Assembly (NCBI RefSeq): GCF_004123905.1
Contig: NZ_MZXW01000035.1
Location: 372,001-436,000, forward strand
Length of the DNA stretch: 64,000 nucleotides
DNA from: Bradyrhizobium betae
GTDB lineage: Bacteria > Pseudomonadota > Alphaproteobacteria > Rhizobiales > Xanthobacteraceae
Direction of reading: 5' to 3'
Shown here piece after piece: positions 1 through 64,000 of the stretch. The position numbers and the translations under genes are program-made. The notes beneath the pieces were generated by a model. It searched no databases. It was not told the origin of the DNA and was given only the letters and a program-made list of their open reading frames with translations. Numbering within the stretch: position 1 is the first letter of the stretch; each line of letters starts with the position of its first letter.

Positions 1-614
1 CGAGTTACGCCGAATTGCTCCTCTCCTTTCCAAAGCTGCTGCGCGAAGAGCCCGTGCTGCGCGTGCGCGCCTGGACCGCATCGCTGGTCATGGCTTCCTT
101 CACCGCCTTCTGGTCGGCGATCGCGCTGCGGCTGCCGGAGGCGCCGTTCGGCCTCGATGCCAGGGGAATAGCCGCTTTCGCACTGATCGGCGTCGCCGGT
201 GCCGCGGCGACCCCGATGGCGGGCCGCTGGGGCGACAAGGGCTGGGCACGCCCGATGTTTGTCGCTGCCCACCTGCTCATCATCGGCTCGCTCGCGCTCT
301 GTGCCTGGGCCGGCGCGCTGGAGTCCTCCTTCTCCGCACTATTCGTACTGAGCCTCGGGACGATCTTTCTCGACGTCGGCATCACGACCGACCAGACGCT
401 CGGCCGCCGCGCGATCAACCTTTTGCGTCCCGAAGCGCGCGGCCGCATCAACGGCCTGTTCGTCGCGCTGTTCTTCATCGGTGGCGGTGTCGGTGCCGCG
501 TCGGCCTCACTGGCTTGGAGCTATGGCGGCTGGACCATGGTTTGCGCCGTGGCCGCGAGCTTCGGTCTGCTCGGTTTGATTACGGATCTCGTGACGAGGA
601 CGGGAACCTCGTGA
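1..614 (+). CDS. MFS transporter, C-terminal part (5' end outside window)
   Basis: The reading frame is open from base 3 and runs about 203 codons to a TGA, with no start of its own: a TTG at base 15 lies in the middle of the open frame. The product has roughly six hydrophobic helices and a short charged loop (RWGDKGW) between helices, as in the C-terminal half of major facilitator superfamily carriers. It is therefore an inner-membrane transporter missing its N-terminal half because of the window edge. The substrate cannot be told. The next gene runs in the opposite direction and ends 10 bases after this stop. Confidence 0.75.
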   Translation, partial: SYAELLLSFPKLLREEPVLRVRAWTASLVMASFTAFWSAIALRLPEAPFGLDARGIAAFALIGVAGAAATPMAGRWGDKGWARPMFVAAHLLIIGSLALCAWAGALESSFSALFVLSLGTIFLDVGITTDQTLGRRAINLLRPEARGRINGLFVALFFIGGGVGAASASLAWSYGGWTMVCAVAASFGLLGLITDLVTRTGTS

Positions 615-624
615 TGGGCAGTGA

Positions 625-1851
625 TCAGCACGAAGATTGCGCAAGCCATCGCAGCACGCCCCTCCCCGCCGCCGCACCGGTGGCAAACGACGCCTGCAGC
701 AGATAGCCGCCGGTCGGCGCCTCCCAGTCCAGCATCTCGCCGGCGGCGAACACGCCCGGCAATTTGCGCAGCATGAAGTGGTCGTCGAGCTCGTCGAAGG
801 TCACCCCGCCCGCCGTCGAGATCGCGCGCTCGATCGGCGCGACGCCGGTGAGCTGAACCGGAATGGCGTTGATCAGCTTCGCAAGCTCCGCCGGCGAGAG
901 CGCTGCCAGCGGCCGGCCGGACGCGATGGCGGCCTCCTGCATCAGGCCGACGCCGACCGGCGACAATTGCGCGGCCTTGCGCAAAAAGTTCGCCAGCGAT
1001 TGCTTGCCGCGCGTCCCTGATAGCCGCGTGGTCAGCGCCGCGGCGTCGAGGTCGGGCCGCAACGCGATCGTCAGCCGCGCCTGCCCGAGACCCAGCACCG
1101 CCTCGCGCAGCTCCGCCGACAGCGCATAGATCGCGCCGCCCTCGATGCCGCTCCGCGTGATCATGGCTTCGCCGCGCACCGTGTGTGCGCCGATCGTCAG
1201 CGCCACGCCCTTGAGCGGCTGGCCCTCGAAACGATCGCGGAACACGTCGGACCATGCGAGCGTGAAGCCGGAATTGGCCGGTCGCAGCTTTGAAACGGCG
1301 ATGCGCTTCTCTGCGAGGATATCGACCCAACCTCCGTCCGAGCCGAGCCGCGGCCAGCTTGCGCCGCCGAGCGCAAGCATGGCGGCGTCGGCATTAACAA
1401 TGGAGGGACCATTGGGTGTTTGAAACAGCAGCCGTCCCTCCTCGTCCCACCCGGTCCAGCGATGCCGAAAGGCAAAACGGACGCCGGCAGAGTCGAGCCG
1501 CCGCAGCCAGGCGCGCAGCAATGGCGACGCCTTGAACGTCTTTGGAAACACCCGCCCGCTGCTGCCGACGAAGGTCAGCTGCCCAAGGCCTAAGCTCCAG
1601 TCGCGCAGCGCATCGGGCGGAAACGCCTCGATCGCAGCGCGCAGATGCGGCATAGCCTCGCGGTAGCGGGCGAGGAAATCCGGCAGCGGCTCGCTGTGGG
1701 TGAGATTGAGTCCACCGCGGCCGGCCATCAGGAATTTGCGGCCCGCGGACGGCGTGGCGTCGTAGACGGTGACGCCGGCGCCGCCCTGCGCCAGCACCTC
1801 CGCCGCCATCAGCCCGGCGGGACCGGCCCCGATGACGGCGACGTCAGTCAG
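625..1851 (-). CDS. HI0933-like FAD-dependent oxidoreductase (TIGR03862-type flavoprotein), probable CTG start
   Basis: A 408-residue flavoprotein. The Rossmann FAD motif GAGPAG is at residues 8-13, followed by GRKFLMAGRGGLNLT, and near the C-terminus comes FAAGEMLDWEAPTGGY, the second FAD contact. This layout is typical of the HI0933/YhiN family, whose substrates are mostly unknown. No ATG, GTG or TTG precedes the Rossmann motif in this frame. The only sensible start is CTG at 1851-1849, which overlaps the TGA of the upstream SDR gene as CTGA, exactly where an ATGA overlap would normally be. The first internal ATG would remove the FAD motif. It is the last gene of the minus-strand acyl-CoA cluster. 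Function is firm at family level only. Confidence 0.8.
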   Translation of the reverse strand: MTDVAVIGAGPAGLMAAEVLAQGGAGVTVYDATPSAGRKFLMAGRGGLNLTHSEPLPDFLARYREAMPHLRAAIEAFPPDALRDWSLGLGQLTFVGSSGRVFPKTFKASPLLRAWLRRLDSAGVRFAFRHRWTGWDEEGRLLFQTPNGPSIVNADAAMLALGGASWPRLGSDGGWVDILAEKRIAVSKLRPANSGFTLAWSDVFRDRFEGQPLKGVALTIGAHTVRGEAMITRSGIEGGAIYALSAELREAVLGLGQARLTIALRPDLDAAALTTRLSGTRGKQSLANFLRKAAQLSPVGVGLMQEAAIASGRPLAALSPAELAKLINAIPVQLTGVAPIERAISTAGGVTFDELDDHFMLRKLPGVFAAGEMLDWEAPTGGYLLQASFATGAAAGRGVLRWLAQSSC

Positions 1852-2765
1852 AGCTTGATCCCCGCCCGCGCCGCGGCCTGCGCCACGTATTTCTGCGTCT
1901 GCTCGAATGCACCCGTCAGCGCCTTGGCCTTCGACATATCGCTGATCTCGGCGAAATGCGCGGCGACTGCGTCCGGCGTCCATTCGGACTCCGGCAGGTT
2001 GATGCCCTCGCTCTCCAGAATCTTGATCACGGCGAAGGAGCCGGCGCCCGCCCCCATGATGGTGCGGGTCGGCGCGTCCTCGCTGAGCATATATTCGACC
2101 GCGGGCGTGATCGCGTTCGGCTTCATCAGTTGCAACGCCTGCGGCGGCAGCAGCTCTTCGGTCATGCGGGTCGCAGCGGTCGGCGAGATGATGTTGACGC
2201 GGATGTTGGTCTTGCGGCCTTCCTCGGCGAGCACGTTCATCAACCCGACCATGCCGGACTTGGCCGCGCCGTAATTGGCCTGGCCGAAATTGCCGTAGAG
2301 GCCGGAGGACGACGTCGTCAGCACGATGCGGCCGTAATTGCGGTCGCGCATGCCGGCCCACGCCGCCTTGCAGCAATAGAAGGTGCCGACGAGGTGTACG
2401 TCGAGCACCTTCTGGAAATCGGCGGCTTCCATCTTGCCGAACGATTTGTCGCGCAGGATGCCGGCATTGGCGCACATCAGGTCGACGCTACCCCACTCCT
2501 TGGTGGCGCGCTCGACCATGGCGATGACCTGCTCGAAATTCGACACGTCGGCGCCGTCGGCCATCGCGGTGCCGCCGGCCTTGCGGATCTCCTCGACCAC
2601 CGCTTCGGCGGGCGAGAGCGAGCCGCCGCTGCCGTCACGTGCGCCGCCGAAATCGTTGACGACGACCTTGGCGCCGCGGCTGGCGAGGCCCAGCGCATGC
2701 GCCTTGCCGAGACCGTTACCCGCGCCGGTGACGATGGCGACGCGTCCGTCGAACCTGATTGCCAT
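1848..2765 (-). CDS. SDR-family 3-hydroxyacyl-CoA dehydrogenase (MFE-2-like)
   Basis: A 305-residue short-chain dehydrogenase. The cofactor motif TGAGNGLG is near residue 13, the strand-end segment VVNDFGG binds the NAD ribose, and YGAAK supplies the catalytic Tyr and Lys. The VVNDFGG segment and overall length resemble the dehydrogenase domain of peroxisomal multifunctional enzyme type 2 (HSD17B4/Fox2) more than FabG-type SDRs. The neighbour is a MaoC hydratase, the other activity of that enzyme, so an acyl-CoA hydroxy-intermediate is the likely substrate (inference). ATG at 2765 was chosen because homology starts at MAIRFDG; an in-frame start further upstream would fall in the repeat element. 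Confidence 0.85.
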   Translation of the reverse strand: MAIRFDGRVAIVTGAGNGLGKAHALGLASRGAKVVVNDFGGARDGSGGSLSPAEAVVEEIRKAGGTAMADGADVSNFEQVIAMVERATKEWGSVDLMCANAGILRDKSFGKMEAADFQKVLDVHLVGTFYCCKAAWAGMRDRNYGRIVLTTSSSGLYGNFGQANYGAAKSGMVGLMNVLAEEGRKTNIRVNIISPTAATRMTEELLPPQALQLMKPNAITPAVEYMLSEDAPTRTIMGAGAGSFAVIKILESEGINLPESEWTPDAVAAHFAEISDMSKAKALTGAFEQTQKYVAQAAARAGIKL

Positions 2766-2784
2766 GGGTGTGCTTCCTGTTGGA

Positions 2785-2873
2785 TCGTCATGGCCGGGCT
2801 TGCCCCGGCCATCCATCAAAATCGACAGGCTTTTGAGCAGCGATGGGTGGCCGGGTCAAGCCCGGCATAGTCA
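2785..2873. repeat. Palindromic intergenic element (GGCCGGGC type)
   Basis: The spacer between the MaoC gene and the SDR gene holds two hairpin halves: TCATGGCCGGGCTTG followed by CCCCGGCCATCCAT, and then GGTGGCCGGGTCAAGCCCGGCATAG. The outer parts are roughly reverse complements of each other, so the whole stretch can fold. Elements of this sort are common between rhizobial genes and may stabilise or attenuate transcripts. The role is inferred. Confidence 0.6.
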
Positions 2874-3350
2874 CGCGAAATAGATCAGGCCCAGCCACTC
2901 CGCGACCAGCGCCGGCTTATCCTCGCCCTCGATCTCCACGGTGACGCTGGTGCGGGACTGCAATTCATTCGGCTTGCGGAGCTTGGCTTCCGCCAAGACA
3001 AAACGGCCGCGGACGCGCTTGCCCGAGCGCACCGGGGAGATGAAGCGCAGCTTGTCGAAACCGTAATTGACGCCCATCGTGGTGCCGGCGATGACAGGCA
3101 TCACCTCATAGGACATGATCGAGAGCAGCGACATCGTGAGAAAACCGTGCGCGATGGTGGTGCCGAAGGCGGTTTCCTTCTTCGCGCGTTCCGGGTCGAC
3201 GTGGATGAACTGGTGATCCTCGATCACATCGGCATAGGTGTCGATGCGCGGCTGATCAATCAGATGCCACGACGATACGCCGATCTCCTTGCCGACCATG
3301 GCCTGATAGGCATCGAGGGAAATCGGCGGCTTCTTCCAGATTTCGTTCAC
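2871..3350 (-). CDS. MaoC-family (R)-specific enoyl-CoA hydratase-like protein
   Basis: A 159-residue hot-dog fold protein. The hydratase dyad is visible in EDHQFIHVDP (Asp, four residues, His), followed by FGTTIAHGFLTMSL, the signature of MaoC/PhaJ hydratases. It would hydrate a 2-enoyl-CoA. The start is GTG at 3350, directly after the TAA of the acyl-CoA synthetase (TAAGTG), which implies translational coupling. The gene sits between an acyl-CoA synthetase and an MFE-2-like dehydrogenase, consistent with activation, hydration and oxidation of an acyl chain. The substrate is unknown. Confidence 0.87.
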   Translation of the reverse strand: MNEIWKKPPISLDAYQAMVGKEIGVSSWHLIDQPRIDTYADVIEDHQFIHVDPERAKKETAFGTTIAHGFLTMSLLSIMSYEVMPVIAGTTMGVNYGFDKLRFISPVRSGKRVRGRFVLAEAKLRKPNELQSRTSVTVEIEGEDKPALVAEWLGLIYFA

Positions 3351-5069
3351 TTAGGTCTCACTCCGTGTTTTCGGCAGCTCCGGAAAATCCTCCTCGCGGA
3401 ATTCCCGGCCGCGCAGCGGATCGTTGCGATCATCGTCGCGTTCGAGCCGTCGTAGCTGCACGCGGCGGATTTTTCCAGAGATCGTCTTCGGCAGCTCGGT
3501 GACGATTTCGAGCCGGCGGATGCGCTTGAATGGCGCAAGCCGCGTGTGCAGATGCTTGAAGATCGACAGCGCCGTCTCCGGCGAACGTTCCGCGCCCGAA
3601 ATCAGCAGCACGAAAGCTTTGGGGATCGCCAGCCGGATCGGATCGGGGCTCGGCACCACCGCGGCTTCGGCCACCAGCTCATGCTCGAGCAGCACGCTCT
3701 CCAGCTCGAACGGGCTGATGCGGTAATCGGAAGATTTGAAGACGTCGTCGGAGCGGCCGACGAAGGTGAGATAGCCGTCCTCGTCTTCGAACACGACATC
3801 GCCGCTGCGATAGAGATCGCCTTCGGCACCGGAAAGCTCGCCGTCGTCACCCTGATAGCCCTGCATCAGGCCGGCCGGACGGTTATCGCCCAGCACCAGC
3901 GTCACCTCGCCCTCTTTCGCCGGTTGGCCATCGGCATCGCTGACCTGCACGCGATAGCCCGGCAGCGGCCGGCCCATCGAGCCGACCTTGATCTTTTGGC
4001 CCGGCGAGTTGCCGGCAAGCGCCGTCGTTTCGGTCTGGCCGTAGCCGTCGCGGATGGTGAGGCGCCAGGCGGCCTGCACCTGGTCGATCACTTCAGGATT
4101 GAGCGGCTCACCAGCGCCGCAGACTTCGCGCAACGCGACCTTGAAGGACGCAAGGTTCTCCTGGATGAACAGCCGCCACACCGTCGGCGGCGCGCACAGC
4201 GTGGTGACGCCGCAGCGGCCGATGGTGGCAAGCAGCGCCTTGGCATCGAAGCGTGGCTGATTGACCACGAACACGGTCGCGCCCGCATTCCACGGCGCGA
4301 AGAAACAGCTCCAGGCGTGCTTGGCCCAGCCGGGCGAGGAAATGTTGAGGTGGACGTCGCCGGGCTTCAGCCCGATCCAGTACATGGTGGAGAGATGTCC
4401 GACCGGATAGCTGCGCTGGCTATGCAGAACAAGCTTTGGCTTTGCAGTCGTGCCCGAGGTGAAATAGAGCAGCATCGGATCGTCGGCGTTGGTCGGGCCG
4501 TCCGGCGTAAAACTCTCGGGCGCTTTCGCCGCCTCGTCGTAAGCGAGCCAGCCATCGGAGGCCGCACCGACCACAATGCGCACGATATTCTCGGCACCAA
4601 GGCTCGCGAATTTCGCGACCTGGTCTTGCGCCGCCATCACCGCCTTCGCCTTGCCGCGATCGAGCCGGTCGCGCAGTTCGTCGGCGGTGAGCAGAGTGGT
4701 CGCGGGGATCACGACAACGCCGAGCTTCATCGCCGCCAGCATCGTCTCCCACAGCGGAACCACATTGCCGAGCAGCAGCAGGAGATGATCGCCGCGCTTC
4801 AGGCCCTGCGCGCGGAGGAAGTTGGCGACCTGGTTCGAGCGTTTAGAAAGCGCAGCGAAGGAGAGCTTTGTCTGCTTGTCCTGCGCGGCGTCGACAATCC
4901 AGAGCGCGGGGCGGTCCTTGCTGTCCGCATTCGTCGCCAGCTCGGCGTCGAACCAGTCGAGCGCCCAGTTGAAGGGAACCGGATCGGGCCAGCGGAAGTC
5001 CTTGACCGCTGTCTCGTAATCCGTGCGGCTGTGCAGCAGAAACGCGCGCGCTTCCTGAAATGTGGTCAT
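3351..5069 (-). CDS. Acyl-CoA synthetase (AMP-forming)
   Basis: A 572-residue member of the ANL adenylating superfamily. Visible motifs are the phosphate loop YFTSGTTAKPK, the A5 motif YGQTET, the hinge region YRSGDVVF...GYLTFVGRSDDVFKSSDYRISP, and the C-terminal catalytic lysine in PKTISGKIRR. It activates a carboxylic acid to its CoA thioester via an acyl-AMP. The final bases of the upstream mmsB gene and this start share one base (TGATG at 5071-5067), so the two are co-translated. A TTG three bases upstream is less likely. The acetyl/propionyl/medium-chain choice cannot be made by eye. Confidence 0.9.
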   Translation of the reverse strand: MTTFQEARAFLLHSRTDYETAVKDFRWPDPVPFNWALDWFDAELATNADSKDRPALWIVDAAQDKQTKLSFAALSKRSNQVANFLRAQGLKRGDHLLLLLGNVVPLWETMLAAMKLGVVVIPATTLLTADELRDRLDRGKAKAVMAAQDQVAKFASLGAENIVRIVVGAASDGWLAYDEAAKAPESFTPDGPTNADDPMLLYFTSGTTAKPKLVLHSQRSYPVGHLSTMYWIGLKPGDVHLNISSPGWAKHAWSCFFAPWNAGATVFVVNQPRFDAKALLATIGRCGVTTLCAPPTVWRLFIQENLASFKVALREVCGAGEPLNPEVIDQVQAAWRLTIRDGYGQTETTALAGNSPGQKIKVGSMGRPLPGYRVQVSDADGQPAKEGEVTLVLGDNRPAGLMQGYQGDDGELSGAEGDLYRSGDVVFEDEDGYLTFVGRSDDVFKSSDYRISPFELESVLLEHELVAEAAVVPSPDPIRLAIPKAFVLLISGAERSPETALSIFKHLHTRLAPFKRIRRLEIVTELPKTISGKIRRVQLRRLERDDDRNDPLRGREFREEDFPELPKTRSET

Positions 5070-5959
5070 CAAGCTTTCCCGGCCAGCCCCCTAACGTGCT
5101 TGATAATTCCGGAAAAATCCACCCCGCCCTGGCCGGCTGCGTCGAACGCCTGATAAATCTCCTGCGCGTGCTGACCGAGCGGCGTCGCCGCGCCAGCCGC
5201 CTTGGCGGCGTCCTGCGCCAGCGTCAGGTCCTTCACCATCAGCGCCGAGGCAAAGCCCGGCTTGTAATCGTTGTTCGCCGGCGAGGTCGGCACCGGGCCC
5301 GGAACCGGGCAATAGGTCGTCAGCGACCAGCACTGGCCCGACGAGGTCGAGGCGACGTCGAACAACGCCTGATGCGAGAGGCCGAGCTTCTCAGCCAACG
5401 CAAACGCCTCGCTCACCGCGATCATGGAAATGCCGAGGATCATGTTGTTGCAGATTTTTGCCGCCTGCCCCGCGCCGGCGCCGCCGCAATGCACGATCTT
5501 CTTGCCCATCCTCTCCAGCACGGGCTTTGCCGCCGCGAATGCGTTCTCCTCACCGCCGCACATGAAGGTGAGCGTTGCGCCCTTGGCGCCGCCGGTGCCA
5601 CCGGAGACCGGTGCGTCGACCGAGAGGACGCCGTTCTTGGCAGCGAGCGCATGCGCCTGCCGCGCGCTTTCGACGTCGATGGTGGAACTGTCGATGATCA
5701 GCGTGCCCTTGGTCATGGCGGGAACGACCTCGTTCCAGACGCCGAGCACATGCTTGCCTGCGGGGAGCATAGTGACGACGATATCAGCGCCCTTCACCGC
5801 ACCCGACGCGCTGTCGGCGATGCCGGCGCCGTCAGCCTTCGCCTGCGCGCGCGAGGCCTCGACGAGGTCGAACGCGACGACCTTGTGGCCGGCCTTGACA
5901 AGGTTGGCCGCCATCGGGCCGCCCATGTTGCCGAGACCGATGAATGCGATCGTGGCCAT
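5069..5959 (-). CDS. mmsB: 3-hydroxyisobutyrate dehydrogenase
   Basis: A 296-residue beta-hydroxyacid dehydrogenase. The N-terminal NAD motif is FIGLGNMGGPMAANLVKAGH, the substrate-binding segment is DAPVSGGTGGA, and the catalytic lysine lies in GAGQAAKICNNM. It oxidises 3-hydroxyisobutyrate to methylmalonate semialdehyde in valine catabolism. The assignment is supported by neighbours that carry the preceding steps (acyl-CoA dehydrogenase, 3-hydroxyisobutyryl-CoA hydrolase) and the following step (mmsA). Its ATG follows the upstream gene by about 28 bases. Confidence 0.93.
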   Translation of the reverse strand: MATIAFIGLGNMGGPMAANLVKAGHKVVAFDLVEASRAQAKADGAGIADSASGAVKGADIVVTMLPAGKHVLGVWNEVVPAMTKGTLIIDSSTIDVESARQAHALAAKNGVLSVDAPVSGGTGGAKGATLTFMCGGEENAFAAAKPVLERMGKKIVHCGGAGAGQAAKICNNMILGISMIAVSEAFALAEKLGLSHQALFDVASTSSGQCWSLTTYCPVPGPVPTSPANNDYKPGFASALMVKDLTLAQDAAKAAGAATPLGQHAQEIYQAFDAAGQGGVDFSGIIKHVRGLAGKA

Positions 5960-5987
5960 CTTCGTTTCCTCCGCTAGATTGACGTTA

Positions 5988-7055
5988 TTAGTTGAACTTC
6001 AGCTCGTCGGCGCCGATCTCGGCGAGATACGGCGCAAGCATCTCTTGCGTCACATCCTCGATCCGCGGCGGCGAAAAGATCGGATTGCGGTCCTTGTCGA
6101 TCACGGCCGCGCGGACACCCTCGCGGAAATCGTCGCTGCGGAAGACCTCCAGCGCGGCGCGATATTCACGCACGAGGCATTCTTCCAGGCTCGACGCTGT
6201 GCGCGCAAGCCGCAGCAGTTTCAGCGTCACCACCATGCCGCGGGGCGATTTTTCATTGAGCGTCTTCATCGTCGCCAGCGCGAAGTCGGAGCCGTCGCGC
6301 TTGAGCGCAGCGAAAATGTCTTCCATGCGGTCGAAGCCGAACAATGCGTCGATAACGGGCTCTTTGGCGGCGACCGGCCCCGCCGCCTCGCCGGTCGCAA
6401 AGCCATTGATGAGCTTGGTGACGTCGGCCGCGGTCACGCCCTGACGAACCCTCGTCAGCGCCTCGCGCAGCTCCGGCCATTTGGCCGCAGGCACCACGGC
6501 ATCGGCAAACTTTGCATGGATCGCGTCCGGACCGTTCATGGTCTGCCCAGTCAAACCAAAGTAGGTGCCGATCTCGCCGGGCGAGCGCGACAGCAGCCAG
6601 GTGCCGCCAACATCGGGGAAGAAGCCCAGCCCGACCTCCGGCATTGCGAGCTTGGTGCGGTCGGTGACGATGCGATGGCTGGCGTGGCCTGACAGCCCGA
6701 CGCCGCCGCCCATCACGAGGCCGTCCATGAATGCGACATACGGCTTCGGATATTTCGCGATCCGCGCATTCATGACGTATTCCTGGCGCCAGAACCGCGC
6801 GCCGAGATCGCCGCCTTCGCGCGAGCTGTCCCAGAGGCTGCGGATATCGCCGCCGGCGCAGAGGCCGCGTTCGCCCGCACCTTCCAAGATCATCAGCGCG
6901 ACCTCGGCATCGGTCTCGAACTGATCGAGCGCCGCGTCGATGCCGATCGACATCTCCAGCGTCATGGCGTTGATCGCCTTGGGACGGTTGAGCCGGATCA
7001 CGCCCGCCGCGCCTTCGCGGCGAACGATGAGATCGCCCTCTTCCACTGAACTCAT
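5988..7055 (-). CDS. 3-hydroxyisobutyryl-CoA hydrolase (crotonase family)
   Basis: A 355-residue crotonase-fold protein, longer than the usual 260-residue enoyl-CoA hydratase and in the size range of HIBCH. The oxyanion segment GLCAGGDIRSL and the segment MPEVGLGFFPDVGGTWLLSR, whose Glu and Asp are used for thioester hydrolysis, are typical of HIBCH. The reaction is 3-hydroxyisobutyryl-CoA to 3-hydroxyisobutyrate plus CoA. ATG at 7055 overlaps the acyl-CoA dehydrogenase stop by four bases (ATGA). The open frame upstream of this ATG is only a shadow of that gene. Confidence 0.92.
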   Translation of the reverse strand: MSSVEEGDLIVRREGAAGVIRLNRPKAINAMTLEMSIGIDAALDQFETDAEVALMILEGAGERGLCAGGDIRSLWDSSREGGDLGARFWRQEYVMNARIAKYPKPYVAFMDGLVMGGGVGLSGHASHRIVTDRTKLAMPEVGLGFFPDVGGTWLLSRSPGEIGTYFGLTGQTMNGPDAIHAKFADAVVPAAKWPELREALTRVRQGVTAADVTKLINGFATGEAAGPVAAKEPVIDALFGFDRMEDIFAALKRDGSDFALATMKTLNEKSPRGMVVTLKLLRLARTASSLEECLVREYRAALEVFRSDDFREGVRAAVIDKDRNPIFSPPRIEDVTQEMLAPYLAEIGADELKFN

Positions 7056-8197
7056 CGCGCGCCCTCGATCAATTTGCGGGCCACGATCAGCCGCATGATT
7101 TCGTTGGTGCCTTCGAGGATCTGGTGCACGCGCAAATCGCGGACGATCTTCTCGATGCCGTATTCGCTGAGGTAGCCATAGCCGCCGTGCAGCTGGAGCG
7201 CGTGGTTGGCGACCTCGAAGCCGACATCGGTGCCGAAGCGTTTTGCCATCGCGCACAGCATGGTGGCATCCGCGTCTTTCCGATCGAGCGCGGCAGCGGC
7301 GCGCCACAAAAAGGTGCGCGCGGCCTCGAGCTCGATGGCCATGTCGGCGAGCTTGAACTGCAGCGCCTGGAATTCGTCAAGACGTTTTCCAAAGGCCTTG
7401 CGTTCCTTCATGTAGGCGCGCGCCTTGTCGAGTGCAGTTTGGGCGCCACCAAGAGAACAGGCCGTGATGTTGAGGCGGCCGCCGTCGAGCCCGGCCATCG
7501 CAATCTTGAAGCCTGTGCCCTCTTCGCTCAACCGATTGGCCACGGGCACGCGGGCATTCTCGAAAATGACAGCGCGGGTCGGCTGCGCGTTCCAGCCCAT
7601 CTTGCGCTCATTGGCGCCAAAGGAGACGCCCGGGGTCTTGCCGTCGATCACGAGTGTCGAGATGCCGCCGGGACCATCGCCGCCGGTGCGCACCATCACG
7701 ACCAACACATCAGTGCCGCCGGCGCCGGAGATGAATTGTTTCTGGCCGTTCAGCACATAATGGTCGCCGTCGGGCACCGCGCGCGTGCGCAGCGCCGCTG
7801 CATCCGAACCTGCGCCCGGCTCGGTCAGGCAGTAGCTCGCGATCAACTCCATGGTGCAGAGCTTTGGCAGCCATGTGTGGCGCTGGGTGTCGCTGCCGTA
7901 GGCATCGATCATCCAGCTCGCCATGTTGTGGATGGAGATGAAGGCCGATGTGGTCGGGCAGCCCGTCGCCAGCGCTTCAAAAATCAGCGCCGCGTCGAAC
8001 CGCGTCATGGCGGAGCCGCCGACATCCTCGCGGATATAGATACCGCCCATGCCGAGGGTTGCCGCCTCGCGCATCACATCGACCGGGAAATGCTTCTCCT
8101 CGTCCCAGCGCAACGCGTGCGGCGCGATCTTTTCCGCCGCAAACGCCAACGCCATGTCGCGAACCGCGATCTGATCCTCGTTCAGAGCGAACTGCAT
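7052..8197 (-). CDS. Acyl-CoA dehydrogenase, probably isobutyryl-CoA dehydrogenase
   Basis: A 381-residue flavoenzyme. The FAD/substrate motif YCLTEPGAGSDAA is in the middle domain, and the C-terminal helical domain contains VHQILEGTNEIMR, whose first Glu is the catalytic base in short-chain dehydrogenases. It would oxidise isobutyryl-CoA to methacrylyl-CoA and pass electrons to ETF. The isobutyryl specificity is inferred from the valine pathway genes on both sides; a 2-methylbutyryl or butyryl enzyme would look similar. A hairpin element fills the gap between this gene and mmsA. Confidence 0.9.
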   Translation of the reverse strand: MQFALNEDQIAVRDMALAFAAEKIAPHALRWDEEKHFPVDVMREAATLGMGGIYIREDVGGSAMTRFDAALIFEALATGCPTTSAFISIHNMASWMIDAYGSDTQRHTWLPKLCTMELIASYCLTEPGAGSDAAALRTRAVPDGDHYVLNGQKQFISGAGGTDVLVVMVRTGGDGPGGISTLVIDGKTPGVSFGANERKMGWNAQPTRAVIFENARVPVANRLSEEGTGFKIAMAGLDGGRLNITACSLGGAQTALDKARAYMKERKAFGKRLDEFQALQFKLADMAIELEAARTFLWRAAAALDRKDADATMLCAMAKRFGTDVGFEVANHALQLHGGYGYLSEYGIEKIVRDLRVHQILEGTNEIMRLIVARKLIEGAR

Positions 8198-8221
8198 GCT
8201 GCCGCGTACCCTTTCACTCCG

Positions 8222-8311
8222 TCGTCATTGCGAGCGCAGCGAAGCAATCCAGTATCCCTCCGCAGAGATAGTCTGGATTGCTTCGTCGCAAGAGCTCCTC
8301 GCAATGACGAC
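8222..8311. repeat. Dispersed palindromic element (TCGTCATTGCGAG family), copy 1
   Basis: Starts with TCGTCATTGCGAG and ends with its reverse complement CTCGCAATGACGA. Inside are AGCAATCCAG and CTGGATTGCTT as a second pair of arms. The same layout recurs at 21516-21605 and 55151-55236 in this window. Here it lies between mmsA and the acyl-CoA dehydrogenase gene and could act as a transcript-processing or attenuation hairpin (inference). Confidence 0.85.
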
Positions 8312-8320
8312 TGAGGGAGT

Positions 8321-9817
<1,497 letters not shown>

Positions 9818-9848
9818 GGCAAACTCCTTAGGTCCCGGTCTGATCGCT

Positions 9849-9883
9849 TTGACAAATCCTATCGACCTGCATTTTATAGGATT
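9849..9883 (+). promoter_or_regulatory. Sigma-70-like promoter for the LysR gene with an 8-bp dyad between the -35 and -10
   Basis: TTGACA at 9849-9854 and TTTATA at 9873-9878 are 18 bases apart and point toward the LysR gene. A perfect inverted repeat, AATCCTAT (9855-9862) and ATAGGATT (9876-9883), spans the spacer and the -10, with arm centres 21 bases apart. This fits autorepression and control of the divergent mmsA cluster by the LysR protein (inference). Confidence 0.6.
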
Positions 9884-9917
9884 CAAGTCTGAGATAATGC
9901 ACCATAGATGTGCGAAA

Positions 9918-10826
9918 ATGCTGGATCAAGGCGCTATCGATTGGGACGACTTTCGTTTCGTGCTGGCCATCGTGCGGGGCGGCTCGGTTTCGGCTGCGGC
10001 AAAGCAACTCGGCGTCGATCATGCCACCGTGATCCGCCGCGTGGACCGGCTGGAAAAGCACCTTTCCGCGAAGCTGTTTGACCGGCGCAAGACCGGCTAT
10101 CTCCTCACCGAGGCCGGCCAGCGCGTCGCCGACAGCGCGGAAGCCATGGAATCGACCATCGTCGCCAACCAGGAGCAGGTCGGCGGCTCGGTGGCGCGGC
10201 TGACCGGAACGGTCAGGATCGGCGCGCCCGACGGGTTCGGCACCGCATTCCTGGCGCCGCGGCTGGCGCCGTTCGCGGACCGCTATCCCGATCTCGATCT
10301 GCAACTTGTAGCGACAGCGCGGCTGTTCAGTCTCTCCAAGCGCGAGGCCGACATCGCGATCAGCCTGACCATGCCGAAGGAAGGCCGCATCGTCGGCCGC
10401 AAGCTTCTGGACTATCGCCTCGGGCTCTATGCGGCCCCTGGCTATCTCGACCGCCATCCGAAGATCACCTCGCGCGAAATGCTGCCGCAGCACCGCTTCG
10501 TCGGTTACATCGAGGAGCTCTTGTTCACGCCGGAGCTCGACTATCTGCCGCAGGTCTCGCCGCGGATTTCGGCGCGCTTCCGCAGTGCCAATCTGATCGC
10601 CCAGCTCAACGCCACATTGTCAGGCTTCGGCATCGCCGTGCTGCCGCACTTCATGGCGGCCGACTATCCACAGCTCGTCGCGGTGTTGCCCGAAGAGATC
10701 TCGATCACGCGGACGTTCTGGATGCTGATGCACGCCGACAGCAAGGATCTCGCGCGGATCAGGGCTGTGGCGGATTACATCGGCGAGATCGTGGAGCGCG
10801 ATCGGGCGCTGTTTGCGGGGAAGTAA
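9918..10826 (+). CDS. LysR-family transcriptional regulator, divergent from mmsA
   Basis: A 302-residue LysR-type regulator. The N-terminal winged helix-turn-helix spans FVLAIVRGGSVSAAAKQLG through ATVIRRVDRLEKHL, and the C-terminal effector domain contains GTVRIGAPDGFG. Two in-frame ATGs (9897 and 9918) are possible. 9918 was taken because the conserved sequence begins shortly after it, and it leaves about 100 bases to mmsA. Divergent position and the shared control region make it the likely regulator of the valine cluster. The effector is unknown. Confidence 0.88.
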   Translation: MLDQGAIDWDDFRFVLAIVRGGSVSAAAKQLGVDHATVIRRVDRLEKHLSAKLFDRRKTGYLLTEAGQRVADSAEAMESTIVANQEQVGGSVARLTGTVRIGAPDGFGTAFLAPRLAPFADRYPDLDLQLVATARLFSLSKREADIAISLTMPKEGRIVGRKLLDYRLGLYAAPGYLDRHPKITSREMLPQHRFVGYIEELLFTPELDYLPQVSPRISARFRSANLIAQLNATLSGFGIAVLPHFMAADYPQLVAVLPEEISITRTFWMLMHADSKDLARIRAVADYIGEIVERDRALFAGK

Positions 10827-10837
10827 ACGATGGTCCC

Positions 10838-10928
10838 GTAGGGTGGGCAAAGCGAAGCGTGCCCACCATGTCAGCCGCGCATGGAGAGATGGTGGGCACG
10901 GCGCAAGGGCGCCTTTGCCCACGCTACG
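10838..10928. repeat. Dispersed palindromic element (GTAGGGTGGG family), copy 1
   Basis: GTAGGGTGGGCAAAGCGAAGCGTGCCCACC is followed by GGTGGGCACGGCG and closes with GCCCACGCTACG. Two nested hairpins form. The same family occurs at 43505-43595. It sits between a plus-strand LysR stop and a minus-strand TetR stop, where a bidirectional terminator would be expected (inference). Confidence 0.85.
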
Positions 10929-10938
10929 GCACCGCGGC

Positions 10939-11559
10939 CTAATTCTGCTTCGCTTTCTTCGCCGCGGTCACCTTCGGCTCCCGCTTCGCGCCCTCCAGCG
11001 CGGAGTCCTTGCCCGCCTTCAGCACCTCGTCCGACAACTCGCTCGACCCCGCAATGCGCGCGAGCAACATGGTGCCGGCCATGGTCGCCAGCGTCGCGAT
11101 CGCCTGCTTGCGCGCGGCCTTGCGCGGCAGGTTCGGGATGTAGTCCGTCATCATCTCGACCATCTCGTCGAGCTTGCCGGCAAAGGCTTTTCGCGTTTTC
11201 GGGCTCTCGCGGGCGATCTCGGCGCCGAGCGCAGGGATCGAGCAGCCATGGCCGGGATTGTCGCGATGGAGCGCCGAGAGATAGGTCTCGACCATCTGGG
11301 TGAGCTGCTTCTCGGGTGCGACCTGATGCGACTGTTTGCGCCAGTTCTCCATCGCGCGGTCCATGGCATAGCCAAAGGCCTCGATCACCAGCGCCTCGCG
11401 GGAATCGAAATGCGCGTAGAAGCCGCCATGGGTCAGGCCCGCCTCCTTCATGAGGTCGGCGACGCCGATGCCGTGAGCGCCCTTTTCGCGCAGCCGCACC
11501 GAGGCCTTCTTGACGATGCGGTCGTGGGTTTCCTGCTTGTGTTCCCGGGAATAGCGCAT
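10939..11559 (-). CDS. TetR-family transcriptional regulator
   Basis: A 206-residue protein with a TetR N-terminal DNA-binding domain: a helix (RIVKKASVRLREKGAHGIGVADLMKEAGLTHGGFYAHFDSREAL) in which GLTHGGFYAHF is the recognition helix turn. The remainder is the helical ligand domain. The pattern KxxGFYAHF is common in regulators of the NemR/AcrR type. It lies downstream of the PaaI thioesterase gene on the same strand. A palindrome at 12171-12188 in the next control region is a candidate binding site. The ligand is not evident; an acyl-CoA is possible from context. Confidence 0.88.
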   Translation of the reverse strand: MRYSREHKQETHDRIVKKASVRLREKGAHGIGVADLMKEAGLTHGGFYAHFDSREALVIEAFGYAMDRAMENWRKQSHQVAPEKQLTQMVETYLSALHRDNPGHGCSIPALGAEIARESPKTRKAFAGKLDEMVEMMTDYIPNLPRKAARKQAIATLATMAGTMLLARIAGSSELSDEVLKAGKDSALEGAKREPKVTAAKKAKQN

Positions 11560-11623
11560 ACGGATCTCATTGAATGTCGGAGATCATCTCATAACACAGA
11601 AATGGACCGGACAGCGTATTAAT

Positions 11624-12157
11624 TCACGCTAAGTTGTTGCCGATCATGGAAAAGGTTGCAGTTGCATGGACCGCGAGCGCGCCCTTGCCGTCGCGGACAA
11701 ATCCCTCGGTGTAGCTGGTCTGGCGCCCCAGCTTGATGATTTTACCTTCCGCCGAGATCAGCCCGGAACGGACCGACAGCGGGCGCAGAAAGGTCATCTT
11801 CAAATCGAGCGTGACGGACGACTGCCCGGCCTCCAGCCGCGTCGAAATCGCGCAGCCCATAGCGGTGTCGATCAGCGCCGCGGCGGTCGCGCCATGCAGG
11901 AGGCCGATAGTATTTTCGAGGTCCTCACGCGGCTCCAGCTCCATCACGATCCGGCCCGGCTCGACCACCGCCATGGTGAAGCCGATCAGCTTTGCGAAGG
12001 GCGGCGGCGGCAAGCGGCCGTCGCGGATGCCGAGCATGGCGTCTATGCCGGAGAGCCCCATCGCGACTTTCGCGACCTGCGCCGGCACCTGCCAGTCCAC
12101 GACGCGCTCACGGCGCTGCGCGGGCGAAAACAGGTCGAGTTGAGCGATGTCAGTCAT
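11624..12157 (-). CDS. PaaI-family hot-dog thioesterase
   Basis: A 177-residue protein with a single hot-dog domain. The signature GLLHGATAAALIDTAMGCAI, with the active-site acid region following the HGG-like turn, matches the PaaI/YbdB acyl-CoA thioesterases. It would release CoA from an aryl or acyl thioester in the cytoplasm. It is divergent from a crotonase gene and followed by TetR, with the three genes grouped around one palindrome. The precise substrate is not visible. Confidence 0.85.
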   Translation of the reverse strand: MTDIAQLDLFSPAQRRERVVDWQVPAQVAKVAMGLSGIDAMLGIRDGRLPPPPFAKLIGFTMAVVEPGRIVMELEPREDLENTIGLLHGATAAALIDTAMGCAISTRLEAGQSSVTLDLKMTFLRPLSVRSGLISAEGKIIKLGRQTSYTEGFVRDGKGALAVHATATFSMIGNNLA

Positions 12158-12170
12158 CAGGCGCCTCTTT

Positions 12171-12188
12171 GTATGATTAATATCATAC
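12171..12188. promoter_or_regulatory. Palindromic operator candidate for the TetR regulator
   Basis: GTATGAT-TAAT-ATCATAC is a perfect 7-bp inverted repeat with a 4-base centre. It lies 14 bases upstream of the thioesterase start, in the region divergent to the crotonase gene. Size and symmetry fit a TetR dimer site. The link to the TetR gene at 10939-11559 is by proximity only. Confidence 0.6.
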
Positions 12189-12310
12189 TATGCTGCGGAC
12201 TTCCCGCTGGCAACTCAGGCGCCACCCGCTTGACAAGCGGGACGTTTCGGCCCGGAAGTGATCGCGACCGGTGCGCCTCGCGCCTGTCCACGAAACTCCG
12301 AGATCCCGCG

Positions 12311-13081
12311 ATGGAAATGCTCAACAACCACTGTGGCGTCACGCGCGATGCGCGCGGCGTCGTCCATGTCGCGATCTGCAACGCCGGCTCGCTGAATATT
12401 CTGGGCTCGCCCGTCACCGACGCGGTGCGCGAAGGCTTGCAGCAGCTTTCCTCCGACCGCAGCATCCGCGTCGTGGTGCTGCGCGGCCAGAGCGAGAAGA
12501 GCATGATCGGCGGCGCCGACATCAAGGAGATGGCGAAGCTCGACCAGACATCGGCCGAAGCCTTCATCAGCCGCCTGCGCGATCTCTGCGAAGCCGTGCG
12601 CCAGTTCCCCGCTCCCGTGATCGCGCGCATGCCCGGCTGGTGTCTCGGCGGCGGGCTCGAGGTCGCAGCCGCCTGCGACTTCCGGATCGCCGCGCATGAT
12701 GCGCATTTCGGCATGCCCGAGGTCCGCGTCGGCATCCCCTCGGTGATCCATGCAGCACTTTTGCCGCGCCTGATCGGCTGGGCCCGCGCGCGCTGGCTGG
12801 TGATGACGGCGGAAAACATCGACGCACCGACGGCGCTGGCCTGGGGACTGGTCGACAAGGTAGCCGCGCCAGGTGGGCTCGATGCCGAGGTCGAGCACGT
12901 CGTGAAAGCGCTGCTCGAATGCGGCCCCGAGGCGCTGCGGTCGCAGAAGGCGCTGCTCCGGCAATGGGAGGAATTGCCGCTGACGGAGTCGGTCAATCTG
13001 AGCGTGAAGGTGTTCGGCGAGTCGTTCCTGACGGACGAGCCGACGCGGCTGATGCAGGCGTTTGTAAACAGGAAGCGGTAA
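12311..13081 (+). CDS. Enoyl-CoA hydratase/isomerase family protein
   Basis: A 256-residue crotonase. The oxyanion segments SMIGGADIKEM and PGWCLGGGLEVAAACD are clear, and both catalytic-type acids are present: the Glu in GGGLE and the Glu in MPEVRVGIPS. This suggests a true hydratase. ATG at 12311 was chosen because the conserved N-terminus starts there; the longer open frame upstream is antisense to the thioesterase. It is divergent from the thioesterase and followed 246 bases later by a thiolase. It could supply the methacrylyl-CoA hydration step missing from the valine cluster, but that is speculative. Confidence 0.87.
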   Translation: MEMLNNHCGVTRDARGVVHVAICNAGSLNILGSPVTDAVREGLQQLSSDRSIRVVVLRGQSEKSMIGGADIKEMAKLDQTSAEAFISRLRDLCEAVRQFPAPVIARMPGWCLGGGLEVAAACDFRIAAHDAHFGMPEVRVGIPSVIHAALLPRLIGWARARWLVMTAENIDAPTALAWGLVDKVAAPGGLDAEVEHVVKALLECGPEALRSQKALLRQWEELPLTESVNLSVKVFGESFLTDEPTRLMQAFVNRKR

Positions 13082-13096
13082 GGGCTCCAAAGACGG

Positions 13097-13198
13097 TGTC
13101 ATGCTCCGCGAAAGCGGGGCATCCAGTACGCCGCGGCCCCTCCGTATTCCCGCACGGCCTCTGGAATACTGGATCACCCGCTTTCGCGGGTGATGACA
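13097..13198. repeat. Palindromic intergenic element (TGTCATGCTCCGCGAAAGCGGGGCAT family)
   Basis: TGTCAT followed by CGCGAAAGCGGG and CCAGTA is mirrored by TACTGG, CCCGCTTTCGCGGG and ATGACA. The left and right parts form a long imperfect stem, and each end also holds its own CGAAAGCG hairpin. It lies between the crotonase and thiolase genes. Confidence 0.8.
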
Positions 13199-13279
13199 GC
13201 TGAGGGGACGCTCACACGAGCAAATCTCATGCGAACCGCAGATTTTCTCATCCCCGGCGCGGTTGCATTTTTTGCACCG

Positions 13280-13291
13280 CATCATATGATG
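13280..13291. promoter_or_regulatory. 12-bp palindrome upstream of the thiolase gene
   Basis: CATCATATGATG is a perfect dyad 36 bases before the thiolase ATG, in an AT-richer stretch (GCATTTTTTGCACC just upstream). It could be an operator. Its half-sites ATCAT/ATGAT recall the arms of the palindrome at 12171-12188 but in the inverted order, so a common regulator is uncertain. Confidence 0.4.
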
Positions 13292-13327
13292 AGCGTAATC
13301 TTACCCATCATCACAGGGAGTTTTGTC

Positions 13328-14524
13328 ATGGCCGAAGCCGCCGATCCCGTCGTCATCGTCTCCGCCGCCCGCACCCCGCTTGGCCGTTTCATGGGCGAGC
13401 TGTCGCCGCTGCCCGCGCACAAGCTCGGCTCGCATGTGATCGGTGCGGTGCTGGAGCGCGCAAAACTCGCGCCCGAGAAAGTCGACGAGGTCTTCATGGG
13501 CTGCGTGCTACCGGCCGGTCAGGGCCAGGCACCGGCGCGCCAGGCTGCCCGCGCGGCCGGCCTGCCCGATGCCACCGGCGCGACTACGGTCAACAAGGTC
13601 TGCGGCTCCGGCATGAAGGCGACCATGCTGGCGCACGACATCATCCGCGCCGGCTCGGCCGACATCGTCGTCTCCGGCGGCATGGAGAGCATGAGCAACG
13701 CGCCCTACCTGCTCGCCAAGGCCCGCGGCGGCTACCGCGCCGGCCACGACCGCATCATTGACCACATGATGATGGACGGCCTCGAGGACGCCTACGAGAG
13801 CGGCCGCTCGATGGGCGATTTCGGCGAGGCCACGGCCGAAGCCTACCAGTTCACCCGCAAGGACCAGGACGCCTACGCCATGGAAACGCTGAGCCGCGCG
13901 CGCAAGGCGGTCGAGAGCGGCGCGTTCAAGGCCGAGATTGTGCCGATCACGCTGAGCGAGAAGGCCGGCCCGCGCATCGTTGCCAATGACGAGCATCCGC
14001 TGAAGGTCGATCCCGCCAAGATCCCCGGCCTGAAGCCGGCATTCCGCGCCAACGGCACCATCACGCCCGCCGCCTCCTCCGCCAATGCCGACGGCGCCGC
14101 CGCGCTGGTGCTGACGAAACGCTCGCTCGCCGATCGCAATGGGCTACCAGCGATCGCCGAGATCAAGGGCCACGCCACCCACAGCCAGGAGCCGCAATGG
14201 TTCACCACGGCGCCGATCCCGGCGATCCGCAAGCTGCTGGACAAGGTCGGCTGGAGCGCCGGCGACGTCGACCTGTTCGAGATCAACGAGGCCTTCGCCG
14301 TGGTGGCAATGGCGGCGCAGCGCGATCTCGGCATCGCCAGAGAGAAGCTCAACATCAATGGCGGCGCCTGCGCGCTCGGCCATCCCATCGGCGCCACCGG
14401 CGCGCGGCTGATCGTGACGCTGCTGCACGCGCTCGAGGCCAACAATCTCAAGCGCGGCGTTGCGGCGCTCTGTATCGGCGGCGGTGAAGCCACGGCGATC
14501 GCGGTGGAGCGTTTCACGCACTGA
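13328..14524 (+). CDS. Acetyl-CoA C-acetyltransferase (thiolase)
   Basis: A 398-residue thiolase. The nucleophile is Cys92 in NKVCGSGMKA, the NEAFA motif is in LFEINEAFAVV, and the catalytic His/Cys pair is in GGACALGHPIGATGAR and CIGGGEATA. All active-site groups are intact. It makes acetoacetyl-CoA or cleaves 3-ketoacyl-CoA. Upstream in-frame starts exist, but ATG at 13328 follows CACAGGGAG-type purine-rich sequence and begins at the conserved MAEAADPVVIVSAARTP. A strong hairpin follows the stop. Confidence 0.93.
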   Translation: MAEAADPVVIVSAARTPLGRFMGELSPLPAHKLGSHVIGAVLERAKLAPEKVDEVFMGCVLPAGQGQAPARQAARAAGLPDATGATTVNKVCGSGMKATMLAHDIIRAGSADIVVSGGMESMSNAPYLLAKARGGYRAGHDRIIDHMMMDGLEDAYESGRSMGDFGEATAEAYQFTRKDQDAYAMETLSRARKAVESGAFKAEIVPITLSEKAGPRIVANDEHPLKVDPAKIPGLKPAFRANGTITPAASSANADGAAALVLTKRSLADRNGLPAIAEIKGHATHSQEPQWFTTAPIPAIRKLLDKVGWSAGDVDLFEINEAFAVVAMAAQRDLGIAREKLNINGGACALGHPIGATGARLIVTLLHALEANNLKRGVAALCIGGGEATAIAVERFTH

Positions 14525-14544
14525 CGACCAAAGTCCGTAAACGA

Positions 14545-14570
14545 GGGAAGTCTGTCATTTCAGACTTCCC
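14545..14570 (+). terminator. Hairpin downstream of the thiolase gene
   Basis: GGGAAGTCTG and CAGACTTCCC form a perfect 10-bp stem around the loop TCATTT, 20 bases after the thiolase stop. There is no T-run after the stem, so intrinsic termination may be weak. Position and perfection of the stem support a terminator or 3'-end stabiliser. Confidence 0.6.
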
Positions 14571-14636
14571 ACTTCCATGCCAGACTGGAACAATGACGCC
14601 GGTCTCCCTGAGACCGCCAACCAAGATTGAGGGGCA

Positions 14637-15932
14637 ATGATCTCGAACTGGCTCGCGGCAGCGCTCGGCCGCCGCAATATCCACTATGGCTGGGTGATGG
14701 TCGGCGTGACTTTCCTTGCCGCGCTGATCAGCGCCGGCACGGTCGGCGCGCCCGGCGTGTTCATCGTTCCGCTTCAGAAGGAGTTCGGCTGGAGCACGGC
14801 GGAGATTTCGTCGGCGCTCTCGATCCGCTTCATCCTGTTCGGCTTGATGGCGCCGTTTGCGGCCGCCCTGCTCAACCGCTACGGCCTGCGTAACGTGACG
14901 CTGTTAGCCCAGCTCATCGTGGTGTCGGCGCTGGTGGCCTCGCTCGGCATGACCCAGGTCTGGCAACTCGTGGCGCTTTGGGGCGTGGTGATCGGTATCG
15001 GCACCGGCATGACTGCGCTCGTGCTCGGCGCCACCATCGCGACGCGCTGGTTCGCGGCGCGGCGCGGCCTCGTCGTCGGCATCCTGACCGCGAGCGTCGC
15101 CACCGGCCAGCTCGTGTTCCTGCCGCTGCTCGCAAGCCTGACCGAACGCTACGGCTGGCGGCTTGCGCTCGGCTTCGTCTGCATCGCGCTTGGCGTTTCC
15201 GCCCTCGCCGTCCTCCTCGTGATGCGCGACCGGCCGAGCGACGTCGGCTTACGCCCGTTCGGCGACGAGGGCACCGAGCCCCTGCCCGTGCCGCCGGTGA
15301 ACCACGGCTCGATCACGGCCGTGGCACTTGGCACGCTGCGCGATGCCTCGAAGTCGAGTGCGTTCTGGATCCTGTTTGCGACCTTCTTCGTCTGCGGCGC
15401 CTCGACCAACGGCCTCGTCCAGGTCCACCTGATTCCGATGTGCCTCGATTTCGGCATCCCGCAGGTGCAGGCCGCCAGCCTGCTCGCTGCGATGGGCATC
15501 TTCGACTTCTTCGGCACCATCATGTCGGGCTGGCTGTCGGACCGCTACGACAACCGTTACCTCCTGTTCTGGTACTACGGCCTGCGCGGGCTCTCGCTGA
15601 TCTTCCTGCCCTTCAGCGATTTCTCGTTCTATGGGCTCTCGATCTTCGCGATGTTCTACGGGCTCGACTGGATCGCGACGGTGCCGCCGACGGTACGTCT
15701 CACCGCGCGGAAGTTCGGACCCGAGCGCGCCAATCTGGTGTTCGGCTGGATCTTTGCCGGCCACCAGCTCGGCGCCGGTACCGCCGCGTTCGGCGCCGGT
15801 TTCTCGCGGACGGTCTATCAGAGTTACCTGCCCGCCTTCTTCATCGCCGGCGCGCTCTGCGTGTTCGCCTCACTGATCGTGCTGGCGCTGTCCCGGCAGC
15901 CGAAGCCGCAAGCGAAACCTGCGATGGCCTAG
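14637..15932 (+). CDS. MFS transporter (oxalate/formate antiporter-like or monocarboxylate type)
   Basis: A 431-residue protein with about twelve hydrophobic helices. The central loop (RPSDVGLRPFGDEGTEP) separates two halves, and SGWLSDRYDNRY is the loop 8-9 MFS signature. The N-terminal segment IHYGWVMVGVTFL is typical of OFA/monocarboxylate-type carriers. ATG at 14637 follows GAGGGG. Its stop codon shares bases with the porin stop on the other strand (CTAG). The substrate is unknown. Confidence 0.88.
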   Translation: MISNWLAAALGRRNIHYGWVMVGVTFLAALISAGTVGAPGVFIVPLQKEFGWSTAEISSALSIRFILFGLMAPFAAALLNRYGLRNVTLLAQLIVVSALVASLGMTQVWQLVALWGVVIGIGTGMTALVLGATIATRWFAARRGLVVGILTASVATGQLVFLPLLASLTERYGWRLALGFVCIALGVSALAVLLVMRDRPSDVGLRPFGDEGTEPLPVPPVNHGSITAVALGTLRDASKSSAFWILFATFFVCGASTNGLVQVHLIPMCLDFGIPQVQAASLLAAMGIFDFFGTIMSGWLSDRYDNRYLLFWYYGLRGLSLIFLPFSDFSFYGLSIFAMFYGLDWIATVPPTVRLTARKFGPERANLVFGWIFAGHQLGAGTAAFGAGFSRTVYQSYLPAFFIAGALCVFASLIVLALSRQPKPQAKPAMA

Positions 15933-17332
15933 TACCTGATCGTGGTGGTGACGCCGAACACTGCGGCGTCACCGATCCGCGCCACGCCGCTCGGATCGTT
16001 CGGGTTCGGGATGCCGCCCGAGGGACGAAACACGTACTGGAAGTAAGGCGCGATCAGCCAACCCGGCTTGATGTGCGCCTCGTAGATCATCTCGATCAGG
16101 GTCTCGTTGCTGCGCACCGGGCTCTGCACACCGGTGAAGGTCTGCGTATCGATATCGAGATTGCGCGCGGTGTTCGATATCCGCATATAGGCCGCCGCCA
16201 CGCCGAAGCGGTCGATCGGACGGCCGGGGACGAAGCCGACGAAACCGACGCCGCCGTCGAGATAGAGATCGATCAGATTGCGGTCCGGCGGGCTGTAGGC
16301 GATACGGCCGAACGCGGTGACGCCGGGGACCGAGGCTGACGTGGTGTTGTCCTTGACCTCCGGCGGCCGGTACAGCACCTGCTCGATCACGGCGAAGATG
16401 CCGTAATTGCCGCGGAGCTTTGCCGGAATGCCGCTGCCGTCGGGATCGGCGATCGACTGGCCCTGCACCGTAAAGCGCTGGCTGTCGAACGAGCCGTAGT
16501 GCTTCCAGGCGCCCGGCGTGAAATTGCCGGCGAGCGGGCGACCGCCGATATCGATGTCGTAATCGAACCTGACCTGCCCGATCACCCACGGCGGATCGTT
16601 GACGCGAAACGCGAGTCCGTGATGGTCGCGCAATTGCGGATCGGCATCGCCAGGCCCGGACGGATCGCCGTTGAAGACAGCGCCGAAGATGGTGATCTTG
16701 TCGGTCAGCGCCGCCTTGATGCGAATGCCGGGCACCGCAATCGGTGGCGCCGGGCCGCCGGCCGGAAGGTTGGAAGCCTTGATCGCGGGCCAGCCGAAGG
16801 TGCCGTTGATGAAGAGGTCGTCGGTCTCGCTGTCGAAGAACTCGACGTCGGCGGCCTGCTGGCCGGCCCTGATGTTCAGCCTTCCGTCGAAGAAGCTCTG
16901 CTCGAAATAGGCGTTATAGAGCCGCTGGTCCGGCAGCGCCTCGATCTCGCTGATGGTCGCGAGATTCATCACGTAGTTGCGGGAGAGCCCCTGGCCGTAG
17001 ATCACGAATGCATTGGCGTAGAAGCGGCCGCCGGTCCAGCCGACCAGCTTGTCCAGATCGGCATCGACCGACAGATCGAGCCGGCCGAAATGGATGGCGC
17101 CGCGCTTCACGCCGCCGGAGACGTTGCCGATGTTGTCGGCGATATAGGTGGCGCCGAAATTCAGGCCCTTGTTGGCGAGGCCGTCATGCCATTCGTTGAA
17201 CCATTTCGGTGCCAGCCATGCGGCCGCGCTCTCGTCCTTGGCGCCGGCGAACGCGCTGGTGCTCGTCACCGCGGAGGCCAGCGCAATCGCGGCCGTCCAT
17301 CGCAACAGAGAACTATGGGCAGTCCCGATCAC
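15929..17332 (-). CDS. OprB-family carbohydrate-selective porin
   Basis: A 467-residue outer-membrane beta-barrel protein. It starts with a signal peptide (LLRWTAAIALASAVTSTSAFAG, cleavage expected near residue 29) and continues with alternating aromatic strands such as GGRFYANAFVIYGQGLS and IRAGQQAADVEFFDSETDDLF, and ends in TTTIRY, an aromatic C-terminus as expected for insertion by Bam. OprB porins pass sugars or other small solutes. The start is GTG at 17332. It is convergent with the MFS gene, so co-transcription is excluded. Confidence 0.87.
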   Translation of the reverse strand: MIGTAHSSLLRWTAAIALASAVTSTSAFAGAKDESAAAWLAPKWFNEWHDGLANKGLNFGATYIADNIGNVSGGVKRGAIHFGRLDLSVDADLDKLVGWTGGRFYANAFVIYGQGLSRNYVMNLATISEIEALPDQRLYNAYFEQSFFDGRLNIRAGQQAADVEFFDSETDDLFINGTFGWPAIKASNLPAGGPAPPIAVPGIRIKAALTDKITIFGAVFNGDPSGPGDADPQLRDHHGLAFRVNDPPWVIGQVRFDYDIDIGGRPLAGNFTPGAWKHYGSFDSQRFTVQGQSIADPDGSGIPAKLRGNYGIFAVIEQVLYRPPEVKDNTTSASVPGVTAFGRIAYSPPDRNLIDLYLDGGVGFVGFVPGRPIDRFGVAAAYMRISNTARNLDIDTQTFTGVQSPVRSNETLIEMIYEAHIKPGWLIAPYFQYVFRPSGGIPNPNDPSGVARIGDAAVFGVTTTIRY

Positions 17333-17354
17333 GGCTGATATCCGCTGGCATACT

Positions 17355-18371
17355 CTATTTGAATATGCCCGTGCGCCGCATAAAGAGATAGGCCCCAGCG
17401 ATCGACGAGGCCATCAGCACCGCCGCCCAGAGAAATCCGCTCTCGACGTCGGTCAGCGGCAGCCCCTTGGTGTTCATGCCGAAGATGCCGGTGATCAGCG
17501 TCGGCGGCAGCAAGAGCGAGGTCACGACGGAGAGCGTGTGGAGGTGCCGGTTGCTCTCCTCCTCGTTCTTGAAGCGCAGTTCCTCCTCGAGCAGCCGGCT
17601 GCGCTCGCGTAGTTCGACGATGTCGTGGTCGAGGCCATCCAGCCGTTGCGCCAGCTTGCCGGCCTGAATGCGCAGCGCCGGCGATAGATGATCGGTGTTC
17701 TTCTGATCGAGCCGGTGGAACAGCACGCGCAGGCCGGTAAGCTGGCGATGCAGCCTGACGCAGGTGCGGCGGAGACGGCCGAGATCGCGGCGCATCTCGG
17801 GTTTGACATCGTCGGCCAGGATCCGCTCCTCGATGCCATCGATCTCCTGACCGAGCTTGTCGGCCATCCGATCGAGCGTGTCGGCGACCTCGTCGACGAT
17901 CTTCTCCAAGAGATGGGCGACGTTGTCGACGCGGTAGCCGCCTTCGAGCACCCGGCGCGTCGCATCCGCCGAGCACAGCGCCTGATGACGGCCGCTGACC
18001 AGAAGGCGCTCGGTCATGGCGAAGCGCAGGAATGCCGTGTCCTCCGTCGCGCTGCCGATGTCGCGCACGAGGTCGGAGAACACGCCGTAGACGCAATGGT
18101 CGATGACATGGAGCTGCTGGAACGTGTCGTTCGAGAGCAGCAATTCGCGCGCGAGCGGCGGCAGGTGTGAGGCTGCGATCCACGGCCGCGCCCGCGCATC
18201 GGTCAGGTTGAAATGCAGCCAGAGCCGGCCGTCATGGCTGAACTCGATCGGCTGGTCGATCGCGAGCGCCTCGGCGCTGCCGTCGCTGTGCAGGCGGAAC
18301 GCCCACACCAAGCCCGGAATGGCAGGTTCGGTGTTCGATATCGCGCTGGCAAGCTTTGCCGGCTCAGCCAT
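17355..18371 (-). CDS. CorA/ZntB-family divalent metal transporter
   Basis: A 338-residue protein. The N-terminal cytoplasmic domain is followed by a long alpha-helical stretch (DTLDRMADKLGQEIDGIEERI onward) and two C-terminal membrane helices. The first ends in the GMN motif (FGMNTKGLPL), the selectivity filter of the CorA superfamily. The loop after GMN suggests the ZntB branch (zinc) rather than CorA proper. ATG at 18371 was preferred over a TTG twelve bases upstream. It starts in the same direction as the porin and is 22 bases from it. Confidence 0.88.
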   Translation of the reverse strand: MAEPAKLASAISNTEPAIPGLVWAFRLHSDGSAEALAIDQPIEFSHDGRLWLHFNLTDARARPWIAASHLPPLARELLLSNDTFQQLHVIDHCVYGVFSDLVRDIGSATEDTAFLRFAMTERLLVSGRHQALCSADATRRVLEGGYRVDNVAHLLEKIVDEVADTLDRMADKLGQEIDGIEERILADDVKPEMRRDLGRLRRTCVRLHRQLTGLRVLFHRLDQKNTDHLSPALRIQAGKLAQRLDGLDHDIVELRERSRLLEEELRFKNEEESNRHLHTLSVVTSLLLPPTLITGIFGMNTKGLPLTDVESGFLWAAVLMASSIAGAYLFMRRTGIFK

Positions 18372-18479
18372 GGCCAACCCCAACCGTCAACAGATGCCCC
18401 GTCTCCGGAAGATGGCTGACGGCATCCTCCGGAGCACGGGTACTCAATTACGGCATTGTTACAGTTTGATGATGGCGCC

Positions 18480-19262
18480 CTATTCCGCGGCCAGCCCCGT
18501 TGCGGCGGCCGCCTCGGCTTCCCTGACATAGTCGTGCACGACACGGCCGAACGGCAACGTCAGGTCGGCGATATAGTGATGCGCGCCGAGACAGCGGCGG
18601 ACCGGGAAATCGGCCACCGGCGCATTGACATGCGGCACCAGATGCAGCCGGCCCGGGCCGATCCAGGAGCCCTTCGGCACGATGTCGATCAGGTTGATCG
18701 CGACCAGCTGGCAGATCTCGAGCCGGCCGTCGACACCCGGGATCATCTTCAGATTGATCTGCGTCTTCGACAGCGTGGCGCGGGTGAGATCGCCGTTGCC
18801 GGCCATGCTCTCATGCTTGTAGCCCATCGTGCCCATGGCGACGAGCTGGCCGGCATATTCCAAGGTGCCCGTCAGCGTATCCTTGACGATCTCGAGTTTT
18901 GGATGGGCATACTTCTTGGGAAAGCCCCAGATCTCGCGGCCGGCGGCGATCGGCGGATCATCGTCCAGGTACATCTGCGAGACGAAATTGACCTCCTCGC
19001 CGTTGAGGCGCGCGGGGATGACGAGGCCGGATTCGGTGTAGCTGCCGAAGCCGGAGGAATCCGGCATCTTGATCCATTCGTAATGCACGATCGGCTGGTC
19101 GATCGGCTCCAGCGGCTCAGGCAGGCCGGCGCGGATAAGGTCCGCATCGGTCTCGTAGGTGATGACGAGGAATTCGCGGTTGACGAAGCGGTAGGGCCCG
19201 GCCGGATAGCTTGGCCCTGCGGCCGGCATGGACGGAAGTCTCAGCAAATCTTCCCTGCGCAT
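18480..19262 (-). CDS. adc: Acetoacetate decarboxylase
   Basis: A 260-residue protein. The segment GREIWGFPKKYAHP carries the paired lysines (Lys116 and Lys117) of acetoacetate decarboxylase; the first forms the Schiff base. Other conserved parts are VHYEWIKMPDSSGFG and VNFVSQMYLDDDPP. It converts acetoacetate to acetone and CO2, or belongs to the wider ADC-like family. It is divergent from a patatin gene across about 220 bases. A link to ketone-body or polyhydroxybutyrate turnover is inferred. Confidence 0.88.
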   Translation of the reverse strand: MRREDLLRLPSMPAAGPSYPAGPYRFVNREFLVITYETDADLIRAGLPEPLEPIDQPIVHYEWIKMPDSSGFGSYTESGLVIPARLNGEEVNFVSQMYLDDDPPIAAGREIWGFPKKYAHPKLEIVKDTLTGTLEYAGQLVAMGTMGYKHESMAGNGDLTRATLSKTQINLKMIPGVDGRLEICQLVAINLIDIVPKGSWIGPGRLHLVPHVNAPVADFPVRRCLGAHHYIADLTLPFGRVVHDYVREAEAAAATGLAAE

Positions 19263-19480
19263 CGCTGGTCTCCTGTGTGATGTCTGTGACGCTCGCTTCC
19301 GGCCTGATGTAAATTGCTAGCCGCTGTCATTGACTGCGATGTGAAGGATTTCCGTCAGCGGCACGACCGGCTGCCATTCCCGGCGCGGTTGAGGTGCATG
19401 CAAAGGATGCATCGACGCCAACATTGTCATCACGCCGTCACCGCGCGACGCAATCGTTTGGGAAGGCAGGAGGCATCGCC

Positions 19481-20656
19481 ATGGACGCCCGGACGTCGCA
19501 ACCGACCCATCAGACCCATCAGCCCCCGTCCAAAGGCTGGCGTCCCGAGCGCTGCGACCGCGTCGCGCTGGTGCTGCAAGGCGGCGGCGCGCTCGGCGCC
19601 TACCAGGCCGGCGTCTACCAGGCGCTGCACGAAGCCGGCATCGAGCCCGACTGGGTCTGCGGTGTCTCGATCGGTGCAATCAATTCGGCCATCATCGCCG
19701 GCAACAAGCCGGAGAAGCGGCTGGAGGCGCTGCGCATCTTCTGGGAGCGCATCACCAACCGCAAGATCTGGCACTACACGCCCGACGGCGACATCTTCCG
19801 TCAGTGGCGCAATCTCACCAGCGCCTGGATGACGTCAGCGATGGGCCAGCCCGGCTTCTTCACCCCGCATCAGGTCAATCCCTGGCTCAGCCCGGTCGGC
19901 GCACGCACTGCGACCAGCTATTACGACACGATGCCGCTGAAGGAGAGCCTGCTCGAGCTCTGCGACTTCGATCTCATCAACGAGAAGAAGGTCCGCTTCG
20001 CGGTCGGCGCGGTCAACGTGCTCTCCGGCAACTTCATCTATTTCGACAACGCCCATGACGAGATCGAGCCGGAGCACATCATGGCCTCCGGCGCCCTCCC
20101 CCCGGCGCTGCCGATGGTGCGGATCGGCACCGATCATTTCTGGGACGGCGGCATCGTCTCCAACACGCCGCTGCAGCATCTGCTCGACCAGGAGGACGCG
20201 CTCAATTCGCTGGTGTTCCAGGTCGACCTGTTCAGCGCGCGCGGCGTGCTGCCGCGCTCGATGCAGGACGTGATGGCCCGCCACAAGGACATCATGTATT
20301 CCTCGCGCACCCGCCACAACACCGACGTCTATCGCCGCACCCACAATCTCAAGGTCCTGCTCTACAAGGCGTTGGCGAAGGTCCCGGACGAACAACTGTC
20401 CGATGAGGATCGCAGCCTCAAGGCGAGCCTGCGCAACATGCCGGAGATCGCGATCCTGCACCTGATCTACCAGCAGAAGGCCTATGAGGGCGACGCCAAG
20501 GACCACGAGTTCTCGGGCACCTCGATGCGCGAGCACTGGACCTCCGGCTACGAGGACACCAAGCGCACGCTGAAGCGCCGCGACTGGATCAAGATGCCGG
20601 ACGAAGGCATGGGGCTGGTGGTGCATGATGTGCACCGGGAGACGGAGAGCGCGTAG
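19481..20656 (+). CDS. Patatin-like phospholipase (with DUF3734-type C-terminus)
   Basis: A 391-residue protein. The oxyanion loop GGGALG is at residues 35-40, the nucleophile is Ser63 in GVSIG, and the dyad Asp is in FWDGGIVSNTPL. The long C-terminal region (from about residue 260) is typical of rhizobial patatins with a DUF3734 domain. It is probably a cytoplasmic or membrane-associated lipid acyl hydrolase. ATG at 19481 follows GGCAGGAGG. Its neighbour is acetoacetate decarboxylase. Confidence 0.9.
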   Translation: MDARTSQPTHQTHQPPSKGWRPERCDRVALVLQGGGALGAYQAGVYQALHEAGIEPDWVCGVSIGAINSAIIAGNKPEKRLEALRIFWERITNRKIWHYTPDGDIFRQWRNLTSAWMTSAMGQPGFFTPHQVNPWLSPVGARTATSYYDTMPLKESLLELCDFDLINEKKVRFAVGAVNVLSGNFIYFDNAHDEIEPEHIMASGALPPALPMVRIGTDHFWDGGIVSNTPLQHLLDQEDALNSLVFQVDLFSARGVLPRSMQDVMARHKDIMYSSRTRHNTDVYRRTHNLKVLLYKALAKVPDEQLSDEDRSLKASLRNMPEIAILHLIYQQKAYEGDAKDHEFSGTSMREHWTSGYEDTKRTLKRRDWIKMPDEGMGLVVHDVHRETESA

Positions 20657-20882
20657 AAAAACGCGCTCACAGTTCACTCAAAACAAAAATGCGAAAACAA
20701 CCCCATGCACAGTAGCCGGAGCGTGGACGATCAATGACTTTCGATTTGCCGAAATAAAACTTGACCCGTCGGGCAAAACAGGGGCATGATGGCATGATCG
20801 TTCCCCGAACGTTTTGACCTTTCGACGACGTGAAGCAGAGCCTCGGCGGGTTGGTCTCGATACCCATAGGCTCGCTGACGCA

Positions 20883-21347
20883 TCACGATTGCCTGCGGTA
20901 ACTCATCGGTTGTGAGCTGGTGAGTTGCCCCCGCATTTCGTCGACATCGATGATACCGTCGAACCGAACCTGCATTCCATTGAGGTTGACTTGCATGATC
21001 ACCTTGTCGCCGGACATGGAGAAGTTTGCCGGGACAGTCTGGCCATTCTCGCTCAATCCGTAGCCGCCGGGCGTCTTCACAACCGTCATCACGCCCCCCG
21101 ACGGGTTGACCCACGCCCCGACAAACGGGTCTTTCGGGATTGGAGGCGGCTGCGGCGGAGGTACCGGATCGGGGATCGTGCCGTATCCATGACAAGAATT
21201 GCAGTTCAACTTTCCTCTCCCACCGCAAGGACCGCAGATGGGAAAGTCGAGGAAACCGCCTGGCTTCGGAATGGGTTTGCCTTGGCCTTTGCCGTTGCAC
21301 GCAAAACAAGTGATCTTGCCGGCACCGAAACACGAGGGACAGATCAT
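20883..21347 (-). CDS. Stand-alone DnaJ-type zinc-finger protein of unknown function
   Basis: A 154-residue protein. Four CxxCxGxG repeats lie at Cys3/6, Cys14/17, Cys38/41 and Cys49/52, the same number as in the DnaJ cysteine-rich domain, but there is no J domain. A proline-rich linker (PVPPPQPPPIP) follows, then a beta-rich C-terminal part (GAWVNPSGGVMTVVKTPGG) that looks like a small lipocalin-like or sandwich domain. ATG at 21347 follows GAGAGGCGAGCG. There is no signal peptide. Function is not known; binding of unfolded protein or redox roles are guesses from the DnaJ finger. Confidence 0.72.
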   Translation of the reverse strand: MICPSCFGAGKITCFACNGKGQGKPIPKPGGFLDFPICGPCGGRGKLNCNSCHGYGTIPDPVPPPQPPPIPKDPFVGAWVNPSGGVMTVVKTPGGYGLSENGQTVPANFSMSGDKVIMQVNLNGMQVRFDGIIDVDEMRGQLTSSQPMSYRRQS

Positions 21348-21515
21348 CGCTCGCCTCTCAATAAACCTTGGGTTGTCAACCCTATTGGTGCATTCGGACG
21401 GCAGCAAGAAGGAACCGCAAGAGCACAATCACAAACGAGAGACCCGTCGAACCTCTTCGGCTTGACCCTTGTCCGTTGCGCAATTGCGCACGGGGGGCCG
21501 GATGACTCCACAGGC

Positions 21516-21605
21516 TCGTCATTGCGAGCGCGGCGAAGCAATCCAGACGATCTACGCGGAGGGATTTCTGGATTGCTTCGTCGCAAGAGCTCCTCGCAAT
21601 GACGG
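21516..21605. repeat. Dispersed palindromic element (TCGTCATTGCGAG family), copy 2
   Basis: TCGTCATTGCGAGCGCGGCGAAGCAATCCAG at the left is mirrored by CTGGATTGCTTCGTCGCAAGAGCTCCTCGCAATGACG. The right arm is nearly identical to that of the copy at 8222-8311, and only the loop sequence differs. It lies between the stop of the 21637-22140 gene and the zinc-finger gene. Confidence 0.85.
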
Positions 21606-21636
21606 TTGAGCGCTACGGCCCGACGAGGAGGCCAGG

Positions 21637-22140
21637 CTACTTCGCCTCCTTGTTCAATTCGATCGCCACCTCCGACATCCAGGATCCTGGCGCTTCCATC
21701 AGGAACGACTGATGACTACCCTTGGTCTGGATCGTCACCAGCGCCGCCACGGTCTGTCCCTCGATCCGCGCTTCGATCAGGCCGTCCTTGTTGGTGCCAT
21801 AGACCTTGCCGCCCTGCCGGTATTCGCTCTCGAACCAGTTGCCCGAAAGCTCCGTCCCGTTTTGATCGATGTTGGCTGACAGAATCATCTTGTACGCGTC
21901 GCTCGCGCAGCGCAGGTCGAGGCTCACGGAACGTCCGGGCTTGGTGATGTTGTAGGCCACCTTGCAACGGACCTTCTCACGCGGGCCGTCCGACGGCTTC
22001 ATCGAGCCGGTGCCCGACCATGTGCCGCCGAGACTTTCGAACACCGGCTCGGCGCGCACCGGGGTGATGTCTACGAGTAGCAGGCAGGCAGCGCCTGCGC
22101 CGAGACATGCCACCCAAGAGTTCAATCGCATTCCATCCAT
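21637..22140 (-). CDS. Secreted protein of unknown function
   Basis: A 167-residue protein with a signal peptide: a basic start, a hydrophobic core WVACLGAGAACLLLVDITPVRAE, and cleavage likely after VRA. The mature part begins GTWSGTGSMKP and is predicted to be mostly beta strands, with two cysteines (VRCKVAYN and LDLRCASD) that could pair. It may be periplasmic. ATGs at 22140 and 22131 are both possible. I do not recognise a family with certainty. The upstream gene is divergent, so it has its own promoter. Confidence 0.7.
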   Translation of the reverse strand: MDGMRLNSWVACLGAGAACLLLVDITPVRAEPVFESLGGTWSGTGSMKPSDGPREKVRCKVAYNITKPGRSVSLDLRCASDAYKMILSANIDQNGTELSGNWFESEYRQGGKVYGTNKDGLIEARIEGQTVAALVTIQTKGSHQSFLMEAPGSWMSEVAIELNKEAK

Positions 22141-22333
22141 CCTGATTCTTAAATTCCTGTCGCCTCCTAGGCCGAGACAGCCGCAACATGTTGGCGAAGA
22201 CGTTGCCGGATGTTGCGGTAAATTGTCCTGGTGTTGCCGATATTGCCGTTAGACTCCCCGTCCCAAACGTGGACAATGCGGCCCAAGCGCTTCGCGCGCG
22301 CAGTGCACATCAAGATGCGCCAGGGGAAACAAA

Positions 22334-23809
22334 ATGCCGGCTGCCTTCCCGTCGTCCGTACCCACCATCCCGACCGCGCCTTTGACCGCCCGGATACGCG
22401 ATGCATTGCGTGCGATCGTTGGCGAGAAAGGCCTGATCGAGGACGAGCACGGCATGCAGCCGTACGTGACGGATTGGCGGGGCCTGCTGGTTGGCGGTGC
22501 CGGCGCCGTCGTTCGCCCTGGCAGCACTGAGGAGGTCTCCAAGGTCGTGCGGCTTTGCCATCAGCACGGCGTCGCGATCGTGCCACAGGGCGGCAACACC
22601 GGGCTGATGGGTGGCGCCACACCCTGGCCTGCGCACACCGGCATCTTGTTGTCGCTGGGCCGGATGAACCGCGTGTTCGACGTCGATCCCGTCGGCTACG
22701 CGATGACGGTCGAGGCCGGCTGCGTTTTGCAGACGCTTCAGGAGACAGCAAGCCAGCACGACAGGTTCCTGCCCCTCAGCCTTGGCGCCCAGGGCTCGTG
22801 CATGATCGGCGGCAATCTCTCGACCAATGCCGGCGGCGTGCAGGTGCTGCGCTATGGCAATGCGCGCAATCTCGTGCTGGGGCTCGAGGTCGTCTTGCCC
22901 AACGGCGACGTCTGGGACGGATTGCGTGCGCTGAAGAAGGACAACACCGGCTACGACTTAAAACACCTCTTCATGGGCGCGGAAGGCACGCTCGGCATCA
23001 TCACCAAGGCCGTCCTCAAGCTGTGGCCGGCACCCAAGGACATCTGCACGGCGTGGCTGGCAGTCCGCGATCCCAGTGCGGCGCTGGAGATCCTGTCCGA
23101 AGCGCATGCAGCCTCTGAAGACAATGTCGGCTCCTGCGAGCTGATGAGCCGCAGCGCCATCGACATGATCTTGCGCCACATTCCCGGCGTCCAGGATCCG
23201 TTGAGGGCGGACACGCCATGGTACCTGCTGCTCGAATGGTCGTCCGCGCGCGCTCGCCGGGACGGCACCGAGGGCATGTCGGAGAAGATGGAGCAATTCC
23301 TCGCCGATCAGCTCGAGGCCGGTCGCGTGCTCGATGCGGCGATCGGACAATCGGTCGGTCAATCGCGCAACATGTGGCGCATCCGCGAGGGTGCCGCCGC
23401 GGCGTCGCGGGCCGAAGGACCGGGGCTCAGCTATGACGTGTCGGTGGCGATCTCCAAGATTCCTGACTTCATCGACAAGGGGCTCAAGGCCGTGCTCGAT
23501 ATTCTCCCGAGCATTCGTCCCTATCCGCTCGGACACATCGGCGACGGCAATCTGCATTTCTCGTTCATGGGGCCTGTTGGGATGGATCAGCAGACGCTGA
23601 ACCAATACACGGCCGCCATCACGCGCGCCGTGAACGATCTTGTCACCTCGATGGGCGGCTCGATCTCGGCGGAGCACGGCATCGGCATCGACAAGCTCGA
23701 CGAGCTCAGCCACTACCGCTCGAAGACCGAGCTCGACATCATGCGCACCATCAAGCGCGCGCTCGATCCGCAGAATATCATGAATCCGGGGAAGGTGCTG
23801 CGGGTGTGA
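22334..23809 (+). CDS. FAD-binding oxidase/dehydrogenase, GlcD/D-2-hydroxyglutarate dehydrogenase type
   Basis: A 491-residue VAO-family flavoprotein. The FAD-binding segments are VPQGGNTGLMGGATP and LGAQGSCMIGGNLSTNAGGVQVLRYG, and the C-terminal cap holds GHIGDGNLHFSF and AEHGIGIDK, which bind a metal and a 2-hydroxyacid. It oxidises a D-2-hydroxyacid such as D-lactate, glycolate or 2-hydroxyglutarate to the keto acid. The precise acid cannot be read from sequence. ATG at 22334 follows GGGGAAAC. It has no obvious operon partner. Confidence 0.9.
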   Translation: MPAAFPSSVPTIPTAPLTARIRDALRAIVGEKGLIEDEHGMQPYVTDWRGLLVGGAGAVVRPGSTEEVSKVVRLCHQHGVAIVPQGGNTGLMGGATPWPAHTGILLSLGRMNRVFDVDPVGYAMTVEAGCVLQTLQETASQHDRFLPLSLGAQGSCMIGGNLSTNAGGVQVLRYGNARNLVLGLEVVLPNGDVWDGLRALKKDNTGYDLKHLFMGAEGTLGIITKAVLKLWPAPKDICTAWLAVRDPSAALEILSEAHAASEDNVGSCELMSRSAIDMILRHIPGVQDPLRADTPWYLLLEWSSARARRDGTEGMSEKMEQFLADQLEAGRVLDAAIGQSVGQSRNMWRIREGAAAASRAEGPGLSYDVSVAISKIPDFIDKGLKAVLDILPSIRPYPLGHIGDGNLHFSFMGPVGMDQQTLNQYTAAITRAVNDLVTSMGGSISAEHGIGIDKLDELSHYRSKTELDIMRTIKRALDPQNIMNPGKVLRV

Positions 23810-23836
23810 TGGAGACCGAGCACCCTCCCCGTCGTC

Positions 23837-24373
23837 TCAGCCGCGCGGGTTGACGATGGTGTAGCCTCGCAGCGAACGCGCGTGCATGCGGGTGGCGTGA
23901 CCGCCCGAATTGGCGTCATAGGCCATCCACATGTCGCCGCCGAGGTGCTGCTCCAGAACGAAGACGTGCCCGCGGCGCGCCGCAACCATTCCTGGCGCCG
24001 GCGACGTCCGCGGGAAACGGAGCCAGTTGGCCGCGAGATTCAACTCCGGCACGACATGACCGAACACGCGCAGGGCCGCGCCGCAGCCGCAGAAGGACGA
24101 GGGACAACCGGCCGGACGGCCGCCGACGACGCGATCACCGGAGACGCTGATTGTCGTCGCGGTATTACCTGCGTCGGTCACCGTCATTTGCGTTGCGCGA
24201 TAGGCTTGCAATGACTGGCGGGGAGACCGCTCGCGTCGCGTTTGCGAATAAGAGAAGTCGCAGGGCATGGTGACATTGCACCCAGGTGCTTGATGAATGC
24301 GATAGGTCCGCGCTTCGGAAGCGACGGAGCTCAAGGCAACGAAGAGACACGCAGAAAGAACTGGCTTGAACAT
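23837..24373 (-). CDS. Exported protein with a CHAP/NlpC-like C-terminal half
   Basis: A 178-residue protein. The signal peptide is FKPVLSACLFVALSSVASEA, and the precursor then starts RTYRIHQAPGCNVTMPC. The C-terminal half (CPSSFCGCGAALRVFG, ANWLRFPR, GHVFVLEQ, DANSGGHATR) has Cys, His and Asn spaced as in CHAP/NlpC cysteine peptidases, but the match is by eye. Alternatively it is an inactive homologue. Five cysteines suggest disulfides, fitting the periplasm. ATG at 24373 is used; longer in-frame starts upstream would destroy the signal peptide. Confidence 0.65.
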   Translation of the reverse strand: MFKPVLSACLFVALSSVASEARTYRIHQAPGCNVTMPCDFSYSQTRRERSPRQSLQAYRATQMTVTDAGNTATTISVSGDRVVGGRPAGCPSSFCGCGAALRVFGHVVPELNLAANWLRFPRTSPAPGMVAARRGHVFVLEQHLGGDMWMAYDANSGGHATRMHARSLRGYTIVNPRG

Positions 24374-24573
24374 TGCAGGGCTCCAAATTGAGGGCCCCGC
24401 CCCGGGCAACGAGAAACCAATAACAGTTTGGCCGAAATGGGCTCAAAGAGCGGCTGAAAGTGGCTGCAATTGCGGGCCGCTCCCTGCAATCATCATAGCC
24501 CACACGTAGCGACGGAAATGATTAGCTCGCAGAGGACGAATGCGTATCGTCGCAACTGAGACGCGACCATTTG

Positions 24574-24622
24574 TGCATTCGCTACGGCTGTGTCGCAGCG
24601 AACCGCGGTAGCGAGTGAATGC
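24574..24622. repeat. Inverted repeat downstream of a small ORF
   Basis: GCATTCGCTAC is mirrored by GTAGCGAGTGAATGC with a spacer of about 22 bases, giving an imperfect long stem. It lies 12 bases after the stop of the 45-codon ORF on the minus strand. The rest of the spacer 24374-24634 shows no other feature. Confidence 0.5.
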
Positions 24623-24634
24623 CGTTACTGTCCG

Positions 24635-24772
24635 CTAGCGGTCAGGCGCGCGCGGAATCTCCCATTGCTGGAGACGATCGATTGACGCCTGCTGTTCGTG
24701 CTGGCCCAACCAAACCATGAGGAGAACCAGCGCGCCGGCGAGAGCGCCGATGCCGAAATAGAGTTTCCTCAT
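24635..24772 (-). CDS. Small single-pass membrane protein, 45 aa (tentative)
   Basis: Starts MRKLYFGIGALAGALVLLMVW, a basic N-terminus and one membrane helix, then a short polar tail LGQHEQQASIDRLQQWEIPRAP. It is short and has only a weak ribosome-binding site, so the call rests on the membrane-helix pattern and the clean stop. The carboxyltransferase gene ends 80 bases upstream on the same strand, so co-transcription is possible. Function is unknown. Confidence 0.45.
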   Translation of the reverse strand: MRKLYFGIGALAGALVLLMVWLGQHEQQASIDRLQQWEIPRAPDR

Positions 24773-24852
24773 GCGCGTTGAATGCCGAGCGCCGGGAATC
24801 GTTCCTTCGGCACTCCGCTTCGCTTGTCCGGGACGACGTTGGAGAGACGAGC

Positions 24853-26412
24853 CTAGGGCCTGATCGAAAAATTTGCCGGCGGCCCGGCTTTCCGCAGCGG
24901 CTCTGCCAGCCTTGCAAACTCGCACAGCAGCGACCTGGTTTTCCTGGGATCGATGATCTCCTCGACCCAGAACTTTTCGGCCGAGCGGAACGGCGAGCGG
25001 AGCTTGTTGAGGCGCTCCTGGATTTCCTCCAGCTTCGCTCCCTTGTCCTCGGCCGCATCGATGTCGGCGCGGTAGGCGGCTTCAATGCCGCCTTCGAGCG
25101 GCAGCGAGCCCCAATAGGCCGACGGCCAGGCGTAGCGGATCGAGAAGCGGTCGGCCGGCTGATGCACGACGCCGGCGACACCAAAAGCGTTGCGCAGGAT
25201 GACGGTGCACCAGGGCACGGTGGTCTGGTTGACCGCGGCCATGGCGCGGACGCCGTGGCGGATGGTCGCCGCCTTCTCGGCATCGAGGCCGATCATGAAG
25301 CCGGGGCAGTCCATGAGATAGACGATCGGCAGATGGAAGGTTTCGGCGAAATCGACCCAGCGCACCACCTTCTGGCAGGCATCCGCGGTCCAGGAGCCGC
25401 CGTAGTGGAAGCTGTCACTGGCGAGCACCATCACTGCCCGGCCTTCGAGCCGTGCCAGGCCGACAATGAGCGGCTTTCCAAAGTTCTTGGCGACTTCGAA
25501 GAACGAGCCCTTGTCGACGACCTGCTCGATGATCGGCCGGATCTTGTAGACCTGCTTGCGGTTGCGCGGCACCGCGTTCATCAGCGCTTCCTCGCTGCGC
25601 TCGGGATTGTCGGCGCAGGGCAAGGTCGGCGGCAGCTCGTAGACTGATGACGGCAGGTAAGAGAGGAAACGCCGCGCGCAGGCGAACGCCTCCTCTTCGG
25701 AGTCGACGGCATGATCGACCGCGCCGGCGCGGGTCTGGATGTCGGCGCCGCCGAGCTCCTCCTTCGAGAGATCCTGCCCCAGCGCCTTCACCACCGGCGG
25801 GCCCGCAACGAACATCGCGGATTTTCGCGTCATGATCGAATAGTGGCTGGCAGCGAGACGCGCGGCGCCGAGGCCAGCAACCGAGCCGAGGCCGAGCGCG
25901 ACCACCGGCACGCGCGAGAGATTCTCGGTCGTGAAGCGATACCAGCGCGTGCCGCCGATGCCGCCGGGCAAATTCGCCGCGCCCTTGGTCTCGATGGTCT
26001 TGACCGAGCCGCCGCCGCCGGACCCCTCGATGATGCGGATGATGGGCAGGCGGAAATCGTGCGCCATCTCCTCCGCCATCAGCGGCTTTGCGGAGATGGA
26101 AGCATCCGCCGAACCGCCGCGGACCGTAAAATCGTCGCCGACCACGACCACAGTGCGGCCATCGACGCGCGCGCGGCCGAACACGCAGTTCGCCGGCGTC
26201 AATTTCTGCAACTCGCCGCCGGAATCGTACTCACCGATGCCTGAGACGGCACCGATCTCGTGAAAGCTGCCTTTGTCGGTCAGTCCCTCGATGCGCTCCC
26301 GAACAGTCAGCCGGCCCTGGTCATGCTGGCGCTTGACCTTGTCAACGCCGCCCATCTCCCGCGCGAAGGCTTCGCGCCGGGCGAGCTCGTCGAGTTCCGG
26401 CTTCCAGTTCAT
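24853..26412 (-). CDS. Acyl-CoA carboxylase, carboxyltransferase subunit (beta, PccB/MccB type)
   Basis: A 519-residue carboxyltransferase. Key parts are EGLTDKGSFHEIGAVSG, IEGSGGGGSVKT, the acyl-CoA-binding loop LGLGSVAGLGAARLAASHYSIM, and, in the C-terminal half, FGKPLIVGLARLEGRAVMVLASDS and LMDCPGFMIGLDAEK, where the second oxyanion hole and carboxybiotin site lie. It transfers CO2 from carboxybiotin to an acyl-CoA. ATG at 26412 follows GGGAGTG. The start overlaps the end of the IclR gene by 71 bases. No biotin carboxylase lies in the window. Confidence 0.9.
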   Translation of the reverse strand: MNWKPELDELARREAFAREMGGVDKVKRQHDQGRLTVRERIEGLTDKGSFHEIGAVSGIGEYDSGGELQKLTPANCVFGRARVDGRTVVVVGDDFTVRGGSADASISAKPLMAEEMAHDFRLPIIRIIEGSGGGGSVKTIETKGAANLPGGIGGTRWYRFTTENLSRVPVVALGLGSVAGLGAARLAASHYSIMTRKSAMFVAGPPVVKALGQDLSKEELGGADIQTRAGAVDHAVDSEEEAFACARRFLSYLPSSVYELPPTLPCADNPERSEEALMNAVPRNRKQVYKIRPIIEQVVDKGSFFEVAKNFGKPLIVGLARLEGRAVMVLASDSFHYGGSWTADACQKVVRWVDFAETFHLPIVYLMDCPGFMIGLDAEKAATIRHGVRAMAAVNQTTVPWCTVILRNAFGVAGVVHQPADRFSIRYAWPSAYWGSLPLEGGIEAAYRADIDAAEDKGAKLEEIQERLNKLRSPFRSAEKFWVEEIIDPRKTRSLLCEFARLAEPLRKAGPPANFSIRP

Positions 26413-27316
26413 CCACTCCCTCCGAATTGATCGGCTTGTTATTGTTATGCACCGCCATGGCGACCGGTTTGCGCGAGATGCGGTTGTTGAAGACGTCGCC
26501 TTCCGCACCCTCGAGCAGGCTGCCGAGCGAGCGGCCAAGCGCGACCATCAGCGGCGCGACTTCGGCATGCAGGCGCTGCTCGTCATACATCGACGACAGC
26601 AGGCCGATCGTGATGACGACGAAGGTCTGGTATTGCGGCGACCAGATCGGCACCGCGAGACCGTTGATGTGCGGGCTCCAGATGCCGCAGGCCGTCACAT
26701 AGCCGTGCTCGCGCAGCGACTGCCTGTTGGCCTCGATGCGGGGACGCAGGATTTTTGCGGCTTCGGGAGCTTCACGCTCCATGTCCGTAATGAAGGTGTC
26801 GCCGACCTCCGGCGCCAGCGCCGCGGTATAGGCCGCGCCAGCGGCCGTCGAGGCCATCGAGATGCGGCTGCCGGTGCCCTCGTGCAGGCCAAGCGCCGAG
26901 GCCGAGCGCGCGAACTGGAGATAGACCAGATGGAAGCGATCGGGGACGACGAAGCCGACCGTACCGGGCAGTTGCTCGGCGACTTCCTGAAGCCGCTGCC
27001 GGATCATGCTGCGCAGTTGCGCGCCCTTCATCATCGAGGCGCTCATCGCCACCGCGCTCGGGCCGATGCGATATTTCTGGTCGCGCGGCAGGTAAACCAG
27101 CTGGCCCATGCGCGTCAGCGTGTGCGTGAGCCGCGACACGGTGGAGCGCGGCAGGCCGCAGCGGTTTGAAATTTCGAGATTGCCGAGCCTGGCTTCGTGG
27201 CCCTCGAAGCATCGCAACACGTCGAACGCGCGCGAAACCACCTGGATGACATCACCCTCGCCGGCATCGCCAGCGAGCGCACCTTGCCTGCTTAACCGCT
27301 CTGAACGTCGTCCCAT
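26342..27316 (-). CDS. IclR-family transcriptional regulator
   Basis: A 324-residue IclR-type protein. The winged HTH includes GNLEISNRCGLPRSTVSRLTHTLTRMG, and the C-terminal effector domain includes STAAGAAYTAALAPEVG and VTACGIWSPHINGLAVPIWS. It is divergent from the biotin carrier gene and co-directional with the carboxyltransferase, so it probably controls both. The last 24 or so codons, rich in Arg and read from the overlap with the carboxyltransferase, look non-family. Two dyads at 27332-27355 lie just upstream of its start. The effector is unknown. Confidence 0.9.
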   Translation of the reverse strand: MGRRSERLSRQGALAGDAGEGDVIQVVSRAFDVLRCFEGHEARLGNLEISNRCGLPRSTVSRLTHTLTRMGQLVYLPRDQKYRIGPSAVAMSASMMKGAQLRSMIRQRLQEVAEQLPGTVGFVVPDRFHLVYLQFARSASALGLHEGTGSRISMASTAAGAAYTAALAPEVGDTFITDMEREAPEAAKILRPRIEANRQSLREHGYVTACGIWSPHINGLAVPIWSPQYQTFVVITIGLLSSMYDEQRLHAEVAPLMVALGRSLGSLLEGAEGDVFNNRISRKPVAMAVHNNNKPINSEGVDELEAGTRRARPARSLRAGDGRR

Positions 27317-27331
27317 GTTCCCTACCGTTTG

Positions 27332-27355
27332 TTCCGCTGTGCGGAATTAAATTCC
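27332..27355. promoter_or_regulatory. Two overlapping IclR-type operator palindromes
   Basis: TTCCGC-TGT-GCGGAA (27332-27346) and GGAATT-A-AATTCC (27343-27355) are perfect dyads sharing four bases. They sit between the divergent IclR and biotin-carrier genes. The second resembles the TGGAAATNATTTCCA box known for E. coli IclR. Binding by the neighbouring IclR is inferred. Confidence 0.65.
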
Positions 27356-27410
27356 ACTTGCAGACGACGCTACCTCAGGCATTTTGCGCCGACAACAAAA
27401 AGGCGATGGC

Positions 27411-27632
27411 ATGCCAGAAATAAAGATCGTCACTGAGGTCGCGGGACGTATCTGCGCAACGCCCGTGCAAGTTGGAGGAACCGTTGCGGACGGTGACGAC
27501 GTTGTGGTGGTCGAAGCCATGAAGATGGAGATACCCGTGCTCTCACCCGCGAGCGGCACGATCACATCGTTGCTCGTCAAGCTCGACGATGTCGTTGCCG
27601 AGGGACAGGCGATCGCAATCGTCGTGAGCTGA
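27411..27632 (+). CDS. Biotin carboxyl carrier protein, minimal 73-aa form
   Basis: A 73-residue single biotinyl/lipoyl domain. The biotinylation motif EAMKM places the target lysine at Lys38, followed by SGTITSLLVKLDDVVAEGQA. Such free small carriers serve acyl-CoA carboxylases. ATG at 27411 follows AAAAAGGCGATGGC. It is divergent from the IclR gene and shares the operators. Partner enzymes would be the carboxyltransferase at 24853-26412 and a biotin carboxylase encoded elsewhere (inference). Confidence 0.92.
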   Translation: MPEIKIVTEVAGRICATPVQVGGTVADGDDVVVVEAMKMEIPVLSPASGTITSLLVKLDDVVAEGQAIAIVVS

Positions 27633-27798
27633 CCGCATTCACCGCAGCTTCCGCGACAATCTGTCTGCTTCTTTCCTGCGTTCGCGGTACGGCGTTGCCA
27701 TCGCTCGGTCGCGATGACATGATCCGCCTCAAACAAAATCTGTTTCAAACAAAGAACGAAAATCTTCGCGGCAAACGCGAGGAGCATTGGAGGGAAAC

Positions 27799-28965
27799 AT
27801 GTTTCGTGGGCTGGTCATGCTCGCGCCTGCCTTGGCTGCGGGCATTTCTTTTGCGTCTACACGCTACGCATGCGCCGAGGACATCAAGCTGCCGGCGACA
27901 TTGACGTTCACCGCCTATGACACCGGCACCGCCGGCTTCAACATCGCGGTCGGCGTCGGCAAGATGATGAAGGATAAATACTCCACCGACGTGCGCGTGC
28001 TCCCCGCGGGCAACGACGTCGCGCGACTCGCGCCGCTGCGCGCCAAGCGCGCGGCGTCTGCGGCGATGGGATCGGGCACCTATTTCGCGCAGGAGGGCGT
28101 GTTCGAGTTTGGCTCGCGGGAATGGGGTCCGCAGCCGCTCCAGATCATGCTGTCGAGCGTCGATTGCAATTGCGGTTCGCTTGGCGTTGCCGCCGATAGC
28201 GGTGTGAAAGATCTGAAGGACCTGAAAGGCAAGCGCGTCGGCTTCGTAGTCGGCTCGCCCGCGCTGAACCAGAATTCGCTCGCGGTGCTCGCCTTCGCCG
28301 GCCTGACGCAGAAGGACGTCAAGATCGTCGAGTTCGCGAGTTACGGCGCGATGTGGAAGGGCCTGATCAACAACGACACGGATGCGGCCTTCGGCACCAC
28401 CATCACCGGCCCCGCCAAGGAAGCCGAGACCTCGCCGCGCGGCCTGATCTGGCCGCCGCTGCCGGCCAAGGACAAGGAAGGCTGGGCGCGGATGCAGAAG
28501 GTCGGCTCGTTCTTCTTCCCGCAGACGGCGACCTGCGGCGCCGGCATCACGCCCGAGAAACCAATTGAGCTTGGCAACTACCCCTACCCGATCTTCGTCG
28601 CCTACGCCTCGCAAGCGCCCGACCAGGTCTATGCCATCACCAAGGCGATGATCACAAACTACGATGCCTATAAGGGCTCCGCGCCCGGCGCCGGCGGGCT
28701 TGCCGCCGACCGGCAGACCAAGAACTGGGTGGTGCCGGTGCATCCCGGCGCGGTGAAGGCGCTGAAGGAGGCCGGACAATGGAGCGACGCGCAGGACGCG
28801 CACAACAGCAAGCTGATCAAGCGGCAAGAAGTGCTTGGCGCAGCGTGGACCGACTACGGCAAGTCCAATCCGCCTGCGGATGACAAGGCGTTCTTGGAGG
28901 GATGGATGAAGGCGCGTGCCGCGGCGCTTGCGAAAGCCGACATGCCGAACGGGTTCGAGGATTAG
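27799..28965 (+). CDS. TAXI-family TRAP transporter solute-binding protein
   Basis: A 388-residue periplasmic protein. The signal peptide is FRGLVMLAPALAAGISFAST, and the mature part has the TAXI pattern: YDTGTAGFNIAVGVGKMM, DVRVLPAGNDVARLAPLRAKR and LKDLKGKRVGFVVGSP. TAXI proteins feed fused TRAP permeases and bind acidic amino acids or other organic anions. ATG at 27799 follows GGAGGG. It is followed by the TRAP permease and a glutaminase, so glutamate or glutamine is a plausible ligand (inference). Confidence 0.92.
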   Translation: MFRGLVMLAPALAAGISFASTRYACAEDIKLPATLTFTAYDTGTAGFNIAVGVGKMMKDKYSTDVRVLPAGNDVARLAPLRAKRAASAAMGSGTYFAQEGVFEFGSREWGPQPLQIMLSSVDCNCGSLGVAADSGVKDLKDLKGKRVGFVVGSPALNQNSLAVLAFAGLTQKDVKIVEFASYGAMWKGLINNDTDAAFGTTITGPAKEAETSPRGLIWPPLPAKDKEGWARMQKVGSFFFPQTATCGAGITPEKPIELGNYPYPIFVAYASQAPDQVYAITKAMITNYDAYKGSAPGAGGLAADRQTKNWVVPVHPGAVKALKEAGQWSDAQDAHNSKLIKRQEVLGAAWTDYGKSNPPADDKAFLEGWMKARAAALAKADMPNGFED

Positions 28966-28991
28966 TGCTCAACGCACGCGCGGGGTCGATC

Positions 28992-31067
28992 ATGTCGTCT
29001 GCTTCCATCTCCACCATCCCCGAGAGCGAGGCCAAGCGGGTCGTGTTCGACGATCCGCATGGGGCTGCCGCCAACATGCAGGAAGCCGAGGTCACGCGGG
29101 TTCGCGCGCTTCGGGGCGTCTGGCGCTGGGCACTGGTCATCGCGACGGCGGCAACGATCCTGCTTTGCATCAACCAGCAATTCTCGCTGCGCTTCTTCGT
29201 CGGCTACACCCAGCTCAACACGGAGTATTTTTATCTCCTGATCGCGTTGATGCTGCCGTTCACGTTTTTGATCTTTCCGGGCACGGAACGCGCGCCGCTC
29301 GACCGCATTCCCTGGTACGATCTGCTGTTCTCCCTCGTGACCTTCGCCGCGGCGCTGCTGTTGATGTCGAACGTACGCAAGGCGGCGGAGGCCGGATGGG
29401 AGTTCGGGGGCGCACCGACCAAGGTGATCGCCGCGGGCCTCGTGATGTGGGTGATGCTGATGGAGGCGCTGCGCCGCACCGGCGGCTGGAGCCTGCTGCT
29501 CAGCGTCTTCCCCTTCACGGTCTATCCGCTGTTCGCGGAGTCCGGCTGGCTCGGGCCGTTCCGCGGCACGCAGTCGACGCTGGAGCAGGCGACCGCCTAT
29601 CACGTGCTGTCGGGCGAGAGCCTGCTCGGCATTCCCATCCAGGCCTTTGCCGACACCGTGATCGGCTTCCTCGTGTTCGGCACGGCGTTGATGATGACGG
29701 GCGCCGGAAAATTCTTCATCAACCTTGCGTTTGCGCTGTGCGGCACGTTTCGCGGGGGTGCCGCAAAAGTCTGCATCTTTGCGAGCGGCCTGCTCGGCAT
29801 GATGTCGGGCTCGATCATCTCCAACGTGCTCACCGCCGGCACCATGACCATTCCCGTCATGAAGAAGAGCGGTTTCCGCGCCTCCTATGCCGGCGCGATC
29901 GAGGCCTGCGCCTCGACCGGCGCGGTGCTGGCGCCGCCGGTGATGGGCGCGACCGCCTTCGTGATCGCGCAATTCCTCAATGTCAGCTACGCCGACGTCG
30001 CGATCGCCGCGATCATTCCCGCCGCGCTCTATTACATCGGCTTGTTCATGCAGGTCGATTCCTATGCCGCCCGCCACGGCCTGAAGGGCATTCCGCGCGC
30101 CGATCTGCCGCGGATCATGGATACGATCAAGGACGGCTGGTACTACGTGTTCGTCATCGCGCTGCTGATCGTGATGCTGCTCTATTTCAAGCGCGAGAGC
30201 CACGCGCCGTTCTACGCGACCGCGCTGCTGCTGGTTCTCAACCAGCTGTTCTCCAGGGACACGCGCTGGACGCTGGCAACGATCGGAAAATTCCTCGAGG
30301 TCAATGGCCGCACCTTCGTCGAGCTGGTCGGCATCCTCGCCGGCTGCGGCCTGCTGATCGGGGCGTTCTCGATGACCGGCGTGGTGTCGAGCCTCGCCAA
30401 CGACCTGCTGCACATTGCCGGCGACAATCCGTTCCTGCTGCTCGGCATGTGTGCGCTGACCAGCCTCATCCTGGGGCTCGGGCTGACGACGACGGCCTGC
30501 TATATCTTCCTCGCCATTCTGGTGGCCCCCGCGCTGGAGAAGCTCGGGCTCAACAAGATGGCCGTGCACATGTTCATCTTCTACTGGGGCATGCTGTCGT
30601 CGATCACGCCGCCGGTCGCGATCGCCTCGTTCGCCGCGGCCGGCATCGCCGGGTCGCCGGCGATGAAGACGGGATGGGAATCGATGTGGGTCGGCAGCAT
30701 CATCTACTTCATCCCGTTCTTCTTCGTGCTCAATCCGGCGCTGGTGTTGCAGGGGCCGAGCCCCTATCTCACCGGTCTCGGTCTGATGGCGCTGGCGGCC
30801 TTCGGCACGCTGTTCATCTGCGGCGGCATCCAAGGCTATCAGCCCTTCGTCGGCGACCTCCGCGGTGCCGGTGCGCTGGAGTGGCCATTGCGCGTGCTGC
30901 TGGTGATCGGCGGCTTCGTGGTGGCGACCCCGGGCGGCGGGATCATGCCGCTGTCGCAAATGCAGGTGACGCTGCTGGGCCTTGCCATCCTCGTGCCCAC
31001 GGTCCTGATCGCCCTGCTGCTGGTCCGGCGGCAACCGCCGATGCCGGACGGGTTGCGCATCCCCTGA
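28992..31067 (+). CDS. TRAP transporter permease, fused 4TM/12TM type
   Basis: A 691-residue membrane protein with a small hydrophobic N-terminal unit (four helices) joined to a large unit of about twelve helices, as in TAXI-associated TRAP permeases. Motifs include GMMSGSIISNVLTAGTMTIP and EACASTGAVLAPPVMGATAF, substrate and sodium-site loops of the DctM type. It imports the ligand of the upstream TAXI protein using the ion gradient. ATG at 28992 lies 26 bases after the TAXI stop; a GTG at 28965 is an alternative start. Confidence 0.9.
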   Translation: MSSASISTIPESEAKRVVFDDPHGAAANMQEAEVTRVRALRGVWRWALVIATAATILLCINQQFSLRFFVGYTQLNTEYFYLLIALMLPFTFLIFPGTERAPLDRIPWYDLLFSLVTFAAALLLMSNVRKAAEAGWEFGGAPTKVIAAGLVMWVMLMEALRRTGGWSLLLSVFPFTVYPLFAESGWLGPFRGTQSTLEQATAYHVLSGESLLGIPIQAFADTVIGFLVFGTALMMTGAGKFFINLAFALCGTFRGGAAKVCIFASGLLGMMSGSIISNVLTAGTMTIPVMKKSGFRASYAGAIEACASTGAVLAPPVMGATAFVIAQFLNVSYADVAIAAIIPAALYYIGLFMQVDSYAARHGLKGIPRADLPRIMDTIKDGWYYVFVIALLIVMLLYFKRESHAPFYATALLLVLNQLFSRDTRWTLATIGKFLEVNGRTFVELVGILAGCGLLIGAFSMTGVVSSLANDLLHIAGDNPFLLLGMCALTSLILGLGLTTTACYIFLAILVAPALEKLGLNKMAVHMFIFYWGMLSSITPPVAIASFAAAGIAGSPAMKTGWESMWVGSIIYFIPFFFVLNPALVLQGPSPYLTGLGLMALAAFGTLFICGGIQGYQPFVGDLRGAGALEWPLRVLLVIGGFVVATPGGGIMPLSQMQVTLLGLAILVPTVLIALLLVRRQPPMPDGLRIP

Positions 31068-31088
31068 TTGCGTTGCACAAGGGAGGCG

Positions 31089-32933
31089 ATGACCCAATCG
31101 CCGCCCGCCTCCGCCTGGATCCGCTCAAAACCGCCTTTGCTGCGGTTTCTGGACACTTGCCTCAACGAATTCTCCGCCGAAACGTCAGGTCATGTCGCCG
31201 ACTACATTCCCGAGCTTGGCAAGGCCGACCCTGCCCATTTTGGCATCAGCCTCGCGACGCTGGACGGCCATGTCTACGAGGTCGGTGACTCCAGGGTGCC
31301 CTTCACCATCCAGTCGATGTCGAAGCCGTTCGTGTTCGCGCTGGCGCTGGACCTGCTCGGCGCGAGCAAGGTCGAGAGCGCGATCGGGGTCGAGCCCTCG
31401 GGCGATCCCTTCAACTCGATCCGGCTCAATTCCGACAACCATCCGTTCAACCCGATGGTCAATGCCGGCGCGATCGCCTGCACCGGGCTGATCTATGACA
31501 GCAAGGGCGCGGACGCCTTCGAGCAGATCCGCCTCGCGCTCAGCCGCTTTGCCGGGCGCGATCTCGCGGTGGACGAGGCCGTCTACGCTTCCGAAAGCCA
31601 GACCGGCGACCGCAACCGCGCGATCGGCTATCTCCTCAAGACCAACGCGGTGATCTCCGACAATGTCGCCGGCGTCCTCGACGTCTATTTCCGGCAATGT
31701 GCGGTGCTGGTCACCGCGCGCGACATCGCGGTGATGGCGGCGACGCTCGCCAATCGCGGTATCAACCCGGTGACGGGCGAGCAGGTGCTGACGCCTTACG
31801 CGATCTCGCGCACGCTGTCGGTGATGACGTCGTCGGGCATGTACGACTATGCCGGCGAATGGATCTACCGGATCGGCATCCCCGCCAAGAGCGGCGTCGG
31901 CGGCGGCATCTTGGCGGCCCTCCCCGCCCGCCTCGGCCTCGGCAGCTATTCGCCAAAGCTCGACAAGCACGGCAACAGCGTGCGCGGCATCAAGGTTTGC
32001 GAAGCGCTGTCCTCGCACTACGATCTGCATATGCTCAATCGCAGCGACGACGCACGCAACGCGGTTATTGCAGACTACGATATCGGCAAGAGCCCGTCCC
32101 GCCGCGTCCGCCGTCCGCAGGAGCGCGAGATTTTGGCCGCGCACGAGCAGGAGGTGCGGATCATCGAGCTGGTCGGCACATTGTCGCTGTCGGCGGTCGA
32201 CTACGTCTCGCGCCGGCTCGCCGGGCGGCCACGGCCGCAATTCGTGATCTTCGATCTGCATCGCGTCACCTCCACCACCCGTGCCGGGGCGCGGCTCGTG
32301 GCTGAAGCCTTCGAGGAGCTGGCCGCGCTGAATGTCACCGTCGTGATTTCAGGCGTCAGGCGCGCCTCCAAGGAATGGAATACGCTGCGGGAGTGGACGG
32401 CCGAGCTGAAGAACGTCCGCGACTTCTACCTGCTCGACGCCGCGATCGAATGGGCGGAAGACCAGATCGTGTACCGCCATGGTGGCTCCATCGACTTTCA
32501 CGAAACCACCGAGCTGTCCGAGCAGCCATTGCTGGCAGGTCTCAGCGACGAAGAGCTGGCCGACCTGGCGTCGCTCAGCACGATCCGGACACATCATTCG
32601 GGCGAGAAGATCGTCACCACCGGCGATCCCGCCGATATGCTGCATTTCCTGCGCAGCGGCGCCGTCCACGTCACGCTGCCCGACGGCGTGCGGCTGGCGA
32701 CGCTGACCGCGGGCATGGCTTTTGGCGAGATGGCGCTGCTTGAAGCGACCCGCTCTGCCGACGTGTTCGCGGATATGGCGGCGACGGCGTTCGAGGTTCC
32801 GCTCAAGGATTTCGAACGCTTCCGTGAGCAGCACCCGCGCGCATCCGAGCGGATCATGCGCAATCTGGCGCAGCTGCTGGCGGACCGCCTGATCGTCGCC
32901 AACGCCAAGGTGGACATCCTGACGTCGACGTGA
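31089..32933 (+). CDS. glsA: Glutaminase fused to STAS and cyclic-nucleotide-binding domains
   Basis: A 614-residue, three-domain protein. Residues about 1-310 are a glutaminase: the catalytic serine and lysine are in the SxxK-type motif QSMSKPF, with NAGAIACTGLI and KSGVGGGILA nearby. About 350-460 is a STAS domain (VRIIELVGTLSLSAVDY, VIFDLHRVTS). About 490-610 is a cNMP-binding domain with the phosphate-binding cassette FGEMALLEATRSAD, including the Glu and Arg that bind cAMP. It hydrolyses glutamine to glutamate and ammonia, presumably under allosteric control. It sits 21 bases behind the TRAP permease. Confidence 0.92.
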   Translation: MTQSPPASAWIRSKPPLLRFLDTCLNEFSAETSGHVADYIPELGKADPAHFGISLATLDGHVYEVGDSRVPFTIQSMSKPFVFALALDLLGASKVESAIGVEPSGDPFNSIRLNSDNHPFNPMVNAGAIACTGLIYDSKGADAFEQIRLALSRFAGRDLAVDEAVYASESQTGDRNRAIGYLLKTNAVISDNVAGVLDVYFRQCAVLVTARDIAVMAATLANRGINPVTGEQVLTPYAISRTLSVMTSSGMYDYAGEWIYRIGIPAKSGVGGGILAALPARLGLGSYSPKLDKHGNSVRGIKVCEALSSHYDLHMLNRSDDARNAVIADYDIGKSPSRRVRRPQEREILAAHEQEVRIIELVGTLSLSAVDYVSRRLAGRPRPQFVIFDLHRVTSTTRAGARLVAEAFEELAALNVTVVISGVRRASKEWNTLREWTAELKNVRDFYLLDAAIEWAEDQIVYRHGGSIDFHETTELSEQPLLAGLSDEELADLASLSTIRTHHSGEKIVTTGDPADMLHFLRSGAVHVTLPDGVRLATLTAGMAFGEMALLEATRSADVFADMAATAFEVPLKDFERFREQHPRASERIMRNLAQLLADRLIVANAKVDILTST

Positions 32934-32940
32934 GCGGCGC

Positions 32941-33243
32941 CTATCGGCTCGCCGCCTCGCTGATCCGCCGCTTGATCTTGGCGGCGCTGGCCTCGAGCAA
33001 TTCGGATGGCTGCTGGCCGGTCGCGGCGCACAGGCAGGCCCAGTAGTAGACGACATCGCCGAGCTCTTCGATGAGACCCGCCTTGTCCAACCAGTCATCG
33101 CGCAACAGCTTCTTGATGTGCTCGGCAACCTCGCCGGATTCACCTGCGAGGCCAAGACCGAGATAGGACAGCCGCTCGTTGGACGGATGCTCATCGACTT
33201 TCGCAACGCTTGCGGCCCAGGCCGCGTATTCATCGATCGTCAT
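32941..33243 (-). CDS. MazG-like nucleotide pyrophosphohydrolase
   Basis: A 100-residue all-alpha NTP-PPase. The metal-binding helices carry the acids in GLAGESGEVAEHIKK and IEELGDVVYYWA, the ExxE and ExxD motifs of the MazG superfamily. It should hydrolyse (d)NTPs to NMPs and pyrophosphate. It ends 7 bases from the stop of the glutaminase gene on the other strand, so the two are convergent. It may be a house-cleaning enzyme. Confidence 0.85.
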   Translation of the reverse strand: MTIDEYAAWAASVAKVDEHPSNERLSYLGLGLAGESGEVAEHIKKLLRDDWLDKAGLIEELGDVVYYWACLCAATGQQPSELLEASAAKIKRRISEAASR

Positions 33244-33269
33244 CGGCAGACCTCGCCGCGGTTTTTGAA

Positions 33270-33797
33270 TCAGCCCACCACTTCCGTGACGGGCTGGAGA
33301 TCGATCTCGAATGTCTCCAGGAATTTCGAGGTCATGATGTAGAAGCCGACCGAGAGCTGGAGTTCGACCAGCGCGGCCGGCGTCAGCTTTGCGGCGATCG
33401 CCTTGAAGGTCGCATCGGTCGGCTTGTTCAATTTCACGATCTCGTCCGTGAACGCGAGGGCGGCGCGCTGCACTTCATTGAAACAGCTCGCCGCCTGCCA
33501 GTTGTCGAGCGCCTCGTTCTGCTCGTCGGTGACGCCGACATTCTTGCCGATACGCTTGTGCGCGACGATCTCGTACGGTGCCTCGCACAGGATCCCGGTG
33601 CGCGTGATCGCAAGCTCGCGGACCACAGGATCGAGCTCGCCCTTGTGGCGGATGGCGCCACCGAGGCGGCAATACTGCTCAAAATAGCTCGGCGAATGCG
33701 CCATCATGCGGAAGATGTTGGCGTGGCGGTTCTTGTCGAGGATTTCGCGGGTGCGGTCGGACGCGTTGATCGGGTCGCTGTAGAGGATACGGGCCAT
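33270..33797 (-). CDS. Carboxymuconolactone decarboxylase-family protein (AhpD-like)
   Basis: A 175-residue all-alpha protein. The segment GILCEAPYEIVAHKRIG matches the conserved active-site helix of the CMD/AhpD family, in which Cys, Glu and His shuttle protons; only one of the two AhpD cysteines is present, so disulfide reductase activity is doubtful. The N-terminus (MARILYSDPINASDR) fits the family. It is upstream of the MazG-like gene in the same direction. The substrate is unknown. Confidence 0.8.
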   Translation of the reverse strand: MARILYSDPINASDRTREILDKNRHANIFRMMAHSPSYFEQYCRLGGAIRHKGELDPVVRELAITRTGILCEAPYEIVAHKRIGKNVGVTDEQNEALDNWQAASCFNEVQRAALAFTDEIVKLNKPTDATFKAIAAKLTPAALVELQLSVGFYIMTSKFLETFEIDLQPVTEVVG

Positions 33798-33869
33798 CAG
33801 TCACCTTGGGTCTTGTTGTCGTTTTTTGGCAGTCCCCAAGACTATTCTTGCGACGACCCGAGAGCAACA

Positions 33870-36098
33870 TCATGCCGAGGATTTGGGCTCCGGAAACGGC
33901 GTCGAATCGGCGAAGCGCCTGACGATGTTGGTCACCAGCAGGGCCGCCACGTTGTTGTAGCCGTCCACCGGCAACGCGCCGATGAAATTCATCGAGCCGA
34001 CCGAAAACACCGCGCCACCGTTCGGCGTTTCGAAAAAGGTCAGGTCGGAGCGGATGATGTCCTCGCGCGAGGCCGGCCAGGTGTGGTCGTAGCGCTCCTC
34101 GTTGACGGGCTGATAGGTCGGATCATCAAGCACGGCGCGGCCGATGATGATCGCGTGATGCGGCGTGCCGAGGCGTGTATCCGCACGATCGAGCTCGTGG
34201 CCGGCCGCGCCGCCGCCCATGAAGCCGCGCTCGCCGAGCCTGGCACCGGGGCTCGCCAGGTCCTCGATCCCCTCGCGCATGAACGCGACGCGGGGATCGA
34301 GAATGCCGTCGAGGAAGGTGTAGGGGAAACCCTTATATTCCCCTTGCGTGCTGAAGCCGACGCCGACCAGCGCCTGCGGCGGCCGGCCGAGCCGTCGCCA
34401 GAGGCCGCCATAGGAGCCGTCGAACGCATGATAGCTCTCGCCGGGCAGCGTCTCCCAGAGCCGGATGCCGCCCTCGGCGCGCCGCAGCTCGAACGCCCAG
34501 GTACCCGTCGCATGGGGCACCACTTTCCAGTAGAAGCCGTTGCCGCCGAGATACATGAAGCGACCGCCATTGCCGAGATAGGCACCGAGCGCATCGAGCG
34601 TCTCATGGGTGTGGTATTCCGGATGCTGGCCGGTGAGAACGACCGCATATTTCGACAACAGCTCGACGCCCTCGGCATGGACATCATGATCGGTGATGAC
34701 CTCGAAGTCGATGTCCTTGCGCGTGAGAAGATCGGTGATGGCGCTGTCGGCGGAGATCCAGTAGAGGCCCGAGCCGGCATCGCTGGGGTCGACCAGATGG
34801 ATCTGGTTGACGCGTTTGTCGATCAGCGGCCGGCGCATGGTCGACATCACCACGCCGCTGCCGTCCGAATGGAAATTGTAGGGCGAGACGCCGTATTCCG
34901 GATGGCCGTCCGGCGCCTGCGCCAGCGCGCCCCAGGCCAGCGAGCGCTCCGTGATCAGGGCCTGCCTGCCCTTCTTCTGATACTGGCTGTAGACCGTGTA
35001 ACTGAAGGTCGGCGCGAGGAACGCCACCTTGGCCTGCGATCCCGGTATCTTGGCGCGGACATAGAAGACGATGTTGTCGCGCGCGCCGTCCTTTTCGAGA
35101 TGCAGCGCATAGACGCCGCTTTTCCAATCGTCCGGCACGGTGAAGCTCAGCGACGGCTGCCAGCCGGAATCGCCGATGTCGTCGTCGTGGAAATGGATCG
35201 CGCCCCACAGCTTCGGCTCTTCGGTCCAGCGATGCGTCACGCCGCCGGTCCAGCGCGAGCCCGTCATCGCGCGCGTCGGCAAATTGATGCAGGTGCCGTG
35301 CGCCTTGGCGGCGCCGATATCGGTCGCGGTGTCGGTCGGAATGCCGATGGAGAAATCCCATTCAGCGATGGCGGGTGTCGCCGCGCCAGAGGCAAGCGCG
35401 GCGATAACGCCGTCGAGCCCAGCGCTACCATCGACGATGCGCGGTCGTTCGATCTTGCCGTTGAAGTGGTGGACGACACCCTGCCCTGCACGCTCAGCGG
35501 CAATCGCGACGGCCCCCGTGCCGGCCAAGACAGCCTTTGCGACGCTCGATGATTTCGTCGCGCGCTCGTCGCGGTCCAGTCTGATCTTGCGCGGCGCCTG
35601 CGCGATCGCCAGCGATCCTGTGGCCGGGTCGAACAGGCACGCGATGTCGTGCCAGGCACGCTCGGTGAGCGCGACACCGGCCTCGACCTCGACGGTGCCC
35701 TCGCCGGTCACGAGCCCGGCGAAAGCGCCGCTTTCACTGATGCCGAGCGTCAGCGCGCCGCCGGCGCCCGCAAAATTCAGCACGGCCTGCTTGCCCGCGG
35801 CGAGCAAGGTCGGCCAGACGGTCGCAGCAAAGGCGACCGGACCTGGCGGCAAAGCCAGTGCTGATACATCGACCCATGAGCCCTTGGCGATGGTCTGCTC
35901 GATCCCCTCGTGCTGGCCTTCGAGATCCCACTTGACCGGAATCTCGCGATAGCCCGGTCCCCTGGGGTTCGGGTCGCCACAGATCACGCGCGCGATCCGC
36001 GCCGAATAGCGGCCGCCGCCCTTGACCGCGATCATGAACTTGATGTCGTCGCCGGAGCGCACGCTCCAGCGGTCCGCATAGCCGGTGATTGGAAGCAT
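33870..36098 (-). CDS. N,N-dimethylformamidase large-subunit-like hydrolase
   Basis: A 742-residue protein of the DmfA2 type. A LamG/concanavalin-like beta domain occupies roughly residues 70-240 (AATVWPTLLAAGKQAVLNF). The large C-terminal catalytic part includes FSYTVYSQYQKKG, PYNFHSDGSGV and FEVITDHDVH, then TGQHPEYHTHETLDALGAYL. The family is known to bind one iron through Tyr and Glu residues. It would hydrolyse an amide such as dimethylformamide or a related alkyl amide. No small-subunit gene is next to it. ATG at 36098 follows GAAGGATTTTCG. Confidence 0.82.
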   Translation of the reverse strand: MLPITGYADRWSVRSGDDIKFMIAVKGGGRYSARIARVICGDPNPRGPGYREIPVKWDLEGQHEGIEQTIAKGSWVDVSALALPPGPVAFAATVWPTLLAAGKQAVLNFAGAGGALTLGISESGAFAGLVTGEGTVEVEAGVALTERAWHDIACLFDPATGSLAIAQAPRKIRLDRDERATKSSSVAKAVLAGTGAVAIAAERAGQGVVHHFNGKIERPRIVDGSAGLDGVIAALASGAATPAIAEWDFSIGIPTDTATDIGAAKAHGTCINLPTRAMTGSRWTGGVTHRWTEEPKLWGAIHFHDDDIGDSGWQPSLSFTVPDDWKSGVYALHLEKDGARDNIVFYVRAKIPGSQAKVAFLAPTFSYTVYSQYQKKGRQALITERSLAWGALAQAPDGHPEYGVSPYNFHSDGSGVVMSTMRRPLIDKRVNQIHLVDPSDAGSGLYWISADSAITDLLTRKDIDFEVITDHDVHAEGVELLSKYAVVLTGQHPEYHTHETLDALGAYLGNGGRFMYLGGNGFYWKVVPHATGTWAFELRRAEGGIRLWETLPGESYHAFDGSYGGLWRRLGRPPQALVGVGFSTQGEYKGFPYTFLDGILDPRVAFMREGIEDLASPGARLGERGFMGGGAAGHELDRADTRLGTPHHAIIIGRAVLDDPTYQPVNEERYDHTWPASREDIIRSDLTFFETPNGGAVFSVGSMNFIGALPVDGYNNVAALLVTNIVRRFADSTPFPEPKSSA

Positions 36099-36108
36099 CG
36101 AAAATCCT

Positions 36109-37713
36109 TCAGGCGCCGCGCACGTTCCAGAACAACGGCAAGCCCTTGAGCATGCCGGTCAGGCTCTTCTTGTACGCGGTCGGCTGATAGAAGACACCAA
36201 GCGGCACATAGGGAACATCGACAAAGCACTGCTTCTGCATCTCGATGCCGATCTTGCTCTGCGCGGCGGCATCGGGCGCGGCGAACCAGGCATCACGCAG
36301 TTGCTCGAGCTTCTCGCTCTTGGCCCAGCCGAAGGTCGCCTTGTCACCGCTGCCGCGGATGAAGTTATGGGCCGACGGGTTCAGTTGGGTGACGCCGGCG
36401 GAATAGGTGCAGAAGGCGCTGTATCCGCCCTTGTCCGGCGTCTCGCGGTTACCCATGCGCCTCAGCATCGAGCCCCAGTCCATCATCACGTAGTCGACAT
36501 TGAGGTCGAGCTTGCGGAACAGATCGGCGGTGACCTCACTCATCTGTCCGATGACGGGGAAATCGCCCGGCGCCATCAACAGCACTTTCTCGCCCTTGTA
36601 GCCGGCGTCCTTGATGGCCTTGGCGGCTGCGGCTATGTCGCGGGGGCCGGTCAACGCTTCCATGCCGGCGTCGTTCGCCATGACGCCACCGGGCGCGAAG
36701 AAGCCGATCTTGTCGCGCCACAGGCTGGTGTCGTCTCCCGCAATCGCGGACATGAACTCCTTCTGGCTGATGGCGGAGAGCACGGCACGGCGGATGGCCG
36801 GATTGTCGAACGGCGGCTGCGTGTGGTTGAAGCGCAGCACGCCGACATTACCGATGGGGTCGAGCAGTTCGACGTTCAGCGCCTTGTTTGCCTTCAGCTT
36901 CGGCAGCAGGTCGACGATCGGCTGATCCCACCAGTCGATCTCGCCCTGCTGAAGCGCGGCCGCGGCCGTCGCGGGATCCGGCAGGACCTGCCACTCGACC
37001 CGGTCGAAATAAGCGACCTTCGGACCGGCGAGCAGGCTCGGCGTCCCCTCGGGGCGCGGCACATAGCCGTCGAAGCGCGAGTAAACAAGACGCGCGCCGG
37101 GCACGTGCTGATCGGCCTGGAATTTGAACGGACCGGAGCCGATCAGTTCCTTGACCGGCGTGACGCTGTCGGTCAGCGCAAGACGCTCCGGCATGACGAA
37201 GGCGATGATGGCACCGACCTTGCCGAGCGCCTCCGGCAGCAGCGGAAACGGCGACTTGAGCCGCCAGCGCACGGTCTTGTCATCAGGTGCGGAGAGCTCG
37301 TCGACCAGAGTGAAGAGGGAATTGCCAAACGCATCGCGCGAGGCCCAGCGCTTCAGGCTCGCCACCACGTCGCGTCCGCGTACCGGCTCGCCGTCGTGGA
37401 ATTTCAAGCCGTCGCGCAAGGTCATGGTCCAGAGCTTGCCGTCGTTCTCGACCGTATGACCGGCGACCATCTGCGGCTGAACCCGGAATTTCTCATCGAC
37501 GCCGTAGAGCGTGTCCCAGATCAGGAAGCCGTGGTTCCGGTTGACCAGACCGGTGGTGATCATCGGATCGAGAATGGCCGCATCGGCCTGCGGCACGAAA
37601 CGCAGCACGCGCGACCCCTGCGCACGGGCGAGCCGTGGCATCGGAAAAGTCGAGCCCAAGGCGACGCCGAGACCGGCGCCCAGTGTGGATCGGAGCAGGT
37701 CTCGACGGCGCAT
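36109..37713 (-). CDS. ABC transporter substrate-binding protein, family 5 (peptide/opine type)
   Basis: A 534-residue secreted binding protein. The N-terminus MRRRDLLRSTLGAGLGVALGS is a Tat-like signal (RRxLL). It continues with the SBP_bac_5 pattern VLRFVPQADAAILDPMITTGLVNRNHGFLIWDTLYG. Such proteins bind peptides, opines or other amides for an ABC importer. No permease or ATPase gene of that system is nearby. It lies between the aminotransferase and the amidase genes, with short spacers (10 and 18 bases), so one operon is likely. Confidence 0.9.
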   Translation of the reverse strand: MRRRDLLRSTLGAGLGVALGSTFPMPRLARAQGSRVLRFVPQADAAILDPMITTGLVNRNHGFLIWDTLYGVDEKFRVQPQMVAGHTVENDGKLWTMTLRDGLKFHDGEPVRGRDVVASLKRWASRDAFGNSLFTLVDELSAPDDKTVRWRLKSPFPLLPEALGKVGAIIAFVMPERLALTDSVTPVKELIGSGPFKFQADQHVPGARLVYSRFDGYVPRPEGTPSLLAGPKVAYFDRVEWQVLPDPATAAAALQQGEIDWWDQPIVDLLPKLKANKALNVELLDPIGNVGVLRFNHTQPPFDNPAIRRAVLSAISQKEFMSAIAGDDTSLWRDKIGFFAPGGVMANDAGMEALTGPRDIAAAAKAIKDAGYKGEKVLLMAPGDFPVIGQMSEVTADLFRKLDLNVDYVMMDWGSMLRRMGNRETPDKGGYSAFCTYSAGVTQLNPSAHNFIRGSGDKATFGWAKSEKLEQLRDAWFAAPDAAAQSKIGIEMQKQCFVDVPYVPLGVFYQPTAYKKSLTGMLKGLPLFWNVRGA

Positions 37714-37731
37714 GCTAAGTCTCCTCAGGGG

Positions 37732-39123
37732 TTACGCAGATGGACGTGTCTCGGCAAGCCTGGCTTCGGCGCTGGACAAGGTTTTCGCGAACAGGTCGAG
37801 CGCCTCGTCGACGCCGGCCTCGTTGATGATCAGCGGCGGGCAGAACCCGATCGTGTCGCCCATGGCGCGGATGATCAGGCCAGTCTCGATCGCAAGTGCA
37901 TCGAACATTGCGCCGACCTTCAGCGCGGGATCGAACGCCTGCCGCGTCGCGGGATCAGCGACCAGCTCGACGCCGATCATCAGTCCCTCGCCCCTGACCT
38001 GGCCGACGATGCGCGAATCCCGCGCGATCTGCTCCAGCCCGGCGCGGAGCCTGCCGCCCATGCGGCGCACATGCGGCACCACATCCATCTCGTGATAGAT
38101 TTTTAGCGTCTCGAGCGCGATGGCCGCGCCGACCGGGTGTCCGGAATTGGTGAAACCGTGGCCAAACAGCTCGCCGCCCCTGTTCATCTCGGCGAGCGCA
38201 TCCCGGATCGGACGTCCCAGCAGCACGGCTGACATCGGGAAGTAGGACGAGGTGATGCCCTTGGCGAGCGCCACCATGTCCGGCTTCATGCCGACCGTCT
38301 GGCAGCCGAACCAGTTGCCGGTGCGACCAAAACCGCAGACCACCTCGTCGCCGAGCACCAGGATATCGTGACGGCGCAGCACTGCCTCGATCGCAGTGAA
38401 GTAGCCCTTCGGCGGCACGACGATGCCGCCGCCCGCGTTGATCGGCTCGGCGATGAAGGCGGCGATCGTGTCAGGTCCCTCGGCCATGATCAGCGCTTCG
38501 AGATCGGCCGCGAGACGGGCGACGAACGCTTCCTCGCTCTCGCCGGGCCTGGTGCCGCGATAGGCATCCGGGCAATGCGTGTGCAGGAAGCCGTCGAGCG
38601 GGAGGCCGAATTCGCGGTGCATGCGGGGCAGACCGCACATCGAGGCCGCAACGATCGTCGAGCCATGGAAGCCGCGGTCGCGCGCGATGATCTTGCGCTT
38701 GCCGGGCTTGCCGTGGACCGCGTGATACACCCAGGCGAGCTTCACCATGGTCTCGGTGGCCTCCGAGCCGGACGTAGCGAAATAGGCCTGCGCATCCGGG
38801 ATCGGCGAGATCTCGACCAGCTTCTCGGCGAGGTCGATCGTGTTGTCGGGCGTCTTGTGATTGAAGCTGTGATAGAAGCCGAACTTGTCGTAGGCAGCAA
38901 GCGCCGCCGCCTTGAGCCGCGTCTCGGAAAAGCCGAGCGAGGTGCACCAGAGCCCTGCCATCGCTTCCAGATAACGCTTGCCGCTTGCGTCATAGACATG
39001 GACGCCCTCGCCGCGCGCCATGATCAGCGGTCCGATTTCTGCATGACGCTGAGGGTTGGTCTGCGAGTGCAGATGGAACGCGATGTCGCGCGCCTCGGCT
39101 GAATTCAGTCTTCTGTCGGACAC
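37732..39123 (-). CDS. Class III PLP-dependent aminotransferase (omega-aminotransferase)
   Basis: A 463-residue fold-type I enzyme. The PLP lysine is in MVALAKGITSSYFPMS, the PLP-ring aspartate is in LVLGDEVVCGFGRTG, and PFHGST-like phosphate binding is in RDRGFHGSTIV. The N-terminal LEAMAGLWCTSLGF fits beta-alanine/putrescine or diamine:pyruvate transaminases. It would deaminate an amine or omega-amino acid. It is the first gene of the amidase operon and faces the GntR gene across the FadR-type operators. Confidence 0.9.
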   Translation of the reverse strand: MSDRRLNSAEARDIAFHLHSQTNPQRHAEIGPLIMARGEGVHVYDASGKRYLEAMAGLWCTSLGFSETRLKAAALAAYDKFGFYHSFNHKTPDNTIDLAEKLVEISPIPDAQAYFATSGSEATETMVKLAWVYHAVHGKPGKRKIIARDRGFHGSTIVAASMCGLPRMHREFGLPLDGFLHTHCPDAYRGTRPGESEEAFVARLAADLEALIMAEGPDTIAAFIAEPINAGGGIVVPPKGYFTAIEAVLRRHDILVLGDEVVCGFGRTGNWFGCQTVGMKPDMVALAKGITSSYFPMSAVLLGRPIRDALAEMNRGGELFGHGFTNSGHPVGAAIALETLKIYHEMDVVPHVRRMGGRLRAGLEQIARDSRIVGQVRGEGLMIGVELVADPATRQAFDPALKVGAMFDALAIETGLIIRAMGDTIGFCPPLIINEAGVDEALDLFAKTLSSAEARLAETRPSA

Positions 39124-39180
39124 GCGCAGACGCTCCGTATTCCCGCCGGTGAGGCAGATCCGGCGTCAGTCGACCCAAAT

Positions 39181-39205
39181 TGGTCAGGCCAAATTGGTCT
39201 GACCA
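39181..39205. promoter_or_regulatory. Two FadR/PdhR-type operators
   Basis: TGGTCAGGCCA (39181-39191) and TGGTCTGACCA (39195-39205) repeat with a spacing of 14 bases. The second fits TGGTNNNACCA, the consensus used by FadR-subfamily GntR proteins, and the first differs in one base. They sit between the divergent aminotransferase and GntR genes. Confidence 0.75.
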
Positions 39206-39250
39206 GCTTGGCTTTCGTGCGGCAGCTTGTCAAATTCAAAAAAACAGCTG

Positions 39251-40006
39251 ATGAGCACGAAGATGTTGCACGACCCTCCGTCCAGGCCTGAACGCAGCTT
39301 CGAGATCGTCGCGCGGCGCATTGCTGCAATGATCCAGGCGAGTTACCGGATCGGCCAGCGCCTGCCGGCCGAGCGCGATCTCGCAAAGACGTTTGGCGTG
39401 TCGCGGCCGACGGTGCGCGAGGCCATCCTGTCGCTGGCGATGGCGGGGATGCTGAAGGTCCGCAGCAACAGCGGCGTCTATGTGATCAGCCGTCAGGAAG
39501 CGCCTGACGTGCATGCGCTCGAAGGCTTTGGACCGTTCGAAAACCTGGAAGCGCGTCAGCTGATCGAGCCGCAGATCGCCGCGATCGCGGCGCAGCGTGG
39601 GTCGGAGACGACCTTCGCCCAGCTTGCAGAAGCGCTCGCCATGATGCGCTGGGAACATGCGCAGGGACGCGAGGCCGACACGTCGGACCACCGCTTCCAC
39701 ATGGTGCTGGCCGAAGCGACCGGGAACGGCGCGCTGGTGTCGATCAGCGACTCGCTGTGGCGCGCGCAAACCGAGTCCGGCATCTGGCAGGAGATTCACA
39801 ACCACATGCAGATGGAGGATTATCGTCCCATGTGGCGCCGGGATCACGAAGCCATCTTCGACGCCGTTCAGGCGCGGAACCCGCGCAAGGCGAGTGGTGC
39901 CATGACGCGTCATCTCAACAATATCAGGGATGCGCTGATGGAGGCTTCGAAGGCCAAATCGATGGCCACGACCAAGCCTACGAATTCTCGTGGAAAAATC
40001 CGGTGA
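39251..40006 (+). CDS. GntR-family regulator, FadR/FCD subfamily
   Basis: A 251-residue regulator. The winged HTH contains IGQRLPAERDLAKTFGVSRPTVREAILSLAMAGML, and the C-terminal helical FCD domain shows LIEPQIAAIAAQRG and DHRFHMVLAEATGN with the His/Asp residues that hold a metal. It is divergent from the aminotransferase operon and its two operators lie between, so it should repress that operon until an acid or amine ligand binds. The start is uncertain: ATG 39251, ATG 39263 or TTG 39227, none with a good ribosome-binding site. Confidence 0.88.
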   Translation: MSTKMLHDPPSRPERSFEIVARRIAAMIQASYRIGQRLPAERDLAKTFGVSRPTVREAILSLAMAGMLKVRSNSGVYVISRQEAPDVHALEGFGPFENLEARQLIEPQIAAIAAQRGSETTFAQLAEALAMMRWEHAQGREADTSDHRFHMVLAEATGNGALVSISDSLWRAQTESGIWQEIHNHMQMEDYRPMWRRDHEAIFDAVQARNPRKASGAMTRHLNNIRDALMEASKAKSMATTKPTNSRGKIR

Positions 40007-40241
40007 TTTGCCGCGGTTGAATAAAGTTTCCGCACACCCTCTGCGCCACGACCGCAACAGCAACATCATCGAGTCAAAATGCCGCCGCATTGCTGAACGA
40101 CCTTGGCACAGTCGATATTCGCCGCGTGGGGACAAATCGCGGTGAGTACTCGCAAGGGGTGTTCCGAGTAAAAACAATTGGCCGTCTTTGCGCTTCAAAC
40201 GCGCATCGATGAGTCACGCCCAAGTCTAGGGAGAAAACGGC

Positions 40242-40343
40242 ATGAAGGAAGCCACCAAGGGGGCGGCCTCGGAAGCGTTCGCGCATATGCTGGCGGTGAT
40301 GGCAATGCTCGTCATCGCCAGCATCTTGTTTTACGGGCGTTAG
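40242..40343 (+). CDS. Small membrane protein, 33 aa
   Basis: ATG at 40242 starts MKEATKGAASEAFAHMLAVM and ends in AMLVIASILFYGR. The polar head plus one hydrophobic helix with an Arg end is the shape of a small membrane protein. A purine-rich GGGAGAAAAC precedes the start, which supports translation. It stands alone in an otherwise empty 449-base spacer (40007-40455); upstream of it I see no other feature, and downstream there is a hairpin element. Function is unknown. Confidence 0.55.
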   Translation: MKEATKGAASEAFAHMLAVMAMLVIASILFYGR

Positions 40344-40362
40344 TAAGAGTTGTGTGAGAGTT

Positions 40363-40450
40363 TTCGTCATTCCGGGGTGGCCCTCGCACAAGCCAGGCCC
40401 AGAATTCCCGTTCCAGGCTCGGTCTCTCAGGACCGCCCCCGAATGACGAA
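40363..40450. repeat. Palindromic element (TTCGTCATTC / GAATGACGAA ends)
   Basis: TTCGTCATTCCGGGG at the left and CCCCCGAATGACGAA at the right form a perfect 10-bp outer stem plus G/C pairs. The inner part holds CCAGGCC and a CAGGCTCGGTCTCTCAGGACC stretch. It ends 6 bases before the stop of the DUF35 gene and may terminate transcripts from both sides. Confidence 0.75.
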
Positions 40451-40455
40451 TCCCA

Positions 40456-40815
40456 CTACTTCCTCTTCGTGAAGAAGGGCACCAGCTTTCCGGCAAACGG
40501 CTTGAAGCCCGCGATCACGTCGTCGCCGATAGCGAGATCGTTCTCGCCATGCGCCATCATGCGAAAACCCTCGGCGCAATCGACCAGCAAAATATTGTAG
40601 GGCACATGCGCGCGCGTCTCCGGCGTGGCAGCGCGGCAGACCAGCGAGGTTGCGTAGACCCTGCCCTTGCCGCTGGCGCGTTGTTCGCGCGAATCGGATG
40701 CGCCGCAGGTCGCGCAGAAGGCGCGATGAAAATACTGCACATGGCCGCATGCGGTGCAGGTCTGGTAGGTGATGGCCTGTTCGCCCCTGGTCCAGTCCGC
40801 TAGACGCTTACTCAT
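40456..40815 (-). CDS. DUF35 OB-fold zinc-ribbon protein (thiolase partner)
   Basis: A 119-residue protein. The N-terminal zinc ribbon CTACGHVQYFHRAFCATCG has four cysteines (about residues 20-38), followed by the OB-fold body (SGKGRVYATSLVCR, VPYNILLVDCAEGFRMM). DUF35 proteins partner thiolase-like proteins in steroid and ketoacyl-CoA metabolism. ATG at 40815 overlaps the stop of the thiolase-like gene by four bases (ATGA), which supports a 1:1 complex. Confidence 0.87.
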   Translation of the reverse strand: MSKRLADWTRGEQAITYQTCTACGHVQYFHRAFCATCGASDSREQRASGKGRVYATSLVCRAATPETRAHVPYNILLVDCAEGFRMMAHGENDLAIGDDVIAGFKPFAGKLVPFFTKRK

Positions 40816-41948
40816 CGCACCCGCTCCAGGAACATGCTGACATGGGACGACAGCACGCCGCCGTCGCCGTGCAGCAGCGCGATCGAAGCATCCCGTACCT
40901 GACGATTCGCCGCCCGCCCCGTCATCTGCAAATGCGCCTCGACCAGATGCGCCATGGCGCCGCCGACGCCGCAATGGCCGTAGCTGAGCAATCCGCCATG
41001 GGTGTTGAGCGGCATGGCGCCGTCGCGGCCGAAATGACCCGCACGCACGCGCGCCGCTGCTTCGCCGCGAGCCGCGAGGCCGAGGTCTTCCAGCAGCATC
41101 GCAAGCGTGATGGTAAAGCTGTCGTAGATCGCGGCGTAGCGGATGTCGGAGATCGCAAGGCCCGTGGCCTCCCTGGCGCGCGCGATGGAGATCTCGGCGC
41201 CGAGCTCGCTGAGCGCGGGCGCGGCCGTGACATGCTGATGCGTATGCGCCTGGGCGCAGCCGCGGATGCGCACGCCGGCCTCCCCGGTCCGCTCGCGACT
41301 GATGACGAAGGCGGCGCCACCGTCGGAGACCGGGCAGCAATCCAGCAGTTTTAGCGGCATCGCGACCGGCTTCGAGGCCATGACGTCAGCGACCTCGATG
41401 GGATCGTGGAATTGCGCGCCGGGATGCGTGCAGGCGTGCGCGCGCATCAGCACCGCGAACTCGGCGAGGTCCTGTTCGGTCACGCCGTATTCGTGCATGT
41501 AGCGTGTGGCGACCAGACCATAATAGGCGGGAATGGTCGCCCCGAGCGGCACCTCGTAGTCGGGATGGCCGACTTGCGCGAGTGCCTGGATCGAGGCATC
41601 GCGGCTCTGTCCAGTGAGACGGTTCTCGCCGGCGACCACGAGTACGTTGCGCGCGACGCCTGCGTCCACGAGGTGATGGGCGAGCATCGTCATCGCGAGG
41701 CCCGTGGCGCCGCCGACCTGCACAGCGTGGGCGTAAGCCGGGCGGATACCAAAATGCTCGGCGAACACGGTCGCCAGCATGATGTGCGGTGACACCGTGG
41801 AATAGCCGCAGAGAATGCCGTCGATCTCGGCGCGCTTGAGCCCGGCATCGTCGAGCGCCGCTTGCGCGGCCTTGCTCATCAGGTCGAGCGAGGACGAGCC
41901 TTCGTGCTTGCCGAAAGATGTGAGGCCGACCCCGGTGATGAAGCTCAT
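40812..41948 (-). CDS. Thiolase-like (SCP-x/Ltp2 type) protein lacking the nucleophilic cysteine
   Basis: A 378-residue thiolase-fold protein. The segment HAVQVGGATGLAM lines up with the ENACATG motif of the thiolase at 43600-44769, so the nucleophile position is Gly80. The C-terminal loop reads SYGHCGVGGAMAH in place of GHPxGxTG. With a DUF35 partner fused by overlap, it resembles the Ltp2-type aldolases of steroid side-chain degradation, which do retro-aldol cleavage of acyl-CoA. True thiolase activity is unlikely. A CoA-transferase gene precedes it with a four-base overlap (ATGA). Confidence 0.85.
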   Translation of the reverse strand: MSFITGVGLTSFGKHEGSSSLDLMSKAAQAALDDAGLKRAEIDGILCGYSTVSPHIMLATVFAEHFGIRPAYAHAVQVGGATGLAMTMLAHHLVDAGVARNVLVVAGENRLTGQSRDASIQALAQVGHPDYEVPLGATIPAYYGLVATRYMHEYGVTEQDLAEFAVLMRAHACTHPGAQFHDPIEVADVMASKPVAMPLKLLDCCPVSDGGAAFVISRERTGEAGVRIRGCAQAHTHQHVTAAPALSELGAEISIARAREATGLAISDIRYAAIYDSFTITLAMLLEDLGLAARGEAAARVRAGHFGRDGAMPLNTHGGLLSYGHCGVGGAMAHLVEAHLQMTGRAANRQVRDASIALLHGDGGVLSSHVSMFLERVR

Positions 41949-43156
41949 GATGCCCCCTGCTCCGGCGCCGAGCGCGTGGCGCCATCGCGGATCATGGCGG
42001 CGATCTCATCAGTGGAGTACCCGACCTCGCTCAAAATCTCCGCGCCGTGCTCGTTGAGCCGCGGCGCAAGCCGCTGCGGCTCGGCCTCGGTCTCGGACCA
42101 GCTCGCTGTCACCTTCATGCTGCGGATCGGGCCTTCGGTCGGGTGCTCGACGACCGGGAAGAAGCCGGTCGCCTCCAGATGTTCGTCGTGCAGGATCGAG
42201 GCGAGGTCGTGCATCGGCATGACCGGGACGTCGGCCTTCGTCAGAAGGTCGATCCACTCGGCGGTAGTGCGTGTCTCGAAGATGCGGGCGAGCTCGGCAT
42301 AGACGACATCGATGTTGGCGGCGCGGCCGGCGAAGGTCGCGAACTTTGCATCGGCGCGCAGATCGTCGCGGCCGGTGGCTTTGAAAAAGTTCTCCCACTG
42401 CTTGTCGTTATAGACGATGACGCTGAGATAACCGTCCGAGGTCTTGTACGGCCGGCGGTCGCGCGAGAGGTGGCGGGCATAGCCGCCCTTGTCGAGCGGA
42501 GGCTCATAGGTGAGCCCACCCATGTGGTCGCCCATGACGAAGCCGGCCATGGTCTCGAACATCGGGATGTCGACGCGCTGGCCGCGCCCGGTGCGGTCGC
42601 GGTGCACGAGGCTGGCGCAGATCGCGCCGACGGCGGTGAGGCCGACGATGCGGTCGACCAGCGCGTTCGGCACGTAGCGCGGCACGCCGTCGCCGGTCTG
42701 CGCCATCAGCGCGGGCAATGCGGTGGCGCCCTGGATCAAATCGTCATAAGCGGGCTTTGCGGCATAGGGCCCGTCCTGGCCAAAACCGAACACCCCGGCA
42801 TAGACGAGGCGCGGATTGATTTTGGAGACGACGTCGTAGCCGAGCTGAAGCCGTGCCATCGCCTGCGGACGGACATTGTAGACGAGAACGTCGGCATCCT
42901 TCAGCAGCCGCAGCACGGCATCGCGACCCGCAGGCTTCTTCAGGTCGAGGCAGATCGAGCGCTTGCTGCGGTTCGTGTTGAGGAACACCGGACCCATGCC
43001 GGCATGGCGCATCGGGCCGATCAGGCGGGTAACGTCACCGTCGAGCGATTCCACCTTGATGACATCGGCACCGTAATCGCCGAGCATCTGGGTCGCATAG
43101 GGCCCCATCAGCACGGTGGTCATGTCGACGACCTTGATGCCCTTCAGCGGCCCCAT
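41945..43156 (-). CDS. CaiB/BaiF family CoA-transferase
   Basis: A 403-residue type III CoA-transferase. The segment GADVIKVESLDGDVTR, the catalytic aspartate region (YDDLIQGATALPALMAQTGD) and RGQRVDIPMFETMAGFVMGDHMGG are typical. It moves CoA between acids, supplying the acyl-CoA used by the following genes. It is the first gene of the operon CaiB, thiolase-like, DUF35. No ribosome site or operator stands out in the 116-base spacer upstream. Confidence 0.9.
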   Translation of the reverse strand: MGPLKGIKVVDMTTVLMGPYATQMLGDYGADVIKVESLDGDVTRLIGPMRHAGMGPVFLNTNRSKRSICLDLKKPAGRDAVLRLLKDADVLVYNVRPQAMARLQLGYDVVSKINPRLVYAGVFGFGQDGPYAAKPAYDDLIQGATALPALMAQTGDGVPRYVPNALVDRIVGLTAVGAICASLVHRDRTGRGQRVDIPMFETMAGFVMGDHMGGLTYEPPLDKGGYARHLSRDRRPYKTSDGYLSVIVYNDKQWENFFKATGRDDLRADAKFATFAGRAANIDVVYAELARIFETRTTAEWIDLLTKADVPVMPMHDLASILHDEHLEATGFFPVVEHPTEGPIRSMKVTASWSETEAEPQRLAPRLNEHGAEILSEVGYSTDEIAAMIRDGATRSAPEQGAS

Positions 43157-43272
43157 TCGTTCGCTCCCGATTGCGCGGGCTCAATCGATCCCGCAATTTC
43201 GGTCCAGCTAACGGCAGCGGCGCCGCATGCGCAAGGGCGGCCGGGGTATGGCCGCATGCGCAGCCTACGCCG

Positions 43273-43479
43273 CTATTTCTTCTGGCGGGAATCGCGGATC
43301 TTGATGAGGCGGTCGAGCTCGTCGTTCTGCTGGTTGATGCGGTCGGCGATACGCGACTCGTTCTGCTCGCCGGAAGCCGCCGCAGCCTGCTCGATCAGCT
43401 GGCGGATATTGTCCTCGAGGATCGCAATGCGATCGTTGAGTGCGTCGAGAGAAAGGGAGTCTTCGTAGTCATTGCTCAT
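43273..43479 (-). CDS. Small coiled-coil protein, 68 aa
   Basis: A 68-residue acidic/basic heptad protein (LNDRIAILEDNIRQLIEQ and NQQNDELDRLIKIRD) predicted to form a coiled coil. It resembles SlyX-like small proteins in pattern, but the family is not certain. ATG at 43479. It lies between the CaiB gene and a hairpin element, probably as a single-gene unit. Function is unknown. Confidence 0.75.
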   Translation of the reverse strand: MSNDYEDSLSLDALNDRIAILEDNIRQLIEQAAAASGEQNESRIADRINQQNDELDRLIKIRDSRQKK

Positions 43480-43504
43480 AATGTCGTCCTAGCAATCAGA
43501 AGCC

Positions 43505-43595
43505 GCAGGGTGGGCCAAGCGAAGCGGGCCCACCTTGATCTGGCGCAAAGGAAAGACGGTGGGCACGGCGCTTTCGCGCCCTTGCCCACCCTACG
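43505..43595. repeat. Dispersed palindromic element (GTAGGGTGGG family), copy 2
   Basis: GCAGGGTGGGCCAAGCGAAGCGGGCCCACC is followed by GGTGGGCACGGCGC and CCCTTGCCCACCCTACG. The outer ends and the inner hairpins match the copy at 10838-10928 with base changes. It lies between the thiolase stop and the small coiled-coil gene start. Confidence 0.85.
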
Positions 43596-43599
43596 AGAC

Positions 43600-44769
43600 C
43601 TACTTCAGCGGCTCCAGCACGGAGACGTAATTGGCGACGGCCGCGCCGCCCATGTTGAAGATGCCGCCGAGTTTTGCATTTTTGAGCTGCATGCCCTCGG
43701 GCGCCTGTCCGGCGAGCTGCATCGCGGTCATCACGTGCATGGAGACGCCGGTGGCACCGATCGGGTGGCCCTTGGCCTTCAGGCCGCCGGACGGATTGAC
43801 CGGCAGCTTGCCGTCCTTGAGCGTCCAGCCTTCCTTGATGGCGCGGGCGCCCTGCCCCTTCGGCGTCAGGCCCATCGCTTCGTATTCGATCAGCTCGGCG
43901 ATGGTGAAGCAGTCATGGGTCTCGACGAAGGAGAGATCGGACAGCGTCACGCCGGCCTGCTCCAGCGCGCGCTGCCAGGCGACCGTGCAGCCCTCAAACT
44001 GGAGGATGTCGCGCTTGGACATCGGCAAGAAGTCCTGGGCGTGTGCGGTGGCGCGGAAGCCAATCGACTTAGCCATGCCCTTGGCGGTCTCGGCATCGGC
44101 CAAAATCAGCGCCGCAGCGCCGTCGGAGACGAGCGAGCAGTCGGTGCGCTTCAGGGGGCCCGCGACATAGGGATTCTTCTCGCTCTCGGCGCGGCAGAAG
44201 TCGAAGCCAAAGTCCTTGCGCATCTGGGCATAGGGATTGGCGACGCCGTTCTTGTGGTTCTTGGCCGCGATCAGCGCCAGCGCATCGGACTGGTCGCCGT
44301 ATTTCTGGAAGTAGGAGCTGGCGATCTTGCCGAACACGCCGGCAAAGCCGCCGACGGTGTCGCCGTCTTCAGGCAGGTAGGACGCCTTGAGCAGGTTCTT
44401 GCCGATCTCAGGCCCCGGCGTGCGCGTCATCTGCTCGACGCCGACGACCAGCACGATTTTGGCCGCGCCTGCGGCAATTGCACGAACACCCTGATGCACG
44501 GCGGCGGAGCCCGTGGCGCAGGCATTCTCGACGCGGGTGGTCGGCTTGAAGCGCAGTTTTGGGTCGGCCTGGAGCACCAGCGAGGCGGTAAAATCCTGCG
44601 GCGAGAAGCCGGCGTTGAAATGGCCGAGCACGATCTCGTCGACATCGGAGGCGGAAATGCCGGCGTCCGCCATCGCCTCATTGGCAACGCGGGTGACGAG
44701 GCTTTCGACGGTTTCGGTGTCGAACTTGCCGAACGGCGTATGCGCCCATCCGACGATGCTGGCGGTCAT
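43600..44769 (-). CDS. Thiolase family protein (acetyl-CoA acetyltransferase-like, intact Cys)
   Basis: A 389-residue thiolase. The nucleophile is in VENACATGSAAVHQG, and the C-terminal motif GGLKAKGHPIGATG is intact, so it should be catalytically competent. The sequence MTASIVGWAHTPFGKFDTETVESL is typical of the SCP-x/acetyltransferase branch. It stands alone between the small coiled-coil gene and the aldolase gene, 59 bases after the aldolase stop. Confidence 0.9.
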   Translation of the reverse strand: MTASIVGWAHTPFGKFDTETVESLVTRVANEAMADAGISASDVDEIVLGHFNAGFSPQDFTASLVLQADPKLRFKPTTRVENACATGSAAVHQGVRAIAAGAAKIVLVVGVEQMTRTPGPEIGKNLLKASYLPEDGDTVGGFAGVFGKIASSYFQKYGDQSDALALIAAKNHKNGVANPYAQMRKDFGFDFCRAESEKNPYVAGPLKRTDCSLVSDGAAALILADAETAKGMAKSIGFRATAHAQDFLPMSKRDILQFEGCTVAWQRALEQAGVTLSDLSFVETHDCFTIAELIEYEAMGLTPKGQGARAIKEGWTLKDGKLPVNPSGGLKAKGHPIGATGVSMHVMTAMQLAGQAPEGMQLKNAKLGGIFNMGGAAVANYVSVLEPLK

Positions 44770-44828
44770 GGTCTCTTCTCCCTGGGATCTCTACCTGAGC
44801 TAAGTCTTAGCCCAAGGATGGCAAGACT

Positions 44829-45479
44829 TCACGCCGGTTTGAGGGCCTGGACGGTGCGCTGGCAGATGGCAGTTATGCCGGCCCAGTTCCCGGCCCTGAT
44901 CTCTGCCGTCGGGCACAGCCAGGAACCGCCGACCGCCACGACATTGGGCTCGGCGAGCCATGTCGCCGCATTGGCCTCGCCGACGCCGCCTGTGGGGCAG
45001 AACCGCACGTTCGGGAACGGCCCACCGAGGGCGCGCAGGCCCTTGATGCCGCCGGCCTGCTCGGCCGGGAAGAATTTTGCGACGTCGAGGCCGTAGGACA
45101 GCGCCAACATCAGTTCGGACGCCGTGGCAATGCCCGGCGCGAACGGCAAGGAGCTGTCGGCGGCGACCTTGAGGAGATCGGGAGTCAGGCCCGGGCTGAT
45201 GCCGAACGCGACGCCGAGCTTCTCGACGCGGGTGAAGTCGGCCGGATTGAGGATCGTGCCGATGCCGACCACCGCTTCGGGGACTTCGGACATCATCGCC
45301 CGCGCGGCCTCGATCGCCACAGGGGTGCGCATGGTCACCTCCAGCGTGCGGACGCCGCCGGCCACCAGCGCACGCGCCAGCGGCACGGCATCCTGGATGC
45401 GCTCGATGGTCAGGACGGGAATAACGGTCGCGGCCTTGAACAGCGCGACGAGGTGGTTCTGTTGGGCTGCTGTGGTCAT
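44829..45479 (-). CDS. eda: 2-keto-3-deoxy-6-phosphogluconate aldolase (KDPG/KHG aldolase)
   Basis: A 216-residue TIM-barrel aldolase. The general base is Glu47 in RTLEVTMRTP, and the Schiff-base lysine is Lys135 in DVAKFFPAEQAGG. It splits KDPG to pyruvate and glyceraldehyde 3-phosphate, the last step of the Entner-Doudoroff route. ATG at 45479 was chosen because the family N-terminus starts there. Only 13 bases separate it from the KDG kinase gene upstream, so the two are co-transcribed. Confidence 0.92.
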   Translation of the reverse strand: MTTAAQQNHLVALFKAATVIPVLTIERIQDAVPLARALVAGGVRTLEVTMRTPVAIEAARAMMSEVPEAVVGIGTILNPADFTRVEKLGVAFGISPGLTPDLLKVAADSSLPFAPGIATASELMLALSYGLDVAKFFPAEQAGGIKGLRALGGPFPNVRFCPTGGVGEANAATWLAEPNVVAVGGSWLCPTAEIRAGNWAGITAICQRTVQALKPA

Positions 45480-45492
45480 CTTGGCTTTCGTT

Positions 45493-46494
45493 TCACTTGG
45501 TCGCTTGACGCGTGGTCGCCGGCCGGTGCCGCTTCTTCGGCGGCATGGCATAGCCCGGAATGATGGCGCCGGGATAGCAGATCACGAGACTGGCGAGGCG
45601 ATGCCCGGCCTGGGCGGCCTCGACCGGCTCGGATCCGGCAAGCCGGGCCGCGATATAGGCCGCGGCAAAGCTGTCGCCGGCCGCCGTGGTGTCAACGACC
45701 GGTTTGGTCATCGGTTCGGCGCGGACCTCGCTGGTGCCGCCGGGGAAGCGCAGCAGGCTGACGGGCTCGGCGAGCCGGAACACCAGCTCGGGCGCCGGAA
45801 TGCGCGCCATCAATTGCTCATGGCTCTCGCCGGGATAGAGCGCGAGCAGATCCTCGGTCGAGGTCAGCACGATGTCGGCGGCGGCAAAGGCTGCCGCAAA
45901 CACCTCGCGCGCGACATCGCGGTCCGGCCATCCGCGCGCGCGGAAGTTTGTGTCGAACACGAAGCGGGTGCCGAGCAGGCGCGCGCGCTTGATCGCCGCG
46001 AACAGGCGCTCGCGCCCGGGGGCATCGTAGATCGAGAGCGTGATCGCGGAGAGATAGACGATGTCGTAGCTCATCAGCGAGTTGAGCAGCTCGTCCGTCT
46101 CCGGCAGGCTCATCAGCTGGCGCGCCGCCGCGCTGTCGCGCCAGTGGAAGAACTGGCGCTCGCCCTTCGCATCCGTCTGGATCATGTAGAGGCCGGGCAG
46201 CTTGCCCGGCAGCCGCATGACCCGCCTTGTGCCCACGCTCTCGGCATTCCAGGCCGCGATCATCTCATCGCTCAAGGCATCATCGCCGAGCGCGGTGAGA
46301 TAGTCGACCTTGACCTCGAGCCGGGCCAGATACACCGCCGTGTTGAGGGTGTCGCCGCCGAAGCCGCGCGAGTACAGGCCGCCGCCCTGCCCGGCAGATT
46401 GCCCTGTGGAATGTCCACCTTGGGCCTGCCGGAGCTCGACCATGCATTCACCGATGCAAGCTACGCTCGCCATCGTCATATCCACGCTGTTCAT
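45493..46494 (-). CDS. kdgK: 2-keto-3-deoxygluconate kinase-like sugar kinase (PfkB family)
   Basis: A 333-residue ribokinase-family enzyme. The N-terminal glycine-rich segment GGLYSRGFGGDTLNTAVYLARL binds the sugar, and the C-terminal DTTAAGDSFAAAYIA contains the anion hole and catalytic Asp. The order kinase then KDPG aldolase strongly suggests phosphorylation of 2-keto-3-deoxy-aldonate. Several Met codons (residues 1, 6, 8) are possible starts. It begins 9 bases after the DenD-like gene ends. Confidence 0.9.
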   Translation of the reverse strand: MNSVDMTMASVACIGECMVELRQAQGGHSTGQSAGQGGGLYSRGFGGDTLNTAVYLARLEVKVDYLTALGDDALSDEMIAAWNAESVGTRRVMRLPGKLPGLYMIQTDAKGERQFFHWRDSAAARQLMSLPETDELLNSLMSYDIVYLSAITLSIYDAPGRERLFAAIKRARLLGTRFVFDTNFRARGWPDRDVAREVFAAAFAAADIVLTSTEDLLALYPGESHEQLMARIPAPELVFRLAEPVSLLRFPGGTSEVRAEPMTKPVVDTTAAGDSFAAAYIAARLAGSEPVEAAQAGHRLASLVICYPGAIIPGYAMPPKKRHRPATTRQATK

Positions 46495-46503
46495 CTGATA
46501 CGA

Positions 46504-47490
46504 TCAGGCGACGAAATTGCCGCCGAGCTCGTCCTCGATGTGAATGCGGATGATATCGTCGAAAGTCTTCTCGGCGGTGGTGAAGCCGAGCTCGAGCGAC
46601 CGCTTTGCGTTGAAGTTGCGCGGCCAGCCGCCAACGATGCCGACGATGAAGGGATCGGGCTCCCGCTTGATGCGGGCGGCGACCTTGTCGCCGGCGACGC
46701 GCTTCAGCGCCGCGATCTGCTCGCCGACCGTGGCCGAGAGGCCCGGCATGGTCAAATTACGGCGCGGGCCGACCGTGGCGAGGTCCATGGTACCCGCATG
46801 GAGCAGGAAGCCGACGGCCGAGCGCGGCGTGGCGTGCCAGTGGCGGACGTCCTCGGACACCGGGAGCACGGCCTCCTTGCCGGCCAGGGGCTCACGCAGG
46901 ATGTTGGAGAAGAAACCCGATGCCGCCTTGTTGGGCAGGCCCGGCCGGATGCAGATGGTCGGCAGGCGAATGCCGATGCCGTCGAGGAAGCCGCGGCGGG
47001 AATAGTCGGCGAGCAGCAATTCGCCGATCGCCTTCTGCGTGCCGTAACTAAGCAGCGGGGTGTGGAAGAATTCGTCGCCAATCGCGTCCGGGAACGGCGC
47101 GCCGAACACCGCGATCGAGGACGTGAACACCACGCGCGGCTTGTAGCCGCCGCCAATGACCCGGATCGCGTCGAGCAGCATCCGCGTGCCGTCGAGATTG
47201 ATGCGGTAACCCTTGTCGAAATCCAGCTCGGCCTCGCCCGAGACGATCGCGGCGAGATGGAAGATCGCATCCGGGCGGCCCGCGATCAGCTTCTCGGCCG
47301 CACCTGGGACTGCGAAATCGCCGGACACCGTTTCGACGGCAAAGGGGGCCTTCTCCGGCTTCTTCGGCTCGACCACGTCATGCATGGTCAGCTTGGTGAT
47401 CTCGCTCTTGCCGAGCCGACCGTCGCGCAGCAGCCGTTCACAGAATTTGCGGCCGACCATGCCGGCGGCGCCCAGAACCAGAATGTGCAA
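46504..47490 (-). CDS. denD: DenD-like NAD-dependent sugar/aldonate dehydrogenase (extended SDR)
   Basis: A 328-residue extended SDR. The NAD motif is LVLGAAGMVGRKF, the catalytic serine is in VFTSSIAVFG, and Tyr/Lys are in LLSYGTQKAIGE. It is close in layout to D-erythronate dehydrogenase DenD and uronate dehydrogenases. It oxidises a C2 alcohol or a lactol of a sugar acid. In this operon it could make the acid that the dehydratase at 53312 processes, but the true substrate is not known. Confidence 0.85.
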   Translation of the reverse strand: MHILVLGAAGMVGRKFCERLLRDGRLGKSEITKLTMHDVVEPKKPEKAPFAVETVSGDFAVPGAAEKLIAGRPDAIFHLAAIVSGEAELDFDKGYRINLDGTRMLLDAIRVIGGGYKPRVVFTSSIAVFGAPFPDAIGDEFFHTPLLSYGTQKAIGELLLADYSRRGFLDGIGIRLPTICIRPGLPNKAASGFFSNILREPLAGKEAVLPVSEDVRHWHATPRSAVGFLLHAGTMDLATVGPRRNLTMPGLSATVGEQIAALKRVAGDKVAARIKREPDPFIVGIVGGWPRNFNAKRSLELGFTTAEKTFDDIIRIHIEDELGGNFVA

Positions 47491-47554
47491 GAGCCTACTC
47501 CTTCTTATTGGCCGGGACGCGCCGCTCCTGACGCGCCCTCGGCAGGCCCCGCGA

Positions 47555-48430
47555 TCATTCCTTCACGGCGCCGGTCATTGCCGACACATAGTACTCCACG
47601 AAGAAGGAATAAAGGATAACTACAGGGACCGAGCCGGTCAGGGCCGCCGCCATCAGCGCGCCCCAATGGTAGACGTCGCCATTGACGAGCTCGGTGATGG
47701 CGCCGACGGGGATGGTCTTGTTCTCGGACGAGGAGATGAAGGTCAACGCGTAGATGAACTCGTTCCAGGACAACGTGAAGGCGAAAATTCCCGCCGAGAT
47801 CACCCCTGGCAGCGAGAGCGGCAGCGTGATCTTGATGAGGATCTGAAGCCGCGTCGCCCCGTCGATCAGCGCGCACTCCTCCAGCTCGTAAGGAATGGTG
47901 CGGAAATAGCCCATCAGCAGCCAGGTGCAGAACGGAATCAGGAAGGTCGGATAGGTCAGGATAAGCGCCAGATTGCCGTCGAACAGCCCGAGCTGGAACA
48001 CGATCGCCGCCAGCGGAATGAACAGGATCGAGGGCGGCACGAGATAGCCGAGGAAGATCGCGAGCCCGACATAGCGCGAGCCCTTATAGCGCAGACGCTC
48101 GATCGCATAGGCGGCGCAGACGCTCGCGAACAGCGAGATGAAGGTCGAGGACACCGAGACGATCACGGTGTTCCACATCCAGAGCGGATAGTCGGTGTCG
48201 AAGAACAGCTTCTTGATATGCTCCAGCGTCGGATTCACGATCCAGAACGGATTGTACTTCTCGTAATCGTACATCTCCGCGTCCGGCTTGAACGTCGCGA
48301 CCGCCATCCAATAGAACGGGAACAGCAGGAAGAAGATGATCAGGAGCAGCGGAAGGTAGACGCGCAGGAATTTGCGCGGAAAACTTTCCAGATAGTCCAT
48401 TCCGACGCTTTCGTCGTCTGCGGTGCTCAT
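47555..48430 (-). CDS. Carbohydrate ABC transporter permease (MalG/UgpE type)
   Basis: A 291-residue inner-membrane protein with six helices. The permease EAA loop, ECALIDGATRLQILIKITLPLSLPG, contacts the ATPase. It pairs with the permease at 48433-49380. Only two bases separate their coding regions. It imports the solute bound by the periplasmic protein at 49448-50761. The sugar is likely an aldonic or uronic sugar, from the catabolic genes that follow. Confidence 0.92.
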   Translation of the reverse strand: MSTADDESVGMDYLESFPRKFLRVYLPLLLIIFFLLFPFYWMAVATFKPDAEMYDYEKYNPFWIVNPTLEHIKKLFFDTDYPLWMWNTVIVSVSSTFISLFASVCAAYAIERLRYKGSRYVGLAIFLGYLVPPSILFIPLAAIVFQLGLFDGNLALILTYPTFLIPFCTWLLMGYFRTIPYELEECALIDGATRLQILIKITLPLSLPGVISAGIFAFTLSWNEFIYALTFISSSENKTIPVGAITELVNGDVYHWGALMAAALTGSVPVVILYSFFVEYYVSAMTGAVKE

Positions 48431-48432
48431 GG

Positions 48433-49380
48433 TCAGTCCCTCCCGCCCTGTTGCCAGCGGGAACGCTGAAGTCCGAAGAAACTCAACAGGATTGCCGCGA
48501 CCAGGAACGGAATCATCGCGTTCGAGATCGCCGCGCCCTCCCCGAGATTGCCGCCGGTGATGGCGCGCTGGAACGACAGCGTCGCCATCAGATGCGTGGC
48601 ATTGATCGGCCCGCCCCGCGTGATGGTGTAGATCAGCTGGAAGTCGGTGAAGGTCATCAGCACCGAGAACGTCATCACGACCGCGATGATCGGCGACAGC
48701 ATCGGCAGCGTGATGTGGCGGAAGCGCTGCATGTTGGTGGCGCCATCGAGATTGGCAGCCTCATAGAGCGAGGGCGAGATGGTCTGAAGTCCCGCCAGCA
48801 GCGTGATCGCCACGAAAGGTACGCCGCGCCAGATATTGGCAGCCACCACCGACCAGCGCGCATTCCAGGGATCGCCGAGGAAATCGATGTAGCGCGTGAT
48901 CAGGCCGGCCTTGATCAGCACCCAGGAGATGATCGAGAACTGGCTGTCATAGATCCACCAGAACGCGATCGCGGACAGCACCGTCGGCACCACGAAGGGC
49001 AACAGCACGATCGCGCGGACCATCGACTTGAACGGCAGCCGCTCGTTGAGCAGCAGCGCCAGGTAAAGCCCGATGGCGAATTTCACGAGGCTCGCGGCGA
49101 CCGTATAGAAGATGGTGTTGAACACCGAGAGCCAGAACACCGAGTCTTTCGACAGCGAGACGAAGTTCTGGAAGCCGATGTAGCGCCCGGCCCCGCCGAT
49201 CTTGGTGTCGGTCATGCCGAGCCAGAAACCCAGCGCCAGCGGGTATGCCAGGAACAGGATGAGAATCGCGATCGCCGGCACCATGAACATCGCGCCGAGA
49301 AAGTTCCGGCTCTCGAATGCTCTGGTCCACATGCTGCTGCGCTTGACCTGCGCGACAGCGGACTCGGCCATGACTGCCAT
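48433..49380 (-). CDS. Carbohydrate ABC transporter permease (MalF/UgpA type)
   Basis: A 315-residue inner-membrane protein. Its EAA loop is YEAANLDGATNMQRFRHITLPMLSP. It forms the channel with the MalG-type permease. ATG at 49380 is preferred: AGGGGAAT lies about ten bases upstream on the coding strand. An in-frame ATG 24 bases further upstream would start within the weak spacer. Confidence 0.92.
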   Translation of the reverse strand: MAVMAESAVAQVKRSSMWTRAFESRNFLGAMFMVPAIAILILFLAYPLALGFWLGMTDTKIGGAGRYIGFQNFVSLSKDSVFWLSVFNTIFYTVAASLVKFAIGLYLALLLNERLPFKSMVRAIVLLPFVVPTVLSAIAFWWIYDSQFSIISWVLIKAGLITRYIDFLGDPWNARWSVVAANIWRGVPFVAITLLAGLQTISPSLYEAANLDGATNMQRFRHITLPMLSPIIAVVMTFSVLMTFTDFQLIYTITRGGPINATHLMATLSFQRAITGGNLGEGAAISNAMIPFLVAAILLSFFGLQRSRWQQGGRD

Positions 49381-49447
49381 GTCGGATTCCCCTGGAACGA
49401 ACAATCACGGCGTCCGGCGAACCGGACGCCGCGCGGATTGGAGTTGA

Positions 49448-50761
49448 TCAGACCTGGTAGTAGCGCTTGGCGCGCTCGGCGGCGCGCGCAGCCGCCTGCT
49501 TCGGCGTCGCCGAGCCCGAGGCTGCTTCCGCAAACATGTCGACGACGACAAAGTCGCCCATCACGGCGGCCGAGGCGTAACCAAGATCGCCGGCATAGCC
49601 GTTGTCACGGCAGCGCTTCAGGCAGTCACGATACGGGGTGATCTTCGGGTCCGACGTCCAGACCGGATTGTCGTTATAGGCCGGCAGCGGCGGAGACACG
49701 TAGCCGTTCGAGGAAACCTCCCAGGCGTCGTAGTTCTCCTTGTCCATCATGAACTTGATGTATTCCTTGACCGCCTTCGGATACTTCGAGTGCTTGTAAC
49801 CGTAGTAGACCAGTACGTTCTGCTGCTCGGTCGACACGCCAACCGGGCCGATCGGCATCGGCGCGTGGTTCATGTCCTTGGCGATCTCCTGCTGCTTGGG
49901 ATCGGTGGAGTTCTTGCCCACGGTCCAGATCGAGATGCCGTTCAGGGTCAGGCTGAGTTCGCCGTTCAGGAACGCCTTGTTGTTGTTCGAGTCGTTCCAG
50001 GACAGCACGCCGGGGATGAAGGTCTCGTAGAGCTGCTTGACGTATTCGAGCGCGGCGATCGTCTCCGGCGAGTCGATCACGACCTCGTTCTTGTCGCTGA
50101 CGACCTTGCCGCCGAACGCCCACAGCGCCCACTGGCACCAACCGTTGGCATCGCCGGTGGCGTGGCCGAGCGCGAAGCCGGCCGGCGTGTTGTTCTTCTT
50201 CAACGCCTGGCACAGCTTGAGGAAGCCGGCGGTGTCCTTGGGGAATTCGTCGAAGCCCGCGGCCTTCACATGGCTGATGCGGTAGTTCAGGCAGCCGCCG
50301 GTCGCGCCCTGCGGAATGGCGATCCAGCTGTTGCCCTTCTTGCCGTAACGCTCGGCAACCGGATACCAGCCGCCATACTGCGCGCCGAGATAGTCGGCGA
50401 TGTCAGTCATGTCGATCAGCTTTTCCGGGAATTTGTGGGGATCATCGAGCGTGCCGATGATCAGGTCGGGGCCGGCGCCGACATTGGCGGCGACCGCCGC
50501 CTTCGGACGGATGTCTTCCCAGCTCTCAGCCTCGAGCTTGACCTTGACGCCGGTCGTCTCGGAGAACTTCTTGGTCTGCTCGGCGAACTTGTCGAACTCG
50601 GCCTGGATGAACTGCTTCCAGCGCAACACGCGAATGGAGGCGTTCGGCTCCGGCGTGTTGGTCCAGGTCGCCGCACGCACCGGGACGATGCCCGGGCCGG
50701 CCAGCAACGCTGCGCCGCCCAGGCCGGCTTTAAGCACACTTCGCCTGTCGAAATTGCTCAT
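49448..50761 (-). CDS. Extracellular solute-binding protein, family 1 (sugar type)
   Basis: A 437-residue binding protein. A Tat-like signal FDRRSVLKAGLGGAALLAGPGIVPVRA precedes the mature part. The SBP_bac_1 fold is shown by GPDLIIGTLDDPHKFPEKLIDM, GATGGCLNYRISHVKA and LNGISIWTVG. It captures sugars for the permeases that follow. The gene begins 62 bases after the ATPase gene ends, and no operator is seen in that gap. Ligand unknown. Confidence 0.92.
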   Translation of the reverse strand: MSNFDRRSVLKAGLGGAALLAGPGIVPVRAATWTNTPEPNASIRVLRWKQFIQAEFDKFAEQTKKFSETTGVKVKLEAESWEDIRPKAAVAANVGAGPDLIIGTLDDPHKFPEKLIDMTDIADYLGAQYGGWYPVAERYGKKGNSWIAIPQGATGGCLNYRISHVKAAGFDEFPKDTAGFLKLCQALKKNNTPAGFALGHATGDANGWCQWALWAFGGKVVSDKNEVVIDSPETIAALEYVKQLYETFIPGVLSWNDSNNNKAFLNGELSLTLNGISIWTVGKNSTDPKQQEIAKDMNHAPMPIGPVGVSTEQQNVLVYYGYKHSKYPKAVKEYIKFMMDKENYDAWEVSSNGYVSPPLPAYNDNPVWTSDPKITPYRDCLKRCRDNGYAGDLGYASAAVMGDFVVVDMFAEAASGSATPKQAAARAAERAKRYYQV

Positions 50762-50823
50762 CGTTCTCTCCCTAAGATTTTATATTTGTATTTATTTGGT
50801 AGTTCGGCAGTCCTTCGGCGTCG

Positions 50824-51885
<1,062 letters not shown>

Positions 51886-52031
51886 CTAGCTCCCTCCTCG
51901 AAAGTCCACGACGCCTCTCGCGCCGCGACCGTCTTGTTTTTTCAGACTTCACCAACCGAAGCCCGATCTTACCAGGCGACATTGTCGGCAGTTTGTGCGG
52001 TTTTGGCAATTTGTCTTTGGTTAGTCTGTGC

Positions 52032-52045
52032 TGGTAGCGCTGTCA
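52032..52045. promoter_or_regulatory. LacI-type operator, imperfect copy (divergent promoter)
   Basis: TGGTAGCGCTGTCA has the central CG and left arm of a LacI-family operator; the right arm differs from the perfect copy at 53160-53173. It lies between the divergent sugar ABC operon and the LacI gene. Confidence 0.5.
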
Positions 52046-52087
52046 ACGATCCTTTGGTTTCGGGAGTGGCTATGCTATGAGCAGGAA

Positions 52088-53188
52088 ATGGGTCGAAAAC
52101 GCACCAAGTCAGGCAAAATCCGGCTGGCGGAAGTCGCCGAGCTCGCCGGCGTGAGCCCGATTACAGCATCCCGATTCTTCCGTAATCCGGAGGCGCTGTC
52201 GGTCGCCAAGCGGACGCGGGTCGAGAGCGCAGCCAAGGAGCTCGGCTATGTGCCGAACCTGGCGGCACGCGCGCTGGCCTCACAACGCACCGAAGTGATC
52301 GGTGTCTTGATTCCGTCACTGACCAACAACGTGTTTTCCGACGTGCTGCGCGGCATCTATGACGCCTATGAGGGCAGCCGCTACTCGATCCAGCTGTCCA
52401 ACACACGCTACAGCATCCTCCAGGAGGAGCGACTGCTGCGCCTGTTTCTCGCACAGAAGCCGGCCGGGCTGATCGTCACCGGCATCGACCAGACCACGGA
52501 ATCGCGGGCGATGCTGGAGGCGGCCGACTGCCCGATCGTCCAGATCATGGAGATCGGCCCAAACCCGGTCGACATGATGATCGGCTTTTCCCACTATGAT
52601 GCAGCACGCGCGGCTATTGCGCATCTGTTCGCGCAAGGCCACCGCAGGATCGGCTTCGTCGGCGCGCGCATGGATCCGCGGGTGCAGCGGCGGCTGGACG
52701 GATATGTCTCAGCCATGAAGGACGCCTCCCTGTTCGAGCAGCGCCTCGTCGTCACGACGGCAACGCCGACCTCGGTGACACTCGGCGGCGCCCTGTTCAC
52801 CGATCTGCTGGCACGAGAGCCCGGCATCGATGCGGTGTTCTGCGCCAACGACGACCTTGCACTCGGTGTCCTGTTCGAATGCCGCCGCCGGGAGATCGCA
52901 ATCCCCGAGCAGATCGCGATCGTCGGCTTCAACGATCTCGAATTCATGGCCTCCGCCGTCCCGACGCTGACCAGTGTGCGCACCAACCGTTACGAGATGG
53001 GCAAAACGGCAGCCACCATGCTGATCGAGGCGATCGACGGGCGGCGCCCGGAGCAGCCGGTGCTCGACCTCGGCTTCAAGGTGATCGAGCGGCAAAGCTC
53101 ATCGTCGCGACATCAGGACAGCAGGCCGGCTGCATCAGGCGGCAGCGCGCAGAACAAAATGGTAGCGTTACCAAGTGGCCATGACTAG
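52088..53188 (+). CDS. LacI-family transcriptional regulator of the sugar-acid genes
   Basis: A 366-residue LacI/GalR protein. The N-terminal HTH is IRLAEVAELAGVSPITASRFFRNPEALS, followed by the hinge helix AARALASQR and the sugar-binding core (GVLIPSLTNNVFSDVLRG, VFCANDDLALG). The N-terminus MGRKRTKSG resembles GntR/gluconate-type LacI members, which sense gluconate or related acids. Two operators (52032, 53160) flank it. It should repress both the divergent ABC operon and the downstream dehydratase operon. Confidence 0.9.
   Translation: MGRKRTKSGKIRLAEVAELAGVSPITASRFFRNPEALSVAKRTRVESAAKELGYVPNLAARALASQRTEVIGVLIPSLTNNVFSDVLRGIYDAYEGSRYSIQLSNTRYSILQEERLLRLFLAQKPAGLIVTGIDQTTESRAMLEAADCPIVQIMEIGPNPVDMMIGFSHYDAARAAIAHLFAQGHRRIGFVGARMDPRVQRRLDGYVSAMKDASLFEQRLVVTTATPTSVTLGGALFTDLLAREPGIDAVFCANDDLALGVLFECRRREIAIPEQIAIVGFNDLEFMASAVPTLTSVRTNRYEMGKTAATMLIEAIDGRRPEQPVLDLGFKVIERQSSSSRHQDSRPAASGGSAQNKMVALPSGHD
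53160..53173. promoter_or_regulatory. LacI-type operator before the dehydratase operon
   Basis: TGGTAGCGTTACCA has perfect 5-base arms TGGTA/TACCA and the central CG typical of LacI-family operators. It lies inside the last codons of the LacI gene and about 140 bases before the dehydratase ATG. Confidence 0.7.
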
Positions 53189-53311
53189 TATCGAACTTGT
53201 GAGGAAACGACCCACCAATGGGCAGGCCCACCATCGCCCACACCGTTGGGCATCGCACAAGCCGACAGCTTAAGACGCGACGCCAGTGCGTTTGCATTGC
53301 AGGAGAAACCA

Positions 53312-55141
53312 ATGACAAAAAAGCCAACCAATGGGCACGCGCCCGCCGGTAACGGCACCCGCCGCCACCTTCGCTCCCAGGAATGGTTCAACAACCCGCA
53401 TAACCCGGGTATGACCGCGCTCTACATGGAGCGCTATCTGAACTACGGCCTCACCCGCGCCGAGCTTCAGTCCGGCAAGCCGATCATCGGCATCGCCCAG
53501 ACCGGCAACGACCTCTCCCCCTGCAACCGCCACCATATCGAGCTGGCGCATCGCGTCCGCGAAGGCATCCGCGAGGCCGGCGGCATCGCAATGGAATTCC
53601 CGACCCATCCGATCCAGGAGACCGGCAAGCGCCCGACCGCGGCGCTCGACCGCAACCTCGCCTATCTCGGCCTGGTCGAGATCCTCTATGGCTATCCGCT
53701 TGACGGCGTCGTGCTGACCACCGGCTGCGACAAGACCACGCCCGCCTGCATGATGGCGGCGGCAACCGTGAATCTGCCCGCGATCGTGCTGTCGGGCGGC
53801 CCGATGCTGAACGGCTGGCACAATGGCGAGCGCACCGGCTCCGGCACCATCGTCTGGAAGTCGCGCGAGCGGCTCGCCGCGGGCGAGATCGACTACGACG
53901 AATTCATGGAGATCGTGGCGTCATCGGCGCCCTCGGTCGGCCATTGCAACACCATGGGCACGGCGTCGACCATGAACGGGCTTGCCGAAGCGCTCGGCTT
54001 CTCGCTGCCGGGCTGTGCTGCGATCCCGGCGCCCTATCGCGAGCGCGGCCAGATCGCCTACGAGACCGGAAAACGCGCCGTCGAAATGGTCTGGGAAGAC
54101 CTCAAGCCCTCGGACATCCTGACCCGCAAGGCGTTTGAGAACTGCATCGTCATCAACTCCGCGATCGGCGGCTCGACCAATGCGCCGATCCACATCAATG
54201 CGCTGGCCCGCCACATCGGCGTCGAGCTGTCGATCGACGACTGGCAGAAATTCGGCCATGACGTGCCGCTGCTGGTCAACATGCAGCCGGCCGGCTTCTA
54301 TCTCGGCGAGGAATTCCACCGCGCCGGCGGCGTGCCGGCCGTGGTGCGCGAATTGATGAAGCACAAGCGCATCCACGAGGACGCGGTCACCGTCAACGGC
54401 CGCGGCATCGGCGAGAACTGCAAGGATGCGCCCGCGCCCGACAACGACGTGATCCACGCCTACGACAAGCCGCTGGTGAAGGACGCCGGCTTCCTCGTGC
54501 TGAAGGGCAATCTGTTCGATTCCGCGATCATGAAGACCAGCGTGATCTCGAAGGAATTCCGTGACCGCTATCTGAGCAATCCGAAGGACCTGAACGCCTT
54601 CGAGGGCCGCGCCATCGTGTTCGAGGGCCCGGAAGATTATCACGAGCGGATCGACGATGCCTCGCTCGACATCGACGAGCGCTGCGTGCTGTTCATCCGC
54701 GGCACCGGCCCGATCGGCTATCCCGGCGGCGCCGAGGTCGTGAACATGCAGCCGCCGGCAGCGCTGATCAAGCGCGGCATCCACTCCCTGCCCTGCATCG
54801 GCGACGGCCGCCAGTCCGGCACCTCGGGCTCGCCCTCGATCCTGAACGCCTCGCCGGAAGCCGCCGCCAATGGCGGGCTTGCGATCCTCAGGACCGGCGA
54901 CAAGGTGCGCGTCGACCTCAACAAGGGCAGCGCGAATATCCTGATCTCGGACGACGAGGTGAAGAAGCGTCACGCCGAGCTGATGGCCAATGGCGGCTTC
55001 AAGCATCCGGCGAACCAGACGCCGTGGCAGGAGCTTTATCGCAACACCGTCGGCCAGCAATCGACCGGCGCCTGCATGGAGCTCGCCACAAGGTACCAGA
55101 ATGTCGCGGGTACGTTTGGCGTGGCGCGGGACAATCACTAG
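53312..55141 (+). CDS. IlvD/Edd-family aldonate dehydratase, L-arabinonate/D-xylonate type
   Basis: A 609-residue dehydratase. Cys71 (SPCNRH), Cys139 ([11 protein letters not shown]) and Cys212 (VGHCNTMG) would hold a [2Fe-2S] cluster, with the Lys141 next to Asp140 as the carbamylated Mg ligand. Their spacing (68 and 73 residues) is that of the known rhizobial L-arabinonate dehydratase, so a sugar-acid dehydratase is more likely than IlvD itself. The product is a 2-keto-3-deoxy-aldonate. ATG at 53312 follows GCAGGAGAAACC. Confidence 0.9.
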
Positions 55142-55150
55142 CAGCCACAC

Positions 55151-55236
55151 CGTCATTGCGAGGAGCGAAGCGACGAAGCAATCCAGACTGCCTCAGCGGC
55201 ATGATTCTGGATTGGTTCGCTGCGCTCGCGATGACG
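55151..55236. repeat. Dispersed palindromic element (CGTCATTGCGAG family), copy 3
   Basis: CGTCATTGCGAGGAGCGAAGCGACGAAGCAATCCAG is mirrored by CTGGATTGGTTCGCTGCGCTCGCGATGACG. It is the most diverged of the three copies. It lies between the dehydratase and the first SDR gene in the same operon direction, so it may be transcribed through. Confidence 0.8.
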
Positions 55237-55270
55237 ATCGGATAGACCTTTCAAGAAGGAGAAAAACAAA

Positions 55271-56002
55271 ATGGCAGACCGCCTCAAGGGAAAACGCGCC
55301 GTCATCACCGCTGCCGCGGCCGGCATCGGGCGCGCCTGCGCGATCGCATTCGCGCGTGAAGGCGCGACCGTCATCGCCACCGACATCAACGAAAGCGGCA
55401 TCGCGAGCCTGACGAAAGAAGGCATCACCGAGACCGCAAAACTCGACGTCCGCAACACCGCCGACGTCAACGCCTTTGCCAAGCGGATCGGCAAGATCGA
55501 CATCCTGCTCAACGCGGCCGGCTTCGTGCATCACGGCACCATCCTGGAATGCTCGGAAGAGGATTTTGATTTCTCGTTCGACCTCAACGTCAAATCCATG
55601 CACCGGACCATCCGGGCGTTCCTGCCGGACATGCTGGCAGGCGGCGGCGGCAGCATCGTCAACATCTCCTCCTGCGCCGCGCTGCGGCCGCCGGCCAACC
55701 GCTATGTCTACAGCTCGTCGAAGGCTGCGGTGTCACTGCTGACGCGCGCGGTCGCGCTCGACTTCATCACCAAGGGCATCCGCTGCAACTCGATCTGCCC
55801 CGGCACCGTCGAGACGCCCTCGATGCTCGACCGTGCCGCAGCCCAGGGGCCGCAGGGCAAGGAGATGTTCGTCTCCCGCCAGAAGATGGGCCGGCTCGGC
55901 ACCGCCGACGAGATCGCCTCCATGGCGGTCTATCTCGGCAGCGACGAGAGCGCCTTCACCACCGGCGTCGACCTCGTCGTCGACGGCGGCTACATGCTCT
56001 GA
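55271..56002 (+). CDS. Short-chain dehydrogenase, 2-keto-3-deoxy-L-fuconate dehydrogenase-like
   Basis: A 243-residue classical SDR. The cofactor motif is TAAAAGIGRA, and the catalytic Tyr/Lys are in RYVYSSSKAAVSLLTRA. PPANRYVY and MGRLGTADEIASMAVYLGSDESAF are typical of the 2-keto-3-deoxy-L-fuconate dehydrogenase/BDH2 branch. It would oxidise a C4 hydroxyl of a deoxyketo sugar acid, the alternative to phosphorylation by KdgK. AGAAGGAGAAAAACAA precedes ATG 55271. The substrate is inferred. Confidence 0.87.
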   Translation: MADRLKGKRAVITAAAAGIGRACAIAFAREGATVIATDINESGIASLTKEGITETAKLDVRNTADVNAFAKRIGKIDILLNAAGFVHHGTILECSEEDFDFSFDLNVKSMHRTIRAFLPDMLAGGGGSIVNISSCAALRPPANRYVYSSSKAAVSLLTRAVALDFITKGIRCNSICPGTVETPSMLDRAAAQGPQGKEMFVSRQKMGRLGTADEIASMAVYLGSDESAFTTGVDLVVDGGYML

Positions 56003-56019
56003 CGCCAGAGGCCTCCAGC

Positions 56020-56766
56020 ATGAACAAGATCGATCTCAACGGCCGCGTCGCCATCGTCACCGGGGGCGCGCAGGGCTTTGGCCGCGCCATCACCGAGCGT
56101 TTTGTTTCCTCCGGCGCCAAGGTTGCGATCTGGGATTTCGATGCCGCACTGGCTGAGAAAACCGCAAAAGAGATCGGCGACAGCGTCCGCGTCTTCAAGG
56201 TCGACGTCACCGACACCGCAGGCGTCGAGCAGGCCCGCGATGCGACGCTTGCCGCCTTCGGCAAAATCGACATCCTCGTCAACAATGCCGGCATCGCCGG
56301 GATCAACAAGCCGGTCTGGGAGACTGATCTGGAGGAATGGCGCAAGGTGCTGCGCATCAACCTCGACGGTCCCTTCATCGTCTGCAAGGCGATCGTGCCC
56401 GTGATGCTCAAGCAGAAATACGGGCGGATCGTGAACATCGCCTCGATCGCCGGCAAGGAAGGCAATCCGAACGCCTCGCATTATTCGGCCTCCAAGGCCG
56501 GCTTGATCGCGCTGACGAAGTCGCTCGGCAAGGAATTGGCCGCACATGACATCCTCGTGAATGCGGTGACGCCGGCCGCCGCGAAGACCGCGATCTTCGA
56601 TCAGATGACGCAGCAGCATATCGATTTCATGCTGTCGAAAATCCCCAAGGCACGTTTCGTGCTGGTGGAAGAGCTCGCCGCAATGGCGGCCTGGCTCGCA
56701 TCCGAAGATTGTGCCTTCTCCACCGGCGCGGTGTTTGACATCTCGGGCGGACGCGCAACCTATTGA
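56020..56766 (+). CDS. Short-chain dehydrogenase/reductase (FabG-like sugar or alcohol dehydrogenase)
   Basis: A 248-residue classical SDR. The cofactor motif is TGGAQGFGRA, NNAG is in LVNNAGIAG, and YxxxK is in HYSASKAGLIALTK. The sequence is near FabG and L-rhamnose/fucose dehydrogenases. It could make the aldonolactone in the same pathway. It begins 17 bases after the previous SDR gene, in the same operon. Confidence 0.87.
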   Translation: MNKIDLNGRVAIVTGGAQGFGRAITERFVSSGAKVAIWDFDAALAEKTAKEIGDSVRVFKVDVTDTAGVEQARDATLAAFGKIDILVNNAGIAGINKPVWETDLEEWRKVLRINLDGPFIVCKAIVPVMLKQKYGRIVNIASIAGKEGNPNASHYSASKAGLIALTKSLGKELAAHDILVNAVTPAAAKTAIFDQMTQQHIDFMLSKIPKARFVLVEELAAMAAWLASEDCAFSTGAVFDISGGRATY

Positions 56767-56773
56767 GGACACC

Positions 56774-57166
56774 ATGATCCGGGAAGGTGGGTGCCTGTGC
56801 GGCGCGGTGCGGTTCAAGTCGGAAGGCGAGCCGCTCAACGTCCGCATCTGCCATTGCCGCATGTGCCAGAAGGCGATGGGCTCGCCCTATTTTGCGCGCG
56901 CGCAATTCGATCAACGCGCGCTGACGGTCGAGGGCGACACCGAGCGTTATGCCTCGTCCGAGAACATCGACCGCGTGTTCTGCAAGCGCTGCGGCACGCG
57001 CCTGTTCTCGTGGCGGCGCAACGGCACGCTGGCGGGCGTCTCGCTCACGACCTTCGACGACCGCAACGCCTTTGCCCCGACCGAGCACATCTGGGTCTCG
57101 GAGAAGCTGGCGTGGCTGAAGCTCGACGACGGCCTGACGCAATATCAGGGGACGATCCCGGCGTGA
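56774..57166 (+). CDS. GFA-family zinc protein (glutathione-dependent formaldehyde-activating-like)
   Basis: A 130-residue protein. The zinc cysteines are in GGCLCGAVRF, ICHCRMCQKAMG and VFCKRCGTRLFSW, the GFA/CENP-V pattern. Only some family members act on formaldehyde, so function is uncertain. ATG at 56774 lies just 7 bases after the SDR stop, so it ends the dehydratase operon. It converges with the DMT transporter gene with a 2-base gap. Confidence 0.88.
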   Translation: MIREGGCLCGAVRFKSEGEPLNVRICHCRMCQKAMGSPYFARAQFDQRALTVEGDTERYASSENIDRVFCKRCGTRLFSWRRNGTLAGVSLTTFDDRNAFAPTEHIWVSEKLAWLKLDDGLTQYQGTIPA

Positions 57167-57168
57167 CC

Positions 57169-58080
57169 TCAGACCTGGCTTGAAGCGGACGCGCTCACTG
57201 CGTCCGTGCGCCGGCCTGTCGTCGTCGCGATCCAGATTCCGGCAAACACCGCGACAATGCCGGCCGCCAGATTCCAGCGCAGCGGTTCGTCCAGCAGCCA
57301 GGCGCCGACCAGCGAGGCCGTGATTGGATTGACCGTCACCGAGATCGCGACGCGCGTCGGGGTCGTCCGCTCCAGCGCGAAGGCCCAGAGATAGAAGGTC
57401 AGCGCCGCGCCGAACGCTCCGAGGTAAGAGGCCGCCAGCCATTGCGGCGCGCCGAAAGCTGCGACCGGCGCAAAACTGCCGCTGAGATACGAGAGCAGGA
57501 TGAGACAGGCCGCGCCGGCGGCCATGCTCATCGTCGTGAAGGCGATCGGGCTGGAGCGCCGGATCAGCGGTTTTGACCAGATGCCGTACAGCGCCATGCA
57601 CAGGGCGGCTGCCATCATCAGGAGATCACCGCGCCAGGCGCCTGATGGTGCCGAGGTCAGGTCGGAGAGCAGCGCGACCGCTACGCCTGAGGTCGCGATC
57701 ACGACGCCGATCGATTTGCGCCAGGTCAGGGCTTCGGCACCGAGCGCGGCCCCGATCACGAGCGACAGCAGTGGAAGCGTCGACAAAGCGAGCGCGCCGC
57801 GCGCAGCGGTCGTGAAGATCAGCGATGCGTTGAACAGGATCGGGAACAGCGCGAAGAACAGGACGCCGAGCCCGATTGCGGCGGCAAAATCCCGTCGCCC
57901 CGGCCAGCGATCGCCGCGCAGCAGCGTCAGGGGCAACAGCAGGAGGAAGCCGATACCGAACCGGAACGAGCCGATCGCCAGCGGATCGAGGCTGCTCACG
58001 AGATAGCGCGTGGCGCCGATCGAGGTGCCGCCCAGGCCGCTCGACAGCACGGCAGCCAGAACGCCGGAGATTTCGCCCAC
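57169..58080 (-). CDS. DMT-superfamily (EamA) transporter
   Basis: A 303-residue inner-membrane protein with ten hydrophobic helices in two EamA repeats; VNPITASLVGAWLLDEPLRWN is the second-repeat signature. It probably exports an amino acid, purine or drug-like compound. The start is GTG at 58080. It is divergent from a LysR gene over 89 bases, so that LysR likely controls it. Confidence 0.9.
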   Translation of the reverse strand: MGEISGVLAAVLSSGLGGTSIGATRYLVSSLDPLAIGSFRFGIGFLLLLPLTLLRGDRWPGRRDFAAAIGLGVLFFALFPILFNASLIFTTAARGALALSTLPLLSLVIGAALGAEALTWRKSIGVVIATSGVAVALLSDLTSAPSGAWRGDLLMMAAALCMALYGIWSKPLIRRSSPIAFTTMSMAAGAACLILLSYLSGSFAPVAAFGAPQWLAASYLGAFGAALTFYLWAFALERTTPTRVAISVTVNPITASLVGAWLLDEPLRWNLAAGIVAVFAGIWIATTTGRRTDAVSASASSQV

Positions 58081-58094
58081 GCTTCCTCCCGTTG

Positions 58095-58112
58095 ATGCTT
58101 TGAAAGCAGCAT
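58095..58112. promoter_or_regulatory. LysR-type box between the DMT transporter and its LysR
   Basis: ATGCT-N8-AGCAT gives the T-N11-A form (T96 and A108 within the box) used by LysR proteins. It lies 15 bases from the DMT start and 58 bases from the LysR start. Confidence 0.45.
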
Positions 58113-58169
58113 ACGAGGCGCGCCGAAACAGGGAATGGAATTTCCGTCATGCCAGGATAAGTTTTCGTC

Positions 58170-59042
58170 ATGAGCGCACCCGTTCTCGATCCCGATCTGC
58201 TGAAGGCCTTTGTCGCCGTTGCCGAGCACCGCTCCTTCACGGGTGCGGCCGCGACGCTCAACCGCACGCAATCTGCGGTCAGCGTCCAGATCAGGCGTTT
58301 GGAGGAGCGGCTCGGCACAAAGCTGTTTCAACGCACCAGGGCCGGCGTCGCACTGACCGCAGCAGGCGATGAACTCCTCGTCTATGCGCGGCGGCTGCTC
58401 GACCTCAACGCAGAGGCGGTCGATGCGCTCAGCACGCGCAAGCGCGAATTGGTGGTCCGCCTTGGCGTGATGGACGACTACGGCACGATCGTCATTCCGC
58501 CATTGCTCGCGCGCTTTGCCGAAAGCCATCCGGACATTCGCGTCGAGATCGAGACCGGGCTAACCGCGACGATGCCGGCCCGGCTCGGAGAGGCCTATGA
58601 CCTCGTCATCGCCATGCATCCGGAAGGACGCGGCGATGGCGAGCTATTGCGACGCGAGCAGGCGGTCTGGGCGGCGGCCGGCTCGTATCCGCTCGGAGCG
58701 CACGACACGCTGCCCGTCGCACTCTACCCGCCGGGCTGCCTGTTCCGGCAATGGGCCGCGGAGGCCCTCGATGCCGTCGGCCGGCCCTGGCGGCTCGCCT
58801 TTGTCAGCCGGACGCTTGCTGCGGTCGAAGCCATCGCGGCAGAGGGGCTCGCGGTGACCGTGGTGAAGTCCGGCACCCTGCCGCCCCGCCTCCGCGCCCT
58901 CACCGAACGCGACGGCCTGCCGCCGCTGCCGGGAGCGGACATCCGCCTCCACCGCGCGCGCAACCTGTCGCGCCCGGCGGCTCTGCTGGCGGATCATTTA
59001 CAGCTTGGGATTTCGGAACCGGCGTCCCATATCCTGACCTGA
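58170..59042 (+). CDS. LysR-family transcriptional regulator, divergent from the DMT transporter
   Basis: A 290-residue LysR-type protein. Its N-terminal HTH is LLKAFVAVAEHRSFTGAAATLNRTQSAVSVQIRRLEERLG, followed by the effector domain (LVVRLGVMDDYGTIVIPPLLARFAESHP). The protein is of the IlvY/CysB-like type with unknown effector. ATG 58170. Confidence 0.92.
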   Translation: MSAPVLDPDLLKAFVAVAEHRSFTGAAATLNRTQSAVSVQIRRLEERLGTKLFQRTRAGVALTAAGDELLVYARRLLDLNAEAVDALSTRKRELVVRLGVMDDYGTIVIPPLLARFAESHPDIRVEIETGLTATMPARLGEAYDLVIAMHPEGRGDGELLRREQAVWAAAGSYPLGAHDTLPVALYPPGCLFRQWAAEALDAVGRPWRLAFVSRTLAAVEAIAAEGLAVTVVKSGTLPPRLRALTERDGLPPLPGADIRLHRARNLSRPAALLADHLQLGISEPASHILT

Positions 59043-59110
59043 CGCGTTGCCCCATCACCGGATTGGCCGGGTTGGCTGCAAGGCCGCGAGCGAACCGGGA
59101 CGGACGAGCC

Positions 59111-59791
59111 GTGAACATTTCCCTTTATGAACTCTCCGTGTGGGTGCTGCCGCTGGTGCTCGCGATCACCTTTCACGAGGCCGCGCACGCCTTTGTTGCG
59201 GACCGTCTCGGCGACAACACGGCCGCGCAGCTCGGCCGCGTCAGCTTCAACCCTATCAAGCATATCGACCCGTTCGGCACCGTCATCCTGCCGGCGATGC
59301 TGCTGTTCGCGCATTCGCCGTTCCTGTTCGGCTACGCCAAGCCGGTGCCGGTGAATTTCCGCAAGCTCAACAACCCCAGGCTCGACATGGTCTGGGTCGC
59401 GTTGGCCGGTCCCGCCACCAACATCCTGCTGGCGCTCGCCGCGGCCCTCGCCCTGCACGCCCTGCCCTTGGCACCGGCCGGCTCGGCACAGTGGATCTTC
59501 GACAACCTCAAGAACGCGCTGCTCATTAACGCGGTCCTGGCGGTGTTCAACATGATGCCGATCCCGCCGCTCGATGGCGGGCGGGTCGCGGTCGGGCTGC
59601 TGCCGCGGCCGCTCGCGCTGCCGCTGGCCCGGCTCGAGCCGTTCGGGATGCTGATCCTGATCGGCCTGCTGATCCTGCTGCCGCTCGCGGGCTCGCAGTT
59701 CGGTCTAAATCTTGATGTTATTTCAGCAATACTGCGAACGTTGACCGGTTATGTGATTCAGGCTGTTCTCTTTCTGACCGGCAATGCGTAG
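59111..59791 (+). CDS. Site-2 protease family membrane metalloprotease (M50)
   Basis: A 226-residue polytopic membrane protein. HEAAH at residues 22-26 is the zinc motif, and PIPPLDGGRV near residue 155 has the third zinc ligand aspartate. It would cleave within the membrane. The start is GTG at 59111, just upstream of the first helix; the longer open frame upstream is a shadow of the LysR gene. It is followed by a small membrane protein gene. Confidence 0.88.
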   Translation: MNISLYELSVWVLPLVLAITFHEAAHAFVADRLGDNTAAQLGRVSFNPIKHIDPFGTVILPAMLLFAHSPFLFGYAKPVPVNFRKLNNPRLDMVWVALAGPATNILLALAAALALHALPLAPAGSAQWIFDNLKNALLINAVLAVFNMMPIPPLDGGRVAVGLLPRPLALPLARLEPFGMLILIGLLILLPLAGSQFGLNLDVISAILRTLTGYVIQAVLFLTGNA

Positions 59792-59835
59792 TTGATCAGA
59801 ACACCCGAACACAAGCCGAAGGGCCAGAGGCCGAC

Positions 59836-60276
59836 TTGGTCAAAGCTGCCGATATGCTGATCGCGCGACGCGCGGACACCCGTGCCCGCGCTGATTTTGC
59901 GACCTGGAAGATGATGGCCAAGCTCAACGGCTCATCCGCGTTGCCTCCGGAGGCCCAGGAGTTCCTCGCGAGCTACAAGAACCTGCTGGCGCAGATGAGT
60001 GAGGGCGAAGCCACCGAGGCCACCATCGCCGCGATCTACAAGGCCTATTATGCCGAGATGGGCGGCGCCGGAACCCCACCCGACGTCCGCACCCGACCGC
60101 CCGAAGCGGCGGCGGACAATGTTACCGCTTTCCGGCGCCCGGCGCCCAAGCCAAAGGCGAAAGTCAGCTTCTTTGGGTCGACCGCCAGCGCCACCCAGAG
60201 GCGGCCGCTCCCGGTGGCGCTGATCTTCGCCTGCCTGGTCGTGGTCTATGTCGGGATCCGGCTCTACTGGCGCTGA
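59836..60276 (+). CDS. Conserved protein of unknown function with one C-terminal membrane helix
   Basis: A 146-residue protein. Residues 1-75 form a helical part (EFLASYKNLLAQMSEGEATEATIAAIYKAYYAEMGG), then a proline-rich stretch, then a membrane helix (LPVALIFACLVVVYVGIRLYWR) at the end. TTG at 59836 has AGAGG six bases upstream; an ATG at 59854 is the other choice. Its 3' end overlaps the TonB gene stop by 13 bases. It is not a known family to me. Confidence 0.7.
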   Translation: MVKAADMLIARRADTRARADFATWKMMAKLNGSSALPPEAQEFLASYKNLLAQMSEGEATEATIAAIYKAYYAEMGGAGTPPDVRTRPPEAAADNVTAFRRPAPKPKAKVSFFGSTASATQRRPLPVALIFACLVVVYVGIRLYWR

Positions 60277-61094
60277 GCCTGCTTCTTCTTTTTCTTCTCC
60301 TCCGACGGAGGCTTGAAGAATATCTCGACGGTGCGCTCGATCCGGTCTTCGGTCAGGCCGGCCGGCGGTTGCGGGAACGGGTCGGACTTGCGGACCATGG
60401 CGATCGCGGCGGCATCGTACGCCTTATCCCCGGACGACGTCGCGATATCGACCGAAAGCACGTTGCCCCTGCGGTTGAGCGCAAAGCTCACCTTGGCCAC
60501 CTCGTTATTGGGCTCCTTGCCCTCCGGATTGACCTTGTGCGCCGAAAGGTGCGCGCTGATCTTGCGGTTCCAGTCGGCCGTCAGCTTCAGAAGGTCCTTG
60601 CCGATGCCGAGCACCGGCGCCATGGCCTTCTCGGCCTCGCGGGTCGCATCCTCAAAGGTCTGCCGCTCCATCGCAACCGACTTCTGTGCGGCCTCCATGG
60701 CCGGCGTTTCGACGGCGGCGATCTTCGGCTCCTCGTCCTGCTCCTTCTTCGGCTTGTTCTCGGTGACGAGGCGATCGGCCTCCTCGACCTGTTGCGGCCG
60801 GTCCTGTGGAAGATCCGTCTCTTTGACCTCGGCCTTCTGCTCGGGCATCTCCGGGCGCTCTTCCTGCTCCTCGGAATCCTGGGGCCCGGGTGCCCGGTCG
60901 GATTCCTGAGCCGGCGGCGACGTCATCTCGACTGCGAACTCCGCCCCCGCAGCGCCTAGCCCTTCGTCGCCATCGTCGGCCTTCAGGTTCGCCAGCGCGA
61001 GCGCCGCACCACCGACATGGAGGACGAGCGCGGTCACGGCGGCCAAAATCCAAAGCCGTCGGGATGATCTGGGTTCGAGCTCGGTGTCAGACAT
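60264..61094 (-). CDS. tonB: TonB-family energy transducer
   Basis: A 276-residue protein. One N-terminal membrane helix (LWILAAVTALVLHVGGAALALANL) is followed by an acidic, proline- and lysine-rich linker (EEQEERPEMPEQKAEVKE), then a TonB C-terminal domain (VAKVSFALNRRGNVLSVDIATSSGDKAYDAAAIAMVRKSDPFPQPP). It passes energy from ExbBD to outer-membrane receptors. It is the last gene of the operon that starts with the receptor. Confidence 0.92.
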   Translation of the reverse strand: MSDTELEPRSSRRLWILAAVTALVLHVGGAALALANLKADDGDEGLGAAGAEFAVEMTSPPAQESDRAPGPQDSEEQEERPEMPEQKAEVKETDLPQDRPQQVEEADRLVTENKPKKEQDEEPKIAAVETPAMEAAQKSVAMERQTFEDATREAEKAMAPVLGIGKDLLKLTADWNRKISAHLSAHKVNPEGKEPNNEVAKVSFALNRRGNVLSVDIATSSGDKAYDAAAIAMVRKSDPFPQPPAGLTEDRIERTVEIFFKPPSEEKKKKKQAQRQ

Positions 61095-61103
61095 GACGAA
61101 CCT

Positions 61104-61568
61104 CTAAGGCTGCGCAGCGCCCGCGGCAGGCGCTCCCGCCGCCATGGGAGGCCCCTCGAGCGTCACCAGCTTCACCTTGGTGTAGCCGCCGGAGCGCAAC
61201 AGCTCCATGACGCCCATCAACTCGCCGTAAGGAACGGAACGATCGGCACGCAGGAAGACGTACTTGTCCTTGCTCATGTCCGACATCGAGTCGAGGGTCG
61301 TGATCAAATCGGCCCGGTGGACGGCATCCTCTCCGATCGCAAGCCCCAGATCGCGCTTGATGCTGAGATAGGTCGGCTTGTCCGGCTTCTTCTGCGGCAT
61401 CGAGCTCGACGTCGGCAGATCGATCGGCAGGTCGACCGTGGACAGCGGAGCAGCGACCATGAAGATGATCAGCAGCACCAGGATGACGTCGATGAACGGC
61501 GTGACGTTGATGTCATGCGTTTCCGAGAAATCGTCGTCGTCATCATTGTCCGTGAGCGAAACGGCCAT
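61104..61568 (-). CDS. exbD: ExbD/TolR-family biopolymer transport protein
   Basis: A 154-residue protein. The acidic residues of the channel helix (DINVTPFIDVILVLLIIFMVAAPL) are near the N-terminus, with Asp in FIDV as the proton-coupled residue. The periplasmic half contains LPTSSSMPQ and RADRSVPYGELMGVM. It works with ExbB and TonB. It begins 3 bases after ExbB ends, so the genes are translated together. Confidence 0.94.
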   Translation of the reverse strand: MAVSLTDNDDDDDFSETHDINVTPFIDVILVLLIIFMVAAPLSTVDLPIDLPTSSSMPQKKPDKPTYLSIKRDLGLAIGEDAVHRADLITTLDSMSDMSKDKYVFLRADRSVPYGELMGVMELLRSGGYTKVKLVTLEGPPMAAGAPAAGAAQP

Positions 61569-61571
61569 GGG

Positions 61572-62491
<920 letters not shown>

Positions 62492-62495
<4 letters not shown>

Positions 62496-63181
62496 ACTTC
62501 GGCCCAGTAGCGAATGAGATTGTGATAGATACCCGTCAATTTGACCGTTTCGGGATCGTCACGCCCGAGCCGTCCCACCAGCGCCTGTATCGCGGTGTCG
62601 AGGTCAAAGATCATGCTCCGGGCTTGATCGTCCCGTATCATGCTCTGAAGCCAGAAGAAAGACGCAACCCGCACTCCCCGGGTCACCGGCGTGACGAGAT
62701 GCAGGCTGGTCGAGGGATAGAGCACGCAGTCGCCTGCTTGCAACTTGACTTCGTGCGAACCGTAGGTGTCCTCGATCACAAGTTCGCCACCGTCGTATTC
62801 CTCCGGCTCGCTGAGGAACAGCGTGACCGACAAATCCGTGCGGATGCGAAGGCCGGTCAGGCGGTCGCCGCGGATCGCGTTGTCGACATGCAGGCCGAAA
62901 TGATGGCCGCTGTCCGCCGCATAGCGGTTGAACAGCGGCGGAAAGATCTGGAGCGGGATCGCCGCAGCCAGGAACCGCGGGTTCGACGTCAACGCCGAAA
63001 TGATGCGGTTGCCGAGCTTGCGCGCGACCTCGCTATCCGGCGGCAACTGCTCGTTGCGCTTGACCATTGCTGACTGTGCGCCCGCGGTGGAACGGCCGTC
63101 TTCCCACTCGCTGGCGTCCATGATGCGGCGGAACTCCGCCACATCTTCCTTGCTGAGAACGCCAGGCAGGCACGTCAACAT
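62492..63181 (-). CDS. piuC: PiuC/PKHD-type Fe(II)- and 2-oxoglutarate-dependent hydroxylase
   Basis: A 229-residue cupin-fold dioxygenase. The iron triad is His98 and Asp100 ([11 protein letters not shown]) with His161 (SLHLVTPV); Arg171 (RGVRVASF) binds 2-oxoglutarate. This is the PKHD group, often next to catecholate siderophore receptors. ATG 63181 is 2 bases from the receptor stop. The true substrate is not known; a role in iron uptake is inferred. Confidence 0.92.
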
Positions 63182-63183
63182 GC

Positions 63184-64000
63184 TCAGAACTTTGCCGTTG
63201 TCACGATGTAGAACGCCCTGCCCGGCGCGACCGCCACGAACGGCGTCGCACTGCGATAGAGCGTGTCGTAATAGAGCTTGTTGGTGAGGTTCTGCGCGTA
63301 GAACTTCATGGTCCAGTTCTTGTCGATCTTCTTCTCGACGAACGCATCGAAGCGCCAATAGCTCGGGATCAGCGTGCCGGTGTTGGCGCCGAAGGTGCCG
63401 CCGTAGACCTTGGAGCGGAACACCGCCTGGCCGCCGAGCTCCCAGTCGCCGTCGAACTTGTACTTGGTGAGCAAGCTGAACGACTGATGCGCGACGTTGG
63501 CGAGCTGCAGGCCGACATTGCTGGCGATGTTGCTCTTGGTCACCTTCGAGTCCATCAGCACGATGCCGCCGAAGATGCTCCAGCGATCGGTCAGCTTGCC
63601 GCTCGCCTCGATGTCGATACCCTGGATCCGATACGCCGCACCCGAGGTGAGTTGACCGGCAGCGTTGGTCTCGCGGGCATTGTCCTTGGTCGTGTGGAAC
63701 AGCGCGCCGCTCACCAGCAGGTGGCGGTCGAACAGCTCCCATTTGGTGCCGACTTCCGCCGCCTTGTTCTTCTCGGGTCCCAGGATCGTGGTGCCGGTCG
63801 GCGGAGACGAGCCATAATCCGTACCGGTTGCGTCAAGCTCGGAACCGAACGGATTGGTCGAGGTCGCATAGGCCGCATAAAGGCTGCCGATCGAAACCGG
63901 CTTGTAGACGATGCCGGCGTTGTAGTTGACGAAGTCTGAGTCGACACTGCTCGAAGCCGCGGCAATCGACGAATTCAGCTTATAGCTGTCCCAGCGCACG
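63184..64000 (-). CDS. TonB-dependent siderophore receptor, C-terminal part (Fiu-like; start outside window)
   Basis: About 272 residues of a beta-barrel: alternating strands such as [79 protein letters not shown], and the end VTTAKF with a final aromatic residue as needed for Bam insertion. It resembles catecholate siderophore receptors of the Fiu type. The N-terminal plug and TonB box lie beyond the window. The receptor is first in the operon with piuC, exbB, exbD and tonB. Confidence 0.9.

Follow-up and report, generated by a model that had tools for sequence, protein, structure and literature searches.

The CaiB, thioA and DUF35 genes of Bradyrhizobium betae (Table 1) are proposed to form an acyl-CoA aldolase module, in which thioA, a thiolase-fold protein devoid of the nucleophilic cysteine, would together with its DUF35 partner cleave a β-hydroxyacyl-CoA by retro-aldol chemistry; we assign this reading a probability of about two in three. 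The analysis concerned a window of 64,000 nucleotides (GCF_004123905.1, contig NZ_MZXW01000035.1, positions 372,001-436,000). Gene order, active-site residues, phylogeny and recurring gene contexts were observed, and from these we infer the activity, the acid residue, the partners encoded elsewhere and the substrate class. An earlier note on this DNA had described a Cys-less active site with a DUF35 partner and had proposed an aldolase-like rather than a thiolase-like function; the former description is supported, and the latter proposal finds support in the tree, the residues and the gene context.

Table 1. Genes of the proposed operon and the adjacent thiolase gene in the window
Gene	Product	Length (aa)	Position	Strand	Profile matches
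CaiB	Class III CoA-transferase (CaiB/BaiF)	403	41945..43156	(-)	PF02515 (E 3e-111)
thioA	Cys-less thiolase-fold protein	378	40812..41948	(-)	PF22691 and PF00108, above cut-off
DUF35	DUF35/ChsH2-type zinc-ribbon OB-fold partner	119	40456..40815	(-)	PF12172 and PF01796, above cut-off
thioB	Cys-containing SCP2-type thiolase		43600..44769	(-)	NF005704, above cut-off

The genes follow each other in the order thioB, CaiB, thioA and DUF35, with thioB as a syntenic gene upstream of CaiB, and open reading frames and Pfam matches agree with the coordinates, order and strand given before. The reported four-base overlaps are present as ATGA at both the CaiB/thioA and the thioA/DUF35 junction, but the stoichiometric three-part complex deduced from them is not established, since the CaiB-thioA overlap recurs in just 31 of 78 relatives. 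The junctions were compared in the 80 best of the 288 confirmed relatives, of which some have short flanks. The four-base thioA-DUF35 overlap is found in 77 of these 80, and the remaining CaiB-thioA junctions (78 scored) have a gap of 9-2272 bases (36 loci) or a negative spacing other than -4 (11 loci), representing longer overlaps or stop-search artefacts. In locus L054 a long insert holds another ORF, which is not the dehydrogenase discussed below.

Gly80 of thioA (QVGGATG) aligns with the nucleophilic Cys84 of thioB (ENACATG), of which the thiolase site is complete (Cys84, HDCF and GHPIGATG). The second catalytic cysteine is also gone in thioA, where YDSF (Tyr275-Asp276-Ser277-Phe278) stands for HDCF, and HCGVGG takes the place of HPIGATG, with the thiolase histidine of this loop retained as His325. 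The earlier note had correctly recognized the replacement of the HPxGxTG loop, but had missed both the retained histidine and the lost HDCF cysteine. Conservation was determined in 153 distinct homologous stretches, the window's own copy among them, with identity measured to thioA. In all 125 homologues with 41% identity or more, position 80 is glycine (99, 15 and 11 by identity band), which bears out the claimed substitution and argues against chance or a sequencing error. The 28 homologues of at most 40% identity comprise 14 with glycine and 14 with cysteine, and the latter are all thioB orthologues by position. Moreover, Tyr275, Asp276 and Phe278 are invariant in the 125 homologues and His325 is present in 123. 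A cysteine elsewhere in the active site had been named as evidence that would speak against the proposal, and the alignments of the homologues revealed no conserved substitute. Cys326, beside His325, was rejected as nucleophile, being a cysteine in only 5 of 15 homologues of 55-79% identity, and Cys204 is shared with the 14 Cys-type thiolases.

Both cysteines that characterize SCP2-type thiolases, the nucleophile and that of HDCF, are thus replaced in thioA (Gly80, Ser277). In its sequence features the protein broadly resembles the Ltp2/Sal kind: all 125 homologues with 41% identity or more have glycine for cysteine and the putative tyrosine base in YDx[FY], and a DUF35 gene is adjacent, overlapping in 77 of the best 80 of 288 relatives. 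In the strict sense, the designation as Ltp2 type had to be abandoned. The steroid C3 side-chain aldolase Ltp2-ChsH2 (6OK1) shares the thiolase fold (by sequence), the glycine, the catalytic tyrosine in YDxF, the DUF35 partner and the proposed retro-aldol logic, but it has YDHF where thioA has YDSF (275-278), its second catalytic tyrosine, Tyr344, aligns with His325, and its DUF35 domain is fused to MaoC, whereas that of thioA is free-standing; unlike the Ltp2 system, the thioA set includes a CoA-transferase. The bile acid C5 side-chain aldolase Sal-Shy (9MYR) likewise has glycine for cysteine, a tyrosine base and a DUF35 partner, and its MaoC hydratase neighbour is encountered in some thioA relatives, hydratases accompanying both Sal and Ltp2. 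It differs in YDCY with the catalytic Cys304 opposite Ser277, in Gln352 opposite His325, and in the C3H1 zinc finger of the Shy DUF35 protein, as compared to C4 in the thioA partner.

Ranking of solved relatives of thioA placed 4u4e first (E 2e-54), followed by 7yvy (2e-44), 9myr (CtSal, 9e-44) and 6ok1 (TcLtp2, 2e-41). The first of these, deposited as 'Thiolase' and presumably from Sphaerobacter, has YDSF, the histidine and VGGSS, but sits in a different, well-supported clade from thioA. A Cys-type acetyl-CoA acetyltransferase comes second, and PRK06158, the best-scoring NCBIfam model for thioA, is likewise named acetyl-CoA acetyltransferase, with a score below cut-off; both count against an aldolase. 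No NCBIfam model matched thioA, the DUF35 protein or CaiB above cut-off. In phylogenetic trees the split between the Cys-less proteins and four reference thiolases received 100/100 support, and Ltp2 as well as Sal fell outside the 30-row clade of thioA. In the tree with Ltp2 alone the wider clade was weak (84/11) and the YDSF subclade, excluding Ltp2, reached 100/100, the placement of Ltp2 resting on one sequence with a long branch. That thioA would be a genuine side-chain aldolase of the Ltp2/Sal type, acting on steroids or bile acids, is therefore extremely improbable: Sal and Ltp2 rank third and fourth among the solved-structure matches, but YDSF, His325, the C4 zinc finger and the tree topology all differ as described, and inspection of the ORFs in the 64-kb window by eye revealed no steroid genes. 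Predicted models, built on shallow window/Bradyrhizobium alignments, had a mean pLDDT of 46.5 for thioA and 50.5 for DUF35 and were set aside.

The DUF35 protein matched the structures 6htj, 6esq_E, 9myr_B and 6ok1_B and contains a C-x2-C-x10-C-x2-C motif of which all four cysteines are invariant in 12 of 12 aligned sequences; Cys20, Cys23, Cys34 and Cys37 are the presumed zinc ligands (C4). Its gene lies within 6 kb of the thioA homologue in 35 of 37 loci by tblastn. The zinc-ribbon protein of L188 was missed by the DUF35 queries and scores just under the PF01796 cut-off, and in L192 neither tblastn query nor annotation revealed a DUF35 gene. For Ltp2, the DUF35 domain is described as not important for activity in one report (PMC11321319), which counts against the proposal.

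These 37 loci were hand-chosen, with exclusion of L166 (fetched for its dehydrogenase); some share a genus or genome, and they are not independent. Context queries were drawn from the window and from L113, L156, L164, L166, L171, L173, L181, L182, L186, L188, L190 and L191, so that a locus can score through its own query; of two L188 MaoC queries, one corresponds to PF01575 and the other is without Pfam match. Within 6 kb, tblastn detected a CoA-activating gene in 26 of the 37 loci (NDP-forming ligase 15, AMP ligase 11, CaiB 6) and none of the queried CoA-activating enzymes in 11, as well as an acyl-CoA dehydrogenase in 14, an enoyl-CoA hydratase family member in 14 and MaoC in 11. MaoC is at most 0.5 kb from the thioA homologue in L156, L175, L181, L182, L188 and L190-L193. 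SDR genes, the products of which could oxidise the β-hydroxyl, occur in 9 of 37 loci, and the neighbours in relatives also include ABC or TRAP uptake genes. In the window, neither a MaoC nor an enoyl-CoA hydratase gene was detected by tblastn up to 6 kb from the operon. This negative, like the SDR genes and the 11 loci devoid of the queried CoA-activating enzymes, weighs against the proposal. The queries did match an acyl-CoA cluster apart from the operon, at 2-9 kb of the window, which indicates that such families are not rare and that a match is informative only in immediate proximity. Sugar genes nearby, for a KDPG/KHG aldolase and a PfkB kinase, were rejected as substrate clue, being syntenic but of unrelated chemistry.

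The gene contexts also bear on the possibility that thioA is a dead scaffold or regulatory subunit, and that thioB performs the chemistry through Cys84, with DUF35 holding a PhlACB-like assembly together. The presence of thioB, with its full thiolase site, in 78 of 80 named loci (best 80 of 288 relatives) would fit such an assembly, but only 2 of the 37 loci have a thioB-like Cys-type thiolase within 6 kb (searched with one query, by which divergent ones may be missed), and the conservation of Tyr275, Asp276, Phe278 and His325 would be unexpected in a dead subunit. We consider this explanation very doubtful; participation of thioB in the pathway is uncertain.

CaiB matched solved class III transferases over its full length, with 4ed9 as best and 9br6, a succinate-HMG CoA-transferase, as third match. 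The full-length CoA_transf_3 domain and the conserved Asp168, aligned with the Asp of YfdW that we take to be catalytic, place it among the class III CoA-transferases; its best NCBIfam matches (formyl-CoA, succinate-glutarate) are below cut-off. The suggestion that a CoA-transferase and thioA make and cleave an acyl-CoA agrees with the recurring CoA-activating genes, but CaiB and thioA alone are probably incomplete, because 57 of the 133 genus genomes that have a thioA orthologue (at least 82% identity; 146 genomes sampled, with at most 13 first-look candidates scored per genome) encode an acyl-CoA dehydrogenase no more than 3 kb from thioA. In the six loci looked at, the dehydrogenase gene stands between CaiB and thioA. 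Four genomes have a high-identity dehydrogenase distant from thioA, in three of them (G073, G138 and G089) on a separate contig, and 57 of 133 may therefore be an undercount.

Consecutive CaiB, dehydrogenase, thiolase-fold and DUF35 genes in six relatives also recall the bbs pathway, to which a class III CoA-transferase belongs, and the CaiB matches include 9fn0, named benzylsuccinate CoA-transferase. Such a pathway would end in thiolysis of an aromatic or cyclic succinyl-type CoA by the DUF35-thiolase, and benzoylsuccinyl-CoA thiolase BbsAB (7PXP) indeed has a DUF35 subunit (PMC12329534). However, it is a true thiolase, of which BbsB retains the nucleophilic cysteine (NVQSACSAG) that thioA has lost, which makes this alternative quite improbable. 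The same genome also provides a parallel that favours the aldolase reading: on another contig, a CaiB (60% identity to the operon CaiB), an acyl-CoA dehydrogenase (82% identity to the operon dehydrogenase of relatives), a MaoC hydratase and a TRAP transporter are accompanied by a CitE/RipC-like C-C lyase (PF03328; NCBIfam matches below cut-off) in the slot of thioA-DUF35. By NCBIfam names this resembles the RipABC-type itaconate module of CaiB, MaoC hydratase and C-C lyase, although that lyase is not of the thiolase fold. Lyases of the RipABC type split a tertiary-alcohol acyl-CoA.

In the proposed aldolase module, CaiB would, in accordance with its family function, activate a free carboxylic acid with CoA taken from a donor that is perhaps succinyl-CoA. 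The β-hydroxyacyl-CoA would subsequently arise through the action of an acyl-CoA dehydrogenase and an enoyl-CoA hydratase; the dehydrogenase is operon-borne in part of the genus, and here a paralogue elsewhere in the genome, at C9:162132-163295, may have taken over, while the hydratase, to judge from related operons, would also act from elsewhere. ThioA with DUF35 would then split the product, releasing a ketone or aldehyde besides a short acyl-CoA. On the model of Ltp2 and Sal, Tyr275 would act as base on the β-hydroxyl, for which Gly80 would provide space and a backbone NH. DUF35 would contribute to the substrate wall as well as to the complex. Use of an aldolase instead of oxidation and thiolysis suggests a β-branched substrate, hydrated to a tertiary alcohol, and the substrate is perhaps a β-branched acid. 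CtSal and TcLtp2 are assayed aldolases (PMC12329534), and thioA shares with them the glycine for the nucleophilic cysteine and the tyrosine for the HDCF histidine, and throughout its family lacks the second catalytic cysteine. As the Cys304Ser variant of CtSal lost its activity (PMC12329534) and thioA has serine at this site, thioA would have to use another acid; the enolate may receive its proton from either His325 or Ser277, of which the former lies at the site of the Ltp2 acid Tyr344.

Claisen-type or decarboxylase chemistry would also agree with the retained His325, and a biosynthetic operon, in which thioA-DUF35 builds a C-C bond (by an aldol reaction or by decarboxylative condensation) or removes CO2 from a malonyl-type CoA, has to be weighed. 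According to one study, a Trypanosoma SCP2-thiolase-like protein with CtSal-like active-site architecture weakly decarboxylates malonyl-CoA (PMC12329534), and the SSO2064 paper ties DUF35 to biosynthesis in phlABC (PMC2954200). Against this, CtSal itself displayed no malonyl-CoA decarboxylation (PMC12329534), and the acyl-CoA dehydrogenases, hydratases and ABC or TRAP uptake genes near the relatives look catabolic, so that we regard a biosynthetic or decarboxylating role as unlikely.

Within the favoured aldolase reading, the clade of thioA, present in Proteobacteria and in one or more actinobacteria, may constitute a third class of thiolase-fold acyl-CoA aldolases, not directed at steroids, an extension that we put forward tentatively, at somewhat less than even odds. 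Such enzymes would employ the ancestral histidine as general acid, in place of Tyr344 in Ltp2 and Cys304 in Sal, and with a swappable CoA-activating partner (CoA-transferase, NDP- or AMP-forming ligase) and a swappable hydratase they would provide a general route to break β-branched acids, like the CitE-type lyases in itaconate-like pathways. The combination of YDSF and histidine also occurs outside the thioA clade (4u4e, L001, L002, L130 and L133), which slightly lowers the weight of both the aldolase and the third-class reading. Among the listed titles and abstract starts of open-licence papers, only steroid work was found on Cys-less thiolases with DUF35, and the open-licence literature yielded no paper on a CaiB-thioA-DUF35 operon in Bradyrhizobium; the putative thioA branch thus appears undescribed in the literature searched. 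If the proposal is correct, many genes annotated as 'thiolase family protein' or 'acetyl-CoA acetyltransferase' would encode C-C lyases that release aldehydes or ketones, which would alter pathway reconstruction for Bradyrhizobium and its relatives. Moreover, the thiolase fold would have found a third solution to the acid step, and these proteins may be small-substrate relatives of the steroid aldolases, which are sought as biocatalysts.

The predicted aldolase protein, thioA, is encoded between a class III CoA-transferase (CaiB) and a zinc-ribbon partner (DUF35) in a compact operon, in which both the CaiB-thioA and the thioA-DUF35 junctions consist of an ATGA overlap. The DUF35 protein carries C4-spaced cysteines at positions 20, 23, 34 and 37. 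An imperfect inverted repeat (40363-40450; 22-nt arms, 86%) lies directly past DUF35, and repeat-like elements resembling it separate CaiB from thioA in certain other Bradyrhizobium, with at least four examples.

Coordinates of the operon, the adjacent thiolase and a second acyl-CoA gene set of the same genome (8.62 Mb in 57 contigs)
Feature	Position	Strand or location	Description
CaiB	43156-41945	minus	403 aa; Pfam CoA_transf_3 above cut-off
thioA, thiolase-fold	41948-40812	minus	378 aa; Pfam Thiolase_C_1 and Thiolase_N above cut-off
DUF35 protein	40815-40456	minus	119 aa; Pfam zf-ChsH2 and OB_ChsH2_C above cut-off
thioB, second thiolase	44769-43600	upstream of operon across 443 bases	
L166	C9:154000-172000	own genome	TRAP transporter, CaiB, acyl-CoA dehydrogenase, MaoC, CitE-like lyase; resembles itaconate-type module

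Alignment of thioA with thioB and solved relatives places Gly80 at the nucleophilic cysteine (Cys84 in thioB) and Tyr275-Asp276-Ser277-Phe278 at the HDCF position, and the histidine of the HPxGxTG loop is retained as His325, which lines up with Tyr344 of the steroid side-chain aldolase Ltp2 and Gln352 of the bile acid aldolase Sal in both the HMMER rows and the alignment. According to PMC12329534, the catalytic pair of TcLtp2 is Tyr294 (in YDHF) and Tyr344, and that of CtSal is Tyr302 and Cys304 (YDCY); in CtSal, Gln352 stands where TcLtp2 has Tyr344, and the nucleophile is replaced by Gly. Thus thioA has the Gly and Tyr hallmarks common to these aldolases, but differs in the second residue. 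Since CtSal Cys304Ser is reported as inactive in the same paper, Ser277 alone is unlikely to be the acid; His325 would be the natural candidate, the acid being the most uncertain point of the proposed mechanism.

The residue counts cover 153 distinct stretches homologous to thioA, the own copy among them, banded by identity to it. Gly80, Tyr275, Asp276 and Phe278 occur in all 125 homologues of at least 41% identity, in which position 277 is Ser (118) or Cys (7) and position 325 is His (123) or Gln (2). Half of the 28 stretches of at most 40% are thioB orthologues, carrying Cys and HDCF; the other 14 have Gly, and among these L136 has HDAF and L004, which belongs to the own genome, has YDDY together with Gln. 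Across the alignment of the 153 stretches, no substitute cysteine was found to be conserved: Cys326 is Cys in just 5 of the 15 homologues in the 55-79% band, and Cys-type thiolases have Cys204 as well. One point that speaks against an aldolase is 7yvy, an acetyltransferase of the Cys type, which ranks second among the solved matches of thioA. Unlike thioA, BbsB, which is a genuine thiolase paired with a DUF35 subunit, retains its Cys. The YDSF and His pattern is not exclusive to the thioA clade, as it also occurs in the solved structure 4u4e and at loci L001, L002, L130 and L133.

In a 50-row maximum-likelihood tree, the Cys-less proteins, including Ltp2 and Sal, split from four reference thiolases at 100/100, and thioA falls within a 30-row clade (99/97) with a nested 23-row YDSF clade (100/100), from which Ltp2, Sal and 4u4e are excluded. 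As Ltp2 and Sal are long branches of a single sequence each, trees were rebuilt on 36 rows with either one alone. The YDSF subclade (17 rows) remains at 100/100 with neither inside; the wider clade has a support of 98/96 when Sal is the one kept and just 84/11 when it is Ltp2. ThioA is thus akin in kind to the steroid aldolases, yet on these tests belongs to neither family.

The closest named relatives of the window's genome are Bradyrhizobium, and orthologues of at least 82% identity are listed in 133 of 146 sampled genomes of this genus. The 80 named loci, the best 80 of 288 relatives and some with short flanks, all have thioA and DUF35; CaiB and thioB are each present in 78, the sugar genes upstream in 74-77, and the thioA-DUF35 ATGA overlap in 77. 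In 31 of 78 loci CaiB and thioA share four bases; they are 9 to 2272 bases apart in 36, and were assigned to neither class in 11. An acyl-CoA dehydrogenase gene is placed between them at L108, L109, L111, L113, L115 and L116; of the 133 genomes, 57 have this gene no more than 3 kb from thioA, 75 have it elsewhere, and in 1 it was not found. Of the copies elsewhere, 71 of 75 have 81-84% identity to that of L113 and are probably paralogues. Outside the genus, the closest locus (L173, 83%) has the order thioB, AMP-ligase, CaiB, acyl-CoA dehydrogenase, thioA, DUF35, NDP-forming ligase, which, together with the dehydrogenase placement in the genus, suggests that the window operon is a shortened form of a longer one.

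Past the DUF35 end lie GntR regulator, aminotransferase and ABC binding-protein genes (36109-40006), which were found adjoining the operon in just 6 of the 80 named relatives, some with short flanks; synteny breaks immediately past DUF35. A contig titled Frankia sp. RB7 (L047) carries the Bradyrhizobium block with thioA at 96% and is probably misnamed or contaminated, and at G114:C13:69576-70710 the orthologue appears as two overlapping pieces in different frames, likely a frameshift.

Gene context was tabulated for 37 loci, up to 6 kb from the Cys-less thiolase and with some queries taken from the same loci. Counted there were DUF35 (35), acyl-CoA dehydrogenase (14), enoyl-CoA hydratase/isomerase family (14) and MaoC (11); CoA-activating genes were NDP-forming ligase (15), AMP ligase (11) and CaiB (6), with at least one such enzyme in 26 loci; and other genes were SDR (9), Cys-type thiolase (2), AtuA (2) and CitE (1). 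MaoC gene pairs adjoin thiolase-DUF35 on annotated plasmids of Azospirillum and Roseovarius, a single MaoC occurs in Achromobacter and in Celeribacter (there without DUF35), and on a Paracoccaceae plasmid the thiolase is immediately preceded by a hypothetical gene and a single MaoC gene, which is annotated PhaJ (PF01575). At L156 the thiolase comes after a MaoC gene of PF01575 and an ORF that has no Pfam match. A bare trio of thiolase, DUF35 and acetate-CoA-ligase-family protein is found in Methylobacterium and the actinobacterium Cnuibacter, and in Comamonas the ligase is set apart by a transporter gene. Split transketolase, glycerol dehydrogenase and SDR genes adjoin the thiolase set on both an alphaproteobacterial (L188) and an actinobacterial (L189) plasmid, possibly a clue to substrate. 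Near thiolase-DUF35 at L186 and L187 lie an AtuA-family gene, a small gene for a hypothetical protein, and genes for tripartite tricarboxylate transporter proteins.

The own genome encodes four more Cys-less thiolase-like stretches beside PF01796 domains (L001 on C56, L002 on C3, L003 on C45, L004 on C54). A separate acyl-CoA catabolic cluster, perhaps for valine degradation, lies at window 1848-9817, with MaoC, AMP ligase and acyl-CoA dehydrogenase (tblastn), a 3-hydroxyisobutyrate-dehydrogenase-type protein and, by eye, an aldehyde dehydrogenase. The own-genome relative of the operon acyl-CoA dehydrogenase (C9:162132-163295, 82% to the L113 copy) belongs to L166, alongside TRAP genes DctP, DctQ and DctM, a CaiB 60% identical to the window CaiB, a MaoC hydratase and an HpcH/HpaI (CitE-like) lyase; the best NCBIfam models for hydratase and lyase are RipB/Ich and RipC/Ccl, both below cut-off. 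The L166 and operon dehydrogenase types are mostly mutually exclusive across the genus, both occurring in G002 and G048.

Within open-licence literature, no description of the thioA branch was found in the titles and opening lines of abstracts among the matches listed, and the branch therefore appears new, within the already known kind of DUF35-associated thiolase-fold aldolases such as Ltp2 and Sal. Judged from gene content in this one genome, C-C cleavage in L166 would be performed by the CitE-type lyase, and thioA-DUF35 would occupy the same slot in the window operon. Because an aldolase would need a reason to replace oxidation and thiolysis, mechanism logic points to a beta-branched acid as its substrate class.
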